From Pseudooceanicola sediminis (lineage in GTDB: Bacteria > Pseudomonadota > Alphaproteobacteria > Rhodobacterales > Rhodobacteraceae), in contig NZ_QWJJ01000024.1 in assembly GCF_003575965.1 (NCBI RefSeq), positions 1-36,684 of the forward strand: 36,684 bases of DNA. Direction: 5' to 3'. Positions within the stretch are counted from its first letter, which is position 1; the number at the start of each line of letters is the position of its first letter. The position numbers and the translations under genes are program-made. The notes beneath the pieces are model-generated. The model was not told the origin of the DNA. It worked only from the letters and a program-made list of their open reading frames with translations, and searched no databases. Positions 1 to 36,684 of the stretch are shown here, piece after piece.

Positions 1-118
1 TGGCCGGACGCAAAGCTGCGATCCGCGCGTCACGCTCGGACTGCCGAGCCAGCACGGCGGCGAAATCAATCCTGGACGGCGCCATCGGCGCGGCCAGGGT
101 GGGTTCGATCTTGGACAT
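1..118 (-). CDS. N-terminus of a gene cut by the left edge
   Basis: An ATG at 118 (minus strand) opens a frame that runs without a stop to the edge of the window, giving 39 residues that begin M-S-K-I-E-P-T. A CGGAG Shine-Dalgarno-like sequence lies six bases before the ATG, which supports the start. The visible part is Ala/Arg-rich and I do not recognise it. It is the last gene of the minus-strand block that starts with the DUF932 gene. Confidence 0.5.
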   Translation of the reverse strand, partial: MSKIEPTLAAPMAPSRIDFAAVLARQSERDARIAALRPA

Positions 119-215
119 TGGAAACTCCGAAATGAGGGAAAGGATCTGAACCCCGAGGCTCTCTCTCGTCCTCCTAGGCTCACATCCTCCCCTGCCCTTC
201 TCTGACTCTCGGGCG

Positions 216-734
216 TCACGCCGCGATCTGCAGTGCGCGAGACGCGAAGACACGCCAGAGCGGATCGACAAGACGAGCATCGAGAACGTCGGCGTGGTGC
301 CGCAGCCGTCGCGCGAGGCCATGTTCATGCCACTCGGCCGCTCGTATGGCATGCGCGCGGGTCTGGCTGGCCTCGGAGACGACGGCGCGGGCCTCGGCGG
401 CATTTGCGACAGGATGGCACCAGGCCATTGCGCCATCGCTGGCGGCTCCAGCCAGAACGAGGCGGTCCTCTCGATCGAGGATTGCCAGGATACGCGGCGC
501 ATCCTCAGGGACGAAATCCTCCGCTTGATCGATCGCGCTCTGCATGGCCTCGGCCAGCGTGGCGAAACGGTCCAGAATCTCGGGACGTGCCTGCCCAGAC
601 ATGAGGCCCGCAGGCGCGCGGCACGCTTCCGTGAGTGCGAAGGGCAGGCTCGAGTCTACAACGGCAGTCGGGAAGCTCGGCGGCAAACCTGCTTGCTGCG
701 TTGCCGGCGGAGTTTGGGAGGGAAGATCAAACAT
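216..734 (-). CDS. Unknown 172-aa protein of the plasmid maintenance block
   Basis: I do not recognise the family. The protein is Ala-rich and mostly helical, with no signal peptide, membrane segment or cysteine cluster. A longer reading from a GTG at 764 is possible. I prefer the ATG at 734 (M-F-D-L-P-S-Q) because the bases between 737 and 787 are a copy of a hairpin leader also found before the DUF932 gene and the large ParB-like gene, and because GGAGA stands seven bases before this ATG. The gene follows radC on the same strand. Shared leader and neighbours suggest it is expressed with the plasmid maintenance genes. Confidence 0.6.
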   Translation of the reverse strand: MFDLPSQTPPATQQAGLPPSFPTAVVDSSLPFALTEACRAPAGLMSGQARPEILDRFATLAEAMQSAIDQAEDFVPEDAPRILAILDREDRLVLAGAASDGAMAWCHPVANAAEARAVVSEASQTRAHAIRAAEWHEHGLARRLRHHADVLDARLVDPLWRVFASRALQIAA

Positions 735-736
735 GC

Positions 737-787
737 GAATATCTCCGACGGTGCGGGAAGCCACTCTCCCCGCTACAAACCGTCAAA
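737..787 (-). promoter_or_regulatory. Hairpin leader, copy A
   Basis: On the minus strand the order is TGACGG, eight bases, a hairpin GGGGAG-AGTGG-CTTCCC (plus positions 755-771, one G.T pair), GTCG, GGAGA, then the ATG at 734. The same order occurs before the DUF932 gene and the ParB-like gene. The loop AGTGG is identical in all three, while the stem varies with pairing kept. It could be an RNA leader or a single-strand DNA promoter. Confidence 0.6.
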
Positions 788-845
788 GACCGAACCGCCG
801 CCCTCTTCCTCGAAAGGGGCGACGGCTGCAGATCCGAAAGGCGCG

Positions 846-1286
846 TCAGAGCTTGGCCAGGGCCCGCAGGCTCAGTTCTGTCCCGGCGCCGACGATGATG
901 TGGTCGTGGAGCGTCAGGCCGAGATACTTGCAGCCCTTCTGGGTCTCCTTGGTCATGCTGAGATCGGCCTCCGACGGTGTCGGATCGCCCGACGGGTGGT
1001 TGTGGATCAGGATCAGAGCGCTGGCGTTCAGCATCAGAGCCCGTTTGATCACCTCACGCGGATAGACCGGGACATGGTCGACCGTGCCGATCGACAAGAG
1101 CTCATCGGCGATGATGCGGTTCTTGCGGTCGAGATAGAGAACGTGGAACCGCTCGATCGGCCCGCGCACCGTCAGCGCACAATAGTCCATCAGCGCTTGC
1201 CAGCTGCCGATGACCGGGTTCTGGCTGAGGTAGCGGCCGAGGATGTCGCGGGCCTCGAGGATGACAGTTTGTTCCTGGGGGGTCAT
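846..1286 (-). CDS. radC: Short RadC-like JAB/MPN-domain protein
   Basis: The 146-aa protein is the JAB domain of the RadC family without the N-terminal helix-hairpin-helix part; chromosomal RadC is usually about 220 aa. The metal-site signature is intact: H95-N-H97-P-S99-G-D-P-T-P-S with D108. Such short RadC proteins are common on plasmids and integrative elements beside ssb, DUF932 and anti-restriction genes. Their biochemical role is not settled and the old link to repair is doubtful. The ATG at 1286 is used. It sits directly downstream of the DUF932 gene, which ends in its own terminator, so radC probably has its own promoter. It is followed by the unknown gene at 216-734. Confidence 0.85.
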   Translation of the reverse strand: MTPQEQTVILEARDILGRYLSQNPVIGSWQALMDYCALTVRGPIERFHVLYLDRKNRIIADELLSIGTVDHVPVYPREVIKRALMLNASALILIHNHPSGDPTPSEADLSMTKETQKGCKYLGLTLHDHIIVGAGTELSLRALAKL

Positions 1287-1362
1287 GGGGGTCTCGCTGA
1301 ATTGCGCACACCGAAGTCCCCTGCCCTCTCGGGGCGGGGCCAGTGGCGTGCATGTGGAAGAG

Positions 1363-1395
1363 AAAAACGCGACCGCCGCGGGTGCAGGCGGTCGC
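1363..1395 (-). terminator. Rho-independent terminator of the DUF932 gene
   Basis: A perfect 9-bp stem (GCGACCGCC at 1369-1377 with GGCGGTCGC at 1387-1395) is followed on the minus strand by five T residues (1367-1363). It lies 17 bases after the stop codon of the DUF932 gene. Confidence 0.85.
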
Positions 1396-1411
1396 TGTGC
1401 CGGGCTTCGCG

Positions 1412-2611
1412 TCAGCCGACCCGGTCGAGGAGCTTCTTGGCGCGCCCTTCCATGTCGAGCCGCGCATCCTGCTGGGTCTTGTCGCGCGCAAGCCGGGTAA
1501 TCCCTTGCACGAAATCGAAGATGCTCTCGGGTGGGCGGCCTTCCTCCATCAGCACCTTCTCGATGATCTTGCCGGATTCGGCTTTCGAGAAACCGCGCTT
1601 GCGCAGGAAATCCGCACGGTCTTCGTCGCTGCGCGCCACGACTTGCTGCCGTGCTGCCCTGATCCCATTCACGAATCCTTGCGGCGAGGAGTTGGCAAAC
1701 CGCGTCAGCGCCGGGGCCGCCTCATGGGCGAAGCGGGAGGCGGCGTATTTCGAGTGGCGGATCTTGATCTCCTGGAAATCCTCGACGCCCCAAAGGTTGC
1801 GGTTCTGGCACACCGCCCGAAGGTAGAAGCTCGCCATGCCAAGGGTCTTCGCCCCCACCTCGGAGTTCCAGCAGTAAAATCCCCGGAAGTAGAGGTCGGG
1901 AGAGCCGTCCGCCAGCTTGCCCGCCTCGATCGGATTGCGATCGTCGACCAGAAACAGGAAGACGTCGCGGTCCGAGGCGTAGAGCGTGGTCGTGTCACGG
2001 CTGATCTCGACGTCGGGGTTATAGACCCCGGTCGACCAGTCAAGCACACCCGGCACCTTCCAGCGCGTGTCGCCGGTGCCATTGCCCGCGATGCGCTGCA
2101 CCGCCTCGACAAGCTCGAAGTCATGGATGCGACCGTAGTCGGGACCGGTCACGGCGCGCAGTTCGGTCCGGCCATCCTCCGTCTCGAAGGTCTTCACCTG
2201 CTCGGCGCGGTGGTTGGTCAAACCGTATTGCAGGTTGATCCCCGCCAGCGGCGCGGGCAACTGCCGCAGGTAGGAGGCCGGCGCGCCGACAATGCTCGCA
2301 AGCTGGCCGAAGGCCCAGTGCGTGGGCGCGACCGGCTCATGCGCTTTCGGAAGAACCAAGTGCAGCCGCTCTGCACTGTCGCGCGCAGCCTCGACACGGA
2401 TGTCGGCGGTTTGCACCACCCGGCTGCGGCTGCGCTCAGAGCGACCCTTCACATTGGCCCAGAGATCGTCGAGCGACAGGTACCGCTCGTCATCGGGCCG
2501 GTTAAACCATTCGGACGACACCCGCCCGTTCCGCTCGCCCCGGCTCACATCCACTTTCCAGCCACCGGCCCGCGCCGGCTGAACCGGATCCATAACTTCC
2601 ACAACGCCCAT
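1412..2611 (-). CDS. DUF932 phage/plasmid-like protein
   Basis: The 399-aa protein matches the DUF932 family (phage/plasmid-like proteins) in length and in its central segments, for example the stretch with L-S-L-D-D-L-W near the N-terminus and the later Y-G-L-T-N-H and R-N-P-I-E-A motifs. The function of the family is unknown; members sit beside ssb and radC on plasmids and phages. The ATG at 2611 has GGGAGA six bases upstream and a copy of the hairpin leader before that. A strong terminator follows the gene. No signal peptide or membrane segment is visible, so a cytoplasmic role is expected. Confidence 0.85.
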   Translation of the reverse strand: MGVVEVMDPVQPARAGGWKVDVSRGERNGRVSSEWFNRPDDERYLSLDDLWANVKGRSERSRSRVVQTADIRVEAARDSAERLHLVLPKAHEPVAPTHWAFGQLASIVGAPASYLRQLPAPLAGINLQYGLTNHRAEQVKTFETEDGRTELRAVTGPDYGRIHDFELVEAVQRIAGNGTGDTRWKVPGVLDWSTGVYNPDVEISRDTTTLYASDRDVFLFLVDDRNPIEAGKLADGSPDLYFRGFYCWNSEVGAKTLGMASFYLRAVCQNRNLWGVEDFQEIKIRHSKYAASRFAHEAAPALTRFANSSPQGFVNGIRAARQQVVARSDEDRADFLRKRGFSKAESGKIIEKVLMEEGRPPESIFDFVQGITRLARDKTQQDARLDMEGRAKKLLDRVG

Positions 2612-2616
2612 CGGCT

Positions 2617-2668
2617 ATCTCCCGCGACAGGCGCCGGGAGCCACTCTCCCAGCCCTCAACCCGTCACC
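2617..2668 (-). promoter_or_regulatory. Hairpin leader, copy B
   Basis: Minus-strand order: TGACGG (2666-2661), ten bases, hairpin GGGAG-AGTGG-CTCCC (2636-2650), GGCGCC, GTCG, GGGAGA, ATG of the DUF932 gene at 2611. This copy has a fully Watson-Crick 5-bp stem. It is closest to copy C. Confidence 0.65.
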
Positions 2669-2783
2669 GGGAAACCGGCACTCCTCTCACTCTCGGTGGC
2701 CGGCTCCGCCGCGTTAACTTCCGCGTCGATGTCAATGCACTATCGGGAAAACGCAATCGGGTCCAACATGCGGAGGAGCAAGT

Positions 2784-4079
2784 CTATTTGATCTTCTTGA
2801 GTTCCTGGATCTCACGGAGCGCGGCACGTTCAAACCGCCTGATCTGCTGAGTGATCTTTTCGTCATCGCCGAATGCGGAGGCGCTGCGCCGCCCATAGGA
2901 AGAAAAGTTGCGTACGATCCGAACACCTTCGTCGTCACGCACCTTCAGGTGGGTGAAACGGCGATACAGGCGTTTGGTGTGTGCCTTAGTCGATTTTCCA
3001 GATGCGATGTTTCTCTCCGCGATCTTGCGGGTTCGGCGCATCGCCCTTCGCATCTTTCGCCACTGCCGAGCGAGGGAGCTTTCTCGAATGGCTGGCCCCT
3101 CTTCGTGGAGCGAGAAGCCTAGGTATTGTGCTGCTTTTCCCGCTACGACGCCCGTACCCGTGAACTCGGTCCTTTCGGTCTTGTGGGGAGAGATATCCAG
3201 CTTCTCTGCCTTGATGAGATCCATGATTTTGGCTTCGGCTGCTGCGGCGTGAGCAGGGGCGCAGATCACCAAGATGTCGTCCGAATAGCGGCGATACAAA
3301 GCACCGATGCTGTCGCAGAAAGCGTGCGCTGCCATGTCGAAATCAATCATGTACAGGTTCGAAGCTGCTGCGCTGATGGGGGTGCCCTGAGGGATGCCTC
3401 GCCGATGCCCCTTTGCCAGTTCGGGGTTGGGGTGAAACTTGATGCCATTGGCCTTGAGCTCTTCGACACTGGCGATCCGGTCGCGGCTTTTCTCCTTGAG
3501 CCGGGAGGAGAACGTGGCGTTCGCCTTAAGCTCTTCCATATCAACATAGTGGAACGCGGTGATCGCCCGAAACACGCGCATCCAGTGTTCGGGCAGCGAG
3601 GTTACGCCCAGCACTGCCTTTAGGCGGCGTTTCAGGAGCGTGTGGTCAAGGTTGTCGAAGAAGCTGCTGACGTCGAACGCCAGTATCGTGACGGGGGCAT
3701 GGGTCTTGGCAAACGCAAGCACTTCCGCCGAGAAATCGTAGTTACCACGCCCGAGTGCACGATAGGCCAAAACGCTATCGGAGAGGCCCGCGGCGTTATA
3801 ATGGGCGTCCAGCAACTTATTCATCTCGCTGGCGTAGAACGAAAGTATACAGGCGTCCCGGTGCGATGCGTATTTGATCGGGCGGTCCTTCGAAGTGATC
3901 GTCCGCTTCCCTGTCTTCGGGCACTTCTTGTAGCGTTTCTCGGATTTCGTGTAGTGCAGGAGTGGGAGGAAGGAGTGCTTGAGCACGAAGTCCGGGTCCA
4001 TTGCCTTGCCAGCGAACTTCTCGCCAACGGGAAGATCGAAATGGCGGTAGCCTCTAGACTTAAACCAATCGAGCGGCAT
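2784..4079 (-). CDS. drt2: Reverse transcriptase, DRT2-like antiviral family
   Basis: The 431-aa protein is a reverse transcriptase of the bacterial defence (UG/DRT) kind. Visible motifs: R-G-Y-R-H-F-D at residues 9-15; F-D-V-S-S-F-F-D at 135-142 with the first catalytic Asp; R-G-I-P-Q-G-T-P-I-S at 227-236; Y-S-D-D at 265-268 with the catalytic Asp pair. There is no maturase, integrase or retron msr context. The N-terminal RGYxHFD and overall length agree with my memory of DRT2 (UG2), in which the enzyme reverse-transcribes an upstream RNA by rolling circle to make the neo gene that blocks phage growth. AAGGAGG five bases before the ATG supports the start. About 440 bases without a clear gene lie upstream, room for the RNA. 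A retron or group II RT is less likely. The family call is from memory, not alignment. Confidence 0.8.
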   Translation of the reverse strand: MPLDWFKSRGYRHFDLPVGEKFAGKAMDPDFVLKHSFLPLLHYTKSEKRYKKCPKTGKRTITSKDRPIKYASHRDACILSFYASEMNKLLDAHYNAAGLSDSVLAYRALGRGNYDFSAEVLAFAKTHAPVTILAFDVSSFFDNLDHTLLKRRLKAVLGVTSLPEHWMRVFRAITAFHYVDMEELKANATFSSRLKEKSRDRIASVEELKANGIKFHPNPELAKGHRRGIPQGTPISAAASNLYMIDFDMAAHAFCDSIGALYRRYSDDILVICAPAHAAAAEAKIMDLIKAEKLDISPHKTERTEFTGTGVVAGKAAQYLGFSLHEEGPAIRESSLARQWRKMRRAMRRTRKIAERNIASGKSTKAHTKRLYRRFTHLKVRDDEGVRIVRNFSSYGRRSASAFGDDEKITQQIRRFERAALREIQELKKIK

Positions 4080-4080
4080 T

Positions 4081-4329
4081 CAGCCTCCTTGTCGCAGAGT
4101 TCGGAGGACTGGCCCTGACCCTGGGCTCCGGATTGTTAGGCCGGGCGTCCCCCGAACGCACGCCACCTTCTGTCAGCGTATACGTTCAGCGTCTCACTTC
4201 CGAACGCCTCGCAGACACGGGTCTCGAAACGCGAGGTGGTATAATGTAACCGTGGAGGTCCGAGCTATGCTCAGTGTCTCATTCAGTCTGGCTCTGGTCG
4301 CGGCGATGCTGTTCGGCATCGTGCTGCCA
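4081..4329 (-). ncRNA. Candidate DRT2 template RNA
   Basis: In DRT2 loci the template RNA is encoded just upstream of the RT on the same strand and is about 280 nt long. Here a weak promoter (TTGGCC at 4365-4360, 18 bp, TTTATG at 4341-4336) would start an RNA near 4329, ending close to the RT start. ACA occurs at 4247-4245 and again at 4136-4134, exactly 111 nt apart. Bases flanking them can pair: CTCC (4257-4254) with GGAG (4129-4126), and GGTT (4251-4248) with AATC (4134-4131). Inside are two hairpins, CCTCGC/GCGAGG (within 4236-4207, with an inner AGAC/GTCT) and GGCGT/ACGCC (4164-4144). The ends of the RNA are estimates. Confidence 0.6.
4137..4247 (+). other. Deduced neo repeat unit (exists as a gene only in concatemeric cDNA)
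   Basis: This is the strand complementary to the template RNA. If cDNA ending at TGT 4245-4247 continues at the base after TGT 4134-4136, the 111-nt unit repeats in frame. The frame through ATG 4244-4246 then has 37 codons and no stop: it reads M-L-G-R-A-S-P-E and closes with T-R-G-G-I before the next M. GAGG at 4233-4236 lies seven bases before the ATG, and an extended -10 (TGG TATAAT, 4237-4245) overlaps it. In the plasmid itself the ATG is followed directly by TAA (4247-4249), so no gene exists without the junction. The second plus frame is also open, so openness alone is weak evidence in GC-rich DNA. Confidence 0.5.
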
Positions 4330-4519
4330 GGTCACCATAAAGAAGTTGACAAGTTCAACGGCCAAACCCGTGGGCCATTTCCCGCGGGCAATAACGATTT
4401 GGTGAGCGAGTGTCGGCAATTCAAGGTTGCGAAAAACAATTTTGCCAATCAGCGTTGGTGTCAGCAGTTGGAAAACCCGGCAAGCTTCCCCGCCGGGCCC
4501 GAGGGGGAGACCCCGTTCC

Positions 4520-4924
4520 TCAGAACGGGATCTCATCGTCGCGGTCGACCAGCTCGGGGTTTTCGTTCTCGGCCGACTTCGGGCGGCTCAGGAAGTCGAC
4601 CTTCTCGGCGATGATTTCGCAGCCGTAGCGGTCGTTCCCCATGCTGTCGATCCACTTGGTGTAGTGGATGCGACCGTGGACGAGGACCTTCATGCCCTTT
4701 TCGCAGTGCTCCGCGACCGTCTTGCCGAGACCGTTGAAGCAGGTGATGCGGTGCCATTCGGTGTCCATGACCCGGTAACCGTTCTCGTCGCGCATCACAC
4801 GGCCTTCCGAGAGGCGGGGGCGCGAGGTGGCGAGGCTGAAGTTAGTGATCTTTGTGCCGCTCTGGGTGGTGCGGACTTCGGGGGTCTGACCGATGTTGCC
4901 GGCGAGGATGACGATGTTCTGCAT
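4520..4924 (-). CDS. ssb: Single-stranded DNA-binding protein
   Basis: The 134-aa protein has an OB-fold of the bacterial SSB type, starting M-Q-N-I-V-I-L-A-G-N-I-G and ending in the acidic tip D-D-E-I-P-F that recruits partner proteins. It is shorter than chromosomal SSB (about 160-180 aa) because the linker is short, as is usual for plasmid SSBs. It would coat single-stranded DNA during replication or conjugative entry. The ATG at 4924 is chosen over an upstream ATG at 5077 because homology starts there and AGGAG stands seven bases before it. The 3' end points toward the DRT2-like locus. Confidence 0.95.
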   Translation of the reverse strand: MQNIVILAGNIGQTPEVRTTQSGTKITNFSLATSRPRLSEGRVMRDENGYRVMDTEWHRITCFNGLGKTVAEHCEKGMKVLVHGRIHYTKWIDSMGNDRYGCEIIAEKVDFLSRPKSAENENPELVDRDDEIPF

Positions 4925-5163
4925 GATAAGCTCCTGTGTTTCCTGTCTTCGGGACCGTCCCTTCGACAAGACCCTGAAAAAGCCCGTCGGGTGACGCGTG
5001 CACGGTGGACGGAACGGACGCCGGACACCCCCAGAGGACCGGGGAGGAGCGGGCAGGACGCCAAAGGCGGCCAACACGGCCCGGGCTGACGCGGGGTTGC
5101 GCGCAGGAGACCGAACGGGATTAGGGGATTGTCAGTCGAAGGGATGACCCAGGAGACAGAGAG
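4925..5163. other. Non-coding leader between ssb and a doubtful small ORF
   Basis: No credible gene. It contains the ssb leader (minus strand) with a small hairpin GGGA-CGG-TCCC near 4955-4965 and the ribosome-binding sequence. It does not carry the TGACGG/AGTGG hairpin leader seen before three neighbouring genes. Confidence 0.4.
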
Positions 5164-5514
5164 ATGCGGGGAGCTCATGCCGGACCATGTCCCCTTGCCA
5201 ATAGGGATTGTTTGACCCAAAACCCAACACCCCACCAGCGGCGCAAATGTCGATCATCGGCTCTCGCCCCCCTGCCCTTCCCTTCAGGGAAATGCAGGGC
5301 CTTGCCGAGACAGGCTATCGATACCGGTATATTCAGGACACGAACCGCACCAACGGCTGATTTCGATCTCGGGACATTGTCGCCCAACGCTCTGCAGAAA
5401 ATGCAAAAGGAAGTCGCCGGGGCATTCTCCACGGTCTTGGATTGGTGCATGGCGAAAGGTTGCACCAAGGCGGAAGCCATCGCCAAGGTATGGACTACTT
5501 CCTGGCCTAACTGA
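5164..5514 (+). CDS. Doubtful small protein or gene remnant
   Basis: A 116-aa frame opens at an ATG preceded by an AGGAG nine or more bases upstream. The first 65 residues are Pro/Arg-rich and look non-coding. The last 50 look like a real helical protein (from about D-F-D-L-G-T-L-S to T-T-S-W-P-N). The true gene may therefore begin further in, at TTG 5377 or ATG 5402, or this may be the 3' end of a gene whose start was lost. I do not recognise the family. It is on the opposite strand to its neighbours, which also suggests a fragment. Confidence 0.3.
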   Translation: MRGAHAGPCPLANRDCLTQNPTPHQRRKCRSSALAPLPFPSGKCRALPRQAIDTGIFRTRTAPTADFDLGTLSPNALQKMQKEVAGAFSTVLDWCMAKGCTKAEAIAKVWTTSWPN

Positions 5515-5678
5515 TCGGGGAGAGTGGAAACCGCTTGTGCGCCGGTATCGTCGGATTTCCGGCTCCCTGAGCTCTTGGCGCCGACCTGGTCAGGTCGCGG
5601 CCGAAAACTACGGCTATTCGTCGATGTGGCGGCGATAGATTGACGGCCGACGACATGGCCGCGCGGAAAACGCCGGTT

Positions 5679-6731
5679 TCAGTCTGGGTTGGACGGATCA
5701 ACTGCGTCCAACTCGAAAATCGTTGCGTCGGGTTTTGGTCCCATCACACGCGTTGGCAGATTAGGCGCAGGCAATTGACCTCTGTGGTGCCCCTTCACCA
5801 ACACAACCTTACCGCTGCGATAGCGCCGCTCATGTTCGCTCACCCAATGGCGAACAGGGCCGCTTCGCCCGTCCTGGACCTCACGCTCGAACTCAAGGCG
5901 AGCCTGCCGCTCCTGCATGTGAGCCGCGGCCTGCGGACCAATGCGGATTGTAAGATGGGATTTCTGCGCGCCAAGAATCCAGGACTTCCCGAACTTTCGA
6001 GCGGTCTTTGCATCCTTGGCTGTGAACGTCTCGTTTTCCGTGGGAATGATGCCACCCAAGTCCGGGGAAACCAGCATCGCAAAGAGCGCGTAGGGGATGA
6101 AAAGATCGTAACCTGTTTCAACTTGGTGCACCGTGCGCCGACCGTTGATCATTTCCTTCGTATCACCGCTCCGCACACGAAAATCGACCATGGAACGGCT
6201 CAATTCGACTTCGACGTTGTCGTAGTTCAATTCGCCTGTCGGAGTTCGCTTCACAAGCAAAGCGCAGATTGGGTCGACGACCCGCGAATTCTCGCGGCGA
6301 TGGAACATCGTGATGCGCAAGTGACCCTTGTTTCGATCATCGATGAGATAGCCGCGTAGACCAGTGCCTATGGGTTTGTCGTCATGTCTCGTTACAGGTG
6401 AAGCCCGTTCAAAGCGCGCGACACCCAGCTCTCGATCATCAAATTCGACCCAAACAACGTCGGCGGGGAGCTTTACCTCACCCAGAATGGCCATTGCGGG
6501 AAGACCGGTTTCCGAAGCCTGCTTGGCGACTGCGTCATGAAGCGTATCGGCATAGGCTGCAGCCATATGGTCGAGCAGGTACACTTTCGCCTGCTGCAGG
6601 GCATCGAGCGCATACTCGCGAAAAAGCCTCAGATCCTCGGACGGCGTAAAGTGCCAAACTAAGTCGTCAGCAGGAGCCGATTTACCCGCAAGCGATGAAC
6701 CGTATAAGGAAATCAATGATTTGTAGAGCAT
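5679..6731 (-). CDS. Unknown 350-aa protein
   Basis: I cannot name the family. The protein has no signal peptide or transmembrane segment. A long N-terminal part is followed near the C-terminus by a basic segment with R-R-Y-R-S-G-K-V-V and K-G-H-H-R-G. I have seen a similar tail on unannotated phage and alphaproteobacterial proteins, but no role is known to me. I use the ATG at 6731; an in-frame TTG at 6788 would add 19 basic residues but has no ribosome-binding sequence. The gene stands alone on the minus strand with about 250 bases before it. Confidence 0.6.
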   Translation of the reverse strand: MLYKSLISLYGSSLAGKSAPADDLVWHFTPSEDLRLFREYALDALQQAKVYLLDHMAAAYADTLHDAVAKQASETGLPAMAILGEVKLPADVVWVEFDDRELGVARFERASPVTRHDDKPIGTGLRGYLIDDRNKGHLRITMFHRRENSRVVDPICALLVKRTPTGELNYDNVEVELSRSMVDFRVRSGDTKEMINGRRTVHQVETGYDLFIPYALFAMLVSPDLGGIIPTENETFTAKDAKTARKFGKSWILGAQKSHLTIRIGPQAAAHMQERQARLEFEREVQDGRSGPVRHWVSEHERRYRSGKVVLVKGHHRGQLPAPNLPTRVMGPKPDATIFELDAVDPSNPD

Positions 6732-6985
6732 GCGACGTAACCTGAACCAAATACAACGCAGTTTCCGACGAACCCTGACGATATTCAAGCTGCATTCATT
6801 GCACTACAATTGACCGCTGATGTCTGGGCAAAGTCAGATTGGCTGACGCTCGAGCTTGTTTTCTTAATGCAAAGGCATGTCGACCATCGTCGGCTCATTT
6901 TGCCGGTCGGCCGGAACGGTGGACAGGCGAAAGGCCCGGATCGGAGCCTTGCTCCGAACCCGAGCCGTCTTCGACCCCGTTGGCT

Positions 6986-7150
6986 TCACGCCCACGGGTC
7001 GATCTCACCCACCACCTGAACCTCGTCTCCGTCGATTTCATCAGCGGGGACGGCGCCATAGGTTCCATCACCGGCCTGGAAGACGACGATCGAGACCATG
7101 AGCGTGGCGGCGAGGGAAGCGGCGAAGGCGTGAGCATCTTTGCGGGACAT
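6986..7150 (-). CDS. 54-aa membrane-anchored or exported acidic microprotein
   Basis: The ATG at 7150 has AGGAG eight bases upstream, inside a leader resembling that of ssb (GACAGGAG in both). The protein begins M-S-R-K-D-A-H, has one hydrophobic segment of about 17 residues (A-A-S-L-A-A-T-L-M-V-S-I-V-V-F), and ends in an acidic tail with D-E-I-D-G-D-E-V-Q-V-V-G-E-I-D. This could be a single-pass membrane protein or a secreted peptide. A longer reading from 7327 exists but its extra residues look non-coding. No family is recognised. Confidence 0.55.
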   Translation of the reverse strand: MSRKDAHAFAASLAATLMVSIVVFQAGDGTYGAVPADEIDGDEVQVVGEIDPWA

Positions 7151-7538
7151 CTGTTTGGCTCCTGTCTTGGAGGCGGAGGACCATCCCCCGCGCGACAGGA
7201 CCCCGCAGGCCCGAAGACTGGCTGACATCACCGGGTGCGTTCGGCTCGTCCGAATCCACCCGGCGGCACGGGCTCGCCCGTAGTCCGACCCCTCACGGGT
7301 TGATCTCGAAGACGGGATTCGGGGCAAGGAAGGGAATGGCGAGCGGGGGATTGTGCGACCGCTGACTGGAGCCGGGTGTCCCGCTGATGCTATCGCTGCC
7401 AGCCTCCCGGGCAGGCTCTTGGTAGAAGACCTCGTTCCGTGTTGGAATGGATCCTATGGTGCACCGCGATCTCGCGGGAAAGGGTCGTGATGGGTGAGAG
7501 GCCCGCGCTCTGGCGGGCCCCTTGGGTTCTACATAGGC
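7151..7538. other. Gene-free stretch with a terminator-like hairpin
   Basis: No credible gene on either strand. GGCCCGC (7500-7506) and GCGGGCC (7513-7519) form a 7-bp stem with a six-base loop 20 bases after the unknown gene at 7539-8012. There is no T-run, so it may stop or stabilise that transcript but is not a classic terminator. The rest shows nothing I can name. Confidence 0.4.
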
Positions 7539-8012
7539 TCAGGCGGCAAGTTCCGCATCCCCTGCCCTATCGCCGCCCTCGCTGCCGACGATCTCGAGCC
7601 GCGCGTTGCGATAGCCTTCTCTGGCGATCCAGAGTTCCGCAGCCGTGACAGACTCGGCCAGGTGGAGCAGCTCCATGCAACCGCCGAAATCCAGCAGGAC
7701 ACGCACCTGCCCAGGCTGTGGTTCCTCAGCGACCTTGAAGGTCAAGGCACTGTCAGCAGAATGAGTCCGCATGATCGTCACGAGAATGACCCCGTCCGAA
7801 GAGAAGTTCCCCTCGTGCAGCGTGAACGACGCCGGCGCAGTCCAGGTCGGATAGGGTCGCGGTGGCTCCTTCTTGACAAGACGGCCGACGCCGTTCGAGC
7901 GTTCCCAGGCCGCGAGCTTCTTTGTGAACCGAGCGGGCGGCTTGGGACTGCTGTCGGTATAGCGAATGAGCGCCCCCAGGGGCGCATCATCGAGAATAGT
8001 GGTTGCAGACAT
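7539..8012 (-). CDS. Unknown 157-aa protein
   Basis: I do not recognise the family. The protein is soluble, with a Pro/Lys-rich N-terminal half and a C-terminal half that looks like alternating strands and helices (V-R-V-L-L-D-F-G-G-C-M-E-L-L-H). GAGG lies five to six bases before the ATG at 8012. It follows the large ParB-like gene on the same strand, separated by about 100 AT-rich bases (8013-8111), so it may be in the same transcript or have its own promoter there. Confidence 0.6.
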   Translation of the reverse strand: MSATTILDDAPLGALIRYTDSSPKPPARFTKKLAAWERSNGVGRLVKKEPPRPYPTWTAPASFTLHEGNFSSDGVILVTIMRTHSADSALTFKVAEEPQPGQVRVLLDFGGCMELLHLAESVTAAELWIAREGYRNARLEIVGSEGGDRAGDAELAA

Positions 8013-8111
8013 GATTCCTCATCCTGAATGCGTCATTTTGCACTCATCATATTGATATTATTTTGTTTTATGTGATTGAGGGCGGGTTTCCCCGCCCCCG
8101 GATGGCGCAGA

Positions 8112-10280
8112 TCACTCCGCGGCCATCATCGATGCCTCATTGCCCGGCAGGTCAGCGGTGAGGAAGGCGGGCAGATCGACATCTTCGGCCTGCTCGGTGC
8201 CGGAAACGGGCTCAGACGCCCCCTGCCCTTCCACACCGTCGAGTGCTGTCAGATCGTGACGGCAAAGAACCTCCGGCAACCAGCCGCTGCCTTTCAGCAG
8301 ACGCTCGGCTTCGGTCGCCATCTCGCCCTTCTTCAAGTGATCGAGGAGTTGCGCCGTCCCCTCCCCCTTTGCCTCGCACACGGCCTCGAGGATCCGTGCC
8401 TTGGGCACGCGGTTCAGATAGGTATCGGCCGTCGGCTCCCAACCCGCCTCGACCATGTCGAGTTCGACCGCCTGTGCGACCAAGTCGGACTGGGTCATCC
8501 GCTTGGTCAAGCCGCTGGCGGAGATACCGGCACCATAGGGGTTCACCTTCTCATGGAGCGCGTTGATCCCGAAGCTGAGGCAATGCGCGAGCAGCGAAAG
8601 CCGGCTCTCTTGATCGAGGGAAGCCAGGTAATCCCAGAGAGCGGCATCGTCGCCGAGCGGCAAGTCGGCCTCCCACTCCGCGTGGCGGCCGTCCACCAGC
8701 TTGGCCACCACGCTGTCCTTCAGATCGCTCGCCTGCGCGGACATGTAGACGTGACGCACCGAAACCTCGAGGCAGCTGCCGGCCGAACTGGACGTCCGGA
8801 AGGTGTCATTGACGAGCTTCAGGAGCAGCAGCGTCAACGCGACGTCGGGTGAGCGCCCGACAGCTTCGCGCAGTGCCAATGTCCGGTGCGCCGTCAACTC
8901 CATGACCAACCGCTCAGGCAAGGGCTTCAATGCACCATCGTGCTCGTCGTCCGGCACGTTGACGCCAAGCGCTTGACCAGCAGAGGTGATCACCGTGCCG
9001 TGGCCGACACCATCCGTGCTGCTCGCAGATGAAAGCTCAGCGCCCTGCCCGTCTGCCACCTGTTCACCTCTGTGGACGTCGACATCTGCCCGTGGCTCAT
9101 CCTCGGGCCGGACAAAGCCCCGATAAACGGCAAGCTCGCCATAGCGGTCAAGCGTCACGAAAGCCCCTGCCCGTGCGATCTCCTCATCGTCGAAGATCAG
9201 CGGCCGGGCCTCGAGCTTCTCCATCGAGACTTCCAACTCGCCAAGTCGCACGTCGATCTCTTCGGGGAATTCATCCTGACCTTCGTATTCCTCTTCGAGC
9301 GCTCGGTATTCGGCAAGCAGCTTGGCATGGGCTGCGCCTTCGTCATCCGTCATCGGCGCCGGGTCGCCATTGAGCCGCCGCAAGCCGTGGCTGTAGCCAT
9401 AGGGTAGGTCGAGCGAGACCTCGATCCATTTCCAACCTTCGGTCGCGATGGCTTCGGCTTCGGCCTGAAGCTTCTCGCTGACCAGACGATCGAGCAGGGC
9501 AGGGTCTTCCAGCCAGCCGCCGTCATCGCCCTGGAAGAGGTCATGCAACATGGTGCCGCCCGCCGCCTCGTAGGCCTCGACGCCGACAAAGACGGCGCGC
9601 CGATCCGATGCCCGCACCGAGGTTTCCGTCAGCATCCGCCGGATCTGATAGGGCTCCTTGTTCCACGAAGACTTGATCGCCTCCCAGACCCGAACCTGAC
9701 GCTCGTGATCCGGATTGACCGTGAAGGCCATCAGCTGCTCCAACGTCATCTCGTCCTCGGCGTAGAGCTCGAGCAGGGCAGGGGCCACGGCGGCGAGTTT
9801 CAGGCGCTGTTTCACCACCTGCGGCGTGACGAAGAAGGCGGCTGCGATCTCTTCATCGCCTTGCCCCTTCTCCCGCAAAGCAACGAAGGCGCGGAACTGG
9901 TCGAGCGGATGCAGGGCTGCACGCTGCATGTTCTCAGCGAGCGAGTCGTCTTCGGCGAGGATCGCGGAAGTGGCATCCCGTACGATGCAGGGGATGGGCG
10001 TCGTCTTGGCCAGACGCTTCTGCTTCACCAGGAGTGACAGGGCCTGAAAGCGCCGGCCGCCAGCGGGGATTTCGAACTTGCCGGTCTCGGACCCGTCATT
10101 CGCCAGAACGGGCCGAACGCTCAGGCTCTGCAGCAACCCGCGGCGGGCGATGTCTTCGGCCAGTTCCTCGACCGAGATGCCGGCCTTGATGCGCCGGACG
10201 TTGGACTGGCTCAGCACGAGCTTGTCGAAGGGAATGTCCCGGGACGGGGACAGGGTGACTTTCTGAGCGGATTTCGCCAT
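8112..10280 (-). CDS. Large ParB/RepB/Spo0J-family plasmid protein
   Basis: The 722-aa protein begins with a ParB N-terminal nuclease-like domain (about residues 14-120: I-P-F-D-K-L-V-L-S-Q-S-N-V-R-R, then the G-G-R-R-F-Q-A box and A-E-N-M-Q-R) followed by a helix-turn-helix region (about 130-200). The remaining 500 residues have no domain I can name. These long ParB-like proteins occur with ssb, radC and DUF932 on plasmids and are distinct from the partition protein, which is present separately as RepB. A role in DNA binding, CTP-dependent sliding or anti-restriction is inference. The ATG at 10280 is chosen because the hairpin leader ends just before it; an upstream start at 10448 would run through the leader and a partition-site palindrome. 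Confidence 0.8.
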   Translation of the reverse strand: MAKSAQKVTLSPSRDIPFDKLVLSQSNVRRIKAGISVEELAEDIARRGLLQSLSVRPVLANDGSETGKFEIPAGGRRFQALSLLVKQKRLAKTTPIPCIVRDATSAILAEDDSLAENMQRAALHPLDQFRAFVALREKGQGDEEIAAAFFVTPQVVKQRLKLAAVAPALLELYAEDEMTLEQLMAFTVNPDHERQVRVWEAIKSSWNKEPYQIRRMLTETSVRASDRRAVFVGVEAYEAAGGTMLHDLFQGDDGGWLEDPALLDRLVSEKLQAEAEAIATEGWKWIEVSLDLPYGYSHGLRRLNGDPAPMTDDEGAAHAKLLAEYRALEEEYEGQDEFPEEIDVRLGELEVSMEKLEARPLIFDDEEIARAGAFVTLDRYGELAVYRGFVRPEDEPRADVDVHRGEQVADGQGAELSSASSTDGVGHGTVITSAGQALGVNVPDDEHDGALKPLPERLVMELTAHRTLALREAVGRSPDVALTLLLLKLVNDTFRTSSSAGSCLEVSVRHVYMSAQASDLKDSVVAKLVDGRHAEWEADLPLGDDAALWDYLASLDQESRLSLLAHCLSFGINALHEKVNPYGAGISASGLTKRMTQSDLVAQAVELDMVEAGWEPTADTYLNRVPKARILEAVCEAKGEGTAQLLDHLKKGEMATEAERLLKGSGWLPEVLCRHDLTALDGVEGQGASEPVSGTEQAEDVDLPAFLTADLPGNEASMMAAE

Positions 10281-10284
10281 CAGA

Positions 10285-10338
10285 TCTTCTCCACGACGGG
10301 CGCCGGAAGCCACTCTTCCGATCTCACTTCCCGTCACC
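10285..10338 (-). promoter_or_regulatory. Hairpin leader, copy C
   Basis: Minus-strand order: TGACGG (10336-10331), eleven bases, hairpin GGAAG-AGTGG-CTTCC (10305-10319), GGCGCC, GTCG, GGAGA, then ATG at 10280. Compared with copy B, the middle stem pair is A-T instead of G-C, with both sides changed. Confidence 0.65.
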
Positions 10339-10391
10339 CCTCCAACCAACAAACCTTTCCCTCTCCTGTTCTGACGCTCCCGAGACAGGAC

Positions 10392-10407
10392 CTTAACAGC
10401 TGTTAAG
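10392..10407. repeat. 16-bp palindrome, candidate partition site 1
   Basis: CTTAACAGCTGTTAAG is a perfect 16-bp palindrome. It resembles the repABC centromere consensus GTTNNNNGCNNNNAAC except for the outermost base pair. It lies just beyond repC, a usual place for such sites, and would be bound by RepB. Confidence 0.7.
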
Positions 10408-10449
10408 TCGTCAGTCCCGAGGTGGCGGAACAGTACGCAGTCTCTCAAC

Positions 10450-10465
10450 CTTAACAGCTGTTAAG
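10450..10465. repeat. 16-bp palindrome, candidate partition site 2
   Basis: A second exact copy of CTTAACAGCTGTTAAG, 58 bp from the first, centre to centre. It overlaps the repC stop codon (10461-10463). Confidence 0.7.
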
Positions 10466-11672
10466 CTGCAGATCGTCGTCCAATCAATGCCATGACCATC
10501 GGGCCACAGGAAAACTCACCGGCCACAGCTTTGGCAGTCAGAGCTCGCAAGTATCCACCAGGCGATCTGATGTCCTCAAAGCGTTCCAGCATGGCAGAAA
10601 CGACGATCGACGCTTGCTCCGGACCCATGAACCGCTGCGCTTCTTCCCATGCAGATGCACTGATCCCCATGGCTGGTCGCACATGGCATGCCGCATCGAA
10701 AAGCTGGTGCCAATGCCGGATTTCGCCTTGGTAAAAGGTCTTGAGCGAGGGACATGCCGCAATCACCAGGTGCAGCGGGATCTTTGGCAGGTGTCTTGTG
10801 TCCTGTTCATCGACGTCAGCCACGGGCTCATCCCTGTCCACATCTGGCACGCCGGCCGCCGCCCCGCTTTTTTCTAAAGCAGGTTCAAGATCTATAGATT
10901 CTTTATTTGAATTATGATGGTGACGCTCAGATCGAGCATCATTGGTGTTCATTTCTTCTGTTTCAGAACCATCAATGATGTTGCGTGCCTGATCAAGGAG
11001 AGCTTCAAGATCGGCTCGATATGCCGCGAGGTCCTCAATTGAAAGCTTGCGGCGAAGCGCGCGCGCTGTGAGGATAGCCTTGTCACGAAGCTGGTCCCAG
11101 AAGCCTAGGCCTGGCTGCATCTCGTCTCCGAACTCCGCGAGGGCCGCGAGATCACGCCGCATGAGGCTTACAACCTCTCTCAGACGCCTGACGCGCTCCT
11201 CAGCCTCACGTACGGCCTCTGCGGCCCGTGCTATCTCCTCGGACTGGCAGTAGAGCGGGGAAAGATCGAAGCCAAAGGCGACGCGCTCTTCGCCGTGCTT
11301 GCGGACGTAGCGCTTTCCATTGGGGCTATCACGCCGCTGGAGCAAACCAGCCTCGACAAGACGCGCGAGGTGACGACGCATAGTGGAGCAGGGCATACCA
11401 TTCAGGCGCTCACAGATCGCCTTGTTCGAGGGGAAAACTACCATCTCGGCGTTCCCGCCAAGTGCATCGTCTGGAAAGAAGCTGAGGAGACCCTGCAAAA
11501 CAGTCAAATCACGTTCTGACACGCCAAAGGCCGCTTGCGCCTTGGAGAGCTCGCGCAGGAGTTCCCACTTGTTGACGGGTCTGCCCGGAACAGATGCCTC
11601 GGGTCGCTCGATCACGCGCAGATGGGCGTGCGAGATCGGCCGCATAAACGGCGAAATCGGTGTGTACTCCAT
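10461..11672 (-). CDS. repC: RepC replication initiator
   Basis: The 403-aa protein is the RepC initiator of repABC plasmids, by its N-terminal region (P-I-S-H-A-H-L and K-W-E-L-L-R-E-L-S-K-A), a winged-helix domain in the first third, a coiled stretch, and a C-terminal domain ending after S-P-G-G-Y-L-R-A-L. It is the third gene of the operon, 213 bases after repB, and that gap carries the antisense RNA that limits RepC synthesis. The start is ATG 11672; a GTG at 11684 is also possible, and neither has a good Shine-Dalgarno sequence. Its stop codon lies inside a partition-site palindrome. Confidence 0.9.
   Translation of the reverse strand: MEYTPISPFMRPISHAHLRVIERPEASVPGRPVNKWELLRELSKAQAAFGVSERDLTVLQGLLSFFPDDALGGNAEMVVFPSNKAICERLNGMPCSTMRRHLARLVEAGLLQRRDSPNGKRYVRKHGEERVAFGFDLSPLYCQSEEIARAAEAVREAEERVRRLREVVSLMRRDLAALAEFGDEMQPGLGFWDQLRDKAILTARALRRKLSIEDLAAYRADLEALLDQARNIIDGSETEEMNTNDARSERHHHNSNKESIDLEPALEKSGAAAGVPDVDRDEPVADVDEQDTRHLPKIPLHLVIAACPSLKTFYQGEIRHWHQLFDAACHVRPAMGISASAWEEAQRFMGPEQASIVVSAMLERFEDIRSPGGYLRALTAKAVAGEFSCGPMVMALIGRRSAA
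10868..10925. other. AT-rich segment in repC, likely origin of replication
   Basis: In repABC plasmids the origin lies inside repC, in its AT-rich middle. This stretch is the AT-richest part of the gene (TTTTTTCTAAAG, then TATAGATTCTTTATTTGAAT) and stands out against the GC-rich surroundings. The assignment is by family knowledge and composition only. Confidence 0.45.
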
Positions 11673-11722
11673 GAAAACGTTCACGAAGGCAAAATTTCTA
11701 CGGCCCGCGAATCGCTTTGCGC

Positions 11723-11751
11723 TTGCGGGGTAGGGGCCAGAACGCTACATT
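11723..11751 (+). promoter_or_regulatory. Promoter of the antisense RNA
   Basis: TTGCGG (11723-11728), 17 bp, TACATT (11746-11751) on the plus strand, opposite to the rep operon and correctly placed for the counter-transcribed RNA that ends at the terminator near 11848. Confidence 0.65.
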
Positions 11752-11757
11752 CAGAAG

Positions 11758-11848
11758 TGCGAAAACTGAGATTTTGTAGCGGGCTGATCCCGGTGCGAAA
11801 CCTTACAAAGGTCTCGTGAAGCTAGCTTCTCGGGGCCTTTTTCTTTTT
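11758..11848 (+). ncRNA. Counter-transcribed incompatibility RNA of repABC
   Basis: This RNA of about 90 nt runs opposite to the operon in the repB-repC gap. In repABC plasmids such an RNA pairs with the repC leader, represses repC translation and sets copy number. It starts about seven bases after a plausible promoter and ends in a strong terminator: GGTCTCG (11810-11816) pairs with CGGGGCC (11831-11837), the inner GAAG pairs with CTTC, and TTTTT-C-TTTTT follows. A smaller hairpin CGGG/CCCG lies in the middle. Confidence 0.8.
11810..11848 (+). terminator. Terminator of the antisense RNA
   Basis: A two-part stem (7 bp with two G.T pairs, then GAAG-CTAG-CTTC) is followed by two runs of five T. 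In the opposite sense the same bases can form a structure in the repC leader, the usual repABC control arrangement. Confidence 0.85.
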
Positions 11849-11885
11849 GCCTGTATCGTGCCTCCTTCTTGTTGGTTGCTCTTCC

Positions 11886-12815
11886 TCAGTCTCCTGAACG
11901 CTTCCAGCGCTCATGAAGCTCGGTAATCAGCTTTGGGGCATTGCCCTCCAACCAGCTGATAAAATCAGGTTCATCCGTAGTCAGATCGAGCTTAAGCTGC
12001 TTGCCTTGGCGGCCGGTCTTAACCGTCGCAGCTCCGACACCGGGGATCGCCAAAGCAGGCACGCCCTTTCTAGACGGGTTTGCTTTCTTCTCTGGGCTCT
12101 TCGCAGCTGCCAGAACTGCGAGAAACGCACGCTCAGAAACCTCATCGACCGAGCCGGAACTTTCGGACTTGGCTGCATGAGCTACCGCTTGCAGTTGGTC
12201 TCGATCACCGTCGTAGGTACCCAAGGCCTTTTTGAGCTCTTCCCATCTCGGGCGACCAATCCCGGGAGCCGCACCAATTGCCTGGATGAGTTCCTCGCCG
12301 ACCGTCCGAACGACACTCAAGAGTTGTGAAACCCCGGCTTCGTGGAGGTTAAGGACTTCGGCGACACCTCGATTGGTGCGCTCAGCCCCTTCCAAATGGT
12401 CACCGTCCAGAAGCGCCGTCGCAACAAGCGCCCGTTCAATAAAGCTCAGATCACGACGCTCTTGGTTCTCGAGAAGCTGATCTCGAAGCGCTTGATCACC
12501 ATCAACTTCCGTGACGATGGCTCGAACTTTGATACCGAGTTCGCGACATGCTTCTAGGCGCCTGCGGCCATAGATCAGGTTGTAGCGATCGCCTTCCAGT
12601 GGGCGGACCAATACAGGCACACGCTGACCGTTCTTGGAGATAGAGTTCTTCAGGCCCTCAACTTCAATCTGAAGCCTGTCATCCAACCGTCCTTCGGTAA
12701 CAATCTGCGCCGGATCGATCTCAAATACACCACCACGCAGTCGGCGCCCTTCAAGAGCGTCAGGAGCGTTGCGAAGGGTCTGCAGCGGCAGGCCGAGTTT
12801 AGGCTTTCTTGCCAT
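11886..12815 (-). CDS. repB: RepB plasmid partition protein
   Basis: The 309-aa protein is the ParB-family centromere-binding protein of repABC. It has the N-terminal ParB domain (D-P-A-Q-I at about residue 36, then Y-G-R-R-R-L-E-A and the E-N-Q-E-R-R box) and a helix-turn-helix region around N-L-H-E-A-G-V-S-Q-L-L-S-V-V. It should bind the palindromes beyond repC and act with RepA. I use the ATG at 12815 (M-A-R-K-P-K), which overlaps the end of repA by 17 bases. Such overlap is typical and suggests coupled translation. An earlier start at 12854 would add 13 residues. Confidence 0.92.
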   Translation of the reverse strand: MARKPKLGLPLQTLRNAPDALEGRRLRGGVFEIDPAQIVTEGRLDDRLQIEVEGLKNSISKNGQRVPVLVRPLEGDRYNLIYGRRRLEACRELGIKVRAIVTEVDGDQALRDQLLENQERRDLSFIERALVATALLDGDHLEGAERTNRGVAEVLNLHEAGVSQLLSVVRTVGEELIQAIGAAPGIGRPRWEELKKALGTYDGDRDQLQAVAHAAKSESSGSVDEVSERAFLAVLAAAKSPEKKANPSRKGVPALAIPGVGAATVKTGRQGKQLKLDLTTDEPDFISWLEGNAPKLITELHERWKRSGD

Positions 12816-13992
12816 TCCGCCCCCATGTGTTCTGGATGATTTCAGCGATCTCATCGTTCACTGCGTTCATGGATTCGATCGCACGATCAAACGTCTGACG
12901 CGTGAAGTCCTTCTTGTCAGCTTCGTAGAGCGTTTGCTTGGTCAAGCCGGCATCAGAAATTGCGGTCGATTCAACCATGTGATTGGTCAGGACCGACCTC
13001 CCAAACAGCCCGCGAATGAAAGCGATGACTTCGGTTTGTGGCGCGTCGCCGACTTTGTATCGCGTTGGCAAAAAGCGCAGCCAATCGAAGCGCAGATTTG
13101 CGCCTGCATCCCTGATCACTCCCAGGAGATCCGCAGTCATTCGCAGGAATTGGGACATCGACATGAGGTCAAGCATCTGCGGGTGAACCGTCACGAGGAC
13201 ACCCGAGGACGCGGAAAGTGCTGACATCGTCAAGAAACCAAGCTGCGGCGGGCAGTCGATCACAACAACGTCGTAGTTCGCTTCAACACTATCGAGTGCG
13301 TCATGAACTCTCGCGAAGAACGCTTTCGCTCCGCCTCGCTGGATAGCAGCAGGCGTCTCGTGCTCGAACTCCATGAGTTCAAGGTTGCCCGGGATAAGAT
13401 CAAGGCCACGGATGTAGGTCTTGCGGATCACTTCGGCGATCGGAACCGGATCGTCATAGCGAACTGCATCATAGAGGGTTCCGCCCTCCATAAGGTCGAG
13501 TTCCGGCTGGATTCCATGAAGAGCTGAAAGGGATGCTTGAGGGTCGAGATCGATCGCAAGAACCCTGTACCCCTTAAGCGCCAAGCGTTGAGCGAGGTGA
13601 GCAGACGTCGTCGTTTTGCCGGACCCGCCCTTGAAGTTCACCACTGAAACGACTTGAAGCTCGTCACCGTCGCGACGTCCAGGCACGTAAGTTCCAGACT
13701 TCTTTGCATTTCCTTCAAGCGTTTGACGGATTTCCCAGATATCATCGAGCGTATAGCGGCGATGACTTCCAGCTGTCGTCTCGACGTCAACGATCTTTCC
13801 TTCTCGATGAAGCTTACGAAGATAGGTATGATCGACGCCAAGGAGTTCAGCAGCTTCGCCGCTGGTCAAAGTGCGCATCACCTTCTTTGCATCCGGCGGG
13901 AAGTGGGCAGCGCGCTGAGCATGCAGGTTCGACGCGAGAAGTTCCGCGTAGTGCCCGATGGCGATGTCTAGATCCTGCTCTACTTCGCTCAT
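12799..13992 (-). CDS. repA: RepA partition ATPase
   Basis: The 397-aa protein is a ParA-family ATPase. It has a MerR-like DNA-binding segment at about residues 40-95 (S-G-E-A-A-E-L-L-G-V-D-H-T-Y-L-R-K-L-H) and a deviant Walker A motif K-G-G-S-G-K-T-T at 121-128, then D-L-D-P-Q-A-S-L and the V-V-I-D-C-P-P motif. In repABC plasmids RepA drives partition and represses its own operon. It is the first gene of the operon. The ATG at 13992 gives the family's usual length. Confidence 0.93.
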   Translation of the reverse strand: MSEVEQDLDIAIGHYAELLASNLHAQRAAHFPPDAKKVMRTLTSGEAAELLGVDHTYLRKLHREGKIVDVETTAGSHRRYTLDDIWEIRQTLEGNAKKSGTYVPGRRDGDELQVVSVVNFKGGSGKTTTSAHLAQRLALKGYRVLAIDLDPQASLSALHGIQPELDLMEGGTLYDAVRYDDPVPIAEVIRKTYIRGLDLIPGNLELMEFEHETPAAIQRGGAKAFFARVHDALDSVEANYDVVVIDCPPQLGFLTMSALSASSGVLVTVHPQMLDLMSMSQFLRMTADLLGVIRDAGANLRFDWLRFLPTRYKVGDAPQTEVIAFIRGLFGRSVLTNHMVESTAISDAGLTKQTLYEADKKDFTRQTFDRAIESMNAVNDEIAEIIQNTWGRNGKKA

Positions 13993-14046
13993 GTCTGCCC
14001 CGATCCGTGGGCGCGTTTTTTATGTGACCGCGCGTTATTTTTCGAG

Positions 14047-14076
14047 ACTATTGCCCGACCAATCAGATTCGTGCAA
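14047..14076 (-). promoter_or_regulatory. Candidate repABC operon promoter
   Basis: On the minus strand TTGCAC (14076-14071), 18 bp, AATAGT (14052-14047), about 55 bases before the repA start. It is plausible in position and sequence, but spacing and -10 are not ideal. Confidence 0.4.
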
Positions 14077-14126
14077 GCACTTTCTAGATTTAGTGGCAAT
14101 CGGTTAGGCCAACACAAGTGTGATCC

Positions 14127-15008
14127 TCAGAGGAGCCCCAGCTTTTCAGCACGCTCCAGCAGCATTCTGACTGAGGAAGGCTGCCAGCTGGTGCGACCGC
14201 GAGGGGTGCGCTCACGCATGGATTCCAGTCGGTCGCAGATTGCCTGCAAGGTGATCTCCGGGTCAGCACCTTTGATTGCGGCGACAATCGCAGGCAGGCG
14301 ATCGTCGGTTTCGCGACGTCCAGCGCGCCCAAGCACTTCAGCGGGCAGGAATCCGTCCCTCACGTATGCCTTCACGGCGCGGAGCAGGCGGCCTTGCGTC
14401 CAGTGCCGATCATGGGGCAGGGGGCCATTGATGATCCGCAGGACATCTTCCCAAGCCATATCGGGGCGCAAACGGCGCACATGGGGCACCCAATCCTGCG
14501 CAGTTTCGTTCAAGCGCTCCATGTAGCCGTCCTGTCGCGCCAGCCGCACCTTGCGCAGCGCTTCAGGGTCCTTGGCGCGAAGACCTGGGTTGCCGCCGAC
14601 GCGGCCCTTTGAGCGTGCCGAGGCAAGTCCGGCTTTGGTACGCTCGCGGATCAGAGCGCGTTCGAACTCAGCCGCAGCGCCCAGAACCTGCAACGTGAAC
14701 TTGCCCTGGGGCGAGGCAGTGTCGATCGGGTCCTGGAGCGAGCGGAAGAACGCCCCCTTGCCCTCCAGTCTTTCGATCACCTCAAGTAGGTGCGACAAAG
14801 ACCGCGCAAGCCGGTCGATCCGCACGACGACCAGCGTGTCGCCCTTGCCAATCCGCTCCAGCACACGTGCAAGCACGGGCCGCGCGCGATTGCCGCCCGA
14901 GGCGTGCTCTTCAAAGATCTCGGCGCATCCCGCAGACTGCAGTGCCTCAGACTGGGGCAGGGGGGTTTGATCCTCGGTGGAGACGCGCGCATAGCCAATC
15001 AGGGGCAT
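14127..15008 (-). CDS. Serine recombinase (resolvase/invertase family)
   Basis: The 293-aa protein starts I-G-Y-A-R-V-S-T-E-D-Q, the catalytic-serine motif of the resolvase/invertase family, and continues with the V-V-V-R-I-D-R-L-A-R-S segment and the G-A-A-A-E-F-E-R-A-L-I-R-E-R-T motif. The catalytic domain takes about 140 residues. The rest is longer than in Tn3 resolvases (about 185 aa in all), with a C-terminal helical region. It could resolve plasmid multimers or belong to a transposon remnant; no transposase is visible beside it. I use ATG 15008 by homology, although it lacks a Shine-Dalgarno sequence. ATG 15095 has AAGGGG six bases upstream and would add 29 residues. Confidence 0.85.
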   Translation of the reverse strand: MPLIGYARVSTEDQTPLPQSEALQSAGCAEIFEEHASGGNRARPVLARVLERIGKGDTLVVVRIDRLARSLSHLLEVIERLEGKGAFFRSLQDPIDTASPQGKFTLQVLGAAAEFERALIRERTKAGLASARSKGRVGGNPGLRAKDPEALRKVRLARQDGYMERLNETAQDWVPHVRRLRPDMAWEDVLRIINGPLPHDRHWTQGRLLRAVKAYVRDGFLPAEVLGRAGRRETDDRLPAIVAAIKGADPEITLQAICDRLESMRERTPRGRTSWQPSSVRMLLERAEKLGLL

Positions 15009-15234
15009 GAAACTGGGCCGTTTGCAATTTAATATATCGCCAATAAACGACCGTTTGTAAACAGATGCAAGGGCGCTCTCTGTGGTGCTGCTCATCAAAA
15101 ACCCCTTGGTTTTCATAAGCTGAGCGCGATCAGAGAGATCTCGCAGACCACCGCGTGCGCGTGCTATATAAGGTGTACAGGCGCACCCTGACAAAACACT
15201 TGGGTAAACTGCAAAACTGCCGTATTTTGCACAT
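15009..15234. promoter_or_regulatory. Divergent control region of the recombinase and the 359-aa gene
   Basis: This AT-rich gap holds several inverted sequences: TGCAAAA (15210-15216) with TTTTGCA (15225-15231) immediately before the plus-strand start, AAAACC/GGTTTT (15098-15113), and CGTTT...AAACG around 15020-15050. The last lies where a recombinase binding (res) site is expected. None can be assigned to a protein from sequence alone. Confidence 0.4.
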
Positions 15235-16314
15235 ATGAAGCCTCAAGTAACTACGCAGTATGATAGTTTTGATGATCCTCTAGTGGATGCGGAGGGGCTT
15301 GAAGTGACGTCTGAGGACGATCTGTGGTTCCTGCCCGGTCCGATGGAAGTGGAGCCGGATTATCTGCCGCCCGGACCGAGGGCAGAGCTGCGTGAAACCG
15401 CAGTCCTCGACGACTGGCGGAAGGCAGAGGCAGGCAATGCCGCCCGTCTCGCCCGTGTGGCGGGCCGGATTGGCGCGCTGGATGACCGTCTGCACCGTGG
15501 CCCGGAGGGCTGGCGGCATAGGCTCGCGCTGATGGAGGCGGCAGACCTCAGCTGGTTTGTGGGCGACCGAATTGGCCCGGATCGGCTGGCACTCTGGATA
15601 TCCATGCGCCTGTCGGGTGTGCAGGACGACCCCGCAGCACTCGCGCGTGTCGGATGGGCGGTGCGGCGTCTGACAGGCGGTCCCGGCCCAGAGGTGGACC
15701 TATCCGCTTTCCTCGATCGCCGTGACCCTGAAAACATGGCCAATGAAGCCGAGCCCTTTGCGGATCGCGCGGTCGGTTGGCTTGACCTGATGGCGCAAGC
15801 CGCCGACCTGCACTCGATCACACGCGCCTGCATGGGGTTTCACCTCTGGAACCTTGCGGGCCTCAGGCAACAGGGCGACCGGACGGAAGCAGCGGTTACC
15901 GCCGCACGCATTGCCGCGAGCGAAGGCCCGAATTCGAATCGCGGGGCCATCTTTGCGCCTCTGGCTATGCGCGGGGCAGGGGGGCTGCGCGCCAGTGGCC
16001 CACCTGCTGAGCGCTTGGAGCGTTGGCTCGAGGGAATGGAAACAGCATGCCTGACCGCGATGCGGCACCTCGACGATATCCAGGCATGGTCTGTGCGGGC
16101 GGAAGCCATGATGGCCCCGCTGTCTGGCAGGACACCACCTGCATTGCGCGCTGTGCTGACCGAATGGCCCCTCGTCTCCGCCCCAATGGCCGAGACCCTG
16201 ACCGGTGCCAGCCGCGGCGCCGTCCAGCGCAACCTTGCTTGGATGGAAACGCGCGACCTGATCCGCGAGGTGACCGGACAAGGGCGTTTCCGCATGTGGC
16301 GGGCGATGCCATGA
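15235..16314 (+). CDS. Unknown 359-aa protein with a C-terminal winged helix
   Basis: The protein has an acidic N-terminus (D-D-P-L-V-D-A-E-G), a long helical middle and a C-terminal segment that looks like a winged helix (E-T-L-T-G-A-S-R-G-A-V-Q-R-N-L-A-W-M-E, ending R-M-W-R-A). The layout recalls rhizobial plasmid proteins annotated as RHE_PE00001 family or DUF1612, but I cannot confirm that. The ATG at 15235 lies four bases after an inverted repeat that may be its own operator. It is divergent from the recombinase. Confidence 0.6.
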   Translation: MKPQVTTQYDSFDDPLVDAEGLEVTSEDDLWFLPGPMEVEPDYLPPGPRAELRETAVLDDWRKAEAGNAARLARVAGRIGALDDRLHRGPEGWRHRLALMEAADLSWFVGDRIGPDRLALWISMRLSGVQDDPAALARVGWAVRRLTGGPGPEVDLSAFLDRRDPENMANEAEPFADRAVGWLDLMAQAADLHSITRACMGFHLWNLAGLRQQGDRTEAAVTAARIAASEGPNSNRGAIFAPLAMRGAGGLRASGPPAERLERWLEGMETACLTAMRHLDDIQAWSVRAEAMMAPLSGRTPPALRAVLTEWPLVSAPMAETLTGASRGAVQRNLAWMETRDLIREVTGQGRFRMWRAMP

Positions 16315-16615
16315 AACACCTCTACAGAAGCACTCGTTTTGGTGCGTAACATCTGTTGATAGTTCAACGGAGGCGCTGAATCGTGACAGAATGAAAATAT
16401 GAGACAGTCTATTTCGACGCGCGGCTCAGCAATAGTAGTCAGATGGATTTGCAGTGTTTTCACCTATCTGTGGGATCCTCTAGTCGCTCTAGCCTCAAAT
16501 TCTTTATTTCGAAATCACGAAAGAATAAGTCTCTTGGGCGCACAAACTGGGGCACGAAAATTGCGATCTCCCCGTGGACAGACGGGGTCAGTTTATAGAG
16601 TTGGGCGACCGCCCC
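16315..16615. other. AT-richer gap with a degenerate MerR-type operator
   Basis: No credible gene. On the minus strand TTGAGG (16498-16493), 19 bp with CTAG-rich half-sites, then a poor -10 (CCACAG) resembles the metal promoters elsewhere in the window, but it points to no gene. The stretch probably joins the recombinase module to the metal island. Confidence 0.45.
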
Positions 16616-17383
16616 ATGAAGCCGAAACAGCCGATCACCGCTCAGATCTTGATCAATGCCGCCGTCGCGTACATGAAGGCGATGCCGCCCAGAAACCCGA
16701 CCCCGCACGCCGCGCCTGACGGTGTCGTGGTTCTGGGCCCGGCGATGCGTGCCGACATAATGCTCGATTGCCCTGCCGACCCGGGAACCACGCTTCCAAT
16801 CGTCGACCGCGCCTATCGCGATAATGAATTCAACCTGCTGGATGTCGTCTTTGACGACACGCCCTTGCGTGCCGCGCCGCCGGAATGGGAAATTGCCCTT
16901 CCAGCCAATCCGCTTGTCGAACCTGATCTGAACGCGGCCCGTCGTCACGAAATCCTGTTCACCGGGGGCATGATGGGAGCAATGGTCGAGCGCCAGATGG
17001 GCCTGAGCCAGTCAGGCAGCATGATGGGCGGAATGATGGGTGGCGTTGTGGGCGGCGGCATGTGGTTCGTCAATGGCGTTGCGGCCGAAGGGCACATGCT
17101 CGATCCCTTCCTGACATTGGAGCGCGACGCGAGCCATGTCCTCCACATGACGAACGCCACGGCGTTCGACCATCCGATCCACCTGCACGGCCACTCCTTC
17201 CGCGTCATCAGCCGCGATGGCGTTCGGACCGAATTCCCTGAATGGCAGGACACCGTGCTGATCGCGCCGCGCGAGCAGGTCGAAATCGCCCTGGTCGCCG
17301 ACAATCCCGGAGACTGGATGTTCCATTGCCACATCCTCGAGCACCAGGCGGCCGGGATGATGGGCGTGATCCGCGTCGCATGA
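16616..17383 (+). pseudogene. Truncated multicopper oxidase (C-terminal part)
   Basis: The frame encodes the last cupredoxin domain of a CopA/CueO-like multicopper oxidase. Copper-ligand motifs are present: H-P-I-H-L-H-G-H-S-F and, near the C-terminus, H-C-H-I-L-E-H-Q-A-A-G-M-M. A Met/Gly-rich insert (M-M-G-G-M-M-G-G) precedes them. Multicopper oxidases have about 450-600 residues and need the N-terminal domain for the trinuclear copper site; here only 255 residues remain and no signal peptide is seen. The first 30 or so residues do not look like the family, so the original gene was probably broken near 16700. The stop overlaps the next start (ATGA), so translation may still feed the downstream gene. 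Confidence 0.75.
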
Positions 17384-18330
17384 GCAGGGGAGCATGCAGA
17401 TTGAAGTCGATTGAGATCGAATTTCGGCCAAACCGGCGCAAGGTACTCACCGCGGCACTCAGTATCGGCGTCGCTTCGATGTTGCCGGGGTTCGCACTCG
17501 CGGCGAGCGATGGTGTTCCAGCGGCACTTGCCTTTGATGGTGATACCATCCTGCTGGCGAGAGGAGGGCTGTTCGTCAGTGATAATGGCGGCCGGACTTG
17601 GACCGCGGCAGAGACACCCGGAAAAGTGCTGTCGCTGGCGACCCATCGCGACCGGCCCGGGCTTGTGGTTGCGGGGCTGGCCGAGGGCGGTGTCAGCATT
17701 TCCGAAGACGGGGGCGCTTCGTGGCGTATCTTTGAAGCTAGGCTGCCTGACGGAGAAATCACTGCCGTTGCTATCGCCTCGCGGAACCCGGACATGATCT
17801 ATGCCTCGCTTCGCGGCGACGGGTTGTGGAAGAGCGAAGACGCCGGTGCAACCTGGTCGCTCGCCATGGACCGCCCCTGGCTCGACGACGCAGAGCGCGA
17901 TCCTCTTGCTCTGGCTTCGGTCGAGCTTGAAACCGGCATGGGCGGGATCTGGATCTATGCGGGCACCGAAGTTGGCCTAACGCGGGTGCCCGATTGCTTT
18001 TGTCGCTGGCAGGACGTGCAGCCAGGCAACGCGATGGACGCATTGGTTGCGGGTGAAGCCCCACCGTCCGAAGCGCCATTGCCTGGAGGTGAACCGATCC
18101 TGTCGCTGGCCAGTGCCCCCTCGGCGCCGGAAGTGATGTACGCCGCGCTGCCCTCGGGCCTCTGGGCATCGCAGGACGGCGGAGTCATCTGGCAAAAGCG
18201 GGCCAGCAAAGCTGCGACCGCTGTTGCGGTTCATCCAAGAGACGAGACCTACATCGCTGCCCTGTTGGGCGGCATCTTGAAAATCAGCCGTGACGGCGGC
18301 GCAACTTGGATCGAAACAGGAGAACAATGA
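17380..18330 (+). CDS. Exported BNR/Asp-box beta-propeller protein
   Basis: The 316-aa protein has a twin-arginine-type leader (N-R-R-K-V-L-T-A-A with a hydrophobic stretch ending A-L-A-A). It then has five Asp-box repeats of the form S-x-D-x-G-x-x-W: S-D-N-G-G-R-T-W, S-E-D-G-G-A-S-W, S-E-D-A-G-A-T-W, S-Q-D-G-G-V-I-W and S-R-D-G-G-A-T-W. This is a beta-propeller like those of sialidase-like or YCF48-like proteins; enzyme activity is not implied. It overlaps both neighbours by ATGA, so it is translationally coupled to the oxidase fragment and the DUF411 gene. TTG 17401, with AGGGGAG upstream, is an alternative start. A periplasmic metal or redox role is inferred from context. Confidence 0.75.
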   Translation: MSRGACRLKSIEIEFRPNRRKVLTAALSIGVASMLPGFALAASDGVPAALAFDGDTILLARGGLFVSDNGGRTWTAAETPGKVLSLATHRDRPGLVVAGLAEGGVSISEDGGASWRIFEARLPDGEITAVAIASRNPDMIYASLRGDGLWKSEDAGATWSLAMDRPWLDDAERDPLALASVELETGMGGIWIYAGTEVGLTRVPDCFCRWQDVQPGNAMDALVAGEAPPSEAPLPGGEPILSLASAPSAPEVMYAALPSGLWASQDGGVIWQKRASKAATAVAVHPRDETYIAALLGGILKISRDGGATWIETGEQ

Positions 18331-18824
18331 TGGAGAAAATGATGCAGAGAAGAAACGCGCTTGGCCTGATTGGCAGCGGCATTGTCGGAATGGTGGGCCT
18401 GTCCACATCGGCCTGGGCGCAAGCGACAGGCGATATGGCGTCCGATTTGGCGGGCAACGAAAGGCAGATCACCATCTGGCGCGATCCGGGCTGCGGCTGC
18501 TGTGATGCCTATGGGGATTATCTCGAAGAACACGGCTTTACCGTTACGCGTGTGGATGACCGCGACTTCGACAAACGCTCGGTCGAAGTCGGTGTGCCCG
18601 CCCAGGGCATCGGCTGCCACCTGGCCGAGATCGACGGCTACTATGTCAGCGGTCTCGTCCCCGTCGACATCATCGATCGGCTGCTGGAAACCCGTCCGGC
18701 GATAACGGGTATCACCTTGCCGGGAATGCCCGCGAACGCGCCGGGCATGGCTGCGGTCAAGTCAGGCACGCTAAGGACCTATGCCTTTGGCCCAGACGGA
18801 ATTTCAATTTATGCCGATGAATAA
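18327..18824 (+). CDS. Periplasmic DUF411 metal-binding protein, copy 1
   Basis: The 165-aa protein carries a leader (Q-R-R-N-A-L-G-L-I-G with cleavage after A-W-A-Q) and the DUF411 signature: C56-G-C58-C59 in D-P-G-C-G-C-C, a conserved C-H-L-A-E-I-D-G-Y, and P-G-M-P-A-N-A-P-G-M. DUF411 proteins accompany copper and other metal resistance genes and are thought to bind metal in the periplasm. AGGAG precedes the double ATG at 18327, which overlaps the previous stop. A second member is at 26573-27028. Confidence 0.85.
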   Translation: MMEKMMQRRNALGLIGSGIVGMVGLSTSAWAQATGDMASDLAGNERQITIWRDPGCGCCDAYGDYLEEHGFTVTRVDDRDFDKRSVEVGVPAQGIGCHLAEIDGYYVSGLVPVDIIDRLLETRPAITGITLPGMPANAPGMAAVKSGTLRTYAFGPDGISIYADE

Positions 18825-19338
18825 AGGGCCGAAAGATCGATCGGCGAAGTGTACGGTCAGGCGGTCAGTGCACCTCGCTGCCCTAGTGTCCGCGCTCGCG
18901 ACCACCGGCGTTGTGGTGCTGGCCCAATCGGAACCGGTTGACCCGCGTGTCGAGGGACTGACGTTTTTGGGAGAGCCCGTGCTCGCATCCCAGGTCATGG
19001 CAGGGCAACAGCTTTATGCGGACAACTGCGCCAGTTGCCATGGTGCCAGCCTCGAGGGTCAGCCCGATTGGCGTCGTCGTCTTGACACAGGAAGAATGCC
19101 GGCCCCGCCGCATGATGACTCAGGCCACACTTGGCACCATTCAGACCGCATGCTTTTTCAGATCACTAAAGGCGGGGTCGGGGCCGTCGTGCCGGGATAC
19201 GAGAGCGACATGCCGGCCTTCGGAGAGGATCTGACAGACGCAGAGATCGCGGCTATCCTCGTCTACATCAAGAGCACCTGGCCTGAGCGACAACGTGAGT
19301 TCCAAGCCGAAGTTTCGGCCAATGACACGGGCGGGTGA
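18817..19338 (+). CDS. Exported c-type cytochrome
   Basis: The 173-aa protein has a leader (R-R-S-V-H-L-A-A-L-V-S-A-L-A ending V-L-A-Q) and a single heme site C71-A-S-C74-H75. A Met in D-M-P-A-F probably serves as axial ligand. It belongs to the class I monoheme cytochromes and should work in the periplasm, perhaps passing electrons from the oxidase or metal proteins before it. The ATG at 18817 overlaps the end of the DUF411 gene; ATG 18811 is also in frame. It is the last gene of this operon. Confidence 0.85.
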   Translation: MNKGPKDRSAKCTVRRSVHLAALVSALATTGVVVLAQSEPVDPRVEGLTFLGEPVLASQVMAGQQLYADNCASCHGASLEGQPDWRRRLDTGRMPAPPHDDSGHTWHHSDRMLFQITKGGVGAVVPGYESDMPAFGEDLTDAEIAAILVYIKSTWPERQREFQAEVSANDTGG

Positions 19339-19537
19339 AGATCGACAGGGTGTCAGGATAGTATCTTTCGACCAAAACCGATCCACCGGGGGACCAATTC
19401 GGCAAATCTGTCCTACTCCGCCCCCTGACTCCCGCTTTACCACGCTAATTCGGACCTGACCTAGTTGGCCGTTAACCCGCCCGCAAGGCAAGCATGTGCT
19501 ACCAGGGTCGCGTGCAAGCGTTCACGAAAATTTACCC

Positions 19538-19568
19538 TTGAACCTCTAGCCACTAGAAGTCCTATCTA
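19538..19568 (+). promoter_or_regulatory. MerR-type promoter before L,D-transpeptidase 1
   Basis: TTGAAC (19538-19543), exactly 19 bp, TATCTA (19563-19568). The spacer holds the inverted repeat CTCTAG-CCA-CTAGAAG. A 19-bp spacer with a dyad is the hallmark of promoters activated by MerR-family proteins. It is the only promoter seen before the gene at 19630. Confidence 0.8.
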
Positions 19569-19629
19569 GTCGACGAGAATTTATATCGTTCTTGCCATTG
19601 ATCGCCGGTGGGAACCGAAAGGGTACGAC

Positions 19630-20292
19630 ATGCTGACAAGACGACACTTTATTCAAACGACAACAGCGCTCTTTTCGGCGACTGTGGCCAACCCTGTGTT
19701 TGCCGATAGCTGGCCCACCGAGGCGCAGAAGGCTGAATGGGACGCGCAAGTCAGCCCGCCCGGCTTCGATCCGGCCACATCAAACCCTTGGGGACTACAC
19801 CCACGTTTCTTGCCTCAGCGTGTGGACGCGAAAAACGGCCTCGTGCCGGGAGACATCCATGTCGATGCGGTCGCGCGGTATCTCTACCACATTGAGGAGG
19901 GTGGAACCGCGATGCGCTACGGCGTGGCGATCGCGCGGGGCAACCTCTACGAGCCGGGTGTTTATAACATCAAGCGCAAGGTCAGGTGGCCGCACTGGAC
20001 GCCAACACAAAACATGATCGAACGCGATCCCGTGAACGCACAATGGGCCGATGGGATGGAACCAGGGCCGGAAAACGCTCTCGGGTCACGGGCGCTCTAT
20101 CTCTATGTCGGTGATCGCGACACCTATCTTCGGATACACGGCACACCCTATCCGAGAAGCATCGGCGGTCGTGCGAGTTCGGGTTGCGTGCGGATGGTTA
20201 TGGCACACATCAACGAGCTTTATCCGAACGTCGAGATCGGATCGACAGCACATCTTTATTCGGCTGAGGACAGCGTTACCGCGAGAAGTTGA
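19630..20292 (+). CDS. Exported L,D-transpeptidase (YkuD family), copy 1
   Basis: The 220-aa protein has a twin-arginine leader (T-R-R-H-F-I-Q) with likely cleavage after V-F-A-D, and a YkuD catalytic domain with H170-G-T-P and S-S-G-C186-V-R-M. These enzymes make 3-3 crosslinks in peptidoglycan or attach proteins to it, using the Cys as nucleophile. GAAAGGG lies seven bases before the ATG. The gene stands alone behind a MerR-type promoter, so cell-wall crosslinking here is probably induced by metal. A second, lipoprotein-type member follows the P1B ATPase. Confidence 0.88.
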   Translation: MLTRRHFIQTTTALFSATVANPVFADSWPTEAQKAEWDAQVSPPGFDPATSNPWGLHPRFLPQRVDAKNGLVPGDIHVDAVARYLYHIEEGGTAMRYGVAIARGNLYEPGVYNIKRKVRWPHWTPTQNMIERDPVNAQWADGMEPGPENALGSRALYLYVGDRDTYLRIHGTPYPRSIGGRASSGCVRMVMAHINELYPNVEIGSTAHLYSAEDSVTARS

Positions 20293-20339
20293 ATGAGGTA
20301 ATTAACTCTCAGCGCATTGATGTGACGTGCGGGTCGTCG

Positions 20340-20624
20340 TCACACTTCCCGCGCGACGCAGATAGGGTTGCCGTTCGCCGTGCGCAGCGGCAGCAAGGTC
20401 GTTTCAACGGGGCCGCTGTGTTCGTACCAGTAGCACCCGTCCTCGGGCACCAAGCGCGCGGTTGCAACATCCTGATCCGGGGCAGCCATTGCAATCACGG
20501 CTTCGGGAACGTTGCCCCGCCGGTCTGCCGAGTCGCCCGGTCCAGTCGGCTGGATTGCGCACCCGGCCGTAAGAGACAGCGCCACTGCAACGATTATTTT
20601 TTGCTTCAGCATCAAAACCCGCAT
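20340..20624 (-). CDS. Small lipoprotein of unknown role
   Basis: The 94-aa protein starts M-R-V-L-M-L-K-Q-K and has a lipoprotein leader with lipobox L-T-A-G-C, then a short periplasmic part with C-Y-W-Y-E-H and P-I-C-V-A-R-E-V. AGGA lies seven bases before the ATG at 20624. A longer frame from 20804 has non-coding-looking residues. It converges with L,D-transpeptidase 1. The family is not one I recognise; the metal-island context suggests an envelope-stress role. Confidence 0.65.
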   Translation of the reverse strand: MRVLMLKQKIIVAVALSLTAGCAIQPTGPGDSADRRGNVPEAVIAMAAPDQDVATARLVPEDGCYWYEHSGPVETTLLPLRTANGNPICVAREV

Positions 20625-20743
20625 CAAGCTTCCTTTCGTGTCTGTTTTTCTTTGCATCGGCTTTTCATGCCTCAAGGCGTGATGGAGCCGATCGCCGCAT
20701 CCTCTAGCAATAAAACAAACTGAAATACCACCGTATTTTGCTC

Positions 20744-20774
20744 TTGAAGCTCTAGCTACTGTAGGGGTTATGCC
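20744..20774 (+). promoter_or_regulatory. MerR-type promoter before the P1B ATPase
   Basis: TTGAAG (20744-20749), 19 bp containing CTCTAG-CTA-CTGTAGGG, TATGCC (20769-20774). Transcription would start near 20781, 26 bases before the ATPase ATG. Confidence 0.8.
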
Positions 20775-20806
20775 ATGGTAAAGCACCCGAATCCAGAGGT
20801 CCATTC

Positions 20807-23161
20807 ATGCCGTCCGACACCCATCGTCACGACCACGATCACGCCGAAGATGCCCAGACAAGCGGCGGCAGCTGCTGCGGGGGCGCCGGAACGTGCGGCG
20901 ACATCGTTCCGACGACGCCCGCGCCATCGGGCGGGCGCAGTTTTCAGGTGTCCGGCCTCGATTGCGCCGAGGAGGTAGCAATCCTGAACAAGGTGGTCGG
21001 CCCGAAGATCGGCGGGGCCGAGCATCTCGCGTTCGACGTGATCAATGGGCGGATGACTATTCTCGACAGCGCCAAGAGTTTATCGGACGGCGAAATTGCA
21101 GAACTGGTCGCAAGCACCGGCATGACCGCCAAGCCTTGGGATGCCGAGAACGCGTCGGTCGACCAGGCGGCCCATCTTGCAAGACAGCGGCTGTTTACGG
21201 CGCTCAGTGGAGGCTTCTGGGCCGCAGGATTTCTGTGGCACATCATCGAGACCGGCATGGGCGGGGCGCTCGGCCTCTTCGCGGGTCACGGCGAAGCGCC
21301 GATGCCACTGGTCGAGGCAGGGCTGTTCGCGGTTGCGATCCTGTTCGGTGTCTGGCTCGTGGCACCCAAGGCATGGTCGTCCGCTCGGCGGCTGTCGCCC
21401 GACATGAACCTGCTCATGGTGGTCGCCGTGGCCGGTGCCATCGGGCTTGGCGAATTTTTCGAGGCGGCGACAGTCGCGTTCTTCTTTTCGCTCTCGCTCT
21501 ACCTCGAAAGCTGGAGCGTCGGGCGTGCGAGGAATGCGGTTTCAGCTCTGCTCGACCTCGCGCCGCCGACGGCAAGAGTTCTTCATGATGACGGCTCGGA
21601 AGCGGACGTTCCGGCTTCTGCGGTTGCTATCAACGCACGTTTCATCGTGCGCGGCGGAGACCGCATCCCATTGGATGGTGAGGTTGTCGATGGGGCAGGG
21701 GCCGTCGATCAGGCGCCGATCACCGGAGAGAGTGCGCTGGTCCCAAAGGAACGGGGCGACGAAGTCTATGCCGGTACGATCAACGGCGAAGGCACACTGA
21801 CGGTGCGCGCCACGAAGGCCGCCTCGGACACCGTGTTGGCCAAGATTATCCGCATGGTCGGCGACGCCCATGCCCGCCGCGCGCCGGTGGAGCAGTGGGT
21901 GGCGAAATTCGCCCGCATCTATACGCCTATCGTCATGGCTCTCGCCATTGCAATTGCCCTGCTGCCGCCGCTCATTTTCGGGGGGGCCTGGGATTATTGG
22001 TTCTACAATGCACTCGTGCTGCTGGTGATCGCTTGCCCATGCGCTCTGGTCATCTCGACACCGGTCTCCATCGTCGCTGCACTCACCGCCTCAGCGCGGG
22101 CCGGGGTGCTGATCAAGGGCGGTGCATATGTTGAGGCACCGGGCAAGACCACTGCACTGGCCATGGACAAGACCGGCACGATCACCATGGGCGAGCCCGA
22201 GGTGGCGGCGGTGCATCCGCTGGGCAAAGCATCGGCGCAAGATCTGATGACCCTCGCCGCTGGGCTGGAGGCACGTTCCTCGCATCCCTTGGCGCGCGCC
22301 ATTCTTGCGCGGGCAGAAGCCGACGGCATCAAGGTATCCGCCGCGGAAGATACCCGAACCGTTCCGGGCAGGGGACTTGAAGGACGCACAGACGGCCGGT
22401 CGATCTGGCTGGGGTCGGACCGGTTTGCCGAGGAGAAGGGTTTCGGCGACGCCATTCCGAAGGATTTGCGCGACCGCATCGAAGGGGCTGGCAGCACCCT
22501 TGTTGCCGTGGGCGACGACACCGGTGTCACCGGCATCTTGGAATTGCGCGACCGTATCCGACCGGATGCCAAAGGCATCGTGGCGCAGCTTCACGCGCAG
22601 GGTGTGAAGACCATCGTCATGCTGACCGGTGATAACGAGCGGACAGCGCGCGCTGTTGCAGCCGAGGTCGGCATCGACGAGGTCCGTGCCGAGCTTCTGC
22701 CCGAAGACAAGGTGACTGCCATCGAAGAACTGGTCGAAACGCATGACATGGTGGCCATGATCGGCGACGGGGTCAACGACGCCCCGGCCATGGCGCGCGC
22801 GCATTACGCCATCGCAATGGGTGCCGTTGGTTCGGACGCGGCAATCGAGACGGCGGATATAGCCCTGATGACCGACGATCTCGGCAAGGTGCCTTGGCTG
22901 ATCGGTCATTCGCGCCGGACAATGTCGATCATTCATCAGAACATCGGTATTTCCTTGGCGACCAAGGGCGTTTTCGTTGTCGCTACCGCGTTCGGACTGG
23001 CATCGATGTGGGGCGCGATTGCAGCCGACGTAGGAGTGTCATTGCTGGTGGTGGCCAATGCCCTGCGCCTGCTGAACAGCCAAGAGGCCAAGGCGCCGCC
23101 GTCCGGCGGTGAGCAGGTTGGCCCACAGATGGCAAAGGCCGCGCTTGCCCACGGACATTGA
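20807..23161 (+). CDS. zntA: Zn/Cd/Pb-exporting P1B-type ATPase
   Basis: The 784-aa membrane pump has a His/Cys-rich N-terminus (H-R-H-D-H-D-H and S-C-C-G-G-A-G-T-C), an HMA-like domain at about 45-115, a transmembrane C-P-C site (C410-P-C412), the phosphorylation motif D454-K-T-G-T, an H-P locus (S-S-H-P-L-A) and the hinge G-D-G-V-N-D near 654. CPC with this C-terminal layout points to the divalent-metal (ZntA/CadA) group rather than copper. The HMA domain has D-C-A-E-E where most have C-x-x-C. AGAGG precedes the ATG. The MerR-type promoter upstream matches the regulator at 31377. The exact metal among Zn, Cd and Pb cannot be read from sequence. Confidence 0.92.
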   Translation: MPSDTHRHDHDHAEDAQTSGGSCCGGAGTCGDIVPTTPAPSGGRSFQVSGLDCAEEVAILNKVVGPKIGGAEHLAFDVINGRMTILDSAKSLSDGEIAELVASTGMTAKPWDAENASVDQAAHLARQRLFTALSGGFWAAGFLWHIIETGMGGALGLFAGHGEAPMPLVEAGLFAVAILFGVWLVAPKAWSSARRLSPDMNLLMVVAVAGAIGLGEFFEAATVAFFFSLSLYLESWSVGRARNAVSALLDLAPPTARVLHDDGSEADVPASAVAINARFIVRGGDRIPLDGEVVDGAGAVDQAPITGESALVPKERGDEVYAGTINGEGTLTVRATKAASDTVLAKIIRMVGDAHARRAPVEQWVAKFARIYTPIVMALAIAIALLPPLIFGGAWDYWFYNALVLLVIACPCALVISTPVSIVAALTASARAGVLIKGGAYVEAPGKTTALAMDKTGTITMGEPEVAAVHPLGKASAQDLMTLAAGLEARSSHPLARAILARAEADGIKVSAAEDTRTVPGRGLEGRTDGRSIWLGSDRFAEEKGFGDAIPKDLRDRIEGAGSTLVAVGDDTGVTGILELRDRIRPDAKGIVAQLHAQGVKTIVMLTGDNERTARAVAAEVGIDEVRAELLPEDKVTAIEELVETHDMVAMIGDGVNDAPAMARAHYAIAMGAVGSDAAIETADIALMTDDLGKVPWLIGHSRRTMSIIHQNIGISLATKGVFVVATAFGLASMWGAIAADVGVSLLVVANALRLLNSQEAKAPPSGGEQVGPQMAKAALAHGH

Positions 23162-23224
23162 TCACGCAGCATTTGCAAGGTAACGTAATGTCCATAACAG
23201 ACCTCACGAAAGAGGCATCGAGCA

Positions 23225-23737
23225 GTGAAAACCATCCGATTTCCCCGCCGCGCCGTCCTGTTGGGCGGGCTGGTAGCGTTTCTGTCCGGGTGTGCCAGCA
23301 AGTTCCGCAGCTATGACGGACCCGAAGTCACCCGTGTTCGGCTTTACAAGGGACAGCGCTTGCTTGTTCTCGACGGAGCCGATCGCGTCTTGCAAACCTA
23401 TCCGGTCGGGCTGGGTTTCGCTCCTGAGGGTCACAAACAATTCGAGGGGGATGGCCGGACTCCGGAAGGAGTTTACACAATCGACAGGCGAAACCCCAAC
23501 AGCACCTACCATCTTTCGATTGGCATCTCTTATCCGAACGAGGCCGACATCGCCTTTGCCGAAGCGCAGGGCCTTTCCCCCGGCGGCGACATCTTCATCC
23601 ATGGTGGCCCACGCCCCGGCATCGACCCGACAAATGTCCGCGACTGGACAGCTGGCTGCATCGCGGTCACGGATCGGGAGATCGAGGACATCTATGCAAT
23701 GGTGAAGGACGGGACACCTATCCACATCTTTGCATGA
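23225..23737 (+). CDS. Lipoprotein L,D-transpeptidase (YkuD family), copy 2
   Basis: The 170-aa protein has a lipoprotein leader with lipobox L-S-G-C23, and a YkuD domain with H126-G-G-P and D-W-T-A-G-C145-I-A-V-T. It would act on peptidoglycan from the membrane face. The start is GTG 23225, with GAGG about nine bases upstream. It follows the ATPase by 63 bases on the same strand with no terminator between, so the two are probably co-transcribed from the MerR-type promoter. It converges with lnt. Confidence 0.85.
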   Translation: MKTIRFPRRAVLLGGLVAFLSGCASKFRSYDGPEVTRVRLYKGQRLLVLDGADRVLQTYPVGLGFAPEGHKQFEGDGRTPEGVYTIDRRNPNSTYHLSIGISYPNEADIAFAEAQGLSPGGDIFIHGGPRPGIDPTNVRDWTAGCIAVTDREIEDIYAMVKDGTPIHIFA

Positions 23738-23746
23738 CGGTCTTTC

Positions 23747-25294
23747 TCATGCGGCGGTAGTGAGCCGTCGCATTGGCGCCATTGCCCAGCTCCACGAAGC
23801 CAAGATGAGCGCCAACAGCATCCAGTCCCCGAAGCTCGCGTAGAGTGTCGGCGGTCGCGCGGAGGGCAGGCTAGCGTCGATGATGCCCGTTTCGCCGGTA
23901 TCGAGCCGCGCAACGATCTCTCCGCTCGCGTCGATGACCGCAGAGATGCCCGTATTCGCGGCTCGGATGACTGGAAGGCCTTCCTCTACGGCGCGCATAC
24001 GTGCGGAAGCCAGATGCTGCTCGGGTCCGATGCTGGTGCCAAACCAGGCATCGTTTGTCGCGTTGAAAATCCAGTCCGGCCGGAACAGGTCGTCGACCAC
24101 ATGCCCTGGGAAGATGATCTCATAGCAGATCGCCACGGCGACCAGCGGCACACCCGGAAGCGCAAGCGTTCTCGGGCCCGGTCCGGGCGTAAAATCGCCC
24201 AGACCCGCCGTGAGCCGCTCGATGGGCAACCAGCCGCGGAATGGCACATATTCGCCGAAGGGCACGAGATGGTGTTTCGCGTATCCGGTCAGGATCTCGC
24301 CGGTCTCGTCAAATGCCTGGACCGTGTTGAAATATCGGGTGCCATCCTCGCTCGGTACACGGTCCGGCACACCGGTAAGCAGCACTCTGCCGTCTGGTAG
24401 CGCTGCGGCAATGCGGGCCCGTGCCTCCGTATCCTCATCGAGGAAACCCGGAAAGGCGGTTTCCGGCCAGAGAAGCACGTCGAAATCGCCGGGCCGGGTT
24501 GAAAGCTCAAGATAGCGCGCGAAGGTCGCCTCGCGGTTCTCGGGAGCCCATTTCTCCTCTTGTGGAATGTTGCCCTGGACGATGCGCAGGTCGACACCGG
24601 GTGGCTGTTGTGCATCCGACTGGAGGCGCAGCGTGCCGACAGCCCACATCGTCGCGATTCCGGCCAGCGCCATGAGCGAGATGGTCAATCGTTGCCGCCC
24701 GGACGCCATAGCAGCCGCGCCAGGGAGTACCGCGACGAACACGGTGAGAAAGCTTAGCCCATAGCTTCCGACCCAGGCGGCGGTCTGGCGAAGGGCGGCG
24801 TAGTCTACAAGTGCGTAACCGGCCAGGTTCCAGGGAAACCCTGTCAGAACGTGACCACGCAACCACTCGGCCACGGTCCAGGAGGTCGCGAACAGGAGGC
24901 AGGCCAAGAGACTGCCCATGGCTCCGCGCCGCGCGATTTCGGCAAAAAGCGCAGCGGCAATGGCTGGGAAAATCGCGAGACCTGCGGACAATCCCGCGAC
25001 CGCCGGAATCGCCATCGTCCCAAACCGCTCGGCCTCGACGTAGAAACTTTCCGCGATCCACCAAATCCCGAAACCGAACTGGCCGAGACCAAACGCCCAG
25101 CCGACGAGGAAAGCGCGCCCGAAGGAGAGATCGCGAAGCCCGACAAACAACGCGGAATAGGCAACGGGAACGAGCAGGAGAATCGAAAGAGGCGGGAAAG
25201 TCAGAACGGTCATCGCCCCGGCGGCGAAACCAAGCGTCATCCGCGAAAGCAAACGGTGGCGCAGAGCGATGCGGTTCAGAATTTCCGGCTTCAC
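23747..25294 (-). CDS. lnt: Apolipoprotein N-acyltransferase
   Basis: The 515-aa protein has several N-terminal membrane segments followed by a nitrilase-like domain. The expected catalytic Glu (W-P-E-T-A-F-P-G-F), Lys (A-K-H-H-L-V-P-F-G-E-Y) and Cys (A-I-C-Y-E-I-I-F-P) are all present. Lnt adds the third acyl chain to lipoproteins. The start is GTG 25294, whose last two bases begin the lspA stop (GTGA overlap); ATG 25324 would add ten residues. It is the last gene of the long minus-strand operon. A plasmid copy of this core gene next to lspA is unusual and suggests a specialised lipoprotein pathway. Confidence 0.93.
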   Translation of the reverse strand: MKPEILNRIALRHRLLSRMTLGFAAGAMTVLTFPPLSILLLVPVAYSALFVGLRDLSFGRAFLVGWAFGLGQFGFGIWWIAESFYVEAERFGTMAIPAVAGLSAGLAIFPAIAAALFAEIARRGAMGSLLACLLFATSWTVAEWLRGHVLTGFPWNLAGYALVDYAALRQTAAWVGSYGLSFLTVFVAVLPGAAAMASGRQRLTISLMALAGIATMWAVGTLRLQSDAQQPPGVDLRIVQGNIPQEEKWAPENREATFARYLELSTRPGDFDVLLWPETAFPGFLDEDTEARARIAAALPDGRVLLTGVPDRVPSEDGTRYFNTVQAFDETGEILTGYAKHHLVPFGEYVPFRGWLPIERLTAGLGDFTPGPGPRTLALPGVPLVAVAICYEIIFPGHVVDDLFRPDWIFNATNDAWFGTSIGPEQHLASARMRAVEEGLPVIRAANTGISAVIDASGEIVARLDTGETGIIDASLPSARPPTLYASFGDWMLLALILASWSWAMAPMRRLTTAA

Positions 25295-25773
25295 GACTTG
25301 ATCGAACGCCGCGCGCTGATCCATGGCGCGGCGAGCAAGAGCCCCACGCCACTGACGACAAATACATCGGCCAAGTTGAAGGCAGGCCAATGTGTTGTGC
25401 CAATGTAGAAATCGAGAAAGTCTGTTACAGCCCGATACCGCACACGATCGATGACATTGCCCAGGGCTCCGCCAATGATCGCACCGTAGGCAAGCGTTTC
25501 CACCGCATTGTCGGCGCGAAACAGCATAACCCCCAGCCAAACACAGATGGCAAGAGCGAAAGCGATGAGGCTCCACCACGGCGCGCCGCCCAACATCCCG
25601 AAAGTCACGCCGTCATTACGATAAAAGACGAGGTTGAATCCCGGAAACACGGGAATTCCGGCGCTTAAAGTGACGGCATTCGCAACGACAATGGCTTTGG
25701 TGATCTGATCGATCGCGAACGCAGCAAGTGCTGCGAAGACGCCGATCATCGGAGATACCTTGTTTAGTGACAT
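25291..25773 (-). CDS. lspA: Lipoprotein signal peptidase II
   Basis: The 160-aa protein has four membrane segments and both catalytic Asp motifs of LspA: G-N-V-I-D-R-V and F-N-L-A-D-V-F. It removes the signal peptide of lipoproteins in the inner membrane. I use the ATG at 25773 (M-S-L-N-K-V), preceded by GAGG. It follows the ZIP gene with almost no gap and overlaps lnt. Two lipoproteins encoded nearby (20340 and 23225) are possible substrates. Confidence 0.93.
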   Translation of the reverse strand: MSLNKVSPMIGVFAALAAFAIDQITKAIVVANAVTLSAGIPVFPGFNLVFYRNDGVTFGMLGGAPWWSLIAFALAICVWLGVMLFRADNAVETLAYGAIIGGALGNVIDRVRYRAVTDFLDFYIGTTHWPAFNLADVFVVSGVGLLLAAPWISARRSIKS

Positions 25774-25777
25774 TGCC

Positions 25778-26560
25778 TCATCCCAACCAGACATCAAGGA
25801 ACAGCATCAGAACGAGCCCGACTGCGAGACCGAGCGTCGCCCTGTTCTGATGGCCGCTGCGATGGGTTTCGGGGATGATTTCGTGGCTAATGACGTAGAG
25901 CATTGCGCCCGCGGCAAAGGCCAGACCCCATGGAAGCAGCGGTTCCGACAGTGTGATGATGCCGGCCCCGAGCAAACCGCCAATCGGCTCGATCATGCCC
26001 GTCAGCGCCGCGATGCCCCAGGCGCGCAGCTTCGGATATCCCTCGCCCAGCAGAGATACAGCGACGGCCAATCCTTCGGGCGCATTCTGAAGCCCGATGC
26101 CGATGGCGAGCGGCAGACCGCCCTCCATACCTCCGGATCCGAAGCCGACCCCAACCGCAAGGCCTTCGGGGAAGTTGTGGATCGTGATTGCGATGATGAA
26201 CAGCCAGACCCGCCGCAAAGACGCCGCTTCGGGCCCTTCGCGTCCCGTCTTGAAGTGCTCGTGCGGCAGCTTTTCGTTCATCAGGGCGACAGCCCCCATG
26301 CCCAGAAGAATCGAAACGCATACGATGGCCGCAGGCATCGCGCCGTTTTCGAACATCGGCTCCGCCGCATCCAATGCCGGGATGATCAGCGAAAAGAAAG
26401 AAGCGGCGAGCATCACACCGGCAGCGAAGCCGAGCGACAGATCGCGTGTGGCCCGAGACGGGATGCGCCCGAACAGCACGGGAACTGCTCCGACTGCTGT
26501 GAGCGATCCAGCGGCAAGACTTCCGAGAAAGCCGAGCATTATCGGAGACAGATTTTCCAT
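25778..26560 (-). CDS. ZIP-family divalent metal transporter
   Basis: The 260-aa protein has eight or so membrane segments and the ZIP metal-path motifs H-N-F-P-E-G-L-A-V-G, N-A-P-E-G-L-A and E-P-I-G-G, plus H-E-I-I-P-E near the C-terminus. This pattern fits the GufA branch. ZIP proteins carry zinc or other divalent metals into the cytoplasm. The short loop with N-E-K-L-P-H-E-H may bind metal. It is an import protein in an island otherwise devoted to export, perhaps for balance. It lies between DUF411 copy 2 and lspA in one operon. Confidence 0.9.
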   Translation of the reverse strand: MENLSPIMLGFLGSLAAGSLTAVGAVPVLFGRIPSRATRDLSLGFAAGVMLAASFFSLIIPALDAAEPMFENGAMPAAIVCVSILLGMGAVALMNEKLPHEHFKTGREGPEAASLRRVWLFIIAITIHNFPEGLAVGVGFGSGGMEGGLPLAIGIGLQNAPEGLAVAVSLLGEGYPKLRAWGIAALTGMIEPIGGLLGAGIITLSEPLLPWGLAFAAGAMLYVISHEIIPETHRSGHQNRATLGLAVGLVLMLFLDVWLG

Positions 26561-26572
26561 GGGCGGGCCAGA

Positions 26573-27028
26573 TTATCCTTCGGCGTAGCTCGAAAAGACT
26601 TCCGTCGACCCGTCCTTGCGGATGAGGAAGACATCATAGGCCTCGCGGTCGTCTTCTGGCCCCATGCCGGGCGAGCCATAGGGCATCCCCGGAACAGCGA
26701 GGCCGACGGCGTCCGGGCGCTCCTCGAGAAGGCGGCGGATGTCAGCGGCCGGTACATGGCCCTCGATCACGTAGCCGTCAATGAGCGCGGTGTGGCAGGA
26801 GACCATGCGCTGCGGCACGCCGTTGTCTAGCTTGAAGCGCACGAGAAGCCCGCCGAACATGTCCTGGCCGGTCTGCACAAACCCGTTCTCTTCGAGATGT
26901 TTCATCCACGAGAGGCAGCAGCCGCATCCGTTGGTCTTGCGGACGTCGATCGCCGTTGCCTCTGCGAGGGCCTGGGCCGCTGGGAACAGGGCGAGCGTGA
27001 TGGCAAGAACTTGTGTCATGCGTTTCAT
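26573..27028 (-). CDS. Periplasmic DUF411 metal-binding protein, copy 2
   Basis: The 151-aa protein has a standard leader ending A-L-A-E and the DUF411 signature C35-G-C37-C38, then V-S-C-H-T-A-L-I-D-G-Y and P-G-M-P-Y-G-S-P-G-M. It is clearly different in sequence from copy 1 at 18327, so the two were not made by a recent duplication. It follows the M23 gene by three bases and precedes the ZIP gene. Confidence 0.87.
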   Translation of the reverse strand: MKRMTQVLAITLALFPAAQALAEATAIDVRKTNGCGCCLSWMKHLEENGFVQTGQDMFGGLLVRFKLDNGVPQRMVSCHTALIDGYVIEGHVPAADIRRLLEERPDAVGLAVPGMPYGSPGMGPEDDREAYDVFLIRKDGSTEVFSSYAEG

Positions 27029-27031
27029 GGG

Positions 27032-28405
27032 TCAGAGCCTTTCGGTTGTCGTTTTGGCAATCTCGCTGCCGAGGTTTTCATTCAGAAGCGCCCGCGCCTC
27101 GGCCAGACGCGAGAGCGCGGCGGTATCATCCGCATCGCTCTCGGCCGCTTCGGCGAGCCGGTCGTCAGAGAGGGGGTCAGTCGGGCGCCCATCCACGAGC
27201 ACCTCATAGTGCAGGTTCGGACCTGTCGCCGTGCCAGTCGCGCCGACGCGGCCGATCACGTCTCCCGCCGCAACGCGTTGGCCTTGTGCCAAGTCTTCCG
27301 GCACGGCGCTCAGATGCGCGTAGCGCGTCATGGTGTCGGAGCCGTGCAAGATTTCGACCACGCGACCATATCCGCCGCGCCAGCCGATGAAATTGACCCG
27401 CCCCGGTGCCGTCGCTTGAACCGGTGTCCCACGTGCCGCTGCAAAATCGACGCCGGTGTGCATCCGGACGTTGCCAAAGACCGGATGCGTGCGGCGTCCG
27501 AACACCGAGCTGAGGCGCGCACCCTCGACCGGCTGTGCGAAGACGCGCAGCACCTCGCCATCGACGTAGATCGTCGCCTGACCGCTGCCGTCGTCCGGCC
27601 ATACGATCTCGTAAAGCGAACCGCCGATCTCCAGTGCGGCGAAGGCGAGTTCGGGCTGTCCGATCCTGTCCTCTCCGACCCGCGCCTCACGCCAGAGAAG
27701 CCTTAGTGTTTCGCCACCGGCCATCTCGCGGCGGAAATCCACGGTCCCACCCAGCATCTGCGCAAGGTCCACGGAAAAACGGGCGGGTATGCCGGCTTCG
27801 TCGAGTGCCGCGAAGATCGAGCTGTCGATCATGGCTTCGCCGGCAAGGGTTACGATTTCCGGATCCGGAGCCACGACCTGCGTGGACATCTGCTCGCCGA
27901 AAACCACCTCGATCCGAACCCCGTCCTCGACGGCGAGTGAGACGGTGCGGGGGCTGCCGTCCACGGTCGAAGCGACAGTGACCGAGTGCCCCGGCCGCAG
28001 CCGTCGCAGATCGTATTCCGCACCAAGCGCGAGGGCAACTTCGGCTCTGTCAGGTGCCGCAAGACCGGCCTCTGACAGCAAGAAATCGAGCGTTTCGCCC
28101 GGAGCAATGTCGCGCGACCACGTCGACAGGGGTGGCTCGATCGCTTGCACCGGCCTGTCGGCAAACGCGGCCTGCAGAAGGGGCAGCGGGCTGAGGTCGG
28201 GTGCATCGTCTGCCCATGCCGCCGCGGGCAGCGTCACGGGGATGTCAACGTTCTGGGGGGCTTCAGGACCTTGGGGCATCCAGCTACCTGCCTGGGCAAG
28301 TTCCGGCGGCACGGGTTCTTTCGACATGGAATCAGAGATGGCGATAGCCGCTCCCGAAACCGTCCCCGCAATTGCGACACAAGCCGCCAAAGTTCTGAGC
28401 CTCAT
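27032..28405 (-). CDS. M23-family peptidoglycan endopeptidase
   Basis: The 457-aa protein has an N-terminal membrane anchor or leader, a long middle part, and a C-terminal M23 (LytM) domain with the zinc ligands M-H-T-G-V-D-F and L-H-Y-E. Both ligand motifs are complete, so it should be active rather than an EnvC-like activator. It cuts peptide crosslinks in peptidoglycan. The ATG at 28405 overlaps the SCO1 stop (ATGA). Together with the two L,D-transpeptidases it gives the island both cutting and crosslinking wall enzymes. Confidence 0.88.
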   Translation of the reverse strand: MRLRTLAACVAIAGTVSGAAIAISDSMSKEPVPPELAQAGSWMPQGPEAPQNVDIPVTLPAAAWADDAPDLSPLPLLQAAFADRPVQAIEPPLSTWSRDIAPGETLDFLLSEAGLAAPDRAEVALALGAEYDLRRLRPGHSVTVASTVDGSPRTVSLAVEDGVRIEVVFGEQMSTQVVAPDPEIVTLAGEAMIDSSIFAALDEAGIPARFSVDLAQMLGGTVDFRREMAGGETLRLLWREARVGEDRIGQPELAFAALEIGGSLYEIVWPDDGSGQATIYVDGEVLRVFAQPVEGARLSSVFGRRTHPVFGNVRMHTGVDFAAARGTPVQATAPGRVNFIGWRGGYGRVVEILHGSDTMTRYAHLSAVPEDLAQGQRVAAGDVIGRVGATGTATGPNLHYEVLVDGRPTDPLSDDRLAEAAESDADDTAALSRLAEARALLNENLGSEIAKTTTERL

Positions 28406-29028
28406 GTCGCCCCCTCCATTTCTTCTTCCAGCGCGCGGCGGATCTTCGGCACCGCGAATTCTTTGGGCTCGTGATAGTCGATCATGGTGACGAATCGCCC
28501 AGAGGCTGCGAACAGGAAGACGCTCGCGGTGTGGTTCATCGTGTAATCGCCGCTCTCCGCCGGTACTCGCTCGTAGGTGGCGCGGAAGCCGTCCGCGACG
28601 CGCGCTATCTGCTCTTCCGGTCCCGTCCAGCCGCGGATCGCCGGATGGAAGTAGCCGACATATTCGGCCATCGTTTCGACAGTGTCGCGCTCGGGATCGA
28701 CCGTGATGAAAACCACGTTCATCTCGTCGGCCTCGTCTCCCAGATCGTCGAGCCATCCCGAAATGTCAGAAAGCGTGGTCGGGCAGACATCGGGACAGTA
28801 GGTGAAGCCGAAGAACGCCATCGTCGGGCGACCGATCAGGGTTTCCGGCCCGACCGCGTTGCCCTCATGATCCGTCAGACGGAAATCCATCTCGGTCAGG
28901 GCCACAGGCCGCTGCCCGACAGGTTCGGGTCCACCGGGTCCATCGACCTGCCACCAACCGACGAAGAGCATCAGGGCGACCGCCCCGACACCAGCCGCGC
29001 CGTACCCCAGGACCGCCCGTCGCCGCAT
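28402..29028 (-). CDS. SCO1/SenC-family copper/thiol protein, copy 1
   Basis: The 208-aa protein has an N-terminal anchor (A-V-L-G-Y-G-A-A-G-V-G-A-V-A-L-M-L-F) and a thioredoxin-like SCO domain with C78-P-D-V-C82 and the distal His in Y-T-M-N-H-T. These three residues bind copper in SCO proteins, which help build the CuA centre of cytochrome oxidase or act in thiol redox control. Its ATG overlaps the PCuAC stop by one base (TGATG). A second, different SCO protein starts the operon. Confidence 0.9.
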   Translation of the reverse strand: MRRRAVLGYGAAGVGAVALMLFVGWWQVDGPGGPEPVGQRPVALTEMDFRLTDHEGNAVGPETLIGRPTMAFFGFTYCPDVCPTTLSDISGWLDDLGDEADEMNVVFITVDPERDTVETMAEYVGYFHPAIRGWTGPEEQIARVADGFRATYERVPAESGDYTMNHTASVFLFAASGRFVTMIDYHEPKEFAVPKIRRALEEEMEGAT

Positions 29029-29495
29029 CAGTCCTCTGGCCCCCGCGCGGCGATTCCGAGGATCGGCACCTCGACCGTCACTTCGCCTCCGTCGTCGAAA
29101 AGCAGGGTCAGCGGAAAGGTGTCCCCTTCCGTCATCGGTTCTTGTAGCCGCATCAGCATTGCGTGCAGGCCCCCCGGTTCGAGCGCGACGCTCTCGCCCG
29201 GGGCGATCGCGATCTCCCCCGCCGGGCTCATGGAGCTCACACCTTCGGCATTGGTCTTCGTCTCGTGGATTTCGGGCATCATCGCGAGCGGTGTTGTAAG
29301 GCCGATCAGCGTCACCGGCTCGTCGCCAGTGTTGCGGATCGTCATGTAAGCGGCCCCGGGACGGTTCATCCCGATGGAGGCGCGGGACCACGCGTTCTCG
29401 ACGACAACATCCTCGGGTCCGGCCAGCGCGGGCACCGAGAGCCCTCCAAGGGTCAAAAGCGCGGCCAGTGTGCCAGTCAAAATATACTTTTTCAT
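29028..29495 (-). CDS. PCuAC-type periplasmic copper chaperone
   Basis: The 155-aa protein has a leader (M-K-K-Y-I-L-T-G ending A-L-A-G) and the PCuAC copper site built from His and Met: M-M-P-E-I-H followed by S-M, then G-L-H-A-M-L-M. PCuAC delivers copper to SCO proteins or directly to cytochrome oxidase. Its position between DsbA and SCO1 fits this role. Its start is 23 bases after the DsbA stop. Confidence 0.9.
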   Translation of the reverse strand: MKKYILTGTLAALLTLGGLSVPALAGPEDVVVENAWSRASIGMNRPGAAYMTIRNTGDEPVTLIGLTTPLAMMPEIHETKTNAEGVSSMSPAGEIAIAPGESVALEPGGLHAMLMRLQEPMTEGDTFPLTLLFDDGGEVTVEVPILGIAARGPED

Positions 29496-29518
29496 CGTTC
29501 TGATCCTGCCCTTTCCAT

Positions 29519-30178
29519 TCAGCTTTGCGCGGCAGCGACTTCGGCGGCCACCAGACGACGCAACTCTGCCTCCCCGAATGGATCGAGCGGCTTGCCGTTC
29601 ACAAAGAATGTGGGCGTCTGGCGAATTCCCACGGCCTCGACGTCAGCACGATCCTGGTTAAGGATCGCCACGACACCGGGTGCCAGCATTTGCGTGCGCG
29701 CGGCTTCGGCATCGAGTCCGGCCGTGGCGGCGATCTGAAGGATCAGGCCAGGCGCCGGGGCACCGTGCGACGCCCATCTCGGCTGTTCCCGCAGAACGGC
29801 CTCGAGCACCGGCACGTAAACGTCCTGCATGCGCGCCGCTTCGAGCACGCGGATGGCTTCCTCGGATGCCGCGCCGTGGAAGGGCGTGTAGCGGATCACG
29901 ACGCGGACAGCTTCCCCATGCTCGGCCATGATGTCCTTCACGATGGGATGAAAGGCGCGACAGGCCTCGCAGGCCGGATCGAAGAATTCGACGATCGTGA
30001 CGGGCGCATCCGCAGGCCCGAGGATGGGCGAGTAGGGGCGGATCATCGCCTCCGCAAGTTCCGGAGCAACGGGCTCCGCTTCGGCCACTGGGCCGGGGCG
30101 GATTGCAAACCAGGTGGCTCCGCCGAAACCGGCGGCGCCGAGGGCAAGAACGGACAGGATCAGGCCGCGTCGATTCAT
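29519..30178 (-). CDS. DsbA-like thiol:disulfide oxidoreductase
   Basis: The 219-aa protein has an N-terminal leader or anchor (M-N-R-R-G-L-I-L-S-V-L-A-L-G-A-A-G) and a thioredoxin fold with C70-E-A-C73 and cis-Pro in R-Q-T-P-T-F-F-V-N-G. The C-E-A-C form is typical of the DsbA-like/DsbG group in alphaproteobacteria. Its ATG overlaps the DsbB stop (ATGA). Together they can oxidise Cys pairs of the exported metal proteins of this island. An isomerase or reductase role is possible. Confidence 0.88.
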   Translation of the reverse strand: MNRRGLILSVLALGAAGFGGATWFAIRPGPVAEAEPVAPELAEAMIRPYSPILGPADAPVTIVEFFDPACEACRAFHPIVKDIMAEHGEAVRVVIRYTPFHGAASEEAIRVLEAARMQDVYVPVLEAVLREQPRWASHGAPAPGLILQIAATAGLDAEAARTQMLAPGVVAILNQDRADVEAVGIRQTPTFFVNGKPLDPFGEAELRRLVAAEVAAAQS

Positions 30179-30597
30179 GTTCGTGTGTCCTTCAATGAAA
30201 GGGCCGACAGCGCCCCGATCAGCGCGAAGACGGCGAGCGCCATCAGCGGGATAGGGATGCCGAAGACCAGTTGGTTGTCATCGGTGCAAGAGGGGCCGGT
30301 GGCCGTGCAGGGCTGGACGCGTTCGGGAACAAGACCGACGTACAGCCCCATGTGCCAGAGGGCGATTGCGCCGCCGCCAAGCGCCAATGCGATGCCGTAG
30401 CGCCCCACGCGGCCGTCCCGCCACCAAAGGCCGAGCCCGAGGACAATGGCCAAGGGGAACATGAAGGCGCGCTGGAACCAGCACAGCACACAGGGCGTCT
30501 GCCCCAGCACCTCGCCGACAAAAAGCACGGCAAGCGAGGCGACGAGCGCGATGATCCACGCCAGCCCGAGGGCTGTTTCTCCGGACATACGGTTCAT
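30175..30597 (-). CDS. dsbB: DsbB-like disulfide bond formation protein
   Basis: The 140-aa protein has four membrane segments and two periplasmic Cys pairs, C36-V-L-C39 and C97/C104, as in DsbB/BdbC. It would pass electrons from DsbA to quinone. I use ATG 30597 (M-N-R-M-S-G-E-T); a longer frame from 30660 overlaps the SCO1 gene. It starts six bases after the SCO1 stop and overlaps dsbA. Confidence 0.9.
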   Translation of the reverse strand: MNRMSGETALGLAWIIALVASLAVLFVGEVLGQTPCVLCWFQRAFMFPLAIVLGLGLWWRDGRVGRYGIALALGGGAIALWHMGLYVGLVPERVQPCTATGPSCTDDNQLVFGIPIPLMALAVFALIGALSALSLKDTRT

Positions 30598-30602
30598 GTC
30601 GG

Positions 30603-31205
30603 TCAGAACCTTTCTTCCAGATCGGCGAGTATCTCTTCGGCGGAGGTGCCGTAGGGCCACGAGTCGGCGAAGCCCGCGTCGGGATCGAAGAGGAACAAAT
30701 GCGACGTGTGGCCCATCGTGTAACCATCCGGCGCCGCAGCCTCTTCGACGCGTTCAAAGAAGATCGGAAACGTCTCGGATGTGGCGGCGATCTGTTCCGG
30801 CGTGCCGGTCAGACCGATGATGCCCGCATCGAACAGCGGGACGTATTCGGCGAGTGCGGCGGGCGTGTCCCGTTCGGGGTCGATGGTGATGAAAATCGGC
30901 TGGACCTTGGCGGCATCGTCGCCCAGACCGTCCATCACCGCCGCGACCTCAGATAGGGTCGTCGGGCAGACGTCGGGGCAGTTGGTAAAGCCGAAAAAAA
31001 CCAGCATCCAGCGCCCCGCAAAGTCCTCCTCGGTTTGAACCATACCCTGGTGGTCCGTCAGTTCGAACTCAGCGAAAAAAGGCGGCTCGGCGTCAGTTCG
31101 GGCGCTATCGGCACGATAATCGGACCATAGCAAGAGCCATACGAAGGCAAGCGCTGCCACGCCTGCCAAAACCCAAAGAAACTTCTGTGCCGATGTAAGG
31201 GACAA
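30603..31205 (-). CDS. SCO1/SenC-family copper/thiol protein, copy 2
   Basis: The 200-aa protein starts at a TTG, then has a membrane anchor (L-W-V-L-A-G-V-A-A-L-A-F-V-W-L-L-L-W) and a SCO domain with C76-P-D-V-C80 and Y-T-M-G-H-T. No ATG or GTG would keep the anchor, so TTG 31205 is the likely start, with only a weak ribosome-binding sequence. It is the first gene of the ten-gene minus operon and lies 29 bases after the start expected from the MerR-type promoter at 31241-31271. Confidence 0.88.
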   Translation of the reverse strand: MSLTSAQKFLWVLAGVAALAFVWLLLWSDYRADSARTDAEPPFFAEFELTDHQGMVQTEEDFAGRWMLVFFGFTNCPDVCPTTLSEVAAVMDGLGDDAAKVQPIFITIDPERDTPAALAEYVPLFDAGIIGLTGTPEQIAATSETFPIFFERVEEAAAPDGYTMGHTSHLFLFDPDAGFADSWPYGTSAEEILADLEERF

Positions 31206-31240
31206 TCCTGTTCGCCTGTTTTTGATTCTTATTGCAAGTG

Positions 31241-31271
31241 CGGATACATCCTCTAGCCGCTAGAGGTTCAA
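31241..31271 (-). promoter_or_regulatory. MerR-type promoter of the long minus-strand operon
   Basis: On the minus strand TTGAAC (31271-31266), 19 bp, TATCCG (31246-31241). The dyad CCTCTAG-CGG-CTAGAGG is perfect, the best of the set. It lies between the SCO1 operon and the divergent MerR gene and may also control the regulator itself. Confidence 0.85.
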
Positions 31272-31376
31272 GCACGAAATCATGGTATAGCTTGAACTCA
31301 CGCGTCTGTGAAACCGACACTTGTTTATTCCGACGGCAAAACCTACACAAACTGTATCTTTTTCATGGAGGCGAAA

Positions 31377-31805
31377 ATGCTCACGATCGGTACTCTGTCA
31401 AAGAAGACTGGCACGAAGGTGCAGACCATTCGGTACTACGAACAGATTGGGCTCATGCCCGAACCTGGCAGGACCGAAGGCGGGCAGAGGCGCTACGACA
31501 ATGCACAGCTCGACCGGCTGTCCTTCATCCGCCATTCGCGACAACTCGGTTTCTCGCTCGATGCGATCCGCGAGCTGCTCGACCTCAGCGACCATCCCAA
31601 CCGGCCCTGTGATGAGGCTGATGCCATCGCGCGTCGCCAGCTCAAACAGGTGGAGCAGCGCATGGCCCGCCTGAAGGCGCTGCGCACGGAACTGAAACGC
31701 ATGGTTCACGAATGCAGCGGCGGGCGGACGGGAGATTGCAAGGTGCTTGAGGTGTTGCGGGACCATTCGGAATGCTTGACCGAACACGAGGAAATCGGGG
31801 CCTGA
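31377..31805 (+). CDS. MerR-family metal regulator (ZntR/CadR/PbrR branch)
   Basis: The 142-aa protein has a MerR winged helix (I-G-T-L-S-K-K-T-G through I-R-Y-Y-E-Q-I-G-L) and a C-terminal metal loop. C78, C113 (H-E-C-S-G-G) and C121 (D-C-K-V-L-E) match the three Cys of the Zn/Cd/Pb-sensing branch; C133 is extra. CueR-type copper sensors lack Cys at position 78 or so, so divalent metal is more likely than Cu(I). GGAGG stands five to six bases before the ATG at 31377. It is divergent from the SCO1 operon, with the best operator between them, and probably controls the four 19-bp-spacer promoters in this window. Confidence 0.88.
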   Translation: MLTIGTLSKKTGTKVQTIRYYEQIGLMPEPGRTEGGQRRYDNAQLDRLSFIRHSRQLGFSLDAIRELLDLSDHPNRPCDEADAIARRQLKQVEQRMARLKALRTELKRMVHECSGGRTGDCKVLEVLRDHSECLTEHEEIGA

Positions 31806-31887
31806 AGGAATTCAGCCAACATTCCGGCTGGAACGCAGATCAGCCGCAGAAGTTAATGTGTCGTACAACACAAGCTGGAACCACAAA

Positions 31888-32487
31888 ATGGCCGCTAGAC
31901 AAGATTCAATGGAGAGACGGACGCTTTGGATCGTTCTGGCGCTCAATATCGGTTTGGCCGTGGCTTTTTTCGCAACAGGCGCCTTCGGCGACTCAAGTGC
32001 CCTGATCGCCAACGGGCTCGATAACCTCTCCGACAGCTTCGTCTACGCGATCAGCCTTTTCGCTTTGTCCCGATCCGCCAAATGGAAACGCGGGGCGGCG
32101 AACGTTTCCGGCGGGCTGCTGATCCTGTTCGCTGCAGGCATCCTCTACGATGCGTGGCGCCGCTACATCGGTGGGTCAGATCCGCTCGGGACGATCATGA
32201 TTGCAATGGCCCTGATCGCGGCGGCTATCAACGCAGTCTGCGTTTGGCTGCTCGCTAAGCTCAAAAATCCAAACGTCAATATCCGCGCGGCCAACACCTT
32301 CAGTTACAACGATTTCGCCGCGAACCTCGGGATCGTCGTGGCCGGTGGCCTCGTCGCTTGGCTAGGAACCAACTGGCCGGACCTTGTCGTCGGTGTGATC
32401 GTCGCCGGGATCGCGGCCTGGGGCGGTATCGACATCCTGCGCGACGCACACGGCGAACACCACAAAGCGGTTCACACGGACAAATAG
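31888..32487 (+). CDS. CDF-like cation transporter
   Basis: The protein (199 aa from ATG 31888, or 209 aa from GTG 31858) has about five to six membrane segments and a CDF-like stretch A-N-G-L-D-N-L-S-D-S-F, with Asp residues where CDF proteins bind metal. It lacks the long cytoplasmic C-terminal domain of CzcD; a short His-rich tail (H-G-E-H-H-K-A-V-H) replaces it. It follows merR by 50-80 bases and is probably co-transcribed. The start is uncertain because none of the candidates has a clear ribosome-binding sequence. CDF membership is likely but by motif only. Confidence 0.72.
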   Translation: MAARQDSMERRTLWIVLALNIGLAVAFFATGAFGDSSALIANGLDNLSDSFVYAISLFALSRSAKWKRGAANVSGGLLILFAAGILYDAWRRYIGGSDPLGTIMIAMALIAAAINAVCVWLLAKLKNPNVNIRAANTFSYNDFAANLGIVVAGGLVAWLGTNWPDLVVGVIVAGIAAWGGIDILRDAHGEHHKAVHTDK

Positions 32488-32516
32488 TTGCGGGAGATTC
32501 TTTCTGAAAGAAAGGA

Positions 32517-32547
32517 TTGAAGCTATAGTGACTATAGCAATTAGTCT
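32517..32547 (+). promoter_or_regulatory. MerR-type promoter before the transglutaminase/CDF unit
   Basis: TTGAAG (32517-32522), 19 bp, TAGTCT (32542-32547). The spacer carries the perfect dyad GCTATAG-TGA-CTATAGC. The half-site differs from the CTCTAG of the other sites, so binding may be weaker or the regulator different. Confidence 0.75.
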
Positions 32548-32576
32548 TGTTCCAAGACGATTCGAGGAGCGACCCG

Positions 32577-33338
32577 TTGCAGATGATCGACCCCCTACTT
32601 GTACCCACCAAACTACTGGATTTTGATGCCGCGCCTCTTGCGCGTCTAATTGAGAACCGCAGCTGGCGCGGCTTATCCGAGTACGATCGGATCGGAGCTG
32701 CCTATGATTTCGTTCGGAATGAAATCGCGTTCGGATACAATCGAGCTGACGACATCCCCGCATCCGAAGTGCTTTCCGACGGCTATGGGCAGTGCAATAC
32801 CAAAGGCACGCTCTTGATGGCGCTGCTGCGTGGTGTCGGCATTCGTTGCCGGTTGCATGGGTTTACGATCCACAAAGGCTTGCAGCGCGGTGTTGTCCCT
32901 GAGCTGGTGTATCCGCTTGCTCCGCAGGAAATTCTCCACTCATGGGTCGAGATCGAATTTCAAGGTGCCTGGATCAACCTTGAAGGCTTCATCCTGGATG
33001 ACGCTTTCCTCGATGTCCTGCAAACGTCATTCTCGGACACAGAAAGTCTCTGCGGTTATGGCGCGGGCACGGATTGCCTTGGCGCGCCTCCCGTCGCCTG
33101 GAACGGAGAAGATACCTACATTCAGAAAACCGGCATCGTGCAGGATTTCGGCGTGTTTGATACGCCGGACGCCTTCTATTTTTCCCATGAGCAATCCTTT
33201 GGATGGCTGCGTGGTGCCCTTTACCGTCATATCATACGCCACTGGATGAATGCGCGCGTTCGTGGTTTCCGCAGCGACCGCCTCAAGACTGACCGACGCG
33301 CGACACACGCGCATGAGGAGCCTGCCAATGCCACATGA
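32577..33338 (+). CDS. Transglutaminase-like cysteine protease-fold protein
   Basis: The protein (about 253 aa) has a transglutaminase-core domain with the catalytic Cys in G-Y-G-Q-C-N-T-K-G, the His in H-S-W-V-E-I and an acidic residue in N-L-E-G-F. No leader is seen, so it acts in the cytoplasm unless the start is wrong. Substrates are unknown; the family includes proteases and amidases. TTG 32577 has GAGGAG seven bases upstream, while ATG 32583 (M-I-D-P) has it 13 bases away, so the TTG may be the real start. Its end overlaps the CDF gene by 11 bases. Confidence 0.8.
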   Translation: MQMIDPLLVPTKLLDFDAAPLARLIENRSWRGLSEYDRIGAAYDFVRNEIAFGYNRADDIPASEVLSDGYGQCNTKGTLLMALLRGVGIRCRLHGFTIHKGLQRGVVPELVYPLAPQEILHSWVEIEFQGAWINLEGFILDDAFLDVLQTSFSDTESLCGYGAGTDCLGAPPVAWNGEDTYIQKTGIVQDFGVFDTPDAFYFSHEQSFGWLRGALYRHIIRHWMNARVRGFRSDRLKTDRRATHAHEEPANAT

Positions 33339-34293
33339 CCACGGGCACGCGCATATCGATCCGGATTCTGGCGATCGGCGGGTTGCCATCGCGATCTGGG
33401 CGAACGGGCTTCTTACCGTTGCGCAAATCGTCGGGGGCATATTGTCGGGCAGCCTGGCACTGATCGCCGATGCGCTGCACAACTTTTCCGATATGGCCTC
33501 GCTTGTCATTGCCTTTGCCGCACGCAAGATCGCGCGCCGCCCGGCCGATGAGCGCATGACCTTCGGCTATGGCCGGGTCGAAATCGTCGCGGCCCTGATC
33601 AACTACACCACCCTCATCGTGATCGGCTTCTATCTGATCTACGAAGGTGGCATGCGCATGATTGATCCACCCGAAGTCATGGGGTGGACCGTCGTCATTC
33701 TCGGTGGAATCGCGCTTGTGGTCGACACGCTGACCGCAATGCTGACCTATTCGATGCAGAAGGGGAGCGTGAACATCCGTGCGCTTTTTCTCCACAACCT
33801 TTCGGATGCGCTTGCTTCGGTCGCGGTTATCGTCGCTGGGTCGCTGATCATCCTTTACGACATGCGTTGGGTCGATCCTGCCATCACCATCGGCATCGCG
33901 ACCTACATCCTGTATCTGTCTTTCACTGAAATAGGCGGCCCAATCCGAACCCTGATGCTCGGGAGCCCGCCGGACATCGACAACGAGGCCGTCGTCGAAG
34001 CGATGCGGAAAGTCGAAGGCGTCGCCGACGTCCACCACGTCCATCTCTGGCAAATGGAAGAGCACGAGGCTGCGCTCGACTGTCATGTCGTCGTGGCAGC
34101 CGAGGGATGGTCGAAGATCGAAGAGATCAAGAGCGCGATCAAGGAGCGGCTGAAGGAAGAATTCGGCATCAGCCATTCCAGCCTCGAATTCGAGCACGAG
34201 GATCGCGCTCATCAGAACGCCGATCTCTACGGTCACGGCAACGCAAGTGAAAAGGAGAAGACCAATGTTCAAGGAAACGCTGACCGAGCGTGA
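33328..34293 (+). CDS. CDF-family zinc/cadmium exporter
   Basis: The 321-aa protein has a His-rich start (P-H-D-H-G-H-A-H), six membrane segments with the metal site motifs I-A-D-A-L-H-N-F-S-D and H-N-L-S-D-A-L, and a C-terminal cytoplasmic domain with D-V-H-H-V-H-L-W. This is the CzcD/ZitB type, which exports Zn2+ or Cd2+ in exchange for protons. AGGAG lies seven bases before the ATG at 33328. It overlaps both neighbours, so it is in one operon with the transglutaminase-like and SpoIIAA-like genes. Confidence 0.92.
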   Translation: MPHDHGHAHIDPDSGDRRVAIAIWANGLLTVAQIVGGILSGSLALIADALHNFSDMASLVIAFAARKIARRPADERMTFGYGRVEIVAALINYTTLIVIGFYLIYEGGMRMIDPPEVMGWTVVILGGIALVVDTLTAMLTYSMQKGSVNIRALFLHNLSDALASVAVIVAGSLIILYDMRWVDPAITIGIATYILYLSFTEIGGPIRTLMLGSPPDIDNEAVVEAMRKVEGVADVHHVHLWQMEEHEAALDCHVVVAAEGWSKIEEIKSAIKERLKEEFGISHSSLEFEHEDRAHQNADLYGHGNASEKEKTNVQGNADRA

Positions 34294-34627
34294 TGATGTC
34301 ATCGGGCTCGTCTGCGAAGGCAAGTTGACGGAGACAGAATTCAAGCAAATGCACGCGCTGCTTCATGAGCGTCTTGGAACAACCGATAATCCGGGTCTGG
34401 TTCTCGACCTTACAAGTTTCGAGGGCTACGAAGAGCCTTCGGCGATGCTAGAAGATCTGAAGGTCGACACCGCCCACGCGAACGATTTCGGTCGCATAGC
34501 GGTTGTCGGAGAACGCAGATGGATGGAATGGGGCGCACGGGTGGTCAACCTATTGACGGGCTCCGAGATGCAGTGGTTCGAATCCAGCGATACCGAGTCC
34601 GCAATTGCGTGGGCGCGTGACGGGTAG
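34265..34627 (+). CDS. SpoIIAA-like protein (STAS fold)
   Basis: The 120-aa protein matches the SpoIIAA-like family in length and pattern (V-C-E-G-K-L-T near the start, L-V-L-D-L-T-S-F-E-G in the middle, then R-I-A-V-V-G-E-R-R-W). Members are small soluble STAS-fold proteins of unclear role. AGGAG stands eight bases before the ATG at 34265, which overlaps the CDF gene by 29 bases. It closes the operon that starts at the MerR-type promoter near 32517. Confidence 0.8.
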   Translation: MFKETLTERDDVIGLVCEGKLTETEFKQMHALLHERLGTTDNPGLVLDLTSFEGYEEPSAMLEDLKVDTAHANDFGRIAVVGERRWMEWGARVVNLLTGSEMQWFESSDTESAIAWARDG

Positions 34628-34893
34628 CCAGCGATTCTGCAAGAAAAGGACTCTGGCCTGGAAATTGACATCACATCAGATGCTTCACGATTAATGGAGG
34701 AACGGAACGATCTAAATGTAGTCAGCAACATTTGTCTGCTCGGATGAAACAATCCGATGCAGTTTGATGTCGACTTTAGGCTGCATAATAAGTCCCTACG
34801 CGCTGAATTCTTCGAAATTTAACATAAACTTCACTATCGGAACTTGACATCTGTAGCGGGGCTTTCATGGACTCCAAGTCCGAGCAAGCGAAG

Positions 34894-35736
34894 CTACCGG
34901 GATATCTCCCCTTCCAGCACCGCTCGTCCGTGCACCGCCAAGGTTGCTGAAAACCTCTGGCACCCAAACTTGCGGATCACATCGAGTACCCGCGCTTCGT
35001 AGGCAGCGTGTCCGATCAAGCGACACAAGTCGGACGCGTGGAACTGGCGGTTCGCAGTTGGTGCGGCTTGCATCTGTCTCAGCAATTCGCGCTCTTTGGG
35101 ATCCGTTATTGGTCTCGCGGGCGGCTTGACCGCGGGACGAGTTGGAGTTCCCCACGAATTTCGCCATCGGCGCATGAAGCCAAGCAGGAAGCCGGCCGGC
35201 ACCCTGCCGTTGCCTCGGGACCGGTTGAAGGCGAGGAAGCGATCCCAGATGACCTGGGTGTCGATGTTCCAGCAGGGCAACGTGGCCTTCGCTGCTTTGA
35301 TGAGCTCCGCCCAACTTGTCTGAAAAACGTTCGAACTCGTGGTGATATCGATCAGCCCTGAGAAGATAGTTTTGTTTTTATTATCTCTAGATAGTGATGT
35401 GTCGCCTTCACCTGACACGAGATCATGGGTTTCACTCTCCTCGTCGAAAGCGGAAAACCGAAAGATCCAGGGCGCGAACTTGCCATTCGGCTTCGCCCGC
35501 TCGAGCTGCAACTCCGAAGCCTCAAGTTCGCTCAGAAGAACCGCAAGATACTGCCGTGAGACACCCATCTTCTCCGCCAGGGCCGAGAGGGTGAAGGCTG
35601 CCGTTCCGCGCGACAAACCGTTGTAGCCATCCTTCCAGGCGATGGCGTCGAGGATGAGGGTGGCAAGCTTGTGCGCTGCAACAGAGAGATTTGTCTGCGT
35701 AATCCGTCGCAGGATCAAGCCGGTCGTAGGTTCCAT
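34894..35736 (-). CDS. Winged-helix protein, possibly Rep-like
   Basis: The 280-aa protein has a helix-turn-helix region (L-S-A-L-A-E-K-M-G-V-S-R-Q-Y-L-A-V-L-L-S-E-L-E), a polar linker encoded by AT-rich DNA (about 35320-35400), and a C-terminal domain. That layout resembles RepC: winged helix, AT-rich middle, helical end with V-P-A-G-F-L-L-G-F-M-R-R-W. A replication or regulatory role is inference; I do not recognise the family. ATG 35736 is preceded by AAGGAGA ten bases upstream; the extra 22 residues from 35802 look non-coding. Confidence 0.6.
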   Translation of the reverse strand: MEPTTGLILRRITQTNLSVAAHKLATLILDAIAWKDGYNGLSRGTAAFTLSALAEKMGVSRQYLAVLLSELEASELQLERAKPNGKFAPWIFRFSAFDEESETHDLVSGEGDTSLSRDNKNKTIFSGLIDITTSSNVFQTSWAELIKAAKATLPCWNIDTQVIWDRFLAFNRSRGNGRVPAGFLLGFMRRWRNSWGTPTRPAVKPPARPITDPKERELLRQMQAAPTANRQFHASDLCRLIGHAAYEARVLDVIRKFGCQRFSATLAVHGRAVLEGEISR

Positions 35737-35943
35737 GGTCGAGGTCTCCTTGGAGATCCGACGCCATGTCGTGAGACAACAACATTCTTGCCAGCAAAAC
35801 AACTTTGCTGGTTGCAGGTGTTTTAGCGGTGCGCTAGGAAACTCTTGTTCACGGAGTTTTCTAGCACGGCGTCAGGCTTCACGGTCTGGCGTCGTCTCCT
35901 TTTCAGGGGTTTTGCACAGCCTCCCGTGCGGGGTTGAGATGAC

Positions 35944-35964
35944 GCGCGCGGCAAAACCGCGCGC
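35944..35964. terminator. Strong hairpin after the exported unknown gene
   Basis: GCGCGCGG (35944-35951), loop CAAAA, CCGCGCGC (35957-35964) is a perfect 8-bp stem. It lies eight bases beyond the stop of the minus-strand gene 35973-36626. The T-run is on the plus-strand side (GATTTT), so it could stop transcripts from either direction, imperfectly. Confidence 0.5.
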
Positions 35965-35972
35965 AGATTTTG

Positions 35973-36626
35973 TCAGTAGCGAACCTCTTCAGAGCCATAG
36001 TTACCGGCGTGATCGTGCCAGTCGACGAAGACGGAACGGTAGAAGTAGCTCCCGCATCCATTCGGGATGCTCAGGCCGGATGCGGCCGGCACCTGGCCTA
36101 CGGTGGACCTTGTCCATCGGTAGTCGCCCTGCACGCCGTAGGACCCCAACCGCGTGGAGTCGCTGCGATTACAGTCGCCATCTCGGTTTTCATGCTGGCG
36201 GTACTGGATGTGATAAACGCGAATGCTGCGCACGAAATCAAAGGCGTCGCCTGAGATGTCGATGTCGGCTTGCTCATCTGCTTGGATGTGAACAAGGGGG
36301 ATCGGAGTCGATTCCTGCGGTTCGGGCGGATCGCGGAACGTGATGTCATAAAGGCGTTCCATGGGCGACATCGGGTTGGGATCGTTGAACGACACACCCA
36401 TCGGACACCGCCAGATTTGCAAAGGCGGCTCGATCGGCCATGGCGTAATCCGCCGAATGAAGACCGCTCTAGCATGTGCGCAGGGCGCGGAGGCAGGCCA
36501 GCCTCCCGCAAGGCAGAGGAGGATTGCACAGTCCACCTGATAGGCCTGAGCCGGACCGGACGAGGCCATTAGTCCGGATATGCTTAGTGCCGTGGCTGTT
36601 GCCACGCCGTGGATCACGTGCTTCAT
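35973..36626 (-). CDS. Exported unknown protein of the conjugative-plasmid type
   Basis: The 217-aa protein has a leader (M-K-H-V-I-H-G-V-A-T-A-T-A-L ending A-Q-A-Y) and a Cys-containing stretch C-A-I-L-L-C-L-A-G-G-W-P followed by R-I-T-P-W-P. I have seen this motif in unannotated exported proteins of alphaproteobacterial conjugative elements; no role is known to me. The C-terminal part is Tyr/Asp-rich. GGAG lies nine bases before the ATG at 36626. It may mark the edge of a transfer region to the right of the window. Confidence 0.6.
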   Translation of the reverse strand: MKHVIHGVATATALSISGLMASSGPAQAYQVDCAILLCLAGGWPASAPCAHARAVFIRRITPWPIEPPLQIWRCPMGVSFNDPNPMSPMERLYDITFRDPPEPQESTPIPLVHIQADEQADIDISGDAFDFVRSIRVYHIQYRQHENRDGDCNRSDSTRLGSYGVQGDYRWTRSTVGQVPAASGLSIPNGCGSYFYRSVFVDWHDHAGNYGSEEVRY

Positions 36627-36684
36627 GATGCCGACTCCATCTATAATGGTGCAGCGATACGAAACAACATTAATGATAGCAAGG

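Follow-up and report, generated by a model that had tools for sequence, protein, structure and literature searches.

A DRT2-like reverse transcriptase locus of Pseudooceanicola sediminis with a putative 129-nt template, a probable CGTT jump word and a predicted neo gene

Can a reverse transcriptase (RT) locus of the alphaproteobacterium Pseudooceanicola sediminis give rise to a gene that is absent as such from its own DNA and, if so, which stretch of RNA would serve as the template? The question arises from a sequence of 36,684 nucleotides (contig NZ_QWJJ01000024.1 of assembly GCF_003575965.1; hereafter the window), for which the original prediction proposed a DRT2-like RT with an upstream noncoding RNA (ncRNA). 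The RT is encoded on the minus strand at 2784-4079, comprises 431 amino acids and carries a YSDD active site. The Drt2 models of PADLOC rank first and second of 65 for this protein (434.4 and 323.2 bits; best E-value 1.7e-130), the runner-up family being RT_UG17 with 78.5 bits. The NCBIfam model NF041746 (Drt2) scores 385.9 bits and misses its curated naming cut-off of 390 by 4 bits, a shortfall that we read as divergence of the clade and not as membership of a different family; the second NCBIfam match, Drt3a, reaches 67.9 bits. The three top solved chains have E-values of 8e-60 to 2e-57 and the next chain 2e-4. Two of the three are named Drt2, and the third (9lje), named RNA-dependent DNA polymerase, is near-identical in sequence. 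Residues 4-421 align with chain 9c0i (E 9e-60), and residues 4-422 at most are covered over the three best chains. The entry 9C0I is the model deposited for KpDRT2 of Klebsiella pneumoniae (Wilkinson 2024, PMC12039810), the system with which we compare the locus throughout (Tang 2024, PMC11100668; Wilkinson 2024, PMC12039810; structures 9C0I and 9C0J). The two RTs share 31% identity and align nearly end to end.

By structure conservation, a structured ncRNA lies directly upstream of the RT gene. The candidate transcript (4094-4392, minus strand) has predicted ends, the 5' one approximate, with dense conservation from 4389. A consensus fold of 11 sequences contains 78 pairs, of which 20 have changed on both sides; none of 500 shuffles reaches 20, and sliding the partners leaves 2 to 6 such pairs, with the reservation that the structure, of nested pairs only, was derived from the same alignment on which it was scored, which favours it. 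At the 5' end stands a handle hairpin (4366-4389, minus strand) of 8 pairs, 5 of which are changed on both sides, with 100% of cells paired in the 11 sequences. A possible basal stem (4247-4364, minus strand), in which 4364-4355 would pair with 4256-4247 and close the template, has 9 pairs, 97% of cells paired and 1 pair changed on both sides; when the window sequence is folded by itself (z -2.14), neither the minimum-energy nor the centroid structure contains this stem. The 3' part (4094-4163, minus strand) matches the full Rfam model RT-13 (RF03017) with 79.1 bits against a gathering score of 69.1, and the Rfam search of the window returned only RT-13 and no RT-12 scaffold. The RT-13 model spans 67 positions; in our reading it represents the 3' end of a roughly 300-nt DRT2 ncRNA. 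The PADLOC matches, the solved chains and this conserved structure support a DRT2-like RT with an upstream ncRNA.

RT-13 was detected in 5 of the 394 genomes of the family sample, namely the 5 whose RT is 87-100% identical; a further 6 genomes, which carry distant DRT2 RTs (30-37%), are without it. The class samples contain it in 3 of 376 genomes, once under the gathering score, and those 3 are the genomes that, among 385, hold an RT at least 54% identical. Among 18 loci searched, three carry RT-13 (L027, L028 and L032) and five carry RT-12 (RF03016; L029, L031, L043, L044 and L048, with RTs 49-63% identical to KpDRT2); the other 10 have neither, and L033 gives an RT-13 match of 55.7 bits, under the gathering score. 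RT-12 marks the 3' part of KpDRT2-like ncRNAs, an association observed here and not a published criterion.

Which part of this RNA would be copied? The original prediction chose the cDNA of 4247-4137 (minus strand), a unit of 111 nt generated by jumping between ACA triplets at 4247-4245 and 4136-4134. Both triplets are present 111 nt apart, ACA is the KpDRT2 word, and the proposed 37-codon frame is open over the junction; a second frame is open as well, as was conceded at the time. Yet the second ACA (4134-4136, minus strand) sits in the variable loop of a small hairpin within the RT-13 scaffold, outside the template proposed below, and is not conserved. Following an alignment of 14 upstream regions, 19 close loci (the window's own included; 10 distinct 330-nt sequences) were measured, and the 111-nt unit fails this homologue comparison because 9 of them lack the second ACA, against 10 that have it; counted by distinct upstream sequence, it is present in 4 and absent in 6. 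Chance also suffices to produce such pairs: when the 400-nt upstream region was dinucleotide-shuffled 3000 times, 2565 of the shuffles contained one or more ACA pairs separated by 60-200 nt, at a distance that is a multiple of three and with a stop-free frame. The real region holds 15 ACA pairs 60-200 nt apart, three of them at multiples of three and all three stop-free. We regard a template bounded by this ACA pair as very unlikely, and the start codon and peptide predicted with it are likewise unsupported. Nor would the length be new, since 111 and 129 nt are already printed for KpDRT2 relatives (Wilkinson 2024, PMC12039810). Another ACA (4173-4171) was considered as the 3' end and set aside when the elements TGTCAA and ATTATA pointed to a unit further upstream.

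In the KpDRT2 template the -35 and -10 boxes are not in promoter order and come to lie 17 bp apart only across the junction of two repeats; the -10 box lies 12 nt into the repeat, counted from its 5' end (Wilkinson 2024, PMC12039810). Here the RNA strand carries TGTCAA, complementary to TTGACA, at 4351-4346 and ATTATA, complementary to TATAAT, at 4245-4240. Applying the KpDRT2 geometry to these elements yields a unit of 129 nt, and the word CGTT repeats exactly at that distance: the 5' copy stands at 4357-4360 and its direct repeat at 4228-4231 (both minus strand). The template (4228-4356, minus strand), which promoter geometry, word, frame and conservation delimit, would end with the 3' CGTT, and begins 109 nt upstream of the unit first proposed. 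In both 17-nt template end segments ACA is absent, CGTT being found there instead. Joined in silico, with 4228 linked to 4356 in a cDNA junction that we infer from the sequence, the repeats read TTGACA-AGTTCAACGCGAGGTGG-TATAAT, followed by GGAGG, ATG and a stop-free frame of 43 codons, in which the repeat peptide contains ...MLSVSFSLALVAAMLFGIVLPGHHKEVDKFNARWYNVTVEVRA... On the plus strand, the -35 box lies at 4346-4351 and the -10 box at 4240-4245, 12 nt from the 5' end of the repeat; only once concatenated are they 17 bp apart, and they then match a sigma-70 promoter at 12 of 12 bases. The likely ribosome-binding site GGAGG (4254-4258) precedes the likely neo start codon (ATG, 4267-4269) by 8 nt, and the frame is the only open one of the three, in a repeat whose length is divisible by three.

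Several elements named in the original prediction acquire another meaning in this arrangement. The TATAAT whose last bases form an ATG, followed by TAA in the genome, is present, but this ATG, proposed as start codon, overlaps what reads better as the -10 box, and the GAGG assigned to it as ribosome-binding site falls inside the spacer between the -35 and -10 boxes of the concatemer promoter. The broader idea of an endless open reading frame, absent as such from the plasmid and arising only by concatenation of cDNA through template jumping, is supported. A strict test (12/12 promoter bases, 17-bp spacing, a word of at least 4 nt, a length that is a multiple of three and an open frame) was passed by 1 of 20,000 shuffles; with a 3-nt word none of 20,000 passed, and a loose version (2 mismatches, 3-nt word) was passed by 49 of 4000.

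The 129-nt unit, CGTT and an open frame are kept in 21 of the 23 loci that have an RT at least 50% identical together with upstream sequence: the 19 close loci (RT 87-100%), two of which have TTGACG in place of TTGACA, and plasmids of Neorhizobium and Rhizobium. L015, whose contig begins inside the RT, was excluded from these upstream counts; L038 and L039 duplicate other loci in the set, and some of L017-L020 share upstream sequence with loci L002-L013 and perhaps come from the same genomes. The DRT2 loci of the Rhizobium beringeri and Neorhizobium plasmids (annotated as drt2, hypothetical protein) likewise combine a 129-nt unit, CGTT, a homologous Neo and RT-13, but their RTs are only 53-54% identical, their -10 boxes are weaker and their Neo shares 20 of 43 residues. 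The Neorhizobium locus (L028) fails the strict test through one -10 mismatch and passes when one mismatch is allowed, which 0 of 4000 shuffles do; the other Rhizobiaceae locus (L027) has a poor -10 box, TATTGT. An alphaproteobacterial locus with an RT 54% identical (L032) has a unit of 120 nt whose ends carry the six bases CGTTGA and whose frame is open, with a poor -10 box (4 of 6 bases, 19-bp spacer); at 17-bp spacing the scan picked another unit there, which 114 of 2000 shuffles equalled. On the minus strand upstream of the RT of L033 (genome G446) lies a 66-nt unit with TGT ends and a 22-residue repeat but no evident start codon or ribosome-binding site, equalled by 16 of 2000 shuffles; tentatively, this may be a real template, which would then be far shorter than the printed unit lengths considered here. 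No additional RT-13 clade members turned up in scans of viral sequences.

The two Rhizobiaceae units allow the protein-coding character of the frame to be assessed. Each differs from the window at 43-44 of 129 nt (33% nucleotide divergence), with changes at codon positions 1/2/3 of 20/8/15 for L028 and 18/11/15 for L027, position 2 being lowest. In the core (codons 13-38), dN/dS over four deep, non-independent pairs is 0.38-0.65 in frame, and 0.80-1.15 and 1.56-3.38 in the other two frames. For the unit as a whole, the neo frame gives 0.66-0.98, frame 1 gives 0.65-0.88 and frame 2 gives 1.36-2.69, so that dN/dS separates the frames only in the core; close pairs (3-7 differences) show no separation. 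When the same changes were placed randomly, about half of 20,000 runs stayed stop-free, and openness of the frame alone therefore says little. A hydrophobic stretch as strong as that observed was found in 172 of 9893 and 429 of 10,419 simulated stop-free repeats. These comparisons bear on a reading in which the locus consists only of an RT and a structured ncRNA, the promoter, word and frame being coincidence or relics and no neo being made. That 14 of 31 scanned relatives lack a unit better than shuffles often give speaks for it, but the single success among 20,000 shuffles and the recurrence of the 129-nt unit at 33% nucleotide divergence, with the hydrophobic pattern kept, make it barely credible.

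As for the genomic setting, the window resembles the repC plasmids of Rhodobacterales and contains RepC, RepB-like and ParA/RepA-like genes at 10461-13992. DRT2 sits between a DUF932-like gene (a weak Pfam match) and ssb (window 2612-4519); at this position, two of four related plasmids encode a hypothetical protein, one a SMEK-domain protein and one a metallophosphoesterase, ssb being unannotated in the plasmid with the SMEK-domain protein. This slot is a possible defence hotspot. The ssb and DUF932 neighbours are found at 8 of 15 named loci and missing at 7 (among the 15, L015 has little upstream sequence). At loci without these neighbours, dense conservation sets in with the handle hairpin, immediately preceded by patches such as TTGAAT, so that the ncRNA and the RT seem to move as a unit. 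Elsewhere in the window, a second variable stretch (5679-8012, between ssb and a ParB-like gene) holds two open reading frames without a Pfam match, its counterpart in relatives encoding an HNH endonuclease and a nucleotidyltransferase, or a TrlF-type ATPase; genes for a P-type ATPase, an apolipoprotein N-acyltransferase and an M23 peptidase at 20807-28756 are perhaps metal-related cargo.

On the relationship of the RT, the conserved fold of the RNA, the repeated word, the geometry of the promoter and the frame, all observed here, and on the conservation of these features, we consider it probable that the locus is a DRT2-like antiphage system of an RT-13 clade, in which a 129-nt template bounded by CGTT yields neo by concatenation. 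RNA binding, the jump, second-strand synthesis, toxicity and defence are proposed here by analogy with KpDRT2. The ncRNA (about 4392-4094, minus strand) would consist of the 5' handle hairpin, a loosely held template of 129 nt and a rigid RT-13 scaffold at the 3' end that would hold the RT. The RT may copy the template from 4228 to 4356; the cDNA, ending in the complement of CGTT, would be released at the 5' end and pair again with the 3' CGTT, which would permit the next round. Second-strand synthesis would then place TTGACA 17 bp from the TATAAT of the next repeat at each junction, and transcription from this junction promoter would read GGAGG, ATG and the endless 43-codon frame. The resulting hydrophobic repeat protein may stop growth of the infected cell, as suggested by the Neo toxicity and defence described for DRT2 (PMC11100668; PMC12039810; PMC12596737; PMC12632851).

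The proposed system shares its layout with KpDRT2: an ncRNA directly upstream of the RT gene with a 5' handle hairpin, a template and a structured 3' region, a TTGACA-N17-TATAAT promoter that exists only across the junction with its -10 box 12 nt into the repeat, and, after the promoter, a ribosome-binding site, a start codon and a single stop-free frame for a predicted hydrophobic repeat protein. It differs in its word (CGTT against ACA), its unit length (129 against 120 nt), its Neo sequence and its hosts, which here are Rhodobacterales and other Alphaproteobacteria. The 3' scaffold is RT-13, whereas RT-12 was found in the KpDRT2-like loci covered here, five relatives of the Klebsiella locus with RTs 49-63% identical to KpDRT2.

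If the word can change, does its identity still guide the jump? The same 129-nt template and neo could arise with a jump set by RNA structure and protein, the handle and the 3' scaffold stopping the RT and the identity of CGTT playing no guiding part. The conservation of the 5' CGTT could indeed have another cause, as this copy may also serve the basal stem, which would be enough to preserve it. Among other DRT2 loci, a control scan recovered a unit of 117 nt with ACA in six loci (5/5 viral contigs; RTs 58-63% identical to KpDRT2). In the scan of 31 loci, 15 reach scores that at most 7 of 2000 shuffles attain, and L033 and L027 stand at 16 and 17; the remaining 14 do not stand out from shuffles, three yielding no unit (L021, L025 and L074) and 11, among them L032 and L042, ranging from 71 to 1093 of 2000, and automatic scans with relaxed promoters yield chance hits. 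Promoter, frame and word fit in scanned loci with TCGT (138 nt), GGT (129 nt), TATTA (147 nt) and GAAG (132 nt). In L051, the seven-base direct word AGTATTA delimits a 150-nt unit whose frame is open and whose junction promoter is perfect, a score reached by 0 of 2000 shuffles. Two KpDRT2-like loci depart from the ACA control pattern. In L029, upstream of drt2 on Photobacterium plasmid pPHDD1 (RT 53%), the word is AGAT with a 111-nt unit, the 3' ACA position reads ATA and AGAT matches in that register; L043 (RT 49%) has CAA and 132 nt. The 75-nt unit of L036 lies far upstream and is probably spurious; it was included in the 31-locus scan and the first permutation test described below and dropped in the reduced tests. 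L026 (genome G251) has a DRT2 match containing TAA, and 110 of 2000 shuffles equal its unit; it is perhaps a decaying copy.

In an end-match test, units were picked by promoter and frame alone and their 17-nt end segments compared in register. Of 16 loci tried, 15 gave such a unit (none was obtained for L043); that of L052 measures 138 nt, against 147 nt for its word-based unit. Shared end runs average 3.4 bases within a locus and 2.0 for mismatched loci (n=210). The sum of own runs over the 15 loci was reached by 0 of 20,000 permutations, and by 5 of 20,000 without L036, by 36 of 20,000 without L036 and L051, and by 377 of 20,000 without L036, L051 and the RT-12/RT-13 loci L001, L028 and L031. 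This excess of own-locus over mismatched words, seen in the full set and in the reduced sets (0, 5, 36 and 377 of 20,000), argues against a jump for which the word is indifferent, as does the loss of defence in KpDRT2 mutants that break the ACA homology (Tang 2024, PMC11100668). The fact that 5 of the 15 promoter-only units share at most 2 nt, and 3 share only 3 nt, points the other way, and single three-base words are unproven as signals on such matches. We judge a jump set by structure and protein to be rather improbable, and retain CGTT as the probable guide of the jump. Since the two ends of a unit share longer words within a locus than between mismatched loci, ACA may belong to a set of words that differ by clade. 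We lean towards the view that ACA is not universal in DRT2 and that each clade may have a direct word of its own (CGTT here, ACA in the Klebsiella clade, AGAT in Photobacterium, TCGT, AGTATTA and TATTA in others), in units of perhaps 66 to 150 nt; repeat synthesis would then depend on agreement between the two ends and not on any particular sequence, in a manner resembling telomerase.

The DRT2 system itself is known, and for the CGTT jump word and this Neo we found no earlier account in the main texts consulted. Among the titles surveyed, none concerns a jump word other than ACA or treats RT-12 or RT-13 as DRT2 RNA, and the papers searched for these families make no mention of RF03016, RF03017, 'RT-12 RNA' or 'RT-13 RNA'. 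Neo annotation has been described as harder in divergent DRT2 clades, where other mechanisms may act (Tang 2024, PMC11100668); if clade-specific words are true, they would explain this difficulty. Here one such divergent clade seems to have retained the entire mechanism, the jump word being all that differs. Should this be confirmed, DRT2 would be an RNA-templated gene assembler with a variable jump signal, neo genes would become predictable beyond the Klebsiella clade, and the two Rfam families RT-12 and RT-13 would gain a function.
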